Of a DNA stretch of 64,000 nt, positions 1 to 64,000 are shown in pieces. The position numbers and the translations under genes were made by a program. The stretch is from Scatophagus argus (lineage: Eukaryota > Chordata > Actinopteri > Scatophagidae): contig NC_058508.1 in NCBI RefSeq assembly GCF_020382885.2, forward strand, positions 6,130,055-6,194,054. Direction: 5' to 3'. How positions within the stretch are numbered: the stretch's first letter is position 1; every line of letters begins with the position of its first letter. Under the pieces are notes generated by a model. That model was not told where the DNA came from and ran no database searches. It saw only the letters and a program-made list of their open reading frames with translations.

Positions 1-803
1 AAATCAGTGACACATTTCTTTTGATGAAACACTGCACTGTACACTGTATTTCAAGCAGTTATTAGAGGCATCATGGTATTAGCTTTGGCCACTAGAGGGC
101 AGTGACAAGCTTATAATGGTATTTGTGTATCACCAAGCTGTTGTTAAGTCCTGTGTTAGTAACATTACGTTTCAGTCACTTCATAAGGAAAGTCAATTAT
201 TCACTTCGTTTAAGCTCTGCTTTTGGTCTCCACCAAAAATATATTTTTCTGTCTTTTATGTCTTGCTAGCAGCTAGATGTTCCACTTTGTCTGTTGATTG
301 GTGTCAGGCAGTGGGATGGTGTACAGTGAATTTATCTGACATTATTTAATTAAAACAAGGCTGATGAGTGCAGGGTTCGTTTAAATAAGAAAACCCAGCT
401 TTGTGCTGTGTTTTTGACATTTTCACCTACGTAAATTTTAATACACCTATGCTCATGTCAGCCACACTGTACCTTCACAGAATAGAGTGGCAGGTTAACT
501 GGCTGCGTCCCACAGCGAAGGTAGTAACACAGGGTGTCCAGCAGGAAAAGGTTTTGCTGCGATGTCTTGCTGTGATCAGAGTGCTGCAGTACAAAAGGAT
601 GAAAGTTAGCATGCTAAACATTGCTAACATGGTAAACATTTTACTAACTAAACATCAGCATGTTTAGCACTGTCATTAGCATTAGCTTGTATTGTTGTTA
701 GAATTAGCATGCTATTAGCATTTAACCAAAACCACTGGTGGGCATATGCAGCTTCATAGCACTGCTGGCATGGATGGGGACTCGTCTTGTTTAAAACTAT
801 TAC
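1..803. other. PIK3R6 intron sequence
   Basis: No further PIK3R6 exon could be recognised here; in particular the segment expected next (family motif resembling ITYYIRMGTQPIYFQIY) is absent. The stretch 605-720 is rich in TTAGCATG/GCTAAC words. Small open frames here have no family resemblance. Confidence 0.6.
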
Positions 804-3800
804 CATTCCAGCCAGTCTGGAGATTGCAGTTCGCAGACTGTTGATGTTGCAGTTGTACCAAGGATCCACTCTTCCCAATAAGGAGGCGAGAGACAATCTA
901 TCTTCATCCTGACATGAGGAATAACAGGTGTTGTATGTTCATATAGAGTGTTCTGCATTTATCAGCCAGCCTTTGTTGCTCTGAGTGACTGAGTGTAACT
1001 CACGGATGAACTGAGCGATGGCTCCATATCAGTCACTGGGATGTAGTACAACTGCAGGTTCAGTTTCTTGGTCAAAATAAGACGTTTTGATTCTCTCTCT
1101 CTGTGGGGAAGTATGTGGAAAACATTGAAGATCCTTTCCACACATGTATTGCGACACATATACAAATAGTCAGTTTGGAATAACAATGTGTGTCTGATTT
1201 CCACGTTACAGTCCTTAAAAATGCAGCCACTCTTACCTCATTAAAAAATTACATGTTTTATTCATTTTTGAAGTTTTCCCTCTGGACACAAGGTGTCTTC
1301 TACTTCACTGTAAAGCCCATTCTCAGTATATACTGGCAGCTTTTAGTTTCTACATTATACTTTAATAAGTTGCAAACTGGACCAAGATTGACTTTAAAAC
1401 TAGTTGTGCTGCTACAAATCATGTTCAAAATCAGATTTCCAGTGAGCACAGAGAAACCTTCCAGCGTTAGACTCTGCTCATACATCATTCTGCACAGTGA
1501 AGCCCAAACATTCAACTGCAGCAACAAGACGAAAACCACATTTTTGAGTGAAGGAGGACTTCAACATAAAGAAGGGACTCATTCTGCTCACCGAATAGAG
1601 TGGTAAGCCCTGGTAAGCCTTCCCAGCACACGATCATCCCCCATTACCACTACCCGTGCTGTGTGACGCATCCTGTCTTCTTTAAGGACAGGGGAGCTAC
1701 CAGGAAATGCTTCTATCTTCTCCCTCATTAGGCTCAGTTTATCTGCTGGCTTCATGTTCTTAAAGGCTTTTCTCCGACTGAATGCTGGTGCAGGATTTCT
1801 GTCTGGAGGCTGCTCTCTGTCATCAAAGTCACTCTCTTTTAGATGTTTCTCTATCCCATTGTTCTCACACCGAAGTGAATTCTTTTTGTCCTTATCTTCT
1901 TCATCCAGGCTAGAGTGAGGGCAGCCACACAGGGCGAAATTTGCTAACAGATTCCCTTCAGGAAAGATACATTCATCATACATTTTTACTGGAACATCTC
2001 TTATGAATATTACTATTAAGTCATGGCAGCTTTTGTTTGTATGACTGACTCACATAGATCTTCTTCGTATCTCCACAAGACAAAAATGATCTCTGGAAAG
2101 GGCATTGCAGTGCTGCACACAGAGCTGTGATCTGCCGTGGTTATTTCTGAGCAAACAGGGTAAAGATAAACACAGTAACAATGTGAAAATGTTCCGCTAA
2201 TACCAATCCACACAATCCACATCAGCAGAGTGCAGAACACACACCTTCTCCGGACGTAGTCAAGATGTCTCTGTATGTGTCTTGTAGTTTGACGAGATAG
2301 TTTGCTCTACCACTTGCACCTTTCTTTATACTCTCCTCCACAACTAGAACCACATCCTGAAAATATTTCTCTACCACATGGTCCTCCAAAGCCTGAAACA
2401 TATGAAAGACACAAAAACAATGAGAAATACTGAATACAACTGATATTATTTACATAGCTCAGTGATGAATACACCTGCCTGATACAAGCAGTGTTCAGCA
2501 AGACTGAGAGTCGATAGGCATGTGACCAAGACTACACAGGGGTACACTGCCTTTGCCGATTAACACAAAACACAAAATACAGCTGAGGGTTTTGAACTAA
2601 TGATGACTTTAGAGGAAGGGTAAATAGAGCACAAAAATTACTACGATTCATTCTGTGAGGGGGCATGAATCTATGAGCCAGATCTCATGGTAATGATGGA
2701 TTACCGATATGTTTACACTGCCTATGTGGCTAAAATGTCTACAGGTTTACCTCCAGAGCCTTAGCCAGTGTGGAGCTTTGGCATGTCACCCCCAGCCCCC
2801 TCTGCAGCACATGCAGCACCACATTTTTTTCCATGGTTAATGTGTTCCTGAGAAAGCTGGAAGCCTCCAGATAGGCTCTCACTGTGGCTTCCAGCGGAGC
2901 AGAAAACACGGCTGGATCAGCAAGCACAAACACCCTGGGGGGAATTAGCAGAGAGGGAAAGTGACAAAGGCTGTAATAAAACTGTTTAGTTTTTAATTTA
3001 GTGTTGCACCATTTTAGTAGAAGATGCCAGTAACTCAAAGGATACACTCACTTTTCCTGCACAGTGAAATGGTCGTTCTTCACGTTCTGCTCTGCAATGA
3101 CTCTCCTCTGATATAAGGAACCTGTCGAGGGAAGGATTAGTCTGTGAAGAAAGTTTGTTTTACATCACCATACTGCGCTGTATTGTGTGCAGCTGATTTC
3201 CTCTTTCTGAAACCATGTGCATTGATGCATAATACCTGGTGTGGTCATTTCCATCTTGATGCTCCTCAGAGTGCTCAGGACCACAGCAGAGCAAGGTGAC
3301 GGTAATATCAGCAGTTTCATCAGACACTCATACACTGTCTGGTAAAGGCTGGCGGGAATCATGACACCTGACTGCAAATATTAATACAGAAATAGAAAAA
3401 AAGTAAGTCAGAAAATACTTCTAACAACGCAGAGTCAGTCGACTGTTTGTCTGTTTGTCTGCACTGTTACAGACTTGACATGGGCAACATCAAGTCGTCA
3501 ACTGGAGTTACACAGGTGTGTCTTACCTGAATAACCACATAGTAGAGAGTGTGCAGCACTGGGATGATATGCATGCAGGATCCTGTTTTAGAGATCTATT
3601 TCGGGTGTCAAGCAAAAAGTCTTATTGAAATTTGCTTTGGTAAAATTTTTAACAAATAAATCATTCATGCAGGGAATAAAAGCTTTGTCTTTAAAGAGAG
3701 AATCACGAATCAAGTTCTGGGAATATATGTATGTATTTTAAACCCAAATTTGAAATCTGAAGTCAGTGTTTAAGGAGCAAACCTCGCTAACTGTCTGTAG

Positions 3801-4358
3801 CTTGTTCTCCAGCTCTTTGACCAGTAGTTGGATCAATGAAATGCTGCAGGATGGATCACTCTCCAACTTCTTCTGAAGACTCCATCTAAGCATTCCTGCA
3901 GAGCACAGGCCGCAGTTTGTTTTATATTTTAATATGCACATTACACAGTGCAGTATTTATTTATTTTTTTTTGCAATTTTATGCACGACTAATGAAATGC
4001 CACCCAGTTCCATTGCATCTTAGAGAAGGCAGACATCTATACAGCAGATATTTTCAAAACTTAACAGTTTTGGATTTTTATTTGAATTTTCCCTTTAAGT
4101 GCCTTATACTCGTTCAACTGAAGCTACCTTTCTGTGAATTACTTTGGCTGTTCATCTCTTTGAGTAGCGCCTTGACATTGTTGTACAGGGTGGACTCCAC
4201 AGTCGAGAGAGAAACATCACCTAGAAAAGGAGATCATGCATGTTATTGGGACACTCACATTCAACCACCACAAGCTTTAGCCAGCAGAAGTTAGTGTACT
4301 ACAGTAATTTCAATCCGTCTAAGAGGTATTAAAAATGCTTACCTGTAGGGTCAACCAT
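1..4358 (-). CDS. pik3r6: PIK3R6 (p84/p87 PI3K-gamma adaptor), 5' part, runs off left edge
   Basis: Regulatory subunit of class IB PI3-kinase: the family binds p110-gamma and links it to G-beta-gamma and Ras at the plasma membrane. Twelve coding exons are visible on the minus strand: 4358-4343 (start, MVDPT), 4220-4128, 3895-3783, 3595-3527, 3371-3236, 3121-3052, 2934-2751, 2392-2245, 2146-2054, 1988-1592, 1100-1004, 908-804. Phases join throughout. Recognisable blocks are WSLQKKLESDP, SLYQRRVIAEQN, RVVVMGDDRVLGRL, LQLYYIPV and LGRVDPWYNCNINSL, which follow mammalian PIK3R6 in order. The exon at 3595 could instead start at 3583, but only 3595 keeps the phase of the previous donor. The C-terminal third is not in the window; 1-803 is intron. 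The gene lies about 1 kb downstream of its paralogue PIK3R5 on the same strand. PIK3R6 rather than PIK3R5 is supported by the N-terminal exons and by VVVMGDDR. Confidence 0.93.
605..720. repeat. TTAGCATG/GCTAACA-rich interspersed repeat fragment
   Basis: The segment repeats short words (AGCATGCTAA, TTGCTAACATG, CAGCATGTTTAGCA, TTAGCATTAGC) in both orientations, giving local dyad symmetry. Such GCTAAC/TTAGC clusters are common dispersed repeats in teleost introns. I cannot assign a transposon family. Confidence 0.5.
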
Positions 4359-5329
4359 GCTTTGGCTCTTCAGAATCAATTAGATGAAACACAACAAATC
4401 TTTGCCCAAATGAAACTAAGTTAAGCTATCTGCAGCAATCCAGATTTTTCCACTGTAGCTTTGATCCTTCTAAATGAGAAACTTTGTCCTTGAGGGGTCT
4501 TGGCTGCTACCATTGAGAGAAATGATATGATACTGACAAACTGTTTACTGTGTGAGTGAGACGGGGTGTGTGAGTTACTCATAAGAGGAAGTGACTGCCT
4601 TTTCTGAAACAGGCAGTCGCTCCTAAACTGGTGCAACAACAAAAAAGTAAACCAAGTTAACTGAAGTATGATTTTATTGCCAAGTGTGTGACATATAAAA
4701 TGTAATAAGAAACATTTTTTCAGCACTGTCACTTTAAAATAAATAGCTTATTTTACTATGTATTTTCAAAAATTTTTTTTTATCTCAGTCATGGATCAAT
4801 GGCACGTACACAATAGTAATCAAGTCATCAGTTTTACGCTCCTGACAGCAGAATATTGACATAACTGATAAGCAACATCCCTTTGAGACTCTATGAAATC
4901 CTCCGAACCAGAACATTGACATCAGTTAATACACATTCTTACTGCATGACCATTTCAGCTAAAGCTCACTTGTAAAACTCTGTTTTTCCAAAATGTATTC
5001 AAGTGCTCACAGATAAAGCATTGACATTCACTTTTTTTCAGTGTTGCTAAAACAAGCTCTTCCAGCGACTGCAGTAATCAAAGAGGTGTAACAACAGTAG
5101 AAAGCCACAAAGCAATCATGTAAACTCCTCCTCCTAATAACAGAATGACACACTTTGACATTAGCCACCAGACAAACCTGAAATACACAGTCTCCCATAG
5201 TGCTGTGCAACTTTTCTGTCTTTGTTTTAATTTAATTTACACTCTGCATGCCACATGGCTTTGATTTAAGCATTCCTGTGTAAATTACAAATCGCCTCTA
5301 TGGATTTCTACACTGTAGCAAAAAGTCTG
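4359..5329. other. PIK3R5 3' UTR and PIK3R5-PIK3R6 intergenic spacer
   Basis: This is the gap between the PIK3R5 stop and the PIK3R6 start, both on the minus strand. A minus-strand AATAAA (TTTATT at 4673-4678) is a plausible PIK3R5 polyadenylation signal, leaving only about 300 bases for a PIK3R6 promoter and leader. No coding exon is visible. Confidence 0.5.
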
Positions 5330-7053
5330 TCAAGTATATAAGGCAGAGAAAGAAGTAATAGGAAGACAGAGCAAAGAGCAGTAGGATGGGTGTAGAGGCT
5401 GGACTTGACCAGGTGAGGGCTTATAGGTCCTCCAGTCTGAACTGCTTCCTGGTTTACAGCACAGAGACACCTCACACCTGCAGAAGCAGAAGATACATCA
5501 TCACTATACATAGAGAAGCAATCTCTGATTTAGACACATTTATGGTGTAAAGATGTCAAATAATGCAGCATTTCACATGAAAAGCTACAATATGTTTTTT
5601 CTTCTCTTTCTCTCTTCAGCATACACACAGCTGAAGACGTAGCATTTTGGAATCATTCAGTCAACAAAGTAGCATGTGATCGTGGGAGTTTTCTTCATTG
5701 TTAAACGACTATCAGCGCCAATGAAAATCTATCTTAAGTGACGGCAGAAGTGTTCATAGGCAAGATAATGTTTTAAAGATTTATTCGTGTTGTGTTTAGT
5801 CATAAGTACTTGTGTAATGATTTGATGAAGCTTTGATGTACCTGGTGACACTTTGAATGAACTTCTTCTCATCCTGATCCAGACACACGGCAAAAGTTGT
5901 TCCATCTTCTCCACCGTTCACCTGCACCTTGTCCACCTTCACCTCTGATACAGAGATGTGCTGCCAGAGAGAAAAGTGTAAGGACGGGGTGTTTGACAGG
6001 GAGGGTGTGCCTGAGATTAAGATTTAGTTCAGTTTAAAACCGGCCTTCACCTGGTTGTAGCCCCTTTTTGCCTTGGAGCACTGCCTCTTCAGGACTTCTG
6101 TCATTGTCAGCTGTAGACTTTCTATTCTGGAATCTGGATGGACAAGATTTTTAGAAATTGCAATATGGCCACAAAAGCCCTCAACATATAAAAGACTATG
6201 TCCATCCTCTGTAACACACCTAGCTGTTCAGGTGTCTTGCAGGATTTGTACAGATTTATTGATGTGCAAACCATGTCTGTCTGGATCCACTGACTCCTCC
6301 CACTCACAGCCACCTGTAATCGAGTGTAAATGGGACAGATGTAAAAATAGCTTCATCTGTGACCTTACACATACAGTAATAGTGTGTTATTGTTTGTTTT
6401 GCAGGAAGTGTGTAGGCGTCAAAATGGGAACAATACCTTGTTGTAGGCAACACTCAGAGTTAAGGGGACAGCCTCCCTTTCTTTATCAATCCCGAACCTT
6501 TTGCTGGCAGCACCTACAAACACACACTAGACATTAGACTGCACATCCGTGTTTGTATTTATGTATGTATGTGTGTGCTTCTCTGTATTCTTTTGTTGCT
6601 ATGTGGGTGCATGAGAGGCTAACTCACCCATGGCCTTAACAGCTCTGATTCCAGCAGTGTGTCCGAGCTCCAGAGAGTGAATAAACACTTCCCTTCTCCT
6701 CTCTCCTCCAGCCAGGGTCAGCTGTGTGGCACAACAAACCAAGTTAATTCATTTCACACAGGTATTCACTCTGTGTGCATGTGTGTGTGTCTGCGTGTGT
6801 GTGTGTGTGTGTGGACGTGTATTCATGTAGTTATGGAGACAAAAGTCTGTTTACACAGCCACATTGTGAGGACTCGCCTTACTTATGGGGACAAAATGCA
6901 AGTCCCCACATCATAAATCATTAAATATTTGGGTGGGGTTAGGGTTAGGGTTAGGATTAGGCAAGTAATGTTCATTTTTATGGTTAGGTGGAGGTTAAGC
7001 CGCCAGGAAATTAATGTAAGTCTATGTAATTTCCCAAAAAGTGATATAAAAAA

Positions 7054-7114
<61 letters not shown>

Positions 7115-10100
7115 TGTGTGTGCACCTCAGCCTGGTAGAGCTGCACCAGAACAGGTTGGTCCGCATGTCTACAGTAATAAAGCACTAAGTCAGCCAGCAG
7201 AGACAGACTCTCCGTGCTGCCACCGCTCACCGGAACATCATCACCTTCCTTACAGGCAGCCTGGTATGAGAATACATATGTTGTATAAATTTCAGACAAT
7301 ATAGCTTGTGAAGGAGGAAGTATTTACATACAGTTCATCATGACACAACCAAAGAGACAGCTGGTATGAGCTGTACATTCAGTGTCCGTTGTTATTCTGC
7401 AGACAAGAAATCAAAAGGGAAAACATTACCCTTGTCTGATGAGGGTTTAGCTATGTTAAGAAGACTTTGTCATGATTTCTTATTTTTAAGAATATTTCGG
7501 AATGAGTCATATCTTAGAAATAATTTAATATTTGAAAACATGTGTTTTTTCCTGTTGCAACAATTCTTTGTAAGAAACAAAAAGAGAGAAAAAATGAATT
7601 ACTGAGGTGACCTTTGGGTACTTTTACATCACTGGTTATATTTTATAGTTAACATTGTCTTTCAGATCGAGTGAACCAACCAGTGCGACTTGTGACTTGT
7701 GAGCACAATATGCTGGTAAATCTCACAGGATAAACCTGGAACATGGACAACCTGCTTTTCTAAAACAAGCAAAAAAAAGAAAAGTTGGCTATCCTCCTGT
7801 CCTTATAAAATCCTCTTTTTTCTCTAACATCTCTTCCCTCTCCAATAATTTTTTTTCCAGTCTATAAGAGGAAGACATTCCTTGTCTGTGAGGTGAGGTT
7901 TTCTGTCATTTTATCACTGCTGAATTTAGAAAGCTGCTCTCTTGACTTGAATGTATGGACCAGAGAAAGGTGATGATGACAGTACAGAAAGTACCTGGCA
8001 AAGGACATGAGAGGACAGGCTGAGCAGATTGAGGACATTCCTCTCGTACCAGGGGTCGATCACACCCAACATCTGTGCTATGTCAGTTGTACTGTCCTCC
8101 AGTATGCTGCCATTGGACTCCTGTCAGGATTAAAGAATAAAAGGTGTTACTATGTCAATCAAAAATACACAGCATGGAAATGTCATGATATGTTTTTTAG
8201 CAGGTTTATTAAAAAACAATATTACAATACTGTCTGTATCACCAACTTAACTAACTTGCAACAGCAAATATGTTTCTAAAGAAATCCTAATGGTGACCCA
8301 TTATGTTTTCCCTTAAAATAATGAAGAAATGTCACAAAGATGTTGATATGGAACATATAATCACAGAAAACAAATTTCATGTTTTCTGGAACATTTAACA
8401 AAAAAACAAAAAGCGCCCCTTTGCTCAGTTAAAGTGTTTTTCTTCCCTAAAAGCAACTCAAAACTAAGCTTAACCAAAGTGGTTTTAACCACCAGGACTC
8501 GAGCTGCGGTTTCTGGTATTGGACTACTGTGCCTTGAACACCCATCACACCCGTAACCACCGCCTTGTGAGTCTGGTGCGGCACATAAATGTGACGTTTC
8601 ATTCATTCATTCATCAAATAAGCATCATGTTGGGACATAATTCAGGCTGTGATTATGTTTCCCTATAAAAGTATTTGCTGTTGCAAATCAGTTGTATATC
8701 AACTAGGAGACAGAGTTGCACCAGAAGTTGTGATTAATGATTGTATTAATAGGCAATTGATAATTTTTAGAAGATTATTAGATATTTTAGCACCCACATC
8801 ACATCACATGACATCACATGACATCACATCACATCACAGTTTCCTTCAAGGGACTATCTGACCTCTGAGCTTTTGCTGTTTATTAACATCTTTTTAAAAT
8901 TAGCAGTTAAAAACTTTTGTGTGAATTTGTGTCACAACCTTTATTATTCACTTTATCATATGAATGCGTAAATATGCATTAAAGGCTGAAAGGTGATTCT
9001 GGTGTTCTTACCCCAGGAGCTGCAGCTTTGGTTGAACTTCCTATCTGCCCTTCAGTCTGTAAGCTTCCTATTGTTTTCCTTTTGGTGGGAACAAAGTAAA
9101 ACTGCAGTTTACATATCTTGGTCAGTCGTGGACATTTGCTCTCTTTCTGCTGCAGGTCGCTGTATGCCCTGGCCAGCCTGCCAGCCTCTCGGTCACCTCC
9201 AAAGACCACCACTTTGACCAGGGTAGTAGGTACTTCTGCCACATCACCTTCATTGCAGCTCAGGATCGGCCTCCTGCGGACACACATATGCTTCTTGGGG
9301 GAAAGAGGATCCAGGGCGGCAGTGGACCCATGCAGAGGATGAACTTGTTTGCATGTGGACCTGGAAGGTTTGAACTGTGCCCCAGTTTTTTGAAAGTCTT
9401 TGCTAAAATCCGCCCGGAAGGCCATACTCTGGGCACGGCGGCAAATGTTTGGGCTGCGGGGATTCTTAAAAAGCAAGGACAAGCGTTCAATGCCTAGGAG
9501 GGATCTGGACTTCTTTTTGGGTTTTCTTCGAAGCCTTGGTTGGCTATCTTGTCCTTCCTCCGTGTCCTCCTGTGTTGTCTCCTCGCTAAAGTCACTTTCC
9601 ACACCTGATGAGCCAGATGGCGTAGAGAATGCAGACCAGCTGGAAGACAGGGAGTAGCTGAACTCCGTCGGGGAAGAAGAGGCAGTGGAGATACGATGGT
9701 TTTGAAACTCATGTTCCTCCTCGTCCACACTGATGTCATTATTATCATCCTCGTCTATTTCTATTTTCAGGAAACAGTCTGCAAATGAGTCCAGGTCGGA
9801 CTGGCCTGTGAGAATGTGATTCAGAAAATCTGCATGGAAGGTAAAAATAAGAAATTGAGAACAGTTAAATATAGATTTCAAGAAAACAGTGCAGACATTT
9901 GCTGAGCTATCTGCAAACAGAGCTATTTACCAAAGGTATCGTTTTCCCAGGAGCACGTGTGACATTTGGGGAAGGGGAGCATCAAAGTCTCAACAGTCCC
10001 TAATGAGAAGAGGTGATACACAGATGAAGGAAGCACACACACAGTTAGTTTTCCTCACTAAAACGATGTTCCATATCTCATGTCTCCACTTGTCCATAAC

Positions 10101-12358
10101 GTTATGTATTAGTTCTTACCAGTATCCTGGCAACAATCAGCAGGAGCAGGAGCAGGAGCAGCAAGGCTTGCTCTGAGCCTCTCCATGCTGTGTAGCAGAC
10201 CTTGTCTAGCTGTGCTGAGATCTGCTGTAGAGGCTGCTGTCTCCATGCTGTCCGTCACTGCCTCCATGAGCTGCTTCAGCTCCTCAGGCCGCTTTGCCTA
10301 GACCAAATAGAAGGGGAGGTTTATTAACAAAAGGATGTAGGAATAACTAAAGAGGAATTGTGCATCCAAAGAATGTAGACATTAGACATTTAGGCATTGG
10401 TCACCAGCAGGGCTGTGTGGAGTGCCTGAAGGTCGTGTTTGGTGCCCAGAGCAGCCTGTAAGCTGTGAAGGATGAGGATGATAGTGACGTCTCTGCTGGA
10501 GTGCTGAGTGCTACTCAGCTGTTCGGAGACAGACTGGACCTCTGGAGGGACGTCCTCATCTGGGCTCACTAACAGCACTGTACTAATAAAATAAATATAC
10601 AAACACACACCACACGCAAGGAGAGCATTGGTGGGAAAATTAAAATGTCTCAAGAGCAAGTTTTGTGACATGAAGGAGTGAATAAAAGCAGAGACAATGT
10701 TCAGCAGCGTTTTACTATTTAATAGCTAGCATTAAAGTGTGAACTTACATGGTTTTAGAGCTGTGAGTGTCAGGGGAAACACCCTGCTCAGTTCTTACCA
10801 GTCTCTGAAATGAAATACCTAAAAAGAGGCAGACAGCAGGTATCTCAGCAGGTAAACACATCCTTCATATGATCACACTGATACATGACAGATGCCAGAG
10901 GTGGAAGATTAGCAATACCACAGTGTAGAAACACTCTACTGTTACAAGCAAAAAGCGTTCAAAAAATTTTACATAAGTAAAAGTAGCCAGTATTTAAATT
11001 AAAGTAAACTTAAAGTGCCAAAAGTAAAAGTACTCATGATGCAGAAGGAGCCATATTATATTCATGCATTAATGTGTAAGCACTACTGAGGTTGCAGCCG
11101 GTGACGTTCAGCCTGTTTCATTGCAGTACATTAGAACTTTGCTGCTACCTGGGGCTCTGAGCTCCTGCTGGATGATATTCAGCAGGCGTTTACTGGCAGA
11201 GGAACACGGCTCAGGCCAGGCCAGGAAACTATGGAACAACAGGTAGGCCTCCTGCAGGATGCCGCAGTCTGGAGCCACACGAGGAGCCTGCAAGACAAAG
11301 AAAGAGGAACAGAGTAATAGAAGCATTTTACGATGCAGTAACGTTGAAGATGGAAGTGTGGGACTGTTCCTGATCAGAAATGACACCGACTCACTTTTAG
11401 GAGGGTTGAAGAGAACAAGAGCGTGAGGGGCACCACCAGTTCATACAGACTTTGCTCTAGTACCTGTGAAAGGTAGAAAAACTGAATTGAAACATCGCCA
11501 TTCATCATGTCTCACTGAACAGGCTGGATAATGCTGTTGGGGTTTTTTTTGTTTGTTTGTTTGTTTTTGAGCTCTTGACCTGTTTTGTTTTCCTCAGTAT
11601 TTTCTGTAGAAGGATGAGGAAGTTGTGGGGATCTCTCTTCACAAGTTCCTCCAAACACCAGCGGTTTATGCACAAGCCGGCTAGTTAGAAAGACAGAGAC
11701 ACACAACCTCAACCAAACGCGTATTTCTCCATTTTAAGTTTCATTCTGATGGCAGGCAGTAAACACAGTGTTTCTATACGTTAACAAGTAATATTCAGAG
11801 AGGCGCTGAATGAAAGCAAAACAATAAAAATACTTTCTTTTGTTGCCAGATTTACATCAGTTAGTATTTCAAAACTGATCTTACATAAACCACCACGATA
11901 CTCCTCCATTGCTGTCTGTCACTCCTCACTCTGTGTCACCACTTTCAGTTCCTACTTGACTCTATCATATGTTCCTAATAGGTTATCTGGGTGTATGTGT
12001 GGCTAACAGGCTAAAAATCAATCGACTTCTATCGTCATTCAGTTAATACCTCAATGACATACAACGGCAGAGTGTCAGGACAAACTGTTTCCAGGAACAT
12101 TTGTTTTAATACTCATCATCCGTACTTTTTTTTCCAGTGTATATTTCTAGTGTGAACAGAGGACCCGGGCTGTGCTATCTGACTGGATTTTTCTGGCATT
12201 GTTTCAGCTTTGCATTACTATTAAATACAGGCGTGGGTTTGGGTCTTACCGTTCCAGAGTTGTTTGTCAGGAGTGTCAAGACCGAGGTCACAGAGGCAAC
12301 GTTCAAGGACATGCTGGATTCGGTCCTCTGTACACGAACTCTGCTCTGTCTTCTGCAT
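5330..12358 (-). CDS. pik3r5: PIK3R5 (p101 PI3K-gamma regulatory subunit), complete
   Basis: Adaptor of p110-gamma that makes the kinase responsive to G-beta-gamma at the plasma membrane. Seventeen coding exons: 12358-12250, 11680-11580, 11463-11395, 11287-11149, 10818-10749, 10582-10405, 10297-10120, 9999-9931, 9829-9012, 8120-7995, 7260-7126, 6721-6628, 6513-6437, 6313-6220, 6121-6051, 5960-5842, 5477-5330. They sum to 864 codons plus stop (human p101 is 880). The start [22 protein letters not shown] matches the family N-terminus; an in-frame ATG lies 18 bases upstream at 12,376. Other hallmarks are [12 protein letters not shown], an acidic and serine-rich middle in the 818-bp exon, [93 protein letters not shown] and the C-terminal CSLLCLPIT. 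The exon-2 donor (gtcaag) is weak. The intron after 7126 starts beside a compound microsatellite. Confidence 0.96.
6775..7020. repeat. Fish interspersed repeat with GGGGAC ends and GGTTAGGG core, in a PIK3R5 intron
   Basis: A GT-rich tract is followed by TTGTGAGGACTCGCC, TTATGGGGACAAAATG, AAGTCCCCACAT and a short GGTTAGGGTTAGGG run, then GGAGGTTAAG and TAAGTCTATG. This word order is that of a very common short non-autonomous element of percomorph introns. The three TTAGGG-like units are part of the element, not telomeric DNA. Its limits are approximate. Confidence 0.55.
7056..7122. repeat. Compound (CT)n(GT)n microsatellite abutting a PIK3R5 splice donor
   Basis: (CT) at about 7056-7096 runs directly into (GT) at about 7097-7122. 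On the coding (minus) strand this is (CA)n(GA)n and begins at about intron nucleotide +4 after the exon that ends at 7126, so the repeat forms part of the donor's downstream context. Confidence 0.9.
8792..8838. repeat. Imperfect (ACATC)n microsatellite in a PIK3R5 intron
   Basis: CACAT/GACAT pentamers repeat about nine times. The tract is in the roughly 890-bp intron between the exons ending at 9012 and starting at 8120. No coding role is seen. Confidence 0.85.
10893..11100. repeat. Fragment of a common teleost DNA-transposon-derived repeat (AGAGGTGGAAG... AAAGTAAAAGTACTC type)
   Basis: It starts with CAGAGGTGGAAGATTAG and continues through AATACCACAGTGTA, ACTCTACTGTTACAAG, AAAGTAAAAGTACTCATGATG and ATGCATTAATGTGTAAGCA. 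This word order is that of a very abundant non-autonomous element in percomorph fish, probably of hAT type. The far end is missing. It lies in the PIK3R5 intron between the exons at 11149 and 10818. Confidence 0.65.
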
Positions 12359-13868
12359 CCTCTTCTGTAGAGGCATCCCAACATCCATACACAAATAGAG
12401 AAGATTAACTAGCAGGAAATCCCAAAATAACAAGAGTAACACCCTATTATTGCGTTCCGGTAATAATGTCTCTTCGGCAGTCCAAACTTCCTGTTATTGC
12501 TCTTGCCAACACATTATGATCATTATTGTTCCCTTCCAGAAACAATCAAGCACAGTCCACAGTGAAAGATTCAACAGAGATGCAAACACAAATGACCACA
12601 GCACAGACGTCAGGGAAGAAAATACAGCCTGCCACTTCCTACCAAGTCTGTGACTCACTGCTTTGTGAGTGGACCGGGCAAGAGCCGGTCGAAAACATAA
12701 ACCACAACTTCTACTTTTTCATTCTTAAATTCAGCTGCTGACTTCGGATTTCATATGACTCAAAAGTGTAATGGAAACGAATCTGAAAAAGAACAACTTC
12801 CTACTTGATTACCTACAGTATGAATGACTTATTAACTTAGCAAAGACAATATGAAAGTGCTTTATAGGTAAGATAGAAGAGTCAAATTTTTTAAAGTATG
12901 ACAGCTGATAACAAAACACAGCATTTCTGGAATTTGCTTACGTCACCTGTGGTTAGGGTGCTCGGTAATTGACGGCAACAACTGAAACAGGCAACAACAG
13001 CACGATGAAATGGACACTTTCATTGATGGTAATTAAACATTTAGAAATGTGAGCATATTTTTGGAAGGTAGGGCCTGTTTCGGTTCATACTGTGATTAGT
13101 TTGAAAATAATAATTCACAAATTTAACCAGACATTTCCCTGGATCCCCTAAGTAGGCTATATTTATCCTCCGGGATGTCAAAGTGCATACAGAAGCTGTA
13201 ATTGTGTCCAGCTGTGGCAGATGTGTCACGGTGGGCAGAACGGAATAATGTGTGTAATGACAGGGCTGGGAAACTGGGGTCACCTGTGCCCATCAAAACA
13301 GGAAAAGGCCTTCCGGGAAGCATGAAATGTAAAACAAACAAATCCTTTGACTGCTTTCTGCATCCATTCACAGTCTTGTAATAGAACAGTGGCTCCCAAC
13401 TCTTTTATTCTAACATTTTTTTTCGTATAATTGGACCGACAGTGTTTATGTTGGTTTGTTCAACTTTGCATAACTACTCCAAGTGGCAGCAGCCTTCAGA
13501 GTTTCACTTGCATGCCACATGTGCCTTTTCTCACACTAACTTTTCATCCTCACTTCCTCTGATGTATGTTTTTTAAGTTCAGATGAGGACAAGGCAGTAC
13601 TTTTCACCGATCATCTAGTGCCAGTAGCTAATATACACAGAGGGTTGTGAAGTCAACAGGTCATCAGAGAGGTGGTGCTGGAACTGAGGTGACGGAGGAC
13701 TGTAAGTTTAATAACATATAGCCTGCATTTAGTTTAAGATCCTTCAAATTACTGCTCCTCCCTGCCATAATGGAAATATTCAATCTCATGCATTTAACTA
13801 GTCATACTTACTGGTGTAGCCTGAAGAAGAGAGACGGAAAAGTAGAGACCAAAGGCAAACAAAATATC
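12359..13868. other. Region upstream of PIK3R5, no gene seen
   Basis: PIK3R5 5' leader or promoter sequence is expected just above 12,358. No CpG-rich block, convincing TATA box or splice-bounded coding segment was identified. Short open frames on both strands overlap one another and resemble no family. Confidence 0.45.
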
Positions 13869-14248
13869 CATCCATCCATTTTCTATACCGCTTATCCGTC
13901 AGGGTCGCGGGGGAGCTGGAGCCTATCCCAGCTGACTACGGGCGAGAGGCGGGGTTCACCCTGGACTGGTCGCCAGTCAATCACAGGGCTGACACACAAA
14001 GACAGACAACTACACACTCTCACACTCACCTAGGTGTGAGTAAGAGAGTGTGTGGTTGTTTGTCTGGCAATGTAGAGCCGCCAATTAACCTAATGTGCAT
14101 GTTTTTGGTATTGTGGGAGGAAGCCGGAGTACCCAGAGAAAACCCACGCAGGCACAGAGAGAACATGCAAACTCCACACAGAAGGGCCCAGACCGGGATT
14201 CAAACCTGCAAAGTGCTAACCACTGTACCATGCAGCCCCCCGCACACG
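13869..14248. repeat. Truncated teleost interspersed repeat with (ATCC)n end, LINE/SINE-like
   Basis: It begins with (ATCC)n, then TTTTCTATACCGCTTATCC, GGGTCGCGGGGGAGCTGGAG, CCTATCCCAGCTGACTACGG, CCTGGACTGGTCGCCAGTC, ACACTCACACTCACC, GGAGGAAGCCGGAGTACCC and AACATGCAAACTCCACACAG. This series is found thousands of times in teleost genomes. The tetranucleotide tail at one end suggests a 5'-truncated retroposed copy on the minus strand; the exact clade is not assigned. Apparent frames inside it (for example 14036-14284) are not genes. Confidence 0.75.
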
Positions 14249-16340
14249 AAACAAGCCACTTTTATGTCACGTGGACATAGCTGATTTAAGGTTTCAACCA
14301 CAGATGGTCTTCCTCGCGTCCAAAAGAACATGTGAACGCTTCTTCAGCAGGCAATTAATGATGAAACATCTCACCATCGTGTCCTAATTAGCCCACGTGA
14401 ATCATCTGACGTGAGTCATTTTCAGAAAGATAAAACACTGATTTTTCTAATCTTATTTCCTTCATGTGGCAAGGCCTGAATGTAGGGGGGTCATCCCTGA
14501 GTCTGTGATGTGAACTGGGGCTTGGGACATCCAGAGTTAATGATCCAAGTTTCAGGACACTGCAACATGTTCACAAACATGCTGACATATTTGTCATCAC
14601 AACTTTTTGGCTACTCTTCCCACCAGGGACTATACGTCCGCCTGCAATCTATGACTGTTGACCATTTATTCATTTCCTTTAATTAATTATTTGAACTGTG
14701 TAGCTTAAATACTTCCGTTTGTTCTTTTTCCACTTCTCCCTTGCTATGTAGCATCTGTGTGGGCGCTGCAGCGGATTCAATGTGAATATATCTTCAAATC
14801 ATAATTTCTATTTTTTTCTAAACTTGTTGAGCAGGGTACTTTCCACAGTCTTTTCACGACCACCCCCACACCCCCAGCACCTGCCTGTTTGAGATCACTG
14901 TAACATAGTAGCATAGCATACAAAATACAACAGGCCACAGATAGTTGTATTAGTCTAACAGTAAACTTTGTTATATGTATACACATTGTGTTAAGCAATA
15001 AAGGCAACCATGTCGTATGTCCAGCAGGGCAACACGGGCGGCAGCTCTGTGCCCTGCACCACAAGGCGCCTCCAGCTTCTGCAAGCAATCCTATCAATTG
15101 TCTAGTGAGGAAGCAGGTGTTAGTCCATTGTACGTTGGCTGTACTGCTGTTGCTTTGTTTGCACATGTTAAAGTGGAAAGACGAGCGAGTAGTAAAAGAA
15201 CTGTCAAATTTACGGCTGCCCCTCCTTCATAATATTACTGAGGGTCCTGTCAGCACTTCAGTAATATATTAAACACTAAACTGTGTATGCTGTGTATTTC
15301 TGAATGCACTCCTATCAGCTATGAGCAGCATTGAAAAGAAGGGGAACAGGAAACCTGCAGAGCTTGAAGAACACTTTGCAGTTAGATTTGATGGAAGTTG
15401 TGTAACGCAGGCGTGTTCCTAACAGGCAAAGAATATGTAAGCAGAAAATGTATGCTGTGGCACCTCTGGCCAACCTGTGACAGGCAGGGGACATACAGAT
15501 GCATGGACTGTCCTGTAAATAATGATAATGTTGAAAAAAAGGATGAGAAAAGGAGCAATTAGCAGGGAGCAACATAACTCTTACCTATATCTGTTGTTAT
15601 CAGTGTCCTCGATCATATCAGATCAGCCGCAGCCGAGACACACCAGCGGAGGGAAACAATACAGAGACCACATCCTCCAGTGCTCATGCTTTTCAAAAGC
15701 AGACCATTCAGCTACAGAGCCGAAAGAGAATGTGCCTCAAAACAGGAACTGGATGTGTGTTTAGGCTTTTAATATCATAGGAGGAGTCTTTATTTGACAG
15801 ACCTCATTGGACACAAATCACTGACACGGGTCAATGAAACGCTGCTGTGCAAAACAAAACAAAACAAAAAAAAAACGAGCAAAGCTAAAGACATGAACAA
15901 TATTAGGTGTCAATAGTCACGCCAAGGACATTGACAGTTCTTGATTCTAAAGTGCAGATTGAATGTATTAAGCAAATAAACAACCTCAAAGTTAACTGGA
16001 GCTTTAACAAAATCAGGCCACGCTGAGTTGAAATACGGCCACTTCTGGTTTAAATGCCAATTCCGAAACGCAAAAAACGTCAGGATTCAGCATTCAGTAA
16101 TCCCCAATACTTAAATTAAAAAAAATTGGCCAAGCAAATGCTCAGTATTGTCTATTGGTGATTATGCTAAGGAACGCTAATCATATTAATTGGCTGACAT
16201 ATGCAAGAAAGCATCCAGCAGTTTTCTAAATGCTAAATCTAAACTTTGGGTACTCAGCATTTCCAGGGTGACATTGCAAGCAAGTAGACTTATCAAAAAA
16301 ATGCAGTGGAATGAAAAGTGCAATATTTATACTTTAAACT
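14249..16340. other. Non-coding stretch between PIK3R5 and the HMG/PLEKHF array
   Basis: No exon with family resemblance was found. A moderately GC-rich patch near 15,000-15,120 gives short overlapping frames on both strands (maximum 129 codons) without recognisable motifs. An A-rich tract lies at about 15,848-15,876. Confidence 0.45.
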
Positions 16341-16343
16341 GGA

Positions 16344-16480
16344 TTACACTGAAAAAATAGTGTTGGACCAACTCAAATGAATTGCTTCAGTTGGTAACAA
16401 GCAATTGAATTGAGTTTATCCAACTTAATTTTAATTTAATGAGTTAATATAACTTATTAAAATTAAGTTGGATAAACTAA
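16344..16480. repeat. Palindromic MITE-like element with perfect 23-bp inverted repeat
   Basis: The arms at 16413-16435 and 16456-16478 are exact reverse complements (AGTTTATCCAACTTAATTTT...), separated by 20 AT-rich bases. The segment is preceded by TTACACTGAAAAAATAGTG and GTTGGACCAACTC, the style of short AT-rich teleost MITEs starting CACTGAAAAAA. It lies about 270 bases from the left breakpoint of the tandem array. Confidence 0.7.
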
Positions 16481-16738
16481 AATGTCCATTTCATGTCACC
16501 CGGCTGAATGTTCATGTTCATTATATACAATAAAGAGAAAAACAATTCTTGACTTGTTTTTGTTCCAAATGGAGAAGCAGACATATGCATAGCAAATCCC
16601 TGCATTATGGGTGTATTACCCACCAAATTAGTAACAAACACGAGAAAAAATTAAGACTATGAATTTTATTTAGATGAAGAAGATGAATATTTATTACGTA
16701 AATCAATCTTGGTGCACCTGGTGACCAAGTCCTGATTT

Positions 16739-18117
16739 CTATGTATACTGAGTCTGTCCATGTGCAGCTGAGGCTGTGCAGTGATTGGAAGGGGCTCGAG
16801 CTGCTCCGTCATTGGCTGGGTAGCTTGTCTGTGACTGGCTGATATACGTCTGTGTGTGAGTTGGTGGAGGCGAATGAACTGGAAGCTGTTGCTGGAACAT
16901 CCAGTCAGGAGGCAGGGACAACGTCACATACTGAATGCTGGGCTCTAACACATCTGTGTGTCTGTGAGGCTCGAACACATCTGTGTGTCTGTGAGGCTCA
17001 AACACATCTGTGTGTCTGTGAGGCTCGAACACATCTGTGTGTCTGTGAGGCTCGAACACATCTGTGTGTCTGTGAGGCTCGAACACATCTGTGTGTACGT
17101 GAGGCTCGAACACATCTGTGTGTCTGTGAGGCTCGAACACATCTGTGTGTACGTGAGGCTCGAACACACCTGCGTATGCGTGAGGCTCGAACGCACCTGC
17201 GTGTGCGTGAGGCTCAAACACATCTGTCTGTGGGACCAAGGCCTCCGTCACTGCTGTCTGCACTGGAGTCACACACACTTTCTTGGCCTGCTGTGTTTCA
17301 TCTTCAGGTTTGGATGCAGAGGCAGCTACACAATCAGACAGAAACACAGATCAGTTTTCTAAACCTTTCAAAACAAGATGGTGTTTCTGAAACCTGCGTT
17401 AAACAACATTTTAATACCAACACTGAATCAAATGACATTTAATTTGAAAAAGTCACAGTTTGTGTTGATGATTCTGATTTCTTATTTGCTTTGTAAAAAT
17501 CGTCAGTTCAGTCTTCAGTTAAAGACTTTATGTCAGTGTCGTCGTTCACTGCAGGGAAGCTGTTTGTGTCATTTATATTAAATCTACTAAAATGTAGACC
17601 AACACTGAACTTCATATCTTCAAAGTGTGAGTGAGTTGGTTTCTGCTCCTCAGTCTCTTGTATCGATGTTAAACGGTCAATAGCTTTCCAAAATGCAGAA
17701 TTAATCCTTAAAAGTCCACACATCATCTAGTTTTCATGACATTTCACATGAAAACACGCTGTGATTCACAGAAATATGCTCTTACCTTCAGCACAGGTGG
17801 GCTTCCTTCTTCTTTCTCTCTTCCTCTTTTTGCCCTGCACAAAAACAAACGCGACACACTTTGCATTTGACATCAGCTGAGAAAAACTCTTTGCAGTGAG
17901 TGTGTGTCGTCAGCTCTTGTGTAGTGTGTGTGTCGTGAGCTGTGTGTGAGCAGGGTGTACTTACATAGTTGTGACTGGACGACCACTCCGGGTGCTGCTG
18001 GGCGTGGAGCCGTCTTTCTCTGTCGGCCTGTTCGTAATATGTGGCCTGCTGTTCCTGTGACAGTGACTTCCACTGTGGGCGGACAACAACAAGACGTTAG
18101 ATAGCATGTACACACAC

Positions 18118-18173
<56 letters not shown>

Positions 18174-20282
18174 GCGCGCAGGACATTTCAGTCACACAAT
18201 GCTGCAAAATCCTTTAGAGTTCAGTTTGTTCTCTGATCATAAAACAGTAAATGAAAAGCTAAATATCAGATTTGGAGTTAGAGGTGTGAGACACTGAGTG
18301 TCTCAAACGTACAGAACCAAAACACTTACCTTCTGTCCCAGGACCGTGTTTACAGCCGCATTCCCTCGGCTTCTGATTTCGGCCTCAACGTGTGGCCTTT
18401 GCTCATTCAGGAACAGCATGAAGGCGTTTGGGGGCTTCTTTATATACTGACCGCCCTCCTGCTGGTTTTGACGCTTTCTCTTTCTATTGGACAAAAACAG
18501 AGAGAGAGGAGGTGATGTTACAAGAGTGGAAACACAAGATGTGTGTAAGATTGAACCTTGTCTCTGCTGTACTGTCCACTAAAACACATTAAGAGACACT
18601 GATTATAATCATATTCATGCAGAACATCAGTGGACAAACAACAGACACCTGAAATCAAACAACAGCTGATTGAAACTAAATAAAAGAAGATCCTAATTTG
18701 AATTTGTGTCTGACTTATTCATGTTGACCACAATCACAACTCATGAGAATTATGAAAATTACATTCGTGACCAAAACTGTCCAGAGCAAACTTACTTTGA
18801 TTTGGATGCGTCTGCTGGAGGAGCAGCAAAGACAGCAGGAGCACAAATCTCATACAGCGGCTGTCCATTCCTACACACATAAACAGAGACGGATACACAC
18901 TTCAGGTGGTAGGTCGAGTGTGTGTGACGATTAAAACTGAAACTCAGTAGCTGTGTTCACTCATGTTTTCACTCATGTGTGTGTTACTTACCACAGTCCT
19001 ACATAACGCAGGCTCTGGTTGCCTTCAAGGAACCCCGTCACTGGTATGCTGTTGTGCTGGAGACACAAACAGACACAGAACAGGTGATTTGACATGCTGC
19101 AGTGGCATCATCTGTCCCCTAGGTGTCAGGATGTTCCCTCCTCATAAATTCTAATAACTTTGAATGAGCTGCTGTCAGACACATCTGGAGGAACTACGGC
19201 ACTGAGGTATAGAGCTACGATATGTTTCTGTTGAAGGTCACAGAGGTCAGGAGTGTGTCGTCATGTGAAGGTCAGGTGACCACAGAGCAAAAAGCTGCGG
19301 TCACCTCAAATCCCAAAGTTATTTGGTTGTCAACACAAAAGCAAATTTGCCAGAAGAGAATAACTGAAAAGATGAATCAGTTATCAAAATAGCCACACAG
19401 TCGTGTTTTACAATTAATCACATTCAACGCATGTGAAGGGACAACAAAGTGATTTCACATTCAGATTTGTTTCTTGCTTCATTTTGACATAAAACATCCA
19501 ACACTGATAGCACGTGTATCAGTACAGGTACTCATAGACTCCTAATGATACCTGTGCCTGGCCTATGCTGAGTATCCTACCTGTCCCTGACTGGAAGCAC
19601 CTGCCTGACTGTGCAGGTGACCTGGCTGCATGTCTTCTTGACGTGGTGCATAGTTCATGGGGGGAGCTGTCGACAATTGACTTTGCTGCTTGACCCTCTG
19701 AGGAGCTGCTCCCAGGGAGCTACAGCCACCATATCCTCCCTCCTCCAGCTCAGCATGGACAGGAGGAGGAGGTGAAGGTGAAAATGAAGGTGAAAGAGGC
19801 AGCAGGTCGGGTGCGTCATCCAGAAGATCAAATCCATCCGACTTGAGAATGGAGTGCAACTCTCCCCAGATCTGATCTGCAACGTTATTGTCAGACTCTT
19901 GAGGATCCGTTTTGGAGGATGATTGTTGTGCTGAGGGTGGGTGTTGAGGGTAGGTATTGTGCCTCTTCTCAGCATTGACAGGAGGAGGTGAGGTTGAAGG
20001 TGGAGTGTGAGGTGCTTCATCCACTAAATCAACTCCAGCAGACTTGAGAATAGACAGCAAGTCTTCCCAGGAATTGTCTGCTACACCACAGTCAGCCTCC
20101 TGGAGCTCCGTCTCAGCATTGACAGGAGCATGTGAAGTTGAAGGTTGGGGTGAAGTAGATGGTGGTAGAGTATTCGGCGCTTCATCCACTAAATCTACTC
20201 CAGCCGACTTGAGAATAGACAGCAAGTCTTCCCAGTCGTTATCTGTCATGGTGCTGTCAACCTGCTCAGGTAACAGATCCAT
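16739..20282 (-). CDS. Divergent TCF/LEF-type HMG-box protein, array copy 1
   Basis: Probable nuclear DNA-binding protein. Coding exons: 20282-19581, 19056-18992, 18870-18796, 18483-18330, 18072-17965, 17834-17786, 17325-16739; all phases agree, giving 579 codons plus stop. Exon 1 starts MDLLPEQVD and holds two 55-residue repeats beginning WEDLLSILKSAGVDLVDE, plus a degenerate one (WGELHSILKSDGFDLLDD). Exons 4-5 encode the HMG box (KKPPNAFMLFLNEQRPHVEAE ... LGQK / WKSLSQEQQATYYEQA ... HPEWSSSHNY), and exon 6 the basic tail GKKRKRERRRK, as in TCF/LEF. Exon 7 has ten 9-residue VFEPHRHTD-type repeats and ends GQTQYT. No classical beta-catenin-binding N-terminus or C-clamp is seen. The neighbouring PLEKHF gene is divergent. 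Family membership is clear; the orthologue is not, so no symbol is given. Confidence 0.85.
16945..17223 (-). repeat. Coding 27-bp minisatellite, copy 1 (10 units)
   Basis: Tandem 27-bp units on the minus strand encode VFEPHAHAG, AFEPHAYAG, VFEPHVHTD and then mainly VFEPHRHTD, ending at VLEPS. Variant units lie at the N-terminal end and near-identical ones at the C-terminal end, a sign of recent expansion there. Because 27 is a multiple of 3 and the unit lacks stops in several frames, long artefactual open frames appear on both strands. Confidence 0.95.
18107..18170. repeat. (CA)n microsatellite in the HMG-box intron, copy 1
   Basis: An almost pure CA tract sits between the two exons that split the HMG box. 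It differs in length and interruptions among the three units (about 29,026-29,081 and 40,148-40,202 in units 2 and 3). The cysteine/valine-rich frames across it are artefacts. Confidence 0.93.
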
Positions 20283-23200
20283 TTTGCTGACTGGTTTGTG
20301 TGCTGTTTGTTGTCCCTGTTGGGTACTGGACTCCTGTCACACACGTTGATAGGAAGAGACACTTTTATGTGGACTAACATATATTATATGTCATATTATA
20401 CTCATTGAGGTGTTTATTGTATGATTCACTATATTTATGTGACTGCTGCAGTTTATTATCAGATAAAAAGCTAACATACAAAATGATGGATTAAGAAGCT
20501 GTGATGTTAAGGATTTAACTCCTCCTCAGTACATTCATAAGAGTACTTTTACTTTTGACAATACCAAGTGCTCTTACAGTAAGTACTTGAGCTACTTGAT
20601 TATTTCCATTTTATGCTACTTTATCTTTTTATTCCACCACATTTCAGTGGCATAAATTATACTTTTGTACTCCTCTACAGGCATTCAACAGCCTAACTTT
20701 ACCAAAGTCCTGTTGCTCTGCTTACAAGTTACACGTTTCTTTACACATTCAGAGTTTACTTAGAAAATCTTTGAATAACTAAAAGAAGCATAAATCACTC
20801 ATCATGTTATCTGTGCCAGTTATCTGAGAGCCAAGAGCACCCAGCTGGCCTTAAGTGTTAGATTTATCTGTTCCTGCATATAACAGAATGACAGTAAGGA
20901 TTAGTTCAAAAGCTAACTGTCTAACTACTTACTTAAGATGTTTTGTATTCACTGATGGTTCAGTTCACTGGCTTCAAACTCTTGCTCCGGTTTGGATTAT
21001 TGTTTGGTCCCACTAAATGTGTAGCTCACACGGCGAAGGCTGCAGGTGAACTGAGCCAAATTCTGCTCAGTAATGTTCTATAAAATATTCCATTCTGTGA
21101 TTCCATTCTAATTCAAAGCACAGTCATAGAATGTTAGGTTATTGCCTTTTAAGGTAAAAACTGTGGGGACCATAGTGATATGCAACATGTTTAGGACATT
21201 GATGGACACGAGACACCCCCCATCCTTGTGTTTATTTGTTTGTGTTGTTATTATGCTCACTGGGATGTAGTATGTGTATTTGAACTCACAGCTAGATTAT
21301 TTGGGCGAGGTAAGCAAGGTTAAATGGAGTGATGCTCACACTGGTGCTTCGTGGGCAGCTCAGGGGTCCTTTGGGTCACAACATGGGAGTGTGCTTGCAT
21401 CCCCTCAGTGTACCTGAGCAGACTGCAGCATACAGAAACGCTGCACTCACATGCATCTGTTGCTGTATTTTACTGTGAGCGAAGGAGTAAAGAGATTCCT
21501 TAGAACTCATGTACGCCTGGAAGTCCCTCTTTGTGTCCAAGTGTGCAACAAAACCTTAAAGCCATTATCAATGTCCTCGTGTCCTTCTCTGCCAATGACA
21601 CAACCTTTATTTCAGTCCATATGCACCAATATGATAAGACAGATATTGATGGTAATAAACTTTGCTATATGGGATGTTAAACAGAGTAACAAACAATGTA
21701 AAGTACCATAAAACAGATCAGTTGATAAAACATTTCAGTGAGACTTAATGATAAACTGAACACACCATTTTTAGTATTAAGTCTTCATATATTCGTCCAT
21801 TAAAATGAAATAAAATCATTTTAATTGACACATCTATGGACACAAGAAATGTTTTTATATCAGATCAACCCATAAAATCCTCAAATGTCATTATTCTTTC
21901 ATTTAATTTGACATATTATTAATATTATTATTTTTAGCAGCATCACCATGGCATCAAGTCACTACCTTCACAGGAACATCCAAAAAAATGACCAAAAGAT
22001 CAAACTGGTTCGCGACAAATAAACAAGTGAAATGTTTCATATGGACGTGAGTTTATTACACAGAGCAAACACTTTTCTCTTTAGGTGCAGTTACATCTTT
22101 GTGTTCATTAAGGTCTTTTCTGCTGAGCAACATTGACAAAATACTTTTACCTCTGGATTTAAAACTCCAGTCTCACATGCTTCACCTGAGAGCTCTGTAT
22201 GGTTCAGTCATGTTGAGCTAAAGGGACAATCCACTAATTTTACACCAAAATAAAGAAGCCTCCTCTATGATTCCTGTAAAATGACTGCTGAGTCTACGAA
22301 AACAGTTGTATCATGTCTTCCTAGAAGAAGGAAGAGACTGAGACTTTGTGTGTGAATAACGAGAAAGAAAGAAAGAAAGAAAAATGGATGACCGTCCTTT
22401 TGATTGTACCCTCCAGTCAAACGGTTTGTACCAGATTATTTCCTGGATGGCAGCAGTAACATCCTCGAGCCTCCACACTTCAGTCACTCGGTGTGTTAAT
22501 CAATGAGTTTTTGGGTGTCTGGCTGGTTTCCAGTCTTTATACTCAGATAGGTTTTGAACATGTGCTGCCATTGACAGCGCTGCCAATGCACTGAACTGGT
22601 ACATCTGTTCCGCCTACGTTCCCATTTGGAATTCACTTTGTGTTTTCCCGACTGTGTTACCGTTAACAGTATCACTGGTGTCCAAGAAATGTGACCGCAG
22701 TGACTGCAGGCATGTTGTTTGTTTCTGGCTGGTTTACATAGTTGGTATTTGTTTACTGATTGATCGGTGAACCTGCACATGCAGAAACGTGGTGAGGAAC
22801 ACGGTATGCTGACGTTTGGGGCTTTCTTTTCCAGCTGCTGGTTGAACTGCTCAGCCAGACTCACAGTACTGTCATGTTGTGTTCAGCTGACAGTTTTAGC
22901 CTTCTTATTATTGAAGCAGTGATATCACAGTCATCACTTTAATGTTGTAATTCACTGAGCGTAGCTAATTTTCAGTCTTTTAGAAATTATTGGTTGTTTA
23001 TTCGACAACAGTGACTTTTTATTTTCTTTATGATTTATTTTCAAACTGGCCATGTGCTTTGTATGTAAATTCCTTTTCTAACAATTAAACCAGGGCCTGT
23101 ATCTGCAAAATGAAAACAACCTTTTCAATGGACGTATGAAAATAAAAACAATGTCAATAGTCAAGTGAAGGACAATAGGCCAAAACTCAGAATATTACTT

Positions 23201-23505
23201 AAATCGATATACTTTAACTTTTCATCTCTGGTATCATGTTATTATTTACTCTGAATTTACAAAGTAATCTTAAGCTTTTAAAACATAAATACACCTATTA
23301 AAGTAAAATTCATCATTTCCTTCAATATGCTCCACCTCAGCGTCTCTTTTATTTCCTGTACAACATGTTTTCCTTCAGTCTATTCTTGGAAAGTCCCTCA
23401 CTGCATCATCACACACACAAAAAGGCTTTTTAAAGGCTCAGCCTGCTGCAGCTGGCACTTTGTTCATTTTTGATCCCAGTGTGAGCGCGGATACAGGACA
23501 ACATT
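20283..23505. other. Spacer between the divergent HMG and PLEKHF genes, unit 1
   Basis: About 3.2 kb with no convincing exon. The stretch 20,540-20,700 resembles the reverse complement of the AAAGTAAAAGTACTC-type repeat described at 10,893. A (GAAA)n tract lies at about 22,363-22,381. A 122-codon minus-strand frame at 22,496-22,864 is broken by a base-count difference in unit 2, so it is probably not coding. The spacer must hold both promoters. A TTTTTAAAGG word about 80 bases above the PLEKHF start is only a weak TATA candidate. Confidence 0.5.
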
Positions 23506-24809
23506 ATGGATCAGATAACATTCGATAAAGAAAATGATGAGCGTATCAAAGCAGTGGAGAATTCATTCGGTGCATCAGGGAGGTCCTTGTCCAAATCAGG
23601 TCGGATTCTGATGGGACAGGGCCGTCTGATGAAGCAGGGTCGTCGGAAACCCCAGCCTAAGGATTTCTTCCTCTTCAACGATGTTCTTGTGTACGGCAGC
23701 GTCATTCTGAACGGCCGCTTTCACAAAAACCAGAAGATAATCCCTCTAGGTGAGCAGCTTCCCTGCTAATACATGCATTTGTCACTGCTTTGGTGTTGTC
23801 TTTTTTAAAACTTTGCATAATTCACATGATCTAATACATCTTATGGCTATTAATCCAATTAAATAGAAAAGCAGTAAAAAAAAAATATTCTAAACCACCT
23901 CTAAAAATGTCCACAGATGACCGAAACTTCTCCCAGTTAAACTTTTTTTTTTTCTGTAGAACAAAAACAGGATTTTTCTTTCTGTTAAATGTGTTTTTTG
24001 AAAAACATGGAATTAGTTGCACTCCCATTACACTGATTCAGCTACAGGAGTTTCAAAGGCAAATATCTCGAACCCTCAGCCAAAAAGCAAAATTATTAGT
24101 CCTGCTGAATGTCTGAAGAGAAGCTCAGAACGTATTTGATGATTTGTATTACAGTAAGCTCAGTTCACTGTGAGCCATAACTGCCAAACTCTGATTTCTT
24201 GGTGGACAAGCATTTTGACAGTCCATATTACATAATCAGTATGTCTTCTTCTCTGTCATTTCAGAGGACATTGAGCTGGAGGACATGGAGGACAGTCTGG
24301 ATGTGAGGAACCAATGGCTGATCCGTACGCCGCGCAAGTCGTTTTTTGTGTCCGCGCCTTCACACGAGGAGAAGCAGGCCTGGATTGAGCACATCAAAGA
24401 GTGCCGGTCAGGCCTGCTGCAGGACGGCAGCTGCCAACGTGGTTCCAGCTTTGCTGTTACCTGGATCCCAGACCGGGCCTCCTTCAGATGCATGCGCTGC
24501 TTCAACAAGTTCACAACAACCAAACGTCGACACCATTGCAGAAAATGTGGCTTTCTGGTGTGCAATTCATGCTCCAAACAGCGAGCAGTGATTAACCACA
24601 TTCATCCCACTAAGAGACTGAGGGTCTGCAGTCTCTGCCACACTCAGAACAAAGAAGAAGATGAGATATCTCGACTGAGGGGGGACAGTGCTGGAATGAA
24701 TAGCTTAGAGGGCGAAGATGTGGCAGCATCCAGTGATGAAGACGAGGGAGTGGGAATGATTCAATGCTACGCTCAGAGCAGCTGGCTGGACACTTGGAGG
24801 AGCCATTAA
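23506..24809 (+). CDS. PLEKHF-like (phafin) PH-FYVE protein, copy 1
   Basis: Phosphoinositide-binding endosome/lysosome adaptor family. Exons 23506-23749 and 24265-24809 join in phase (IIPL/EDIELEDM), giving 262 residues (human PLEKHF1 279, PLEKHF2 249). An N-terminal PH domain runs from about GRILMGQGRLMKQ through FFLFNDVLVYG to KQAWIEHIKEC. The FYVE finger follows with WIPD, CMRC, the RRHHCRKCG basic motif, CNSC and RVCSLC, so all signature zinc ligands and the PI3P pocket are present. The C-terminus is acidic (ASSDEDEG), as in the family. The start is the only ATG that gives the family N-terminus (DERIKAVENSFGASG). Polyadenylation signals AATAAA lie at 24865 and 25155. It could be a PLEKHF1 or PLEKHF2 paralogue; I do not choose. 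Confidence 0.92.
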
Positions 24810-27649
24810 CCACATTAACACACTTAATGTTAACTCAAAACCAGTGAATCAACAGCCTTAGTGAAATAAAACTGCAGCATTAAGACTCAAACAAAGACAG
24901 TTGGACACAATAGAAGCATGTTGGAAATCGAGTGAAAAAATCTTTGACTGCTGTCATTGCTGAGCTTTTATTCTGTACTTGTTTGCTGTGAAGTAGTTTA
25001 CATTTTGCTTTCAAATGATCAGTGAATAACAAAGCACTCACAAAACAGATGTGTGTGTGTGTGTGTGTGTGTTGTGATGCTTCTGTGTTGAGAGTCACGT
25101 TGGATGCACCAATCTTACTTTCTCTGTCATGATTTTGATGCACACATTTTTCTTAATAAAAAGCCACTGCTGAGCTTATTTATGTGGAGCTCCAATGTGT
25201 TCAGAATGATGGGAAATACAGCATATAAATGAAAAAAATATTGTGATTTAATAATGAAAATGAATTTTAAGGAATCATTAAACTTAACTTATTGTTATGG
25301 CATCCTTATTTTAATCATTTTTAGCCTGATTGTTCTGTAGTAACTGTGTGTTATGTCTGAGCTGCCGATGCTAATAAACTCTACTTGTTATGAGCGAGAG
25401 TCGAAAATTGTGAAAAACTGCCTAATTGAATAATTCAGTTATGACATAGTTCACATTGTTTTCACACGTTTTCACCAACTATTGACATGTTTGATGCGTC
25501 TTGGAATCTTGGAATTTGCCTTACATGGACTTTAAATGCTTACAGGCAGGTCGTTCATGTACGGGTTACCAAACCAAGAGGCCCACAGAGATGAGAGCAG
25601 TCAGCAACTGGACAGTAAACATGGAGGACAGCAAAATGGCTACGATGTTGTGAACAGCTGGGTCTTTCCTGTGACCTTTTAAATGTGACAAAGTGTGTTT
25701 CTGTCTACTTCGGACTGGCAGCCTGTTGGCGTGTGAGCAGAGGGATCGGCAGATGTTTAGGTGGTTTCTGTTGACGGAGGCTTTGCCAGTACAAACAAGG
25801 AGGGTGTGGGTTGTTTGACAATAAAAATGTGTGAGGTTGTCTGTTTAAGATGATGTCAGCAGAAGAAAATGAGATTTCTACATCTTCCTTGTTATGTACC
25901 TCAGGATTAAAAAGTCCATAACAGCAAACACCAGTTCATTTTGAACTGCCCTCAATTGCTGTTTCTGATTTTGATTCGATCCAATAGGCTGATATAAACA
26001 TTTCACATGACACGACATTTTCCAAGAGGCTTAATGGGCTTTCATAAACACTTGGTAAAAACTGGAACAAACCCAAATGCTTTCTCATCATGGGTGAGTC
26101 ATTTGTTGGAGTGTCAAACCTGTTTGTCGCTTTTCATACAAGGGACAACGACAACAAGGAAATGTGGCATATTTTCCTGTCAGAGAACTTTGAATACAGA
26201 GTGCATTTATAGCTGTTGGTTAACCTTACCTGGTGTGTTGGAACCACAGGAGCACTATCGCTGATGCTGCACAAATGCAGACAAATGAAGCACTTTTGTA
26301 TTTGTATAGCAAGTACAGCAGAACTGTGCTGACACTCACATCTTTGTCTGAAGGCTTTACAGTCAGTGAGAAGCTTCTCCCAGAAATGTCCACTCTGATG
26401 GTACACGAAATTGTGTCTCTGTTGCTGTGTTTTGTTTTCAAAAACTATGGGGACATGGTGGATATGGTGCACTTCAGTGCATTCAATAATGCCAACGAGA
26501 CTTTGCATTTAAGCAGCAAAAGTGGAATTTCCCTGTGTTAATAAACTTAATGGTACAGAAAACATTTAATATCTTTGATTCAGTTTTAACTGGGACTATT
26601 ATGTCTGAGAAAAAAGTCAGACAGCTGTGATGGGGCTGGACTCATCCTGAGCTGCTTTCTATCTTCCAAATGTTGTAAGTCGAACATCAAAAGTCCCAAA
26701 AGTTTATTTTCAGTGAGATCCTGTGGATTCTGTCAGCATGTAGAAACAACCAAAGGAGCAGATCCCTTCACACTACTGGTGTACTGGGAGGAATTTCAAC
26801 CCTGGACTAAAGGATTTTACTATTGTGCCAAAGTAGCAGCTGTTAGGTGTAGCACCACCAGCTTTTCCAAATTGGCCCTTTCACTTTCACATTGATTGTT
26901 TTCACTCAGAATGGGACGTGGTTGTATGTCTGCTGATCAGGATATACAGGGAGCACAAATTATTATTATTTCAAATTATTTCAAAGGTGGACTTGGATTA
27001 AATACATATTTTCTGTTATTTAATAAGAAATTATTTATTGTTGGGGAATAAGTTTCCTTATGAAGTAACTTGCATTGCACGGTGTTTATATAGAAATATG
27101 GCCTTGGGCTGGTTCCTTCTTATCCATGAAGATAAATGTTTCAAAGCATAAACCAGTATGGCCTGTGCTCTCTCAGTGTTCAACAGATGTTGGTGCTAAA
27201 CAGAATTAGACAAAGAAGAAAGAGAATCCATTACTTTCAGCTGGTTATCTGTTTCAGCTGACACAGCTCACATGTGCCTTTTCTGGAAAAAAGGGGTGAA
27301 AAGGGTTACACATATACTCATAGCGCCCCCTGCCGGTTGAGGCAGGCTACCGCAGTGAAGTTTTCTGACATGTCTCCAACAATAGTGAGGGAACGTGGAG
27401 GCTGGGGCTTATTGTCACTGCTTTGTGTACTGCAGTGTTGCTTATCAGTTCACACCCTGAGGCTCACTAAGGTCTCATCTTAGCCAATGATAATACATCA
27501 TCATTAATTAGGTTACTACATTTTATTGAGCAGATTCCGCAAAATTGCAAAACCAAAAAACAGTTAAAGGCTGCAAGTTTACACAGACTGAGTGAAATTA
27601 GAAATGAACACGATAAGAAACAAAAAAGTAAATAATAATAATAAAGAAG
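24810..27649. other. 3' part of duplication unit 1, no recognised gene
   Basis: PLEKHF 3' UTR followed by AT-rich sequence. A (GT)n tract lies at about 25,050-25,071. Frames of up to 124 codons around 26,007-26,541 occur on both strands of the same segment, recur in unit 2 and match nothing known. A GCGCCCCCTGCCGG word at 27,323 resembles the conserved end of dispersed fish repeats. Confidence 0.45.
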
Positions 27650-29023
27650 CTACGGAGGACACTGAGTCTGTCCATGTGCAGCTGAGGCTGTGCAGTGATT
27701 GGAAGGAGCTCGAGCTGCTCCGTCATTGGCTGGGTAGCTTGTCTGTGACTGGCTGATAGACGTCTGTGTGTGAGTTGGTGGAGGCGAATGAACTGGAAGC
27801 TGTTGCTGGAACATCCAGTCAGGAGGCAGGGACAACGTCACATACTGAATGCTGGGCTCTAACACATCTGTGTGTCTGTGAGGCCCGAACACATCTGTGT
27901 GTCTGTGAGGCCCGAACACATCTGTGTGTCTGTGAGGCTCGAACACATCTGTGTGTCTGTGAGGCTCGAACACATCTGTGTGTCTGTGAGGCTCGAACAC
28001 ATCTGTGTGTCTGTGAGGCTCGAACACATCTGTGTGTCTGTGAGGCTCGAACACATCTGTTTGTGTGTGAGGCTCGAGCACACCTGCGTATGCGTGAGGC
28101 TCGAACGCACCTGCGTGTGCGTGAGGCTCAAACACATCTGTCTGTGGGACCAAGGCCTCCATCACTGCTGTCTGCACTGGAGTCACACACACTTTCTTGG
28201 CCTGCTGTGTTTCATCTTCAGGTTTGGATGCAGATGCAGCAACACAATCAGACAGAAACACAGATCAGTTTTCTAAACCTTTCAAAACAAGATGGTGTTT
28301 CTGAAACCTGCGTTAAACAACATTTTAATACCAACACTGAATCAAATGACATTTAATTTGAAAAAGTCACAGTTTGTGTTGATGATTCTGATTTCTTATT
28401 AGCTTTGTAAAAATCGTCAGTTCAGTCTTCAGTTAAAGACTTTATGTCAGTGTCGTCGTTCACTGCAGGGAAGCTGTTTGTGTCATTTATATTAAATCTA
28501 CTAAAATGTAGACCAACACTGAACTTCATATCTTCAAAGTGTGAGTGAGTTGGTTTCTGCTCCTCAGTCTCTTGTATCGATGTTAAACGGTCAATAGCTT
28601 TCCAAAATGCAGAATTAATCCTTAAAAGTCCACACATCATCTAGTTTTCATGACATTTCACATGAAAACACGCTGTGATTCACAGAAATATGTTCTTACC
28701 TTCAGCACAGGTGGGCTTCCTTCTTCTTTCTCTCTTCCTCTTTTTGCCCTGCACAAAAACAAACGCGACACACTTTGCATTTGACATCAGCTGAGAAAAA
28801 CTCTTTGCAGTGAGTGTGTGTCGTCAGCTCTTGTGTAGTGTGTGTGTCGTGAGCTGTGTGTGAGCAGGGTGTACTTACATAGTTGTGACTGGACGACCAC
28901 TCCGGGTGCTGCTGGGCGTGGAGCCGTCTTTCTCTGTCGGCCTGTTCGTAATATGTGGCCTGCTGTTCCTGTGACAGTGACTTCCACTGTGGGCGGACAA
29001 CAACAAGACGTTAGATAGCATGT

Positions 29024-29085
<62 letters not shown>

Positions 29086-31359
29086 GCGCGCAGGACATTT
29101 CAGTCACACAATGCTGCAAAATCCTTTAGAGTTCAGTTTGTTCTCTGATCATAAAACAGTAAATGAAAAGCTAAATATCAGATTTGGAGTTAGAGGTGTG
29201 AGACACTGAGTGTCTCAAACGTACAGAACCAAAACACTTACCTTCTGTCCCAGGACCGTGTTTACAGCCGCATTCCCTCGGCTTCTGATTTCGGCCTCAA
29301 CGTGTGGCCTTTGCTCCTTCAGGAACAGCATGAAGGCGTTTGGGGGCTTCTTTATATACTGACCGCCCTCCTGCTGGTTTTGACGCTTTCTCTTTCTATT
29401 GGACAAAAACAGAGAGAGAGGAGGTGATGTTACAAGAGTGGAAACACAAGATGTGTGTAAGATTGAACCTTGTCTCTGCTGTACTGTCCACTAAAACACA
29501 TTAAGAGACACTGATTATAATCATATTCATGCAGAACATCAGTGGACAAACAACAGACACCTGAAATCAAACAACAGCTGATTGAAACTAAATAAAAGAA
29601 GATCCTAATTTGAATTTGTGTCTGACTTATTCATGTTGACCACAATCACAACTCATGAGAATTATGAAAATTACATTCGTGACCAAAACTGTCCAGAGCA
29701 AACTTACTTTGATTTGGACGCGTCTGCTGGAGGAGCCGCAACGACAGCAGGAGCACAAATCTCATACAGCGGCTGTCCATTCCTACACACATAAACAGAG
29801 ACGGATACACACTTCAGGTGGTAGGTCGAGTGTGTGTGACGACTAAAACTGAAACTCAGTAGCTGTGTTCACTCATGTTTTCACTCATGTGTGTGTTACT
29901 TACCACAGTCCTACATAACGCAGGCTCTGGTTGCCTTCAAGGAACCCCGTCACTGGTATGCTGTGTTGCTGGAGACACAAACAGACACAGAACAGGTGAT
30001 TTGACATGCTGCAGTGGCATCATCTGTCCCCTAGGTGTCAGGATGTTCCCTCCTCATAAATTCTAATAACTTTGAATGAGCTGCTGTCAGACACATCTGG
30101 AGGAACTACGGCACTGAGGTATATAGCTACGATATGTTTCTGTTGAAGGTCACAGAGGTCAGGAGTGTGTCGTCATGTGAAGGTCAGGTGACCACAGAGC
30201 AAAAAGCTGCGGTCACCTCAAATCCCAAAGTTATTTGGTTGTCAACACAAAAGCAAATTTGCCAGAAGAGAATAACTGAAAAGATGAATCAGTTATCAAA
30301 ATAGCCACACAGTCGTGTTTTACAATTAATCACATTCAACGCATGTGAAGGGACAACAAAGTGATTTCACATTCAGATTTGTGTCTTGCTTCATTTTGAC
30401 ATAAAACATCCAACACTGATAGCATGTGTATCAGTACAGGTACTCATAGACTCCTAATGATACCTGTGCCTGGCCTATGCTGAGTATCCTACCTGTCCCT
30501 GACTGGAAGCACCTGCCTGACCGTGCAGGTGACCTGGCTGCATGTCTTCTTGACGTGGTGCATAGTTCATGGGGGGAGCTGTCAACAATTGACTTTGCTG
30601 CTCGACCCTCTGAGGAGCTGCTCCCAGGGAGCTACAGCCACCATATCCTCCCTCCTCCAGCTCAGCATGGACAGGAGGAGGAGGTGAAGGTGAAAATGAA
30701 GGTGAAAGAGGCAGCAGGTCGGGTGCGTCATCCAGAAGATCAAATCCATCCGACTTGAGAATGGAGTGCAACTCTCCCCAGATCTGATCTGCAACGTTAT
30801 TGTCAGACTCTTGAGGATCCATTTTGGAGGATGATTGTTGTGCTGAGGGTGGGTGTTGAGGGTAGGTATTGTGCCTCTTCTCAGCATTGACAGGAGGAGG
30901 TGAGGTTGAAGGTGGAGTGTGAGGTGCTTCATCCACTAAATCTACTCCAGCAGACTTGAGAATAGACAGCAAGTCTTCCCAGGAATTGTCTGCTACACCA
31001 CAGTCAGCCTCCTGGAGCTCCGTCTCAGCATTGACAGGAGCATGTGAAGTTGAAGGTTGGGGTGAAGTAGATGGTGGTAGAGTATTCGGCGCTTCATCCA
31101 CTAAATCTACTCCAGCCGACTTGAGAATAGACAGCAAGTCTTCCCAGGAATTGTCTGCTACACCACAGTCAGCCTCCTGGAGCTCCGTCTCAGCATTGAG
31201 AGGAGCATGTGAAGTTGAAGGTTGGGGTGAAGTAGATGGTGGTAGAGTATTCGGCGCTTCATCCACTAAATCTACTCCAGTCGACTTGAGAATAGACAGC
31301 AAGTCTTCCCAGTCGTTATCTGTCATGGTGCTGTCAACCTGCTCAGGTAACAGATCCAT
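27650..31359 (-). CDS. Divergent TCF/LEF-type HMG-box protein, array copy 2
   Basis: Same structure as copy 1: exons 31359-30493, 29968-29904, 29782-29708, 29395-29242, 28986-28879, 28748-28700 and a last exon ending at 27650. Differences are as follows. There are three full 55-residue N-terminal repeats instead of two (exon 1 is 165 bases longer). The HMG box has LKEQRPHVEAE instead of LNEQ. Ten 9-residue repeats are present, two of them VFGPHRHTD. The C-terminus is GQTQCPP instead of GQTQYT. The acceptor used by copy 1 for the last exon reads TG here (expected exon start 28239). The nearest in-frame AG is 24 bases further in (exon start 28215), which would delete eight residues. No stop or frameshift is seen in the other exons. 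Confidence 0.8.
27859..28137 (-). repeat. Coding 27-bp minisatellite, copy 2 (10 units)
   Basis: Units encode VFEPHAHAG, AFEPHAYAG, VLEPHTQTD, five VFEPHRHTD and two VFGPHRHTD. The third unit (VLEPHTQTD) differs from copy 1 but resembles copy 3, so copies 2 and 3 are the closer pair in this tract. Confidence 0.95.
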
Positions 31360-34300
31360 TTTGCTGACTGGTTTGTGTGCTGTTTGTTGTCCCTGTTGGG
31401 TACTGGACTCCTGTCACACACGTTGATAGGAAGAGACACTTTTTTACGTGGACTAACATATATTATATGTCATATTATACTCATTGAGGTGTTTATTGTA
31501 TGATTCACTATATTTATGTGACTGCTGCAGTTTATTATCAGATAAAAAGTTAACATACAAAATGATGGATTAAGAAGCTGTGATGTTAAGGATTTAACTC
31601 CTCCTCAGTACATTCATAAGAGTACTTTTACTTTTGACAATACCAGGTGCTCTTACAGTAAGTACTTGAGCTACTTGATTATTTCCATTTTATGCTATTT
31701 TATCTTTTTATTCCACCACATTTCAGTGGCATAAATTGTACTTTTGTACTCCTCTACAGGCATTCAACAGCCTAACTTTACCAAAGTCCTGTTGCTCTGC
31801 TTACAAGTTACACGTTTCTTTACACATTCAGAGTTTACTTAGAAAACCTTTGAATAACTAAAAGAAGCATAAATCACTCATCATGTTATCTGTGCCAGTT
31901 ATCTGAGAGCCAAGAGCACCCAGCTGGCCTTAAGTGTTAGATTTATCTGTTCCTGCATATAACAGAATGACAGTAAGGATTAGTTCAAAAGCTAACTGTC
32001 TAACTACTTACTTAAGATGTTTTGTATTCACTGATGGTTCAGTTCACTGGCTTCAAACTCTTGCTCCGGTTTGGATTATTGTTTGGTCCCACTAAATGTG
32101 TAGCTCACGCGGCGAAGGCTGCAGGTGAACTGAGCCAAATTCTGCTCAGTAATGTTCTATAAAATATTCCATTCTGTGATTCCATTCTAATTCAAAGCAC
32201 AGTCATAGAATGTTAGGTTATTGCCTTTTAAGGTAAAAACTGTGGGGACCATAGTGATATGCAACATGTTTAGGACATTGATGGACACGAGACACCCCCC
32301 ATCCTTGTGTTTATTTGTTTGTGTTGTTATTATGCTCACTGGGATGTAGTATGTGTATTTGAACTCACAGCTAGATTATTTGGGCGAGGTAAGCAAGGTT
32401 AAATGGAGTGATGCTCACACTGGTGCTTCGTGGGCAGCTCAGGGGTCCTTTGGGTCACAACATGGGAGTGTGCTTGCATCCCCTCAGTGTACCTGAGCAG
32501 ACTGCAGCATACAGAAACGCTGCACTCACATGCATCTGTTGCTGTATTTTACTGTGAGCGAAGGAGTAAAGAGATTCCTTAGAACTCATGTACGCCTGGA
32601 AGTCCCTCTTTGTGTCCAAGTGTGCAACAAAACCTTAAAGCCATTATCAATGTCCTCGTGTCCTTCTCTGCCAATGACACAACCTTTATTTCAGTCCATA
32701 CGCATCAATAAGATAAGACAGATATTGATGGTAATAAACTTTGCTATATGGGACATTAAACAGAGTAACAAACAATGTAAAGTACCATAAAACAGATCAG
32801 TTGATAAAACATTTCAGTGAGACTTAATGATAAACTGAACACACCATTTTTAGTATTAAGTCTTCATATATTCGTCCATTAAAATGAAATAAAATCATTT
32901 TAATTGACACATCTATGGATTATTATGGATTATTATTATTATTTTTAGCAGCATCACCATGGCATCAAGTCACTACCTTCACAGGAACATCCAACAAAAT
33001 GACCAAAAGATCAAACTGGTTCGTGACAAATAAACAAGTGAAATGTTTCATATGGACGTGAGTTTATTACACAGAGCCCACACTTTTCTCTTTAGGTGCA
33101 GTTACATCTTTGTGTTCATTAAGGTCTTTTCTGCTGAGCAACATTGACAAAATACTTTTACCTCTGGATTTAAAACTCCAGTCTCACATGCTTCACCTGA
33201 GAGCTCTGTATGGTTCAGTCATGTTGAGCTAAAGGGACAATCCACTAATTTTACACCAAAATAAAGAAGCCTCCTCTATGATTCCTGTAAAATGACTGCT
33301 GAGTCTACGAAAACAGTTGTATCATGTCTTCCTAGAAGAAGGAAGAGACTGAGACTTTGTGTGTGAATAACGAGAAAGAAAGAAAGAAAGGAAGAAAAAT
33401 TGATGACCGCCCTTTTGATTGTACCCTCCAGTCAAACGGTTTGTACCAGATTATTTCCTGGATGGCAGCAGTAACATCCTCGAGCCTCCACACTTCAGTC
33501 ACTCGGTGTGTTAATCAATGAGTTTTTGGGTGTCTGGCTGGTTTCCAGTCTTTATACTAAGATAGGTTTTGAACATGTGCTGCCATTGACAGCGCTGCCA
33601 ATGCACTGAACTGGTACATCTGTTCCGCCTACGTTCCCCTTTGAATTCACTTTGTGTTTTCCCGACTGTGTTACCGTTAACAGTATCACTGGTGTCCAAG
33701 AAATGTGACCGCAGTGACTGCAGGCATGTTGTTTGTTTCTGGCTGGTTTACATAGTTGGTATTTGTTTACTGATTGATCGGTGAACCTGCACATGCAGAA
33801 ACGTGGTGAGGAACACGGTATGCTGAGGTTTGGGGCTTTCTTTTCCAGCTGCTGGTTGAACTGCTCAGCCAGACTCACAGTACGGTCATGTTGTGTTCAG
33901 CTGACAGTTTTAGCCTTCTTATTATTGAAGCAGTGATATCACAGTCATCACTTTAATGTTGTAATTCACTGAGCGTAGCTAATTTTCAGTCTTTTAGAAA
34001 TTATTGGTTGTTTATTCGACAACAGTGACTTTTTATTTTCTTTATGATTTATTTTCAAACTGGCCATGTGCTTTGTATGTAAATTCCTTTTCTAACAATT
34101 AAACCAGGGCCTGTATCTGCAAAATGAAAACAACCTTTTCAATGGACGTATGAAAATAAAAACAATGTCAATAGTCAAGTGAAGGACAATAGGCCAAAAC
34201 TCAGAATATTACTTAAATCGATATATTTTAACTTTTCATCTCTGGTATCATGTTATTATTTACTCTGAATTTACAAAGTAATCTTAAGCTTTTAAAACAT

Positions 34301-34519
34301 AAATACACCTATTAAAGTAAAATTCATCATTTCCTTCAATATGCTCCACCTCAGCGTCTCTTTTATTTCCTGTACAACATGTTTTCCTTCAGTCTATTCT
34401 TGGAAAGTCCCTCACTGCATCATCACACACACAAAAAGGCTTTTTAAAGGCTCAGCCTGCTGAAGCTGGCACTTTGTTCATTTTTGATCCCAGTGTGAGC
34501 GCGGATACAGGACAACATT
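31360..34519. other. Spacer between HMG and PLEKHF genes, unit 2
   Basis: Counterpart of 20,283-23,505 with the same content: a fragment of the AAAGTAAAAGTACTC-type repeat near 31,620-31,780 and a (GAAA)n-like tract near 33,374. The minus-strand frame of unit 1 at 22,496-22,864 is split here by a base-count change, arguing against coding function. Confidence 0.5.
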
Positions 34520-35790
34520 ATGGATCAGATAACATTCGATAAAGAAAATGATGAGCGTATCAAAGCAGTGGAGAATTCATTCGGTGCATCAGGGAGGTCC
34601 TTGTCCAAATCAGGTCGGATTCTGATGGGACAGGGCCGTCTGATGAAGCAGGGTCGTCGGAAACCCCAGCCTAAGGATTTCTTCCTCTTCAACGATGTTC
34701 TTGTGTACGGCAGCGTCATTCTGAACGGCCGCTTTCACAAAAACCAGAAGATAATCCCTCTAGGTGAGCAGCTTCCCTGCTAATACATGCATTTGTCACT
34801 GCTTTGGTGTTGTCTTTTTTTTTTTTATTAATCCAATCAAATAGAAAAGCTGTAAAATAAAAAATATTCTAAACCATCTCTAAAAATGTCCACAGATGAC
34901 CGAAACTTCTCCCAGTTAAACATTTTTTTTTTATCTGTAGAACAAAAACAGGATTTTTCTTTCTGTTAAATGTGTTTTTTGAAAAACATGGAATTAGTTG
35001 CACTCCCATTACACTGATTCAGCTACAGGAGTTTCAAAGGCAAATATCTCGAACCCTCAGCCAAAAAGCAAAATTATTAGTCCTGCTGAATGTCTGAAAA
35101 GAAGCTCAGAACGTATTTGATGATTTGTATTACAGTAAGCTCAGTTCACTGTGAGCCATAACTGCCAAACTCTGATTTCTTGGTGGACAAGCATTTTGAC
35201 AGTCCATATTACATAATCAGTATGTCATCTTCTCTGTCATTTCAGAGGACATTGAGCTGGAGGACATGGAGGACAGTCTGGATGTGAGGAACCAATGGCT
35301 GATCCGTACGCCGCGCAAGTCGTTTTTTGTGTCCGCGCCTTCACACGAGGAGAAGCAGGCCTGGATTGAGCACATCAAAGAGTGCCGGTCAGGCCTGCTG
35401 CAGGACGGCAGCTGCCAACGTGGTTCCAGCTTTGCTGTTACCTGGATCCCAGACCGGGCCTCCTTCAGATGCATGCGCTGCTTCAACAAGTTCACAGCAA
35501 CCAAACGTCGACACCATTGCAGAAAATGTGGCTTTCTGGTGTGCAATTCATGCTCCAAACAGCGAGCAGTGATTAACCACATTCATCCCACTAAGAGACT
35601 GAGGGTCTGCAGTCTCTGCCACACTCAGAACAAAGAAGAAGATGAGATATCTCGACTGAGGGGGGACAGTGCTGGAATGAATAGCTTAGAGGGGGAAGAT
35701 GTGGCAGCATCCAGTGATGAAGACGAGGGAGTGGGAATGATTCAATGCTACGCTCAGAGCAGCTGGCTGGACACTTGGAGCAACCATTAA
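34520..35790 (+). CDS. PLEKHF-like (phafin) PH-FYVE protein, copy 2
   Basis: Exons 34520-34763 and 35246-35790 give 262 residues, nearly identical to copy 1. Visible protein differences are KFTATK versus KFTTTK in the FYVE finger, and a final TWSNH versus TWRSH. All FYVE signature residues (WIPD, RRHHCRKCG, RVCSLC) and the PH core are intact. The first exon is unchanged between copies. The proximal AATAAA (35846) is kept, while the distal signal of copy 1 is ATTAAA here. It probably encodes an active protein, as far as sequence can show. Confidence 0.92.
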
Positions 35791-38638
35791 CCACATTAAC
35801 ACACTTAATGTTAACTCAAAACCAGTGAATCAACAGCCTTAGTGAAATAAAACTGCAGCATTAAGACTCAAACAAAGACAGTTGGACACAATAGAAGCAT
35901 GTTGGAAATCGAGTGAAAAAATCTTTGCTGTCATTGCTGAGCTTTTATTCTGTACTTGTTTGGTGTGAAGTAGTTTACATTTTGCTTTCAAATGATCAGT
36001 GAATAACAAAACACTCACAAAACAGATGTGTGTGTGTGTGTGTGTGTGTGTGTGTTGTGATGCTTCTGTGTTGAGAGTCACGTTGGATGCACCAATCTTA
36101 CTTTCTCTGTCATGATTTTGATGCACACATTTTTCTTATTAAAAAGCCACTGCTGAGTTTATTTATGTGGAGCTCCAATGTGTTCAGAATGATGGGAAAT
36201 ACAGCATATAAATGAAAAAAATATTGTGATTTAATAATGAAAATGAATTTTAAGGAATCATTAAACTTAACTTATTGTTATGGCATCCTTATTTTAATCA
36301 TTTTTAGCCTGATTGTTCTGTAGTAACTGTGTGTTATGTCTGAGCTGCCGATGCTAATAAACTCTACTTGTTATGAGCGAAAGTCCAAAATTGTGAAAAA
36401 CTGCCTAATTGAATAATTCAGTTATGACATAGTTCACATTGTTTTCACACGTTTTCACCAACTATTGACATGTTTGATGCGTCTTGGAATCTTGGAATTT
36501 GCCTTACATGGACTTTAAATGCTTACAGGCAGGTCGTTCATGTACGGGTTACCAAACCAAGAGGCCCACAGAGATGAGAGCAGTCAGCAACTGGACAGTA
36601 AACATGGAGGACAGCAAAATGGCTACGATGTTGTGAACAGCTGGGTCTTTCCTGTGACCTTTTAAATGTGACAAAGTGTGTTTTTGTCTACTTCGGACTG
36701 GCAGCCTGTTGGTGTGTGAGCAGAGGGATCGGCAGATGTTTAGGTGGTTTCTGTTGACGGAGGCTTTGCCAGTACAAACAAGGAGGGTGTGGGTTGTTTG
36801 ACAATAAAAATGTGTGAGGTTGTCTGTTTAAGATGAAGTCAGCAGAAGAAAATGAGATTTCTACATCTTCCTTGTTATGTACCTCAGGATAAAAAAGTCC
36901 ATAACAGCAAACACCAGTTCATTTTGAACTGCCCTCAATTGCTGTTTCTGATTTTGATTCGATCCAATAGGCTGATATAAACATTTCACATGACACGACA
37001 TTTTCCAAGAGGCTTAATGGGCTTTCATAAACACTTGGTAAAAACTGGAACAAACCCAAATGCTTTCTCATCATGGGTGAGTCATTTGTTGGAGTGTCAA
37101 ACCTGTTTGTCGCTTTTCATACAAGGGACAACGACAACAAGGAAATGTGGCATATTTTCCTGTCAGAGAACTTTGAATACAGAGTGCATTTATAGCTGTT
37201 GGTTAACCTTACCTGGTGTGTTGGAACCACAGGAGCACTATCGCTGATGCTGCACAAATGCAGACAAATGAAGCACTTTTGTATTTGTATAGCAAGTACA
37301 GCAGAACTGTGCTGACACTCACATCTTTGTCTGAAGACTTTACAGTCAGTGAGAAGCTTCTCCCAGAAATGTCCACTCTGATGGTACACGAAATTGTGTC
37401 TCTGTTGCTGTGTTTTGTTTTCAAAAACTATGGGGACATGGTGGATATGGTGCACTTCAGTGCACTCAGTAATGCCAACGAGACTTTGCATTTAAGCAGC
37501 AAAAGTGGAAATTCCCTGTGTTAATAAACTTAATGGTACAGAAAACATTTAATATCTTTGATTCAGTTTTAACTGGGACTATTATGTCTGAGAAAAAAGT
37601 CAGACAGCTGTGATGGGGCTGGACTCATCCTGAGCTGCTTTCTATCTTCCAAATGTTGTAAGTCGAACATCAAAAGTCCCAAAAGTTTATTTTCAGTGAG
37701 ATCCTGTGGATTCTGTCAGCATATAGAAACAACCAAAGGAGCAGATCCCTTCACACTACTGGTGTACTGGGAGGAATTTCAACCCTGGACTAAAGGATTT
37801 TACTATTGTGCCAAAGTAGCAGCTGTTAGGTGTAGCACCACCAGCTTTTCCAAATTGGCCCTTTCACTTTCACATTGATTGTTTTCACTCAGAATGGGAC
37901 GTGGTTGTATGTCTGCTGATCAGGATATACAGGGAGCACAAATTATTATTATTTCAAATTATTTCAAAGGTGGACTTGGATTAAATACATATTTTCTGTT
38001 ATTTAATAAGAAATTATTTATTGTTGGGGAATAAGTTTCCTTATGAAGTAACTTGCATTGCACGGTGTTTATATAGAAATCTGGCCTTGGGCTGGTTCCT
38101 TCTTATCCATGAAGATAAATGTTTCAAAACATAAACCAGTATGGCCTGTGCTCTCTCAGTGTTCAACAGATGCTGGTGCTAAACAGAATTAGACAAAGAA
38201 GAAAGAGAATCCATTACTTTCAGCTGGTTATCTGTTTCAGCTGACACAGCTCACATGTGCCTTTTCTGGGGCCAACTGGGCTTGTTTGAAGAGGGTTACA
38301 CATATACTCATAGCGCCCCCTGCCGGTTGAGGCAGGCTACCGCAGTGAAGTTTTCTGACATGTCTCCAAAAATAGTGAGGGAACGTGGAGGCTGGGGCTT
38401 ATTGTCACTGCTTTGTATACTGCAGTGTTGCTTATCAGTTCACACCCTGAGGCTCACTAAGGTCTCATCTTAGCCAATGATAATACATCATCATTAATTA
38501 GGTTACTACATTTTATTGATCAGATTCCGCAAAATCGCAAAACCAAAAAACAGTTAAAGGCTGCAAGTTTACACACACTGAGTGAAATTAGTAATGAACA
38601 CAATAAGAAACAAAAAGTGAATAATAACAACAAAGAAA
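35791..38638. other. 3' part of duplication unit 2, no recognised gene
   Basis: Counterpart of 24,810-27,649. A (GT)n tract lies at about 36,026-36,056. Open frames near 36,990-37,524 repeat those of unit 1 on both strands and are not supported. Near 38,267 a short block (GGGGCCAACTGGGCTTG) replaces the unit 1 sequence. Confidence 0.45.
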
Positions 38639-40145
38639 CTACGGAGGACACTGAGTCTGTCCATGTGCAGCTGAGGCTGTGCAGTGATTGGAAGGGGATC
38701 GAGCTGCTCCGTCATTGGCTGGGTAGCTTGTCTGTGACTGGCTGATAGACGTCTGTGTGTGAGTTGGTGGAGGCGAATGAACTGGAAGCTGTTGCTGGAA
38801 CATCCAGTCAGGAGGCAGGGACAACGTCACATACTGAATGCTGGGCTCTAACACATCTGTGTGTACGTGAGGCCCGAACACATCTGTGTGTCTGTGAGGC
38901 TCGAACACATCTGTGTGTACGTGAGGCCCGAACACATCTGTGTGTCTGTGAGGCTCGAACACATCTGTGTGTCTGTGAGGCCCGAACACATCTGTGTGTC
39001 TGTGAGGCTCGAACACATCTGTGTGTCTGTGAGGCGCGAACACATCTGTGTGTCTGTGAGGCCCGAACACATCTGTGTGTCTGTGAGGCTCGAACACATC
39101 TGTGTGTACGTGAGGCTCGAACACATCTGTGTGTCTGTGAGGCTCGAACACATCTGTGTGTCCGTGAGGCTCGAACACACCTGTTTGTGTGTGAGGCTCG
39201 AGCACACCTGCGTATGCGTGAGGCTCGAACGCACCTGCGTGTGCGTGAGGCTCAAACACATCTGTCTGTGGGACCAAGGCCTCCGTCACTGCTGTCTGCA
39301 CTGGAGTCACACACATTTTCTTGGCCTGCTGTGTTTCATCTTCAGGTTTGGATGCAGATGCAGCAACACAATCAGACAGAAACACAGATCAGTTTTCTAA
39401 ACCTTTCAAAACAAGATGGTGTTTCTGAAACCTGCGTTAAACAACATTTTAATACCAACACTGAATCAAATGACATTTAATTTGAAAATGTCACAGTTTG
39501 TGTTGATGATTCTGATTTCTTATTAGCTTTGTAGAAATCGTCAGTTCAGTCTTCAGTTAAAGACTTTATGTCAGTGTCGTCGTTCACTGCAGGGAAGCTG
39601 TTTGTGTCATTTATATTAAATCTACTAAAATGTAGATCAACACTGAACTTCATATCTTCAAAGTGTGAGTGAGTTGGTTTCTGCTCCTCAGTCTCTTGTA
39701 TCGATGTTAAACGGTCAATAGCTTTCCAAAATGCAGAATTAATCCTTAAAAGTCCACACATCATCTAGTTTTCATGACATTTCACATGAAAACACGCTGT
39801 GATTCACAGAAATATGCTCTTACCTTCAGCACAGGTGGGCTTCCTTCTTCTTTCTCTCTTCCTCTTTTTGCCCTGCACAAAAACAAACGCGACACACTTT
39901 GCATTTGACATCAGCTGAGAAAAACTCTTTGCAGTGAGTGTGTGTCATCGGCTCTTGTGTAGTGTGTGTGTCGTGAGCTGTGTGTGAGCAGGGTGTACTT
40001 ACATAGTTGTGACTGGACGACCAGTCCGGGTGCTGCTGGGCGTGGAGCCGTCTTTCTCTGTCGGCCTGTTCGTAATATGTGGCCTGCTGTTCCTGTGACA
40101 GTGACTTCCACTGTGGGCGGACAACAACAAGACGTTAGATAGCAT

Positions 40146-40205
<60 letters not shown>

Positions 40206-42479
40206 GCGCGCAGGACATTTCAGTCACACAATGCTGCAAAATCCTTTAGAGTTCAGTTTGTTCTCTGATCATAAAACAGTAAATGAAAAGCTAAATATCA
40301 GATTTGGAGTTAGAGGTGTGAGACACTGAGTGTCTCAAACGTACAGAACCAAAACACTTACCTTCTGTCCCAGGACCGTGTTTACAGCCGCATTACCTCG
40401 GCTTCTGATTTCGGCCTCAACGTGTGGCCTTTGCTCATTCAGGAACAGCATGAAGGCGTTTGGGGGCTTCTTTATATACTGACCGCCCTCCTGCTGGTTT
40501 TGACGCTTTCTCTTTCTATTGGACAAAAACAGAGACAGAGGAGGTGATGTTACAAGAGTGGAAACACAAGATGTGTGTAAGATTGAACCTTGTCTCTGTT
40601 GTACTGTCCACTAAAACACATTAAGAGACACTGATTATAATCATATTCATGCAGAACATCAGTGGACAAACAACAGACACCTGAAATCAAACAACAGCTG
40701 ATTGAAACTAAATAAAAGAAGATCCTAATTTGAATTTGTGTCTGACTTATTCATGTTGACCACAATCACAACTCATGAGAATTATGAAAATTACATTCGT
40801 GACCAAAACTGTCCAGAGCAAACTTACTTTGATTTGGACGCGTCTGCTGGAGGAGCAGCAACGACAGCAGGAGCACAAATCTCATACAGCGGCTGTCCAT
40901 TCCTACACACATAAACAGAGACAGATACACACTTCAGGTGGTAGGTCGAGTGTGTGTGACGATTAAAACTGAAACTCAGTAGCTGTGTTCACTCATGTTT
41001 TCACTCATGTGTGTGTTACTTACCACAGTCCTACATAACGCAGGCTCTGGTTGCCTTCAAGGAACCCCGTCACTGGTATGCTGTTGTGCTGGAGACACAA
41101 ACAGACACAGAACAGGTGATTTGACATGCTGCAGTGGCATCATCTGTCCCCTAGGTGTCAGGATGTTCCCTCCTCATAGATTCTAATAACTTTGAACGAG
41201 CTGCTGTCAGACACATCTGGAGGAACTATAGCACTGAGGTATAGAGCTACGATATGTTTCTGTTGAAGGTCACAGAGGTCAGGAGTGTGTCGTCATGTGA
41301 AGGTCAGGTGACCACAGAGCAAAAAGCTGCGGTCACCTCAAATCCCAAAGTTATTTGGTTATCAACACAAAAGCAAATTTGCCAGAAGAAAATAAATGAA
41401 AAGATGAATCAGTTATCAAAATAGCCACACAGTCGTGTTTTACAATTAATCACATTCAACGCATGTGAAGGGACAACAAAGTGATTTCACATTCAGATTT
41501 GTTTCTTGCTTCATTTTGACATAAAACATCCAACACTGATAGCATGTTTATCAGTACAGGTACTCATAGACTCCTAATGATACCTGTGCCTGGCCTATGC
41601 TGAGTATCCTACCTGTCCCTGGCTGGAAGCACCTGCCTGACTGTGCAGGTGACCTGGCTGCATGTCTTCTTGACGTGGTGCATAGCTCATGGGGGGAGCT
41701 GTCAACAATTGACTTTGCTGCTCAACCCTCTGAGGAGCTGCTCCCAGGGAGCTACAGCCACCATATCCTCCCTCCTCCAGCTCAGCATGGACAGGAGGAG
41801 GAGGTGAAGGTGAAAATGAAGGTGAAAGAGGCAGCAGGTCGGGTGCGTCATCCAGAAGATCAAATCCATCCGACTTGAGAATGGAGTGCAACTCTCCCCA
41901 GATCTGATCTGCAACGTTATTGTCAGACTCTTGAGGATCCGTTTTGGAGGATGATTGTTGTGCTGAGGGTGGGTGTTGAGGGTAGGTATTGTGCCTCTTC
42001 TCAGCATTGACAGGAGGAGGTGAGGTTGAAGGTGGAGTGTGAGGTGCTTCATCCACTAAATCAACTCCAGCCGACTTGAGAATAGACAGCAAGTCTTCCC
42101 AGGAATTGTCTGCTACACCACAGTCAGCCTCCTGGAGCTCCGTCTCAGCATTGACAGGAGCATGTGAAGTTGAAGGTTGGGGTGAAGTAGATGGTGGTAG
42201 AGTATTCGGCGCTTCATCCACTAAATCTACTCCAGCCGACTTGAGAATAGACAGCAAGTCTTCCCAGGAATTGTCTGCTACACCACAGTCAGCCTCCTGG
42301 AGCTCCGTCTCAGCATTGACAGGAGCATGTGAAGTTGAAGGTTGGGGTGAAGTAGATGGTGGTAGAGTATTCGGCGCTTCATCCACTAAATCTACTCCAG
42401 TCGACTTGAGAATAGACAGCAAGTCTTCCCAGTCGTTATCTGTCATGGTGCTGTCAACCTGCTCAGGTAACAGATCCAT
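38639..42479 (-). CDS. Divergent TCF/LEF-type HMG-box protein, array copy 3
   Basis: Exons 42479-41613, 41088-41024, 40902-40828, 40515-40362, 40110-40003, 39872-39824 and a last exon ending at 38639. It has three full N-terminal 55-residue repeats and an HMG box identical to copy 1 in exon 4 (LNEQRPHVEAE). The 9-residue tract is expanded to fifteen units, so the last exon is 135 bases longer. The C-terminus is GQTQCPP, as in copy 2, and the last-exon acceptor (expected start 39363) reads TG, as in copy 2. All other splice sites and phases are intact. Unlike copies 1 and 2 it has no PLEKHF partner, because the unit is truncated at 43,319. Confidence 0.8.
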
Positions 42480-43319
42480 TTTGCTGGCTGGTTTCTGTGC
42501 TGTTTGTTGTCCCTGTTGGGTACTGGACTCCTGTCACACACGTTGATAGGAAGCTGAATTTGAGACACTTTTTTACGTGGACTAACATATATTATATGTC
42601 ATATTATACTCATTGAGGTGTTAATTGTATGATTCACTATATTTATGTGACTGCTGCAGTTTATTATCAGATAAAAAGCTAACATACAAAATGATGGATT
42701 AAGAAGCTGTGATGTTAAGGATTTAACTCCTCCTCAGTACATTCATAAGAGTACTTTTACTTTTGACAATACCAAGTGCTCTTACAGTAAGTACTTGAGC
42801 TACTTGATTATTTCCATTTTATGCTACTTTATCTTTTTATTCCACCACATTTCAGTGGCATAAATTATACTTTTGTACTCCTCTACAGGCATTCAACAGC
42901 CTAACTTTACCAAAGTCCTGTTGCTCTGCTTACAAGTTACACGTTTCTTTACACATTCAGAGTTTACTTAGAAAATCTTTGAATAACTAAAAGAAGCATA
43001 AATCACTCATCATGTTATCTGTGCCAGTTATCTGAGAGCCAAGAGTACCCAGCTGGCCTTAAGTGTTAGATTTATCTGTTCCTGCATATAACAGAATGAC
43101 AGTAAGGATTAGTTCAAAAGCTAACTGTCTAACTACTTACTTAAGATGTTTTGTATTCACTGATGGTTCAGTTCACTGGCTTCAAACTCTTGCTCCGGTT
43201 TGGATTATTGTTTGGTCCCACTAAATGTGTAGCTCACACGGCGAAGGCTGCAGGTGAACTGAGCCAAATTCTGCTCAGTAATGTTCTATAAAATATTCCA
43301 TTCTGTGATTCCATTCTAA
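38650..43319. repeat. Tandem segmental duplication, unit 3 (truncated, 4,670 bp)
   Basis: It matches unit 1 from 16747 to about 21,107 and then stops abruptly after TTCCATTCTAAT. The following bases belong to older, more diverged sequence. It therefore holds the HMG gene and its upstream region but not PLEKHF. Confidence 0.93.
38848..39261 (-). repeat. Coding 27-bp minisatellite, copy 3 (15 units)
   Basis: Units include VFEPHAHAG, AFEPHAYAG, VLEPHTQTG, VFEPHGHTD, VFEPHVHTD, VFAPHRHTD and alternating VFEPHRHTD/VFGPHRHTD and VFGPHVHTD. It is the longest and most varied of the three arrays. The EPH/GPH alternation suggests two-unit slippage or unequal exchange. Confidence 0.95.
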
Positions 43320-43415
43320 TGTCAGTGGCATCATCATAAACCATCATCAGTGTCTCCATGTCTTTCTCTGCTCACCGAATACTCTTTATTTCAGTCCTGT
43401 CACAAGCAGCTTCAG
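43320..43415. repeat. Older diverged fragment of the array unit
   Basis: TCATCAGTGTCTCCATGTC, TTTCTCTGCTCACCG and TCTTTATTTCAGTCC resemble 21,566-21,622 of unit 1 but with many substitutions, unlike the near-identical units. It appears to be the end of an older unit onto which unit 3 was joined. Confidence 0.5.
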
Positions 43416-43439
43416 AAGTATATGACAAAATAGGAAAAC

Positions 43440-44590
43440 CACACTTAGCCTTCAAATAATAATAAAACTTTTAATAAGTTAAATAAAGTAAACAATACAG
43501 TAACGTGTATCAAACAGCAAATCAGTATGTATGCAATGTTTGTGTGGGTGAATGAGTGCAGTGGAGTGTATGTGTGGATGTGAAACACAAAATACCAAAC
43601 AGTCTCAATTGGTAGGCCAAGGAAAGAGAATGAAAAGATCTGGCAGGACTGCTTCCTCGCCTCCATAGCTCCCCAAGCCCAGCCTGCCCAGGTGTGTTAC
43701 ACCTGCTGAATTTTCTGGTCTGCCTATCGATTGCCTGAAAGACAGAAAACGCAGCCAGGCAAAGACAGAAGACCCAGGGCCCCCTATAAGACAGGGTACC
43801 TACCCTGGACCTTAAACAAAATGCACTAAGCTATTTACAATGTAAACTTAGAAATTCAAAGAGAATAAATGAGGTGTACTTGGCTTAATCCCAACCACCC
43901 TTATCTGTACACTCTTGGGCATCTCCAAGCTCAATAGTCTTGGTGTCTCTGAGTAATTTAAGGGGAAGGGAAATAAGGCTATACAGAGGACAGTGTAAAA
44001 GACATGTAGTTACACAGGTACAAGGGGTCAGCTATAATACTATCTTTTTCCTTAATGTGCTGGATTTCCAAGATATAAGGCAACATGTATTTGACTTCAC
44101 TATCAATTATTCTCCGTTTCTCTTCAGAGACTTCATGAAATCTTTTACAAATTGGTTTTGCATCACTTACATCAATATAATACTCAATCAGATTTGTTTT
44201 GTAGGCTTGTCCCCCAAAAAGGGTAAATAATTTTTCAGCCAACTCAATACAAATAAATAAAAAAAACATTCAACAATCCTTAACCTCAGACAATACACGA
44301 GCATAATACAGTTTCGGCAGGTGACAATGTTGGATCATTTTCCTGTGGTCTTGAATAGCATTTAGATAGTTTTGTTCTGTCAGCTGACCCACTACAGTGT
44401 ATGGCCCAACAAACTTGAAATGGCGATCACACAATTGACAGCAAGGCTACCACTTGGTCACCTTTACTAAACTAACGTGTCTCAGCATGTCGGTCAAAGA
44501 AATGCTTCACCTTAGCTTGAGATTTTGCCAGTTTTTGTATCGAGAACTGATCAACCATATAAATCCATTTACATAATCTATCAAGTTTGG
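43440..44590 (-). mobile_element. Ty3/Gypsy-like LTR retrotransposon fossil, broken
   Basis: On the minus strand, translated segments recall teleost Gypsy polyprotein: the start of the reverse transcriptase region, the end of the RNase H region, and the C-terminal part of integrase. The element is short for the family and broken in several places; no complete gene remains. A terminal repeat could lie within 43,440-43,960, but a matching partner at the other end was not identified. It sits inside debris of an older array unit. It is old relative to the near-identical duplication units. Confidence 0.65.
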
Positions 44591-44619
44591 TGGGGATTCA
44601 TCTATCATCCACTCATCAT

Positions 44620-45035
44620 GACACTAAAATGTAGAACTGATCATCTTTAAAGACACTGAACTTCACATCTTCGAAGTCTAAATGAGCTGGGTTCTACTCC
44701 TCTTGTGATAATTTTAGTAAAGATTGTAAAAAGTATCCTTTTTACAGTTTATTTCAATCAAGTTTGTAAAGCTCTCAGACATACGGAACCCACTCACTTA
44801 CCCTCCGTCCCAGGGCTGTGCTTACAGCCACACTCGCTTTGTTGCTGGTTGCAGCCAAAGGCTAAATGTTGAGGCCTTTGATTGTTTTTTATATGGATAT
44901 ATGGATTGAGTATATGAGATACTTAAGTATTTCCATTTTCTGCTACTTTATCTTTTCATTCCACCTTATTTCAGTGGCATAAATTATACCTTTTCTACTC
45001 TACGTTATGCTGCAGGCACAGGTCTTCAACTCAGT
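44620..45035 (-). pseudogene. Decayed fourth copy of the HMG-box gene
   Basis: Three blocks are collinear with the units but strongly diverged. The block at 44,625-44,700 (ACACTGAACTTCACATCTTC, AAATGAGCTGGGTTCTACTCC) corresponds to 17,585-17,655. The block at 44,785-44,885 (CACTTACCCTCCGTCCCAGG, TGTGCTTACAGCCACA) corresponds to the HMG-box exon and its donor at 18,320-18,420. The block at 44,930-45,030 (TTTCCATTTTCTGCTACTTT, ATTTCAGTGGCATAAATTAT) corresponds to 20,605-20,690. The reading frame of the HMG exon is not maintained and most of the unit is deleted. The third block overlaps a dispersed repeat, so it is weaker evidence than the first two. Confidence 0.7.
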
Positions 45036-45431
45036 GCCTCTTTATGTTTGATCATCACTTCTTTGAGCAATGTTGATAGCTGCACAACATTATAAATAAG
45101 ATTAATATCGATATATGATTGTCATTTTCAATTTACAGACCAACTAACTTTCATCATACAAAATAATACTGCCCCTGCCCGTGCTGTCTGCCCTCAATCC
45201 CACAGAGGACCAATGTTGATGTCCCCTTGATTCCGGTGGAGTGCTGTAGTTACTTAATATGACCTGTAGAGGACAGAAATACTTTGCGAACAACAATAAT
45301 TATCATATATGAAAAATAATGTAATTACTTTTACATATATAACCAATCAAGATGTGAAATAGAAATGATGTTTTTATTCTCCACAAAGGAGGACTGCTCT
45401 CCTCTCATTACCAGCTAGTGACCTGTTTTGA

Positions 45432-45439
45432 TGACGTCA
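45432..45439 (+). promoter_or_regulatory. Perfect CRE palindrome (TGACGTCA), probable WBP11 promoter
   Basis: The full 8-base CREB/ATF site TGACGTCA lies about 40 bases above a CATGGCGAACGG motif (YY1-like) and about 760 bases above the WBP11 start codon. A non-coding first exon probably begins near 45,440-45,480; possible donors are gtaggc near 45,571 and gtacgt near 45,582. The site is exact; its use is inferred. Confidence 0.45.
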
Positions 45440-46196
45440 AATTATCCTTTTCCGCTCTTGCTCGAGGCAGTAAACATGGCGAACGGCTAATTGAGTCGTT
45501 GAATGCATTCATTCCTGAAGGGTTTGGATTTCGCTTTCAGAGCTTAAACAGTACACTTTACTTCACTTTTGGTAGGCAGAGGTACGTGTATAGTTCGTTA
45601 TGCTCTACAGGCTTATTCGAATAAAAGGCATTGTCAGGTTTTGCCTCCTGCGCTGCACTCGATGCTAACGCGGCCCTAGCTACAAGTACAAGCTAACGTT
45701 ACCCGCTGCATGGCTGAATGAGATTTCTGTCCGTTATGTTTGTTATTGGTTTCAGATTTGTCTTTATTATGTTTGCTAGCCATTTAAACCACCCGCCACG
45801 TTTTATGTGTCGTTAACATTAGCTATATTATTAGCGTTAACTTAGTTGTGCGTTGAGTGCCAAGTTTGTTAGCTTTTTAGCTAATAGTAGCTATGCTCAA
45901 CAATGCTCAACAAGTCGTACAATATTTAGTCTCCGTCTAAATAATTGTTGTATGTGCTGCAGCTAAACTATAGATCCTGTGTATCAATAGTTAGGAATGA
46001 TTGTTAATATTTTTAACTAAATGTAATTGGCGATTCCTTCGAAATATAGTCCCCCAAAGACTGCTTTGAATTGTTTGTGGATTGAAAAGATGTGATAAGC
46101 TGCAAAGCTGTTGAGAGGATGCCAATGATTTTACTTAATCTGACTTCGGTGCTTGGATTTTAATACCTTGCAGGGTGAAAGAGACACATCGGCACG

Positions 46197-49100
46197 ATGG
46201 GGAGACGTTCAACCTCCTCCACCAAGAGTGGGAAGTTTATGAACCCCACCGACCAGGCCAGTAAGTGACTTTGCCCACTATAACCAAGAACTGGTTTCTC
46301 TGGCGTCAATGCGCTGGGTAGCAGAAGAATTAGCAATATGTCGTTGTCAAAAATCAGATTGATAATTAATTCTCTACCTTCCTCACAGGAAAGGAGGCCA
46401 GGAAGAGGGAATTAAAAAAGGTAGTCATGGTCTTAAAATACAGAATTCAGTTTTTAAGTACTTCTTCATCTTAAGTACAACAATAATGTTGTTGTGTTTA
46501 TAACATTTTACTTTCTTTGTAAATACTCCTGCTAGAACAAGAAGCAGAGAATGATGGTGCGAGCAGCAGTGCTGAAGATGAAGGACCCCAGACAGATCAT
46601 CAGAGACATGGAGAAGCTTGATGAGATGGGTGAGAGGGCTAAATGTGTATTTTACAGATGAATTAGCTTTTATGCAGTTAAAAATGGGTTTGTACATATG
46701 TTGACTGTCCGTAAGAACATTCTTCTCCTGCAAAATGAGAAGAATGTCCTTATTTTTACATTTATATTCCTATTTTTCTGCTTTTCAACACTCTAGCAAA
46801 AACTGACAATATTCAAAATTTTACAAATAATTTACTTATTTTGCTTTTCTGGGACACTTTAAACAGAGTTCAACCCAGTTCAGCAGCCCTTGCTGAATGA
46901 GAAAGTGTTGAGGGACAAGAGGAAGAAGTTACGTGAGACGTTTGAGCGCATTGTCCGTCTCTATGAAAGAGAGAACCCAGACACCTACAAAGAGCTGCGT
47001 AAACTGGAATTGGACTATGAGACCAAACGAGGACAGCTGGCTCTCTATTTTGACTCCGTCAAGGTGTGTTTGTGTAAATGTGTGTTCTAATGAGAAGATG
47101 CTTAAACTTTGTGGTGACTCTTACTGTCATGTTTTTGTTTTCTTTTTCAGAATGCAGAGTCAGTGGAGGTTGACAGTATTCCTTTACCAGATATGCCCCA
47201 CGCCCCCTCAAATATCCACATCCAGGACATCCCTTTACCAGGGGCTCAGCCCCCCTCCATACTGAAGAAGACCACCTCTTTCGGGTAAGCATTGTCCTGT
47301 GTCTATTCAAGGTTTCTGCAGGTAAATTAAGTGTACGATGGTGCTGAGTATCACTGTGCCACTGAGGTGAATCTGTTCTTGGGTTTCTCTTAGTAAAGGA
47401 ATTCTGCCATCATCCACTGGACCGGTTTTGGCAACAGTGCCAGGTGTACCACGTTTACCTCCAGGAAAGAAGCCTCCTGGGCCCCCACCTGGGCCCCCAC
47501 CGCCACAGGTCCTAGCACTGTATGGTATTCCTGCCCGACGAAGTTATGGCACAGACAGGGGTAATGCACTTACAGTTCCCTGAATTATTACATTTCTGAA
47601 TGTTAATTTACCTTATAATAATTCTAGCAGCATCATGATTTCATAATTATGTTACTGCTCACCTTTCTGCTTGTTTCCTCAACTCTTGTTCTCTTGAACA
47701 GAGCCCTCTATTCCTGGTTTTGAAAAGGACACTGCCATGGAGTTGGGAAGAGATCGGGACAGTGGCAGTGAGAGCGACAGAAATCAGGATGATGTGGACG
47801 ACGATGAAAGTGACTCTGAAGAGGACAGTGAAGAAGAGAGGGATGAAGGCAGAGACAGTGACCAGAGAATGAGTGTTGACAGGCAGGAGGATGGGAGGGA
47901 AAGAGAAGAGGATAGGGAGATGAATGAAAGACATGCTGGTGAGTGTTTCAGAAGTCCTTCAGCTTATTTTTTAAACTTGTCAACTCAAAACAGTTCATTT
48001 TATTTGTGTACTGGTGGTTTTGGCAGAAGCACCAAAGATGATACAGGATATACATTCTGGATGATGTGGTGGCGCTCCACAATGTGTAATGAGTGGTTAT
48101 GCAAATTAGAATGTGTGTTCTTGCACTAATACATTCTTTTGATGGATGTGTTTAATAACCACGATGTTTAACCGCTTTAGGTCGCAGTGTACGTTTTGCG
48201 GATATGCCTGCAGAGCCACCTCGTGAAGGAAAGAGGAAGAAAAAGAGGATGGTTAAGAGAACCAAGGCCATAACCCCTCTTCAGGCCATGATGTTAAGGA
48301 TGGCAGGTACTGTGGTGTACCAATGTCTTTGCTGCCTATTTACCAAACTGGTATACCTTCATTGCTCTTTTTGGTGACATGGTATTAGATTTATTCTTTA
48401 TCTTTTATCTTCAGGTCAGTCAGTTCCTGAAGAGGAGGAAGAAGAAGAGGTGGAGGAAGAATATACAGATGAATCAGACAGTTCAGACATTGAGGACAGG
48501 GGACCGCCAGGGGACAACCAGCCTCAACTTATGTCCAATCAGCGTCTGCCCCCTCCTGCTGGGCCAGTGGGACAGCAAGTGCCTCCACACTTGCAAGGTC
48601 CACCAATGGCTGGGCCTCCACCGCTGGGTCCACCCCCAGCTCCTCCGATGAGGCCTCCTGGTCCGCCATCTGGCCCACCTCCTGGCCCACCACCAGGCTA
48701 GTTCATATATTTGTTATATGCAATGTTAGGCTCCCAACTCTGGACATTAGAATAAATCCCTGGTCCTGTTGTTTTAAGGTGATATGTTCTGGTCCTGTTG
48801 TTTTAAGGTGATATGTTCTGTGATCTTTAGGTGCTCCTCCATTCTTGAGGCCTCCTGGAATGCCTGGAGGCTTGAGGGGTCCAATGCCTCGTCTTCTACC
48901 TCCTGGACCCCCACCAGGTCGGCCTCCTGGCCCTCCACCAGGTCCCCCTCCCGGCCTACCGCCAGGCCCACCACCACGAGGCCCCCCTCCCAGACTACCA
49001 CCTCCGGCACCGCCAGGTAGGCATATGTCTGCATACAGTTTACAAAGGCACACATCAGCACATATGTTCTTAAAATGTAAACTGGGTGTATAAACTGCAT

Positions 49101-49906
49101 ATTTTCTTGTGTGTAAACGCAGACCTTAACACATCATTAACCATAAGTGTATATTCAAATCTATGGAGTGATGAAGAGGGATGGCTTGTAAATTTCTCAT
49201 CAAAATACCCTGTCTCTATACAGGTATCCCACCTCCTCCCCCGAGAGCAGGACCCCCTCGTCCACTTGCCCCACCCCTCTCCCTCTTTCCTCCACCTCTC
49301 AACTCCAACGTGCTCAGTGCTCCTCCCAATATTGTCCAGCGGCAAAAAGGCTCAGGATCCAACCAGGATGGGTCACAGAGCAACCTGCCACCTCCTACCA
49401 TGCCCATGCGACCGGGTGTCATGCAAATGCCTCCTCCCCCAGGGACAGCTGCCGCCCCTACAGGCACCAATCCCGGCGGCAACGCCCCTGGCCACCATCA
49501 CGCAGCCACCATTGAAAAGCGACCAAACATCACCTCTGTCGCAGCAGGTGGAGGGAGCTTGGCTGCAGGTGCCGGCTCTGGCGGGGCTACAATCTCTGCC
49601 AAACCTCAGATCATCAATCCAAAGGCGGAGGTCACCCGTTTTGTGCCCACGGCACTGAGGGTGCGTAGGGACAAGAGCAGTGTGATGCCTGGGGCAACAG
49701 CTGGGCCTCTGGAGAAAGTAGGGGGTGGTGTTGGAGGAAGGAGAGGAGATGAAGGCATGGGAGGTGGACAGGGGAAACAGCAGGCAACAGCTGCTCAGAT
49801 GGGCTTTGTCAACCCAGCCCAAATGGGTGCTGTGTCTCAGCCCAGCATGAAGACTAAGGACCAGGTGTATGAAGCCTTTATGAGGGAGATGGAGGGACTC
49901 CTCTGA
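46197..49906 (+). CDS. wbp11: WBP11 (WW domain-binding protein 11), splicing-associated
   Basis: Nuclear protein that binds WW-domain splicing factors and PP1. Coding exons: 46197-46260, 46389-46420, 46536-46629, 46867-47063, 47151-47284, 47394-47560, 47702-47938, 48181-48306, 48415-48696, 48831-49016, 49224-49906; 733 codons plus stop (human 641). The N-terminus MGRRSTSSTKSGKFMNPTDQ, the basic KKNKKQRMMVRAAVLKMKDP helix, the coiled-coil-like RETFERIVRLYERENPDTYK, the KKTTSFG PP1-site region, the acidic DDVDDDESDSEED block, GRSVRFADMP, several PPGPPPG proline runs (WW ligands) and the C-terminal YEAFMREMEGLL are all family hallmarks. The intron after 48696 begins with GC, not GT; only that join keeps the frame. 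An AATAAA signal lies at 50393. A non-coding first exon lies upstream, and the coding exon's acceptor is at 46173. Confidence 0.96.
48765..48822 (+). repeat. 30-bp tandem duplication in the WBP11 GC-AG intron
   Basis: The phrase GGTCCTGTTGTTTTAAGGTG ATATGTTCT occurs twice in direct succession inside the 134-bp intron, ending just before the acceptor tract TGATCTTTAG. It contains a TTTTAAG branchpoint-like word twice. Confidence 0.85.
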
Positions 49907-50784
49907 GACTTGACAGGACAATGCGGCATATGTTCAGTGGGGAATATTTGTTTTCTGTGTTTCTTTGTGCGGAGTTATAGAGGTAGCTGTCTTCAAGGCA
50001 CTAAGCTAGATCTCCTTTAAAACCAAGGAAAGAGTGCTACACTGTCAGCACAGGTCTCAGCAGGCTCACATTCATTTCATCTGGACTATTAGTTGACACA
50101 TCAGAGAATGTGAGTGTGAATTACATAAGAAATTTGATTATGTATGTAATTTGAAACATTTAGATTGGTTTCTATGTTACTACTTGACTTAAAAGAACAT
50201 TTTTCCACAGGAAAAAAAAAATTGCCAGAGGCTATCAAGTGCTCTGTGTCTCAAGTATGTTGTTATTTTTTCCTACAACTGTGTTTTTCTCCAGCCAGCT
50301 ATTTGTGACTTGCCATGACCAGAAACAGCATCTTGTGTAATTTTATGGCTGACTATTTTATTTGTGATCTTCGAAACATGTTGGACATCTAAAATAAAGT
50401 TGTGGAATGTTTGTCTGACTGACAGAACACGTCTAAAGCAGTTTGCTGCAACTAAATAAACACATCCACTAATTTCCCCCTTGTGTTTCACTGTGAGTTA
50501 ATAAATACATACATGCAACACATTGAAAATATCATTATAGATGCATATTATAACATTTAATTTCATGATGTTTCTGTCTGGAAAAAGATCAATTTCAGTA
50601 ATTTAAATTTATTTTGGCTTTTGATGTGGTAGAGATGGGATGTATGTGTATGCAGTCTGTGGATGACCAGTACATGTCTACAAACGAGGACATATTGAAA
50701 ACAACAATTCCCATCATCCACTGTGGCTGATTGCGTTTCCGCGACTGCGCATTGCCAAGCTGACGACACGTTGAGGCGAAAAGC
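49907..50784. other. WBP11 3' UTR and WBP11-DDX47 intergenic region
   Basis: The WBP11 3' UTR runs to the AATAAA at 50393 (another lies near 50,455). DDX47 transcription must begin within the next 300-400 bases; the sequence just above its start (TTTCCGCGACTGCGCATTGCC, written here in parts: TTTCCGCGACTG and CGCATTGCC) is the most GC-rich part. No other gene is visible. Confidence 0.55.
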
Positions 50785-53700
50785 ATGGCGGACGCTGAGG
50801 AAAACGTGAAACCAAACAGAGACGAAACACTCGAATGTTCGAGTAGTGGTGATGATAGCAGTCATTTTATTAGCGGCGAAAATGATGAGACAGTGAAGAC
50901 CTTCAAGGACTTGGTAGGTTTAACTCACAAATTAAGAAAAGAGACGTAATTCTTGCAACATAAGCGAGCAGCGGCACAGTAATATGAGCTAGCCAAACTA
51001 AGCTAGTTTTATCTATAACGTTAAGTTTATCGTTTGAGATGTACCTAGAATCTGACTATGTTTTAAGGACGCTTGTTTCTTGGTATCAGAACTATCAGCA
51101 ACTGACAAAGTTCTCTACTCGGTGTCTTCTCCGTACTCAGGGTGTTACTGAGGTTCTCTGTGAGGCTTGTGATCAGCTGGGATGGAAGAGTCCCACAAAG
51201 ATTCAGATAGAAGCCATACCAATAGCCCTGCAAGGTGAGTGTCCACAGGGACGTCTTTCTGTCAGCTGGCTCCATCAGAGAAGGTTGCTATCAGTGTCCT
51301 GCAGCCGCTCAAATGTGCTTACAGCACCACGGGGTATAGACAGTCCATGAAGCAAAAGCCCTGCATTCAAAATATCACTTTAGTAATGTTAATTCTCTTT
51401 TATATGTACTTTATGTTATTATGCAGCTGAATGAGCCTTGTTAGTATTATTATTTATTACACTAGTATGTTGTCATTACTGGTGCACTGGTGTTTAATCA
51501 GAATTTTAATGTTCTTTTTAATGTAATGTATAATTCTGGCTTATTTATGTCTTTATGTTTGGTTTAATTTACTACACTACAAAACATCATAGTTAAGGTA
51601 CAGGTTTTTGTGACCCACAATGTGAAGGATGTTGTTTTTCCTCACCTGGCCCAAATGTAAACAAAGCTTTCAGGCAAGCAAAAAAAAAACAAACAAAAAA
51701 AAAAAACATTATAAAAGCTTTTAAAAATCTTAACAAACAAAGTAATATGTAGGTATATCTGCCAAATGAATGTGTTCATACAAAGTACAGTATAACTCTC
51801 TGAAAAGTAAAAGAGTTAAAAAAAAAAACCCAATTAAATTCTCAGTGTATTTCCTCCTTTGTCCACTATTCAATTAACATCTTTCTGTACCTTCTATCTG
51901 AACTTTAGGGAAGGATGTTATTGGTCTGGCAGAGACCGGTTCAGGAAAGACTGGTGCCTTTGCTCTGCCTATTCTCCAGTCCCTGCTGGCCTCGCCCCAG
52001 AGGCTTCATACTCTCGTCCTCACCCCTACAAGGGAGCTAGCATTTCAGATCTCTGAGCAGTTTGAGGCCCTGGGCTCCAGCATTGGTGTTAAGTGTGGTA
52101 CGTGTCCATAAAGGTTCACTGGCTTGCACTGATTCAGATGATTTTCTGTGGTTTTGTGTAAATGGTTCACATTTCTGTTGCAGCTGTTATAGTTGGAGGA
52201 ATCGATATGATGTCCCAGTCTTTAGTGTTGGCTAAAAAACCACACATTGTCATTGGTAAGACCACAATCAATTTTTCATTTCATATACATCAACACCCTT
52301 GGTTTCTCCTTATAAAAATATAATGCAGATGTTTCTGTCCAATCAGAAATTGTACGGGAATGCTTCCTTTCATTTTGTTATAGGACATTCACATTTACAC
52401 AGACTTCCACTCATTTCAGTGTTCAACAGTTTGAACAAGCAAGAATTTTAGCATGAATGTGATGCAGTGAATCAAATGTGTTTACAGCAACACCTGGTCG
52501 GTTGATAGACCATTTGGAGAACACAAAGGGCTTCTCTCTACGAGCTCTGAAGTACCTGGTCATGGACGAAGCGGACAGAATCCTCAACATGGACTTTGAG
52601 ACGGAGGTGGGTAGTTAGAAACTTTTGATGTGATTGTTTTCAATCACTGTAACAATTTCCCCTTGTATTTACCTTAATTTCATAATGTTCTCTGTTTATA
52701 AGGAAACATATCACTCGAATGGAAATATTCCTTCATTTTCTTTACTGAGAGTTTGTTTTCTTTCTTTTACCAGGTGGATAAAATCTTGAAGGTAATTCCA
52801 AGAGAGAGACGCACCTTCTTGTTCTCAGCCACCATGACCAAAAAGGTAGACAATACGTTTATTTATATTCTGTCTTGCTGGTGCTGCAAATTGGCACCAG
52901 AACATTACATCAGTTGTAGGGGCTGCTAGGCTTTTCTTTTCTCTTACCTTGACATTTTCTCATTTCATTTACAGGTCCAGAAACTCCAGAGAGCAGCGTT
53001 GAAAGACCCTGTGAAGTGTGCAGTATCCACTAAATACTCTACAGTAGACAAACTGCAGCAATACTACATCTTCATACCGTCGAAGTACAAGGTATGCGGT
53101 TGTCCATCCTTTGTCATCAGAGTACCACAGTGACTCTGTAATGTATTTACATAAACTATATTTAAGGTTGTAACAATAATTTGTGTTTGTTTTGTGGCAG
53201 GACTGTTACCTGGTGTCCATCCTGAATGAACTTGCAGGAAACTCATTTATAATTTTCTGCAGCACATGTAACAATGCCCAGCGGGTGGCGCTGTTATTAA
53301 GGAACCTTGGTATCACTGCCATCCCTCTTCATGGCCAGATGAGTCAGGTAGAGCTTCAGAGTACCACACACACACACACACCTTAAAGTCAGTTGGTCCT
53401 GAGTGCAAACATTTGTCCTCTGAGCTCTTAGGGCCAAACATTAGTACTGATAACAATTTTTTATGGTGTAATTTTTTGTAGTTTTTTTCCATGAAGCTTT
53501 GTTTGTGTAGCTGATGAATCCATGCTAGAATTCATTGTTAGACTGCATTGTTTGCCACATCTTCAAACGGTTAAAGGTTTTCACAGTTGCTTTACTGACA
53601 GTTTTTAACTCCTTTTTTTATCCATCTTACATATTTTTTTTTCTGTTTTTTTGGCACGTATTTTCATTTCTTTTTAACATAGTATTAAACCCAGTATTCT

Positions 53701-55932
53701 TGCATTGTGAGGATTTTATGTGATCCAAAAATTTCCAATAGTTTTCCAATAACTCAGGCATCTTAAAGTCTGGCGCTGCCTGTGAAATCTAATAATAATA
53801 TTATTTCCAAGAAACTATTACTGTGTGCAAAAACTAACCCTAAACTGGACAGTACACCAGCTGTGCAGTGCAGAGCTAAAGAAAACAGAAACAACGTAAG
53901 AGACAATAACAACTTAATGCTGTTCTATAATAACGTAACACTGTTACAGCCTAACAGTTAGTGTAAGTATACGTTTTGAGGCATAATGTATTTTTGAAAT
54001 GAATTAATCTTTGGCATAGGTTACTATGGTTACGCGTCTCCACCAGCAAACACGCTCTTATAAAGGTATATTCAACAAGAATAAACATATTGGGTATGCA
54101 GTGCATAGTATGTGATTATGAACGTAACTCAGAGGTCTGAATTAATTGAAAAAAATTGTGATCATTTCCAAAATTCACAACATTTTGTTATCTCACTAAA
54201 ATCTCTGACATCATAAAATATGATGACAGACAATTGAAGCTTCATTAGAAAACCTTAATAGAAGTGTGACATATGTGTCTTTTCGGTGTCTGTTTAATGT
54301 CATATTCACTCGCTGGTTCTTCCTCCCTTTGTCGGACAGAATAAACGTCTTGGAGCACTAAACAAATTCAAGTCCAAATCTCGATCTGTGCTGCTGGCAA
54401 CCGATGTGGCGTCCAGAGGACTGGACATTCCTCATGTTGACTGCGTCATCAACTACGACATCCCCACTCACTCTAAGGTACCTTGGTGCTGATGTTCACA
54501 TTCCTGGTTTATTTGATGATTTTGTTAGTTTAATTGGATTTGAATGAATCTTTGGATCTGTCTGTCCTCAAAGGACTACATCCATAGAGTCGGACGAACA
54601 GCCAGAGCAGGACGATCTGGAAAGTCCATCACTTTTGTCACTCAGTAAGGACTGCCTGTTTCTCACCAGTAACCACATTATTGGTTAATGTCTTGCTATT
54701 TGACTGGATTTGTAAATCTGCCTTCATTGTTAAACCATTTAATTTTTTGATTACTGAACTCGTGTGCTTGTCTGCCACCTTTTTTTTGTAGTGTTTTTTG
54801 TTTATGCTCTAAGTAAGTGAAAGTGAGTTGAGTGCCGTAAACTGACACATTCTGTCGTGTTAGATATGATGTGGAGCTTTTTCAACGAATTGAAAGCCTG
54901 ATTGGGAAGAAACTTCCTGCCTTCCCTACCCAGGAAGAGGAAGTGATGATGTTGGTGGAGAGGGTGAGCGAGGCCCAGAGATTTGCCAGGCTGGTAAGTA
55001 GTCTCATATTACATGGTAACACTTCTGTACAAATAAATTGAATGTCCTCAGAAGGACAGACAGACAAACTACATTCTATAGTAGATTGTTAAGTACTTAG
55101 TGAATAGACTGAAGTACTAAGTAAATAAACTTTGTTTATATGGCACCTTTTGAAATAAGAGTTCCAAGGTGCTGTACAGTGCAAACATTGAAAAATATAA
55201 AAAGTTAAAATCCAGAAATAACAGTATATTAAAAAAACTGTGGTACTTGTACCACAGGGGGCACCTTTGTAGTAGATGGGAAGATTGTGGAGAATGCCAT
55301 GAGAATTATTTGAGAATGCGTGAAAATTACAACCCCGATTCCAGAAAAGCTGGGATGCTGCGTAAAATGTCAATAAAAAGAAAATACAATCATTGCCAAC
55401 GAACTTCAGTTAGCAAATAGCTAAGTATAAATAATTGTAATAACCAAATGTAATAAGCAGAGTTGGATTGGCTAAAAGTAATGGATAAATTGTTTAAGTT
55501 TTTAGCTTCTGCCAGTAATACTGCAGATGAATTTTGTGTAGTTAATAGTGTTAAGTAAAGCCCAGTTAAAGGCAGTTAAAATTAACATTTGGAACATGAC
55601 TGGTGGTGCTGATGAAGAGCCACTTGAGTTCATCTGCCTGGACTGTGTCTGAAGAAAATAAAGGGAGTAGAGGACCACCGTTCTGAAGGAAGATGGATGT
55701 CATATCTGGATTGTCAACATTAAGTTGAGGGGGAAAAATGTCTTCCCTTCCTCAGGAAATGAAGGAGCAAGGCGAGAAAAGGAAACGGCCCAAAGGAGGC
55801 GATGGAGACGAGGATGACACAGAACAAGCAAGTGGAGTGAGGAAGAAAGTGAAAGGAGGACCAGGCAGTGGTGGGGGTGGACGAGGAGGGAAGAAGAACA
55901 AGGGTGGAGGAGCCTGGAGGGGGGGACGCTGA
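50785..55932 (+). CDS. ddx47: DDX47 (DEAD-box RNA helicase, rRNA processing)
   Basis: Nucleolar ATP-dependent RNA helicase (yeast Rrp3 family) for early pre-rRNA processing. Coding exons: 50785-50913, 51141-51234, 51909-52097, 52184-52255, 52488-52606, 52774-52845, 52975-53091, 53201-53347, 54340-54477, 54574-54644, 54864-54993, 55756-55932; 484 codons plus stop (human 455). All helicase motifs are present in order: Q motif ([14 protein letters not shown]), I AETGSGKT, Ia [53 protein letters not shown]. The N-terminus (MADAEENVK) is acidic and short; the tail is basic and Gly-rich ([14 protein letters not shown]). The start codon lies in AGCATGGCGG. The polyadenylation signal AATAAA is at 56104. 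The 992-bp intron after 53347 and the 762-bp intron after 54993 are the longest apart from the second. Confidence 0.97.
55328..55400. repeat. Fragment of a dispersed fish DNA-transposon repeat in the last DDX47 intron
   Basis: TTACAACCCCGATTCCAGAA, AAGCTGGGATGCTGCGTAAA and ATGTCAATAAAAAGAAAATA match the order of words in a common teleost non-autonomous element (ACAACCCCAATTCCAAAAAAG type). Only the terminal part remains. I do not assign the superfamily. Confidence 0.55.
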
Positions 55933-56800
55933 AGCCTCCAACATTAACACACTGTACATACCAACAACATACAATGCCTCTTGTTTTTTGATGTTTAAGT
56001 TGATTATGACAGCAGCGTGTTTTCCAGCAGTTAGATTGGATGCAAACCATTTAATTACAGAAAACACGCTTTTCCCTCTCTTCTATGAGATTTTTCCATT
56101 TGTAATAAAAGGGCCACAGTAAAACCCATAACTTGTGTTTGTGGTTGAGTGATGTGTTATTGCGTGAGTTTTGTTGAGCACAAAATGCTGCTGTTGTCGC
56201 TTTCAGACACCAGAGGGGGGTGTTTCACTTTACGGCAGGGGAATGGCAATGACGACTGAAATGAATATATGACATTTGAGAGTGAGGAAGCTACACGTCT
56301 GTCTTTCAAAATCTATTTTTCCTTATGTGTAATTGCCACAGTGGGGAATATTTTTAAACAATGACGATCTAGGAGATATCAGATGGTACCAGCATGTAAG
56401 TTATTTTGGATGTTAGTTATTATGTAGGCAAGCAGCAGTTGCAAAATCGATCATTTTGTCATGCTGGTTGTTTATATGCATCAAATCAGTGTGTTTGTTT
56501 CAGCCAATGATGGGGGGCGAGGGGCGCAAAGTGGGAGCCCAGTTGTCTCAGGGCTGCGTCTGGTGGGTGGGTGCAATGCATAGATATGTGGGGGATAGAT
56601 TTTGGGAAGAGGCTGCCCCAGCATCATGTCTCCATAAAATATGTTTTTCACCTGAGTTATAACAATTTATAGCCGGCGCCTGCGCACACGGCCTGAATTA
56701 AGGCTCAGGTGAATCATCCCACAGAGTGTCCGCGGTGTGGTGTATTGATCTGCAAGGTCACTCTCTATGTGAGCTCAGTTCACCGTAGGCGGGAGCAGCA
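55933..56800. other. DDX47 3' UTR and DDX47-MYH10 intergenic region
   Basis: The DDX47 transcript probably ends shortly after AATAAA at 56104. The rest is intergenic, becoming GC-richer from about 56,670 (AGCCGGCGCCTGCGCACACG, a strong NRF1-like GCGCATGC-type word region) towards the MYH10 leader exon. No gene is seen. Confidence 0.45.
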
Positions 56801-56982
56801 GCGGTCAAGTCCGCTCGCTTTAGGAGGGGCCCCAGTATAGAGGCAAGGCAGCTCTGTGCCCGTGGTGCATACCAAAGCCCAGATACATGCCAGCATTTCT
56901 GTTGTGTGTAGCAGCTAGTTGCATACAGGGTCGCGTCAGGCGGATAGCGGACTGCTTGTTGAACAGGATCTGACTGCACCAG
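56700..56982 (+). other. myh10: MYH10 promoter and non-coding first exon (5' limit uncertain)
   Basis: Non-muscle myosin heavy-chain genes have a non-coding first exon. A strong donor (CACCAG|GTAAGA) ends a GC-rich leader at 56982. The transcription start was not identified; anything between about 56,700 and 56,950 is possible. The position 1.2 kb above the first coding exon fits. Confidence 0.5.
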
Positions 56983-58210
56983 GTAAGACATTATTCAGCG
57001 CGAGGACGGGGATGAGAGAGCGCGTGGTGAATATTAGACCGTTAGTGTGGATGAACGGACCAGTGTTGAGGATGGAGGATGGAAGTCGCTCAGGAAACTT
57101 TATACTTTGTAGTCATTATTAGTTGTGTGAGTTAAGAACCTATCTTTTAATATGAGGTGGCCTGCCTCGCTAACATCTTATTTCACCTAAGCTGGACAAA
57201 CGTTAACGACGCAGTGAAACTCAACCTGTGCTGTTTTGACTGTGTTAAGTTAGCTTAATGAGTTCAGTTTAATTGGAGCTAAGTAAAACTTGCTACCTCC
57301 TCTCAAGCTAACGTTAATTGTTTTACTTTATCCTTTCGGTCGTTCTTCCGATGATAAACGGACTTTTAGCTGGTAACGTTATTTATCCTATCATACCACA
57401 TTTCGGTCACCTAATTTAGCTATACTAGTTAGCAGTGTCAGTTGCGCAGGTTCATTACCGCAGATATTAGCTTAGAATTTGAAAACATGAGTTTAACAGC
57501 AAGTTTCCCCCTGTTGTATTACGTTTATTCTGAGCTTTTTTGGAGATTTGCCAATGCACAGTCATCGTATCTGTTGTCTAAGCTTCATCTGCGCAGACAA
57601 GTGCAGCTTGTAGCTGTTATTTGGTCGACGGAGATATGTGTTACAGCGGCTTATTTTCGACACTGCAATATTTCTGGCCATTCACGATGTCGCTCCGTCC
57701 AGCTTTTCTGTGAGAGCGGTGTTACCTACGCAGTATGCGCATTACTGTTGTATATACATCCAGTGAGAAGTCGTGCAGACTGTCAGACCTGCTCCAAAAC
57801 CTGGTTTTAAAATGTAGTATAGCTGTTAATTCGTGTCACTGTTCAGCACTTTTTATGGTCTGAACTGATGACGTAAGGTTTCAGCTCCGCACTCTGTCCT
57901 GTGTATGTTAGACGTTACTTTGTTATACCTCATGAAAGTGCAGGAGATTTATTTTCTTTCATGCCATCTGTCGCACACAGTAATCTGACTGTTCATAATT
58001 TAATTTGTCATATATTTATTAAATATGTGTAGCTACAACATGAAATAAGCGCATAAAATATTAGTGCCAATCATTGTAAAGATTAAAGCCTATACATAGT
58101 CTGTGCTGATCACAAAGGGTGAGACATAGAGGACTACATGAGGTGTATATTCTCTTTCTGATATTTCTTAACGTAACGTGTAATGTGCCAGTCCCTGCTG
58201 TCTGTTCTAG

Positions 58211-58588
58211 GTGGCCACGTTGCTCTGGTAAACCCCAGCTAAGATGTCTCATCGGAGTGGGCAGGAGGACCCAGAGCGGTACCTGTTTGTGGACCGGGCT
58301 GTGGTTTACAACCCAGCCACACAGGCGGACTGGACGGCCAAGAAGCTGGTGTGGGTCCCCTCAGAGCGCCATGGCTTTGAGGCAGCCAGTATCCGCGAGG
58401 AGCGTGGTGAGGAGGTGCTGGTGGAGCTGGCTGAGAATGGCAAGAAGGTGGTCATCAACAAGGATGACATTCAGAAGATGAACCCGCCCAAGTTTAGCAA
58501 GGTGGAAGACATGGCCGAGCTCACCTGCCTGAATGAGGCGTCAGTGCTGCACAACCTGAAGGACCGCTACTACTCAGGACTCATATAC
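58211..58588 (+). CDS. myh10: MYH10 (non-muscle myosin heavy chain IIB), first coding exon
   Basis: Actin-based motor of the cytoskeleton; this is only its N-terminal part. The exon begins after TTCTAG at 58211 and the ATG is at 58244. The 115 codons run to the donor GTAAGT at 58589. The protein starts [20 protein letters not shown] and continues through [20 protein letters not shown] (SH3-like domain), [19 protein letters not shown] and [20 protein letters not shown] to LIY, the exact point where vertebrate non-muscle myosins are interrupted. [19 protein letters not shown] fits MYH10 rather than MYH9 (DKYLYVDKNF type). The exon coding for TYSGLFCVVINPYK is not in the window. Confidence 0.96.
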
Positions 58589-60608
58589 GTAAGTGATCTA
58601 GACCAGAACCCTTCAGAGATGGTCTATGTTTTTGTAACAGTGTGTATTACTTTCCACATTGGGAATGATTAACAGTGAAACACACAGATTCCCTGGGTGT
58701 CACAGCTGTAGACTAAATTTCACTTCTGACTGTTATGACTGTGAAATTATGGGCAGTATTCTTTTATTGGGAATGCACATTAGTCTCAACCTCTACCTTT
58801 CTGTCTTTTGTGCTCTTATATGAAATTATCATCTGATATTTATCAGTCTTTGTTTGGGGACAGAGAGGACATTAAGCTTTTTGTTGTTCTGAATGAATCC
58901 TGGCCACACACATGCATTTGCTCACAGTATGAGTGACAGAGCTCGCTTGCTTTTTAACCATTGCCAGATTTTTACCTCCACTGGATCCTCTCTCTCCCTA
59001 GTGGTTAACCCCCCCCTGTGGTGTCTGTCACCTCAGCCAAAGGCAGGCCTCTTCCACTACTGTTAACAGTTTGTTTGTACTGCTGTCTGCTCCCAAAGGT
59101 GGTCCTTGTTTGATCACAGAGATGGCTTGATCTCTCTGCGTAAGATTTAACACATTTGGCCCGAAATGTCGAGTAACAGGGAATGTTTTTATCACCTTGT
59201 CTTCATCCATATCCATATGGTAGTACATGATCAATGTTTTTAGATATTTTCAGTATGTAGAAGCTCAGGTATCTGTGGTTTGTAATCCAAAGCAAACATA
59301 TGTTAAAATCCCTGTGAGTCACTATAGTCATTTAAGGGATTTTTGTGTATAACTTCTCAATTCATCAAACCTGTAGCAGTCTGTGTTGCTGCATTGTCAC
59401 TGTTTCCATAATCCAGTTACTCTACAGATGCAGCTGCCCTGTGATGTTCTAGTTGCGATCTTGACCCATTTACTGACACATTTTCCAGGAATAGAATGTG
59501 GGTCGGTTATCACCTGAGAGACTCTGGTTTGCGGACTGCTGGGGGGAATTGTTGCACTTCCTCCTCATCACACATCATGTTAAAACATTACCACAAGTGT
59601 CATCGCTCAGACGCTTCAGTGAAGTTGGTGTTATCATCATTACTGTGTGCTTCCAGCGGACATACCCATTCCCTCCTATGTTCCTCCTTGGGTTCTCTCT
59701 CCTGCTGTAGTGTTATGTTTTCTACTTTTTCGTGGTTCAGAATCGGCTTTTAGGCTTGTTGCTTTGCCCCATTGGCCAGCAGAAATTGAAAACATGTGTC
59801 TGACTGTTTTGTTCTGTCAGGAAGAGAATTTTCCGATTCAGCTCGCTTTTAGAGGAAGAAACCCACAATCTTCTTAACTTTTTCCAGTCTGTTTGACTTA
59901 CCCCCCAAAGCTCAGCTCCCATCTACTGTCGACATGATACTATGCCTCCCCTAGGCTGTATTCTTAGTTGAGGTGGATGGGAAGACTTCCCTGTCTGAAT
60001 CGCTGTGTGATCAACTTTGCTGGGCATACATGCCGTAACTCACTTTACTTTCCTTATTAACGGTGATCCTCTGCTCTCCTTCCCTTAGTAAGTAGGCAGA
60101 TTTTTAAAATAATGTTGGTTAAACTTGAAATTGAAACTATACAGGTTTGATGTTGCTTCACAAAATGAATTTTCAAAGTCTGATTCTGCACCTTCCAAAC
60201 TGGATGAGTCAGTAGTAGTGATCAACTACTCTCTCCTCCCACGCATAAAGTAATGTGATTGTCCACAAAAATCGTACTTATTCCCACTTAAATATCCTGC
60301 AACATGGCAAAAGTGTGATCATGTTCTCCCAATCTCTACATTTTTGTGTCTGTGGTCTTTGAGTAATTCATCTCTCTTATGTTGGCTCCCTTCTGTGGCC
60401 TTTTGCCCATCTGATGGCTCCATCCGTGTGAAGTCAGTCAGCCTGTTTAGCCAGTTCATTCACCGTAGCAGCTTGCTATCTGTGAGGGGGTGAGTCACAG
60501 GCTAGCCACAATGCTACACACTGGTGCGGCTACAAGCAGGCCTTTGTGCCATTAGATAAACCCCAGCTGTCAGAATGCCTCAGCATTCTTCCACTGCAAA
60601 AAGATTGT

Positions 60609-60631
60609 CCGTCTGTCTGTCTGTCTGTCTG
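60609..60631. repeat. (CTGT)n microsatellite
   Basis: Five to six perfect GTCT/CTGT units in the long MYH10 intron. No function is inferred. Confidence 0.9.
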
Positions 60632-63275
60632 CCTGCTGCCCACTTCAGGTCTTCAGTCCTGTCTTCACCATCTCTACTCCCTTTCCCACGCTCTCTCTGT
60701 CTCACGGTTTCTCTTCTGTTCTCTGCCTCACTGCTCCTGGACCTCAGCTTGTTTCTTACATCCTATATTTTTATGGCATTTTCAATATTAATGTGATTCA
60801 AATATTAGATGTATGCAAGCTAAGCTTGTCTCATATGTTGTGTTTTTAATGCTGGATTTGCAGCAGAGCAACAGGCAGAACATCACAGAGAAAAAGACAG
60901 AAACCAAAATGCACGGTCATGCTCCCTCTTGTGTTCCTGTGTAGATGTTTGAATTGAAGTCACATGTGGTCTCTCTTTCTGCAGGACATTAACTGGACCC
61001 TGGTGTAACCTTTGATATTCTGTTTGCTTTTCATGTCACCATGATTTTCACTGACAAAAACATGAATTTGTGAGTATGACCTGAAAATACAATTCCAGCA
61101 AGGATTTCCAGCTAATTAGAGCTGCAGAAAAGCAAAGGGTGTTCTGCTGCTGTCAATGTGGTTTGATACCATGCATCTCAGTGTATTGATAATATTTCAA
61201 AAGCCTAGTCCAATACATTCGCAAGTTTTGTTATGAAATCACTAGAGCGAAGCACTGTCGAGGGAATGGTCAAGGTCCATTCTGCTCAGCACAGATCAAT
61301 GGCACCAAAGCTGCCTATGCAACAAGAGTGCCCTCTCCAGTCTCTGCAGTGGAGACAGGCCTATTCACATAGGCACGCTGCCTGACTGATCAGAGATGGC
61401 AGATGGGGTCGGCTGTTGTGTCTGCTGTTGGCTGTGTGCTGCTCAGCTGTTACTAGGCCACGGCATCCCCTCCCCTGGATCTAATTTCACAGTGGAAATA
61501 TCACCTTGTCTTTCCTGGACTGGGCCAGACATGTTGGTTTGGCAGGCAGTGTTGAGTTAACCATATGCTCTGCTAGCCAGCAACAGCAGTAGTAAATGTG
61601 CTATACAGTGCAATGGTCCTGCAGGATTTTTCACAGTAATTCCTGTAGTGCAGTAACAAGCGTGCAAGATGAGAGAGAGCTTGCAAAAACTTAATTGGAG
61701 ATACATTATTTTTCGATTTGGAGGCCTTTTTGTTTGTCACAGAGATTAGGAGATTAACAAGGGACTTCTACCTTTAATTCTATTTGAAAGCCACAGTCAG
61801 ATTCAATATTTTCAAGTATGATTTTGTTTCATAGGCAAACACTGATGTACCCTTCCAATTCTGTCTCTGTTTAGTTCTCTGTGTCTCTATCATGCATATA
61901 GAGACGTGAGCAAATTACAGTGCCCAACCATTCAGCTACCTGGGACAGCTCACACTGAAACTACAGTCTGCATATCTGTGCAGCCTCGCCAGCTGCCTCA
62001 GTGCTGCATATTGCAGAACTGAAGAGAACAAAACAGACCTCCTATTTATAGCAGCCCAAGTTTTCAGATAAGAGGGGAATTAATTTTTAATTAGCCTTGA
62101 AAAGGTGAGTCGAGAGTTAGAATTTCAGCAGGCCCTCTCTTTCTCCTTCCCTCAGGTTGGGAGCAATTTACAGGAAGGCTGAGCACACGGTTCACAGTTT
62201 GTTACAACTCTGCTTCTCAGTTGGATGGGCCCTGAGGGAGCCCTGTCAGCTGGATCATTGCACCACTCTTCATTTCTGTCTGCCGCTCTCTCCTTCCTCA
62301 TGTTCTTTTTTGTACAACTTTTGGCTTTTTTTGTTCATATCAGCAATACAGAGCATCAGTTGCTCAGTGTTGCTGACTGAGAGCCCGAACTGCGATGTTA
62401 CATAACGACTACAGTCCCCCTTTGTGAACCTATGGCTGCTGAGTCACTGGTGGCATGGTGCCTCTCTTGGCTTATGTGCAGTTTAAATTATATAGCAGAT
62501 GCCACAGTGTTTGATGCTTTGGTATCAATAATAATAATATGATAATATGTCTCTGGAAGACATAGTTTTTGCTAAATATATCTTTGGTTATTGGCTGTGC
62601 TTCACCATGACATGATACCATTTATTGACAGCGGGAGCAACAGGAGAGGACAATACAATAAACAACTCTTAAACCAATTAAAGGTCTTTAAAACAGAGGC
62701 TCAGTTTTTTATTACAGACTGCAGTTTGTGGAGAACATGTGTTTTTTTATGAACTCAAAGAGCCATGCTGAGAACAACTCCTAAATAGAATTTAAAGTTC
62801 ATTACAAAACATTTTACAGGTCATGCATCTTATTTTTCTTTTCATACACTCCTGATTTTTCTTACTTTTGTAATGCAAGTGTTTCTTGTAAGCAAGCCAA
62901 TGTACAGTGTGCATATGGTCCCAGAAGGAGACAGACATGTCGGTCACTCTGACCTTGAAGCCAGCAGGGAGCCAGCTGCCTCTGATCACCAGGGCCTCTG
63001 ACTAGATAGGCTTGAGTGCTGCTATGACCTCTGCCTTTCTGTTGGTGGTTAAATCCATATGTGACTGATTGTATGATTTATCTATTGGAGAGTTACTGAT
63101 TTTCTAACTGACTTTCAGCTTCAGCTTTGTATTATTACAGTATTGTTATAACTTGCTTCCATTCTTCTTAAAGATTTAAGGTCCCTATATGTGTACATAC
63201 TGTATGTGGGTAGCTAGTGAAGTAGCGGTGAATTTTTCTAAATATTTCCACAGGGCACTAAGATCAGTCGGTGAT

Positions 63276-63600
63276 AAAAGCTGCAACTAATTATTACTTT
63301 CGTGAGTAATTGATTAATCATTTAGTTAGTCAAGTTTTAAAAATGGTGAAAAATTTTTGTTGCAATTTCCTAGAGCCCAAGGTGATGTCTTCACAGTGCT
63401 TCTGTTGTCCAACCAGCAGTCTAAAACAACTTCAATTAATGTTATAAATGACATAGAAAAGCAGCAAGTCATTACATTAAAGAAGCTGCAACAGTGTTTG
63501 ACATTTTTGCTTGAAAATTTCAAATGATTAACAAAATAGTTGGCGATGAATTTTGTTTTGGTGGATGAACTGATTAGTCGACTAATTGTTGCAGCTTTAG
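63276..63600. repeat. MITE with GCTGCAACTAAT terminal inverted repeats
   Basis: It starts AAAAGCTGCAACTAATTATT and ends ACTAATTGTTGCAGCTTTAG, imperfect inverted repeats. Inside are GATTAATCATTTAGTTAGTC, AGAGCCCAAGGTGATGTC, ACATTAAAGAAGCTGCAAC and AAAATAGTTGGCGATGAA, the word order of an abundant short teleost element (probably hAT-derived). Copy wear is moderate. Confidence 0.75.
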
Positions 63601-64000
63601 GTTCAAGACGTACTACTGTAAGCAGCTCTTTCCCTGTGTCGTGTGTAGGCGAAATGCAAAGCCTCTATAACATCTGCAGAATGAGAGCCATTGCCCAGAC
63701 AGGGCCTCTCACTCACTCCCGACTGCCTTGCTGCCTTTTTGTCTCAGCCTGCAGCATAGCTGGGAAGAGTTCATACCACACACACCCTCTGGGGAGAGAT
63801 CTTCAGGCTAATTACATGGCCAAATGCAGCACCACAACTCAGAAAGTAGGCTAAATGTTTGCAGTGTGAGCTACTTGCTGCAACAAAAATAAAAAAAATA
63901 TTTATACACTCTTTGTTCACATTGTGTAGTACTGTGTTCTCGTATTAGGAGTCTCAGGGCATTTTATTGCTTCACAAGAGACAGCAGTCTGTTCAGTGTT

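Follow-up and report, generated by a model that had tools for sequence, protein, structure and literature searches.

The segment of the Scatophagus argus genome analysed here (64,000 nucleotides, C16:6130055-6194054, referred to as the window) encodes a predicted protein that joins an HMG box to repeats at both ends, and it raises the question of where such a protein comes from and what it could do at TCF target genes. A preliminary description had placed a gene on the minus strand at 16739-20282. The predicted gene is indeed there: it has seven predicted exons with all 579 codons open, and the HMG box and basic tail strings that had been quoted are present in the translation. The six donors are GT and the six acceptors are AG, and two of the exon joins fall within LGQK/WKSLS and HNY/GKKRKR. 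The 9-residue repeats that had been claimed for the C-terminus are there as well, encoded by a 27-nt unit present in 10.8 copies (92% matches, TRF score 456, far above chance). The features of this gene, called copy 1 below, are as follows.

16739..20282, minus strand: copy 1, TCF-derived gene, 7 predicted coding exons, 579 amino acids
19581..20282, minus strand: exon 1, with 3 WEDLL-type motifs; predicted acidic activation segments (relaxed rule, see below)
18992..19056, minus strand: exon 2
18796..18870, minus strand: exon 3 (75 nt, phases 2-2), a homologue of exon VIII in the tcf7l1 gene on contig C20
18330..18483, minus strand: exon 4, first part of the HMG box
17965..18072, minus strand: exon 5, second part of the HMG box
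17786..17834, minus strand: exon 6, basic tail GKKRKRERRRK
16739..17325, minus strand: exon 7, C-terminal region with 9-residue repeats
16941..17231, minus strand: 27-nt coding array, 10.8 copies of DVFEPHRHT

TRF and a self-comparison of the window revealed three head-to-tail copies of the gene on the minus strand, in an array whose repeated unit is about 11 kb long. The second and third copies (27650-31359 and 38639-42479) had been missed by the preliminary description. The array units are 97.8-99.0% identical in aligned pieces longer than 1 kb, and a 485-bp piece spanning the C-terminal array is 94.4% identical between copies 1 and 3. The number of His/Pro 9-residue units differs between copies, with 10.8 of the 27-nt units in copy 2 and 15.8 in copy 3 (TRF).

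16747..43324: tandem array (unit 1, 16747-27660; unit 2, 27661-38649; partial unit 3, 38650-43324)
27650..31359, minus strand: copy 2, 7 exons, 635 amino acids predicted
31359-30493, 29968-29904, 29782-29708, 29395-29242, 28986-28879, 28748-28700, 28239-27650, minus strand: exons 1-7 of copy 2
38639..42479, minus strand: copy 3, 7 exons, 680 amino acids predicted
42479-41613, 41088-41024, 40902-40828, 40515-40362, 40110-40003, 39872-39824, 39363-38639, minus strand: exons 1-7 of copy 3

The genome (571 Mb, 48 contigs) was then searched with the HMG region, which gave five copies, all on contig C16: the three in the window and two others near 6.519 Mb and 7.138 Mb. Exon 1 gave eight rows at E values up to 1, all from the same five copies, and among the best candidates scored no match to the WEDLL exon lay outside them. 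Because the search tool scores only its best candidates, the family has at least five members. All five are open across the seven exons, with predicted products of 579, 635, 680, 653 and 598 amino acids for copies 1-5.

The HMG box is of the TCF/LEF type, as had been proposed. It matches the Pfam HMG_box family at 1e-16, and among PDB chains it matches LEF1 with 93.8 bits, the next chain scoring 53.2 and SOX-30 47.6. In the trees the C16 boxes fall outside the SOX clade and group with TCF/LEF against SOX with supports of 99/100 and 100/100. The basic tail follows in exon 6, and a C-clamp motif was found in none of the five predicted proteins. When compared with human TCF/LEF sequences, the box is identical at 45 of 83 positions to each of TCF7L2, LEF1 and TCF7L1 and at 44 to TCF7, so that 38-39 of the 83 residues have changed. 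Within the genome, identities over 75 positions are 40 (C4), 39 (C21), 39 (C2), 38 (C14), 36 (C20) and 36 (C23). These near-equal values place the C16 box about equally far from all TCFs, on a long branch. It may be observed that the raw identity to the C20 box is below that to the C4 tcf7l1 box.

A plain orthologue of a known TCF/LEF gene, mistaken for something else through its odd ends, would have a TCF-type HMG box and TCF intron positions, and the C16 genes have both. Nevertheless, the places of the known genes are taken in this genome. With residue numbers inferred from N20 of LEF1, the diagnostic HMG residues of section 3.4 of PMC9303524, which include position 43, assign the box on C2 (N20) to lef1, that on C14 (V2, I22) to tcf7, that on C21 (none of these residues) to tcf7l2, and those on C4 and C20 (S43, S64) to two tcf7l1 genes. 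PMC9303524 describes two genes of the tcf7l1 type in teleosts. A further divergent TCF lies on C23. Since lef1, tcf7, tcf7l2 and two tcf7l1 genes are on other contigs, the C16 genes are extra. Moreover, their end branch is long, at 0.87-1.72 changes per column, where the medians are 0.05-0.31. Plain orthology, which did not fit the candidate branch of the preliminary description either, is contradicted in this genome and we consider it very improbable.

The same description had suggested an independent branch of TCF/LEF factors, and here the evidence points elsewhere. An intron interrupts the HMG box directly before W in the C16 genes and in each of the six other TCF loci of this genome. The exon of the tail opens with GK, following NY, in the C16 genes and in five of the six, the tail exon of C14 being unseen. 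Section 4.4 of PMC9303524 regards the intron between exons X and XI as new in chordates; we infer that it is the intron between NY and GK in the C16 genes. Exon 3 aligns without gaps to exon VIII of the C20 gene (NGQPLY...SKSK and PGQPMY...SMSR); both exons are 75 nt long with phases 2-2, and 10 of 25 residues are identical, a match equalled by 1 of 20,000 shuffles. The corresponding region is longer in human TCF7L1, TCF7L2 and LEF1. The intron positions and exon 3 show that the 3' half of the C16 gene comes from a TCF/LEF gene, and descent of the C16 genes from a TCF/LEF gene is near certain.

The identity of the parent is less firm. Among 12 aligned rows, the C16 and C20 genes alone have P19 and Q39 in the HMG box, C16 and C23 alone R26 and R28, and C16 and human TCF7L1 alone K40. 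S43, found in all five copies, fits the N/S of the TCF7L1 subfamily at this position, and at position 64, where that subfamily has S, all five copies have A. Trees grouped the C16 genes with C20 with supports of 74/61, 64/25 (mixture model) and 87/84 (LG+G4), and with TCF7L1 with supports of 67/78 and 63/79. Close kinship with the C23 gene was also considered; it is not favoured and not clearly rejected (p-AU 0.059; 0.25 and 0.067). We conclude that tcf7l1 is the likely ancestor, with modest tree support, and that the C20 paralogue is a plausible source. The intron positions and exon 3 thus make the C16 family a fast-evolving TCF offshoot, probably of tcf7l1, rather than an ancient branch.

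Canonical TCFs receive the Wnt signal through their beta-catenin-binding segment, and the preliminary description had seen none in copy 1. The window was searched as 2,751 six-frame pieces with a profile built from human N-termini, and no such segment turned up (best E 8); these pieces cover about 44 kb upstream of copy 1, 33 kb upstream of copy 2 and 21 kb upstream of copy 3. The 4,387 pieces taken around copies 4 and 5 and the C23 gene contained none either (best E 1.6), with about 12 kb searched upstream of each of the two copies and about 26 kb upstream of C23. As positive controls, the profile recovered the fly segment at 3.3e-9 and, at 2.3e-23, that of the C20 tcf7l1 gene, which lies some 9 kb before the HMG exon. 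It matched nothing in 9.9-kb stretches of C4, C21, C14 and C2, the N-terminal exons of which probably lie beyond those stretches; this makes absence over about 12 kb weak evidence at copies 4 and 5. The segment seems to have been lost, with a distant upstream exon possible, above all in copies 4 and 5. In addition, most of the central TCF exons have no counterpart in the C16 genes; the Groucho/TLE-binding region is not marked by a sharp sequence signature. As no beta-catenin-binding segment was found, the C16 genes are filed here as TCF-derived and not as functional members of TCF/LEF, and, judging from this anatomy, the usual Wnt switching would be impossible for their products.

Loss of the segment is the best-supported difference from canonical TCFs, and it suits a reading in which the C16 proteins are competitors: they would occupy TCF sites without beta-catenin, like dominant-negative isoforms, and the WEDLL repeats would be a corepressor or docking platform, or idle. 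PMC4963812 describes natural N-terminal deletion isoforms as dominant-negative regulators and TCF7L1 as historically viewed as a repressor of the pathway. Against this reading, the vertebrate CtBP motif PLSLxxK, a mark of the TCF7L1 subfamily, occurs in none of the five predicted proteins, and exon 1 is not what a plain truncation would leave. We regard competition as somewhat unlikely on account of what exon 1 contains.

The N-terminus had been described as built from 55-residue repeats. In copy 1 the motifs start at residues 17, 72 and 139, so that the first spacing is indeed 55, but the second is 67 and the third motif has diverged (WGELHSILKSDGFDLLDD). Copies 2 and 3 have four motifs each, the series for copies 1-5 being 3, 4, 4, 4 and 3. 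The motif segments have a net charge of roughly -8 to -9, and their W, F and L residues lie close together within 39 residues. They were compared with composition rules for activation domains, of which PMC10550315 gives an original, strict form (eq. 1) and a relaxed one (eq. 3). Under relaxed eq. 3 each motif in all five copies scores as a candidate acidic activation segment, as does nothing in two human TCFs; the positive predictive value of the relaxed rule against known lists is near 0.2 in the same source. Strict eq. 1 selects none of the exon 1 motifs of the C16 genes. When exon 1 was shuffled, 39 of 2,000 versions for copy 1 and 57 of 2,000 for copy 3 gave as many tiles as the real sequence; with a laxer, home-made cut-off the figure for copy 3 was 29 of 1,000. 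The earlier idea that the repeated helix is an activation motif is therefore compatible with the relaxed rule, and the strict one lends it nothing.

Substitutions between motifs show some sign of selection, not a uniform one. Six silent and three amino-acid changes separate motifs 1 and 2 of copy 1 (one-sided p 0.007); in copy 3, motifs 2 and 3 are separated by three silent and no amino-acid changes and motifs 1 and 3 by five and four. For motifs 1 and 2 of copy 3 the counts are two silent and four amino-acid changes, and for the first and last motifs of copy 1 they are five and 14.

Several candidate relatives of exon 1 were set aside. Exon 1 alone matched Sigma-70 region 1.1 (PF03979) with 23.3 bits against a curated cut-off of 22.5, from two stretches; since the whole protein scored 19.7 bits and single repeats 15.9, 12.5 and nothing, the match was put down to chance, with a score raised by the repeats. 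A single PDB match at E 0.58 was not accepted as real, and among 4,729 segments around other TCF genes the best resemblance to the WEDLL motif had an E value of 4.1. A scan for promoters of bacterial type upstream of copy 1 is meaningless for a vertebrate gene.

Between an activator and a competitor, the data slightly favour an activator, through exon 1 only. We tentatively prefer, with somewhat less than even confidence, a beta-catenin-independent factor derived from tcf7l1 that would drive or modulate TCF targets through its acidic repeats. The predicted protein would enter the nucleus, and its HMG box and basic tail would bind TCF sites. The repeated acidic amphipathic helices would contact general coactivators, and TCF target genes would be driven or modulated without beta-catenin. 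Changes in the number of motifs could tune the strength of the factor. A more specific form of this proposal, in which a Wnt-dependent switch has become autonomous, so that a tcf7l1-derived family that has lost its beta-catenin input and gained a tunable array of acidic helices turns Wnt targets on without Wnt, is unlikely in our judgement. If the factor works as proposed, the output end of the Wnt pathway can be captured by lineage-specific genes that keep the DNA-binding half and replace the signal-receiving half, and the C16 family would offer a direct test of whether, in a living vertebrate, TCF sites can be driven without beta-catenin.

Three known systems come close to this arrangement. 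TCF7L1, as represented by the C20 gene, shares with the C16 genes the TCF HMG box, the introns within and after it, the length and phase of exon VIII, and P19, Q39 and S43. It differs in having the beta-catenin-binding segment and, to judge by its splice sites, one more exon, placed after exon VIII and before the HMG exon, of which no trace was found in intron 3 of any of the five C16 copies; conversely, the C16 genes have the WEDLL repeats, the 9-residue array and A64 where TCF7L1 has S64. The truncated dominant-negative isoforms of TCF7 and LEF1 also carry an HMG box without the beta-catenin-binding segment. However, according to PMC4963812 they arise from alternative promoters of the full gene, whereas the C16 genes are separate genes with a new acidic first exon. 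Acidic domains of the CITED2/VP16 type resemble exon 1 in charge and in clustered W, F and L, from which exon 1 differs in answering to the relaxed rule only and in having no convincing PDB or Pfam sequence relative. In PMC9303524 each of four tabulated teleosts has five TCF/LEF genes, and the exon-intron structures of these genes are called very highly conserved. No description of such a TCF-derived family appeared in the titles and abstract openings among the matches listed in the open-licence literature, and genes of this kind may well already figure in fish genome annotations as TCF-like.

The duplicated unit also holds a FYVE-domain exon, from a gene that we take to be plekhf-like, and this bears on a third alternative: segmental duplication may have amplified a partial TCF duplicate together with the FYVE-domain gene, leaving functionless copies in which the minisatellites are in frame by chance. 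The divergence of the recent copies is the main support for such decay. In the 10 pairs of copies, introns differ by 0.39-1.17% and coding sequence by 0.73-1.35% (817 nt, made up of exons 2-6 and the final 363 nt of exon 1), about the same amount. Outside the repeats, the 372 codons compared contain 17 variable amino-acid sites and 8 variable silent ones (ratio 0.63), with no departure from neutral expectation (p 0.34). Such figures are compatible both with constraint and with its absence. The 27-nt and 165-nt repeat units preserve the frame by their length alone, and the exon 7 acceptor, TAG in copy 1, is TTG in copies 2-5. These four sites are all of the non-AG acceptors in the family; since the TAG is present in copy 1 only, the start of exon 7 is uncertain over eight codons. 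Exon 7 could instead use an AG lying 24 nt further downstream, which would keep the frame. All the other splice sites are intact (donors GT in 30 of 30, acceptors AG in 26 of 30) and the five reading frames are open over seven exons. Furthermore, the HMG box is still open and TCF-like after the many replacements counted above, unlike that of a long-dead gene. A decaying or selectively neutral array is in our judgement unlikely.

Pfam was run on 10 open reading frames of the window; six had no match and one fell below the cut-off. The three matches are the FYVE-domain exon and two flanking genes.

24219..24806, plus strand: FYVE-domain exon inside the duplicated unit (Pfam FYVE, 2.7e-17)
8982-9926, minus strand: flanking adapter of the PI3K p101 type (Pfam, 1e-67)
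58232-58669, plus strand: flanking myosin N-terminus (Pfam, 4.5e-16)

An open reading frame at 23485-23766, one without a Pfam match, may be an upstream exon of the FYVE-domain gene.

The tandem array that carries the TCF-derived, repeat-bearing genes also includes a FYVE-domain gene within the duplicated unit, and therefore two genes were multiplied by the array. The FYVE-domain gene is presumably plekhf-like. The features of this region are as follows.

16747 and 43324, array edges
17325-17326, 28239-28240 and 39363-39364, exon 7 acceptor sites of the window copies
24219-24806, with its counterpart in unit 2, plus strand, FYVE-domain gene inside the duplicated unit
20582-20672, 31661-31751, 42790-42880 and 44909-45000, dispersed repeat of ~91 bp

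The left array edge (16747) cuts into copy 1, the first of the five copies, within its final coding exon, and this is why the C-terminal residues of copy 1 are YT instead of the CPP found in the other four. Copy 1 has TAG as its exon 7 acceptor and all four remaining copies have TTG; 24 nt downstream of this position there is an AG that keeps the frame. Self-comparison of the window also showed the short dispersed repeat (copies 86-88% alike), present once per array unit and once outside the units.

Two TCF/LEF loci on other contigs were considered.

C23:15234482-15234880, sixth TCF/LEF locus, moderately divergent
C20:710000-728900, faster-evolving tcf7l1-type gene

The C23 locus is additional to the five TCF/LEF genes that PMC9303524 lists for teleosts, and no beta-catenin-binding segment was seen within ~26 kb upstream of it. 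Judging from sequence, the C20 gene is the faster evolving of the two tcf7l1-type genes in the genome. Its HMG changes are more numerous than those of the second gene, and its exon VIII, the one matched by exon 3 of the array genes, is shortened.

Follow-up and report, generated by a model that had tools for sequence, protein, structure and literature searches.

Tandem TCF-type genes of Scatophagus argus: a candidate Wnt-uncoupled branch in percomorph fishes

TCF/LEF proteins are described as four vertebrate subfamilies plus an extra teleost TCF7L1, with five genes each in medaka and pufferfish (PMC9303524, section 9). The TCF7L1 subfamily is marked by N or S at position 43 of the HMG box and S at position 64 (PMC9303524). 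Isoforms of TCF7 and LEF1 that lack the β-catenin-binding domain (BCBD) are dominant negatives (PMC8651982). In LEF-1, the core Groucho sequence RFSHHMIP is required for repression, and the HMG domain holds a second, weaker Groucho contact (PMC2701438).

We analysed a window of 64,000 nucleotides of contig NC_058508.1 from the scat Scatophagus argus, in which a sequence-only reading had described one gene of TCF/LEF type. The gene is real; it lies on the minus strand, with its ATG at 20282 and the end of its stop codon at 16739, and its seven exons are separated by introns that are all GT..AG:

16739..20282, minus strand: copy 1, whole HMG gene; 7 exons, 571 amino acids with the gaag/ATG acceptor for exon 7
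19581..20282, minus strand: exon 1; N-terminal helix units and Pro-rich linkers
18992..19056, minus strand: exon 2; SIPV...NQSLRYVGLW, corresponding to the NNVPVV segment in relatives, strand 1 of a predicted hairpin
18796..18870, minus strand: exon 3; NGQPLYEICAP...ADASKS, strand 2 of the predicted hairpin
18330..18483, minus strand: exon 4; first part of the HMG box (Pfam, solved-structure match)
17965..18072, minus strand: piece between exons 4 and 6, assigned from exon anatomy and Pfam
17786..17834, minus strand: exon 6; basic tail / NLS exon GKKRKRERRRKPTCAE
16739..17301, minus strand: exon 7; C-terminal tail, His/Pro-rich, read as in P0001 and P0144

The final 291 amino acids are identical to the S. 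argus database protein P0144. One exon boundary interrupts the HMG box and another precedes the basic tail; the same exon order is given for chordate TCFs (PMC9303524). The resemblance of exon 3 to the canonical GQPMYPI..NASMS segment is suggestive of equivalence, not being significant by itself. Intron 1 yielded no YLPYQWP exon of the kind found in other species, and no counterpart of a β-catenin-binding exon was found within the window.

The gene is one of three near-identical tandem copies, two of which the sequence-only reading had overlooked. The repeated genomic unit, of about 11 kb, also carries a PH + FYVE gene, which we take to be plekhf1-like:

27650..31359, minus strand: copy 2; 7 exons, 627 amino acids, 3 + 1 N-terminal units
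38639..42479, minus strand: copy 3; 7 exons, 672 amino acids, 3 + 1 N-terminal units, 16 nine-mers
23506..24809, plus strand: PH + FYVE gene, first copy; Pfam matches FYVE and a portion of PH in 24219-24809
35200..35790, plus strand: PH + FYVE gene, second copy, main exon ORF; by Pfam and unit comparison

The window pieces tested for neighbours gave p101 PI3K adaptor, FYVE/PH and myosin genes in place of the dbnl/fgfr1 neighbourhood of TCF7L1. An array of this kind, raised by unequal crossing-over, could consist of young, decaying duplicates of little function. The dN/dS values among the three copies (0.98, 0.59 and 0.60) do not demonstrate constraint; the HMG exons differ at 1, 2 and 3 of 311 bases, a similarity no greater than that of the adjoining introns; repeat numbers drift; and copy 1 ends in ..TQYT instead of ..TQCPP, a change that falls where the unit similarity stops. 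By contrast, all three copies keep open frames (571-672 codons) with usable splice sites, and the same architecture is found in relatives across many percomorph species. We regard decay as improbable.

The HMG box and basic tail had been read as TCF/LEF-type, and profile and structure comparisons agree. The box of copy 1 matched Pfam with an E-value of 1e-16, and its best match by sequence among solved structures was LEF1 (2lef, E 9e-25), which scored 91 bits versus at most 48 for SOX-type boxes. LEF1 2lef also came first when the model of relative P0001 was compared by fold (55% identity). The tail, NYGKKxKR, is present in 3/3 copies and 45/61 relatives; in copy 1 it follows the box on an exon of its own (exon 6).

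These relatives, similar yet divergent, share the architecture and occur in many percomorph (spiny-rayed) fishes. The set examined comprised 61 percomorph proteins, labelled 'TCF7L1-B', 'pop-1-like', 'SOX-14' and so on; P0010, P0090 and P0104 were kept out as an isoform or for a broken HMG box, and P0084 for no special reason, while from the many further relatives of a later search only P0118 and P0120 were put in a tree. N8 and F10 of the HMG box are conserved in 61/61 and M11 in 59/61. Several species have both a TCF7L1 with PF08347 and family members, among them Larimichthys (P0094; P0018, P0020) and Epinephelus (P0162; P0013), and Thalassophryne P0118 looks intermediate. Literature searches of titles and abstract openings returned no paper on this fish TCF family.

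A classical β-catenin-binding segment had been reported missing from the gene, and we likewise found none. With E allowed up to 1, PF08347 was not among the Pfam matches of copy 1; it was absent from five relatives searched with a limit of E 10, and was not among the 25 of 51 families listed for 42 relatives. The β-catenin-binding core motif occurred in 0/3 copies and 0/61 relatives, versus 23/24 percomorph TCF7L1 and 17/20 other TCF/LEF proteins. The CtBP motif, a feature of the C-terminal tail of TCF7L1 present in 23/24 percomorph TCF7L1, was found in 0/3 copies and 1/61 relatives, and the C-clamp motif, which marks E isoforms of TCF7 and TCF7L2, in 0/61 relatives and 0/24 percomorph TCF7L1 versus 16/20 other TCF/LEFs. 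A weak Sigma70_r1_1 Pfam match (E 8e-4, under its cut-off; 1 of 42 relatives) was taken as chance.

The pattern for the Groucho site, which in TCF/LEF lies upstream of the HMG box, matched 0/3 copies and 0/61 relatives; it recovers just 12/24 percomorph TCF7L1 and 13/20 other canonical proteins and is thus not fully sensitive. This result weighs against the idea that the proteins are repressors recruiting TLE/Groucho through the pre-HMG segment (a predicted β-hairpin) or the HMG box. The resemblance of the pre-HMG region to the canonical one and the second Groucho contact in the LEF-1 HMG domain speak for such recruitment, to which we nevertheless give a low probability, slightly below that of decay.

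We then considered descent. S43 is present in 45/61 relatives and in the window, and position 64 is A in 39/61, S in 13/61 and A in the window. The HMG positions specific to percomorph TCF7L1 that the family majority shares are only 19, 39, 43 and 46 (19, 39 and 43 in the window); positions 15, 17, 24, 26, 27, 32, 45, 55, 61, 64, 65 and 85 are unshared. Profile alignment of the pre-HMG region with that of canonical TCFs gave 26.4, as compared with at most 8.4 in 200 column shuffles and 12.2 for the reversed profile, and 25.0 when the basic tail was left out (shuffles at most 11.6). With the pre-HMG profile, shuffles reached a maximum of 6.8 bits, and 23/24 percomorph TCF7L1 proteins scored higher (up to 39.7); these 24 had been collected by searching with the profile of the family itself. 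Only 2/20 other TCF/LEFs exceeded the maximum, both of them bird TCF7L1 (8.9 and 8.6), in a set without TCF7 and without TCF7L1 of non-percomorph fish. The hairpin part alone was not significant (6.5 bits on P0093) and aligned elsewhere in one profile run. Because the pre-HMG segment matches percomorph TCF7L1 but few other TCF/LEFs, the family most likely branched off from TCF7L1 instead of forming a deep lineage of its own.

In an unrooted tree of 189 columns, the family was supported at 100/99, as was the branch parting canonical non-percomorph TCFs from percomorph TCF7L1 plus the family; two alternative placements were not rejected (p 0.28 and 0.25). In a quick tree of the HMG box only (89 rows), the family formed one side of a branch with an SH-aLRT of 59. 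A careful HMG tree had 67 rows, after removal of 8 long-branch and 15 near-duplicate or redundant rows and addition of one TCF7 sequence. Left free, it did not recover the family as one group (0/200 bootstrap trees), though constraining the family to stay together gave a better tree (p-AU 0.89). Topology tests on the HMG box rejected the grouping of the window with TCF7L1, LEF1 or TCF7 alone (p-AU ≤1.4e-4, TCF7 being one sequence). Not rejected were groupings of the window with all canonical TCFs (p 0.29) or with the SOX outgroup (p 0.85), and of the entire family with LEF1 (p 0.51). The HMG box by itself is, on these alignments, too short to place the family or to fix the root and deeper order.

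The database names TCF7L1-B, LEF1, SOX-14 and SRY-like would make the genes SOX-type or plain orthologues of one of TCF7, LEF1 and TCF7L1, and the root and deeper order left unsettled by the HMG-only trees give such names some room. We consider this very improbable, given the rejected single-subfamily groupings, the presence of PF08347 TCF7L1 beside family members in Larimichthys and Epinephelus, and the margin of LEF1 over SOX-type boxes. The phylogeny that the sequence-only reading had called for rejects orthology to TCF7L1, LEF1 or TCF7 alone, on short HMG data. Its new TCF/LEF branch holds as a distinct group with many percomorph relatives, but most likely as a derivative of TCF7L1 and not as a deep lineage.

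Repeats at both ends of the protein, as originally noted, were confirmed. The N-terminal units of copy 1 are 55 residues apart (W17 and W72), with a third, degenerate unit at W139; the W codons lie at about 20234, 20069 and 19868. The His/Pro-rich 9-residue units at the C-terminus, spaced always by 9, number 11, 11 and 16 in copies 1, 2 and 3, and coincide with 27-bp arrays:

16941..17231, minus strand: array of copy 1, coding 9-mers TDVFEPHRH; TRF 10.8 units
27855..28145, minus strand: array of copy 2; TRF 10.8 units
38844..39269, minus strand: array of copy 3; TRF 15.8 units

A few other family members have C-terminal repeats, with a period mostly of 10. In the alignment, the lone N-terminal helix found in other species falls on the degenerate third unit of copy 1, which suggests that the near-identical 55-residue repeats were amplified in the scat lineage. 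Helices were predicted at the matching units of relative P0001 and, in P0008, at the N-terminus (block pLDDT 76-87). A W-E-D-L-L-S-like helix is conserved across distant lineages in the alignment, a strict regex finding it in only 27/61 relatives, and amphipathicity was unremarkable in 3 of the 11 tested. By eye, the helix resembles that of the β-catenin-binding domain (DVLSTL versus DVKSSL); homology between the two was rejected, as the hhalign score of 3.0 was matched by 70/200 column shuffles.

Internal duplications ahead of the HMG box were sought with an ungapped diagonal scan of the 61 members, 58 of which were long enough, and of most canonical proteins (percomorph TCF7L1, 22 of 24; other TCF/LEFs, 17 of 20). 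The scan detected them in 17/58 family members versus 0/22 and 0/17 canonical proteins; the 17 include P0027, an RCC1-like fusion model, and 7 others that repeat non-helix stretches. The duplicated units vary in length between lineages. Recurrent N-terminal duplication in other lineages fits multivalent docking by the repeated helix, which we infer as a possible function.

These observations also bear on whether the proteins could be pure competitors that block TCF sites in the manner of ΔN TCF7/LEF1, with the helix and both repeat arrays as neutral filler. The missing β-catenin and Groucho matches, the dominant-negative behaviour of BCBD-less isoforms and the minisatellite nature of the 9-mer array, with its varying unit number, are consistent with this. 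Retention of the helix in distant lineages, its predicted fold in P0008 and the recurrence of N-terminal duplication with differing unit lengths argue otherwise, and we consider the filler account unlikely, if less so than decay or TLE recruitment.

We favour, as reasonably probable, the interpretation that the tandem genes belong to a TCF-type branch of percomorphs, probably derived from TCF7L1, whose products are Wnt-uncoupled factors at TCF sites. A tcf7l1-type gene would have been duplicated in a fish ancestor, and its HMG-box exons and part of the context-dependent region placed under a new N-terminal exon. The protein is predicted to be nuclear and to use the HMG box and basic tail that it has retained for binding to CCTTTGAT-type sites. 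Without the β-catenin segment, it would not be switched on by Wnt and would compete with ordinary TCFs. In the least certain step, the N-terminal helix, which most species have singly and the scat in three to four units, may dock a putative transcription cofactor, with unit number setting avidity. More tentatively, the tcf7l1 duplicate may have founded a fast-evolving, tandemly amplified, Wnt-deaf percomorph subfamily in which a new N-terminal cofactor-docking helix was multiplied repeatedly in separate lineages and repeat number sets Wnt-target output; we find this broader version doubtful. If true, a multicopy Wnt-uncoupled branch would add factors able to disturb Wnt readout across a very large group of vertebrates, and would account for the misleading labels SOX-14, SRY-like and LEF1. 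Natural differences in helix number would offer a direct test of multivalent cofactor docking.

Among known systems, lamprey TCFc likewise has no exon I or II (the β-catenin part) found for it (PMC9303524, section 11); unlike the scat genes, it encodes a C-clamp, one isoform of it has been observed, and it is not described as tandemly arrayed. ΔN isoforms of TCF7 and LEF1 are also TCF-type HMG proteins minus the β-catenin-binding domain (PMC9303524, PMC8651982), but they are made as alternatives to full-length protein from the same genes. SOX, HBP1 and capicua share the sequence-specific HMG fold; their HMG scores are lower, and among the four alignments shown the NYGKKKKR tail occurs only in LEF1. 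Percomorph TCF7L1 resembles the family in its HMG box and basic tail, S at HMG 43, the missing C-clamp and the YLPxQWPxxDVP..NNVPVV segment that relatives carry ahead of the box. The family differs from it in showing no β-catenin or Groucho motif, a CtBP motif in one relative only, neighbours, in the window pieces tested, other than those given for TCF7L1 (PMC9303524), a new N-terminal helix and repeats.

We characterized the HMG gene of Scatophagus argus (spotted scat) by examining its anatomy and the tandem array in which it lies. The sequence-only reading of an HMG gene with repeats at both ends was borne out by the gene anatomy and the repeat counts. The first of the three tandem copies (copy 1) is organized as follows:

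20282..16739, minus strand: copy 1 HMG gene, seven exons with GT-AG introns
Exon 1: N-terminal helical units and proline-rich linkers
Exons 2 and 3: short segment NQSLRYVGLW/NGQPLYEI, with the intron at the slash
Exons 4 and 5: HMG box, with the intron after LGQK
Exon 6: basic tail, alone in its own exon
Exon 7: His/Pro-rich tail carrying the 9-residue repeats

The nearest database protein to copy 1 is P0001 (LOC124073230, S. argus; 91% identity), and another S. argus protein, P0144, equals copy 1 exactly over the C-terminal 291 residues, which start at KKRKRQNQQ. P0144 is named 'sex-determining region Y protein-like' in the database. These matches point to spotted scat as the most likely source of the window. 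Both proteins match splicing at gaag/ATG for exon 7; an alternative acceptor for this exon, gattgtgtag, is present in copy 1 and absent from copies 2 and 3 (31359..27650 and 42479..38639, minus strand).

Besides the HMG gene, the repeat unit of ~11 kb carries a PH + FYVE gene, which is present in two copies; the array thus arranged (16747-43320) holds three HMG and two FYVE copies. In a self-comparison of the window, copy 1 was 99.0% identical to copy 2 over a 3489 bp block and 98.4% identical to copy 3 over a 3295 bp block. Copies 1, 2, and 3 encode 571, 627, and 672 residues, each with a single terminal stop, and contain 2+1, 3+1, and 3+1 N-terminal units (55-residue helical repeats with a WEDLL-type motif) and 11, 11, and 16 C-terminal TDVFEPHRH-type nine-mers, respectively. 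The pairs 1-2, 1-3, and 2-3 differ at 5, 6, and 6 codons synonymously and at 18, 14, and 13 non-synonymously (dN/dS 0.98, 0.59, and 0.60). Only 1, 2, and 3 of the 311 bases of exons 4 to 6 differ in these pairs, but this near-identity is no sign of constraint, because the adjoining introns differ equally little. The similarity of the units stops within the final codons of copy 1, whose C-terminal end reads TQYT as against TQCPP. Right past the array end lies an AT-rich inverted repeat, MITE-like by eye (16354-16480; AATTGAGTTTATCCAACTTAATTTT ... AAAATTAAGTTGGATAAACT), and a stretch at 13870-14250 (CAGTCAATCACAGGGCTGACACACAAAGACAGACAA) resembles a dispersed repeat, presumably one common in fish.

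Other genes in the window, judged by eye, are presumably WBP11 and DDX47. Pfam searches with eight pieces identified a p101-type PI3K adaptor (PF10486), the PH + FYVE genes, and a myosin; no Pfam match was obtained for the first exon of the FYVE gene or for the pieces at 49 and 51 kb. Since dbnl and fgfr1 adjoin TCF7L1 loci, according to PMC9303524 (section 9), and the neighbors here are others, the scat array most likely occupies a locus other than that of TCF7L1.

Protein searches, each scoring the ~8000 candidates with the most shared words, gave 75, 59, and 137 proteins (the best 120 of the 137 for the last), so that the range of fish groups obtained is a lower bound. PF08347, the β-catenin-binding domain (BCBD), marked 25 of the first 75 as ordinary TCF/LEFs, and 47 of the other 50 were fish proteins. 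From the 75- and 59-protein searches we examined 61 relatives, hereafter the family. S. argus and Syngnathus typhle both belong to Percomorphaceae, and we take the remaining named fishes to be percomorphs as well. Family members occur together with PF08347-bearing TCF7L1-type proteins in Larimichthys crocea (P0018 and P0020 with P0094), Epinephelus coioides (P0013 and P0016 with P0162), Etheostoma spectabile (P0017 with P0152), and Amphilophus citrinellus (P0087 with P0194); the family therefore adds to TCF7L1 and does not replace it. Database names among the listed family-like proteins include TCF7L1-A/B/D, LEF1, pop-1-like, SOX-5/9/10/14/17/30, SRY-like, ataxin-7, and formin-like. The HMG cassettes of P0118 (the toadfish Thalassophryne) and P0036 (Oryzias) seemingly lie downstream of zinc-finger-protein-like N-termini, which we take to be of a fish type (VIKEEVPIEQDEW), and that of P0044 (Synchiropus) follows what we assume is a gag-like stretch; these unions may reflect true fusions or faulty gene models. 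The P0002 (Archocentrus) and P0116 (Pholidichthys) models have several HMG boxes per protein, possibly tandem arrays fused by annotation read-through. For medaka and two pufferfish, PMC9303524 describes a complement of five TCF/LEF genes, and its sections 9, 12, and first half of 11 do not mention the family.

We addressed the origin of the family with two regions of the protein. In HMG-box trees the window grouped with the family, and its placement with TCF7L1, LEF1, or TCF7 alone was rejected (p-AU 1.4e-4 or lower). The family formed one side of a branch in a quick tree, with an SH-aLRT of only 59; a free careful tree split it, and the best tree keeping it whole surpassed that one by 7.9 log units (p 0.89). 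Four groupings were not rejected: the family as a whole joined to TCF7L1 (p 0.85) or to LEF1 (p 0.51), and the window joined to the canonical TCFs together (p 0.29) or to the SOX outgroup (p 0.85). The 86 HMG columns are thus weak data, because conflicting groupings all pass. The family majority has four percomorph TCF7L1 states (19P, 39Q, 43S, and 46K; twelve others differ), of which the window has 19P, 39Q, and 43S.

The evidence on origin is clearer outside the HMG box. A family profile of the pre-HMG region, excluding the basic tail, gave 23 of the 24 percomorph TCF7L1 scores between 14.3 and 39.7 bits (P0189, 0.4); these 24 are the PF08347 rows from a search with the family's own profile, with the source named for 20. 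Among 20 other TCF/LEFs, just two, each a bird TCF7L1, exceeded the shuffled-sequence maximum of 6.8 bits; this set consists largely of TCF7L2, bird TCF7L1, and invertebrate TCFs, LEF1 being represented once and TCF7 not at all. Before the HMG box, TCF7L1 reads YLPFQWPLLDVP..NNVPVVQHP, as against YLPYQWPVxDVP..NNVPVVRLP in the relatives, the scat gene itself being without the YLPYQWP part, and P0118 (QNLQPVGWLYGDPVYAIGAGGFTPPYSAALPKNASMS) stands between TCF7L1 (HPLGWLQGQPMYPIAGGFSPAALAMNASMS) and the family. Equivalence of the family's hairpin stretch to the canonical LGWLxGQPMYPI is suggestive only: the two paired in two alignments, the stretch fell elsewhere in one profile run, and alone it scored 6.5 bits. 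In a 60-row tree built on 189 columns from the pre-HMG region and the HMG box, the family (100/99), percomorph TCF7L1 (89/85), and the other TCFs (100/99) came out apart from one another; if rooted among the last, the family is sister to percomorph TCF7L1, and two alternative placements also pass (p 0.28 and 0.25). All fish TCF7L1 compared are percomorph. The proposal of a new TCF/LEF branch finds support once modified to a percomorph, multicopy branch that most likely derives from TCF7L1.

Motifs for Wnt input were sought in the 61 members, the 24 percomorph TCF7L1, and the 20 other TCF/LEFs. The β-catenin core motif (0, 23, and 17, respectively) and helix motif (0, 22, and 13) were absent from the family, as was the Groucho site, whose pattern found only 12 and 13 of the comparison proteins. 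The CtBP motif occurred in 1, 23, and 12. Absence of the C-clamp (0, 0, and 16) is common to the family and TCF7L1, as no percomorph TCF7L1 matched. Five canonical N-termini (first 270 residues) gave nothing significant against the window (best E 0.18), and in a profile comparison the N-terminal helix did not come out as a diverged BCBD.

AlphaFold models of P0001 and P0008 have a confident HMG box, preceded by a small β-hairpin (block means up to 92 and 86, respectively). P0001 has helices at all three units (14-26, 71-81, and 127-149; block pLDDT about 60-70), and P0008 has two N-terminal helices (3-13 and 16-32; block means 76-87). By alignment, the degenerate third scat unit corresponds to the single helix found in other species. 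In 8 of 11 helix motifs, 33 to 153 of 2000 shuffles were at least as amphipathic; the remaining three motifs gave 362, 470, and 984 such shuffles. In a diagonal scan ignoring Pro-Pro matches, 17 of 58 members showed internal duplication ahead of the HMG box; neither of the two canonical sets did (0 of 22 and 0 of 17). The helix falls within the duplicated stretch in Scatophagus (offset 55), Epinephelus (113-115), Archocentrus (48), and Sparus (52). For Larimichthys (62) and Gouania (112), the duplicated part takes in an N-terminal stretch, so placed by position, and the other positives repeat stretches other than the helix. The differing offsets argue for separate events, as we infer. C-terminal repeats exceeded the self-match threshold in 7 of 61 members, with a period of 9 in P0001, 10 in P0005, P0008, P0017, P0021, and P0024, and 14 in P0047; the P0008 tail TGVMEAPHTQ aligns with scat TDVFEPHRH.

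That the scat protein binds TCF sites is suggested by its kept HMG box and basic tail and by the invariant HMG residues. The mechanism as a whole is inferred: without the β-catenin and Groucho segments the protein would be cut off from both Wnt switches, and a separate output would come from the N-terminal helix. RFSHHMIP is the main Groucho site of LEF-1, with a weaker second contact in the HMG domain (PMC2701438), so the scat protein may retain a residual Groucho contact. By analogy with TCF7 and LEF1 isoforms without the BCBD, which act as dominant negatives according to PMC8651982, it would compete with ordinary TCFs. In its exon order the scat gene is like the chordate TCFs as described in PMC9303524, with a split HMG box and a separate basic-tail exon, the likeness being one of order, by description.
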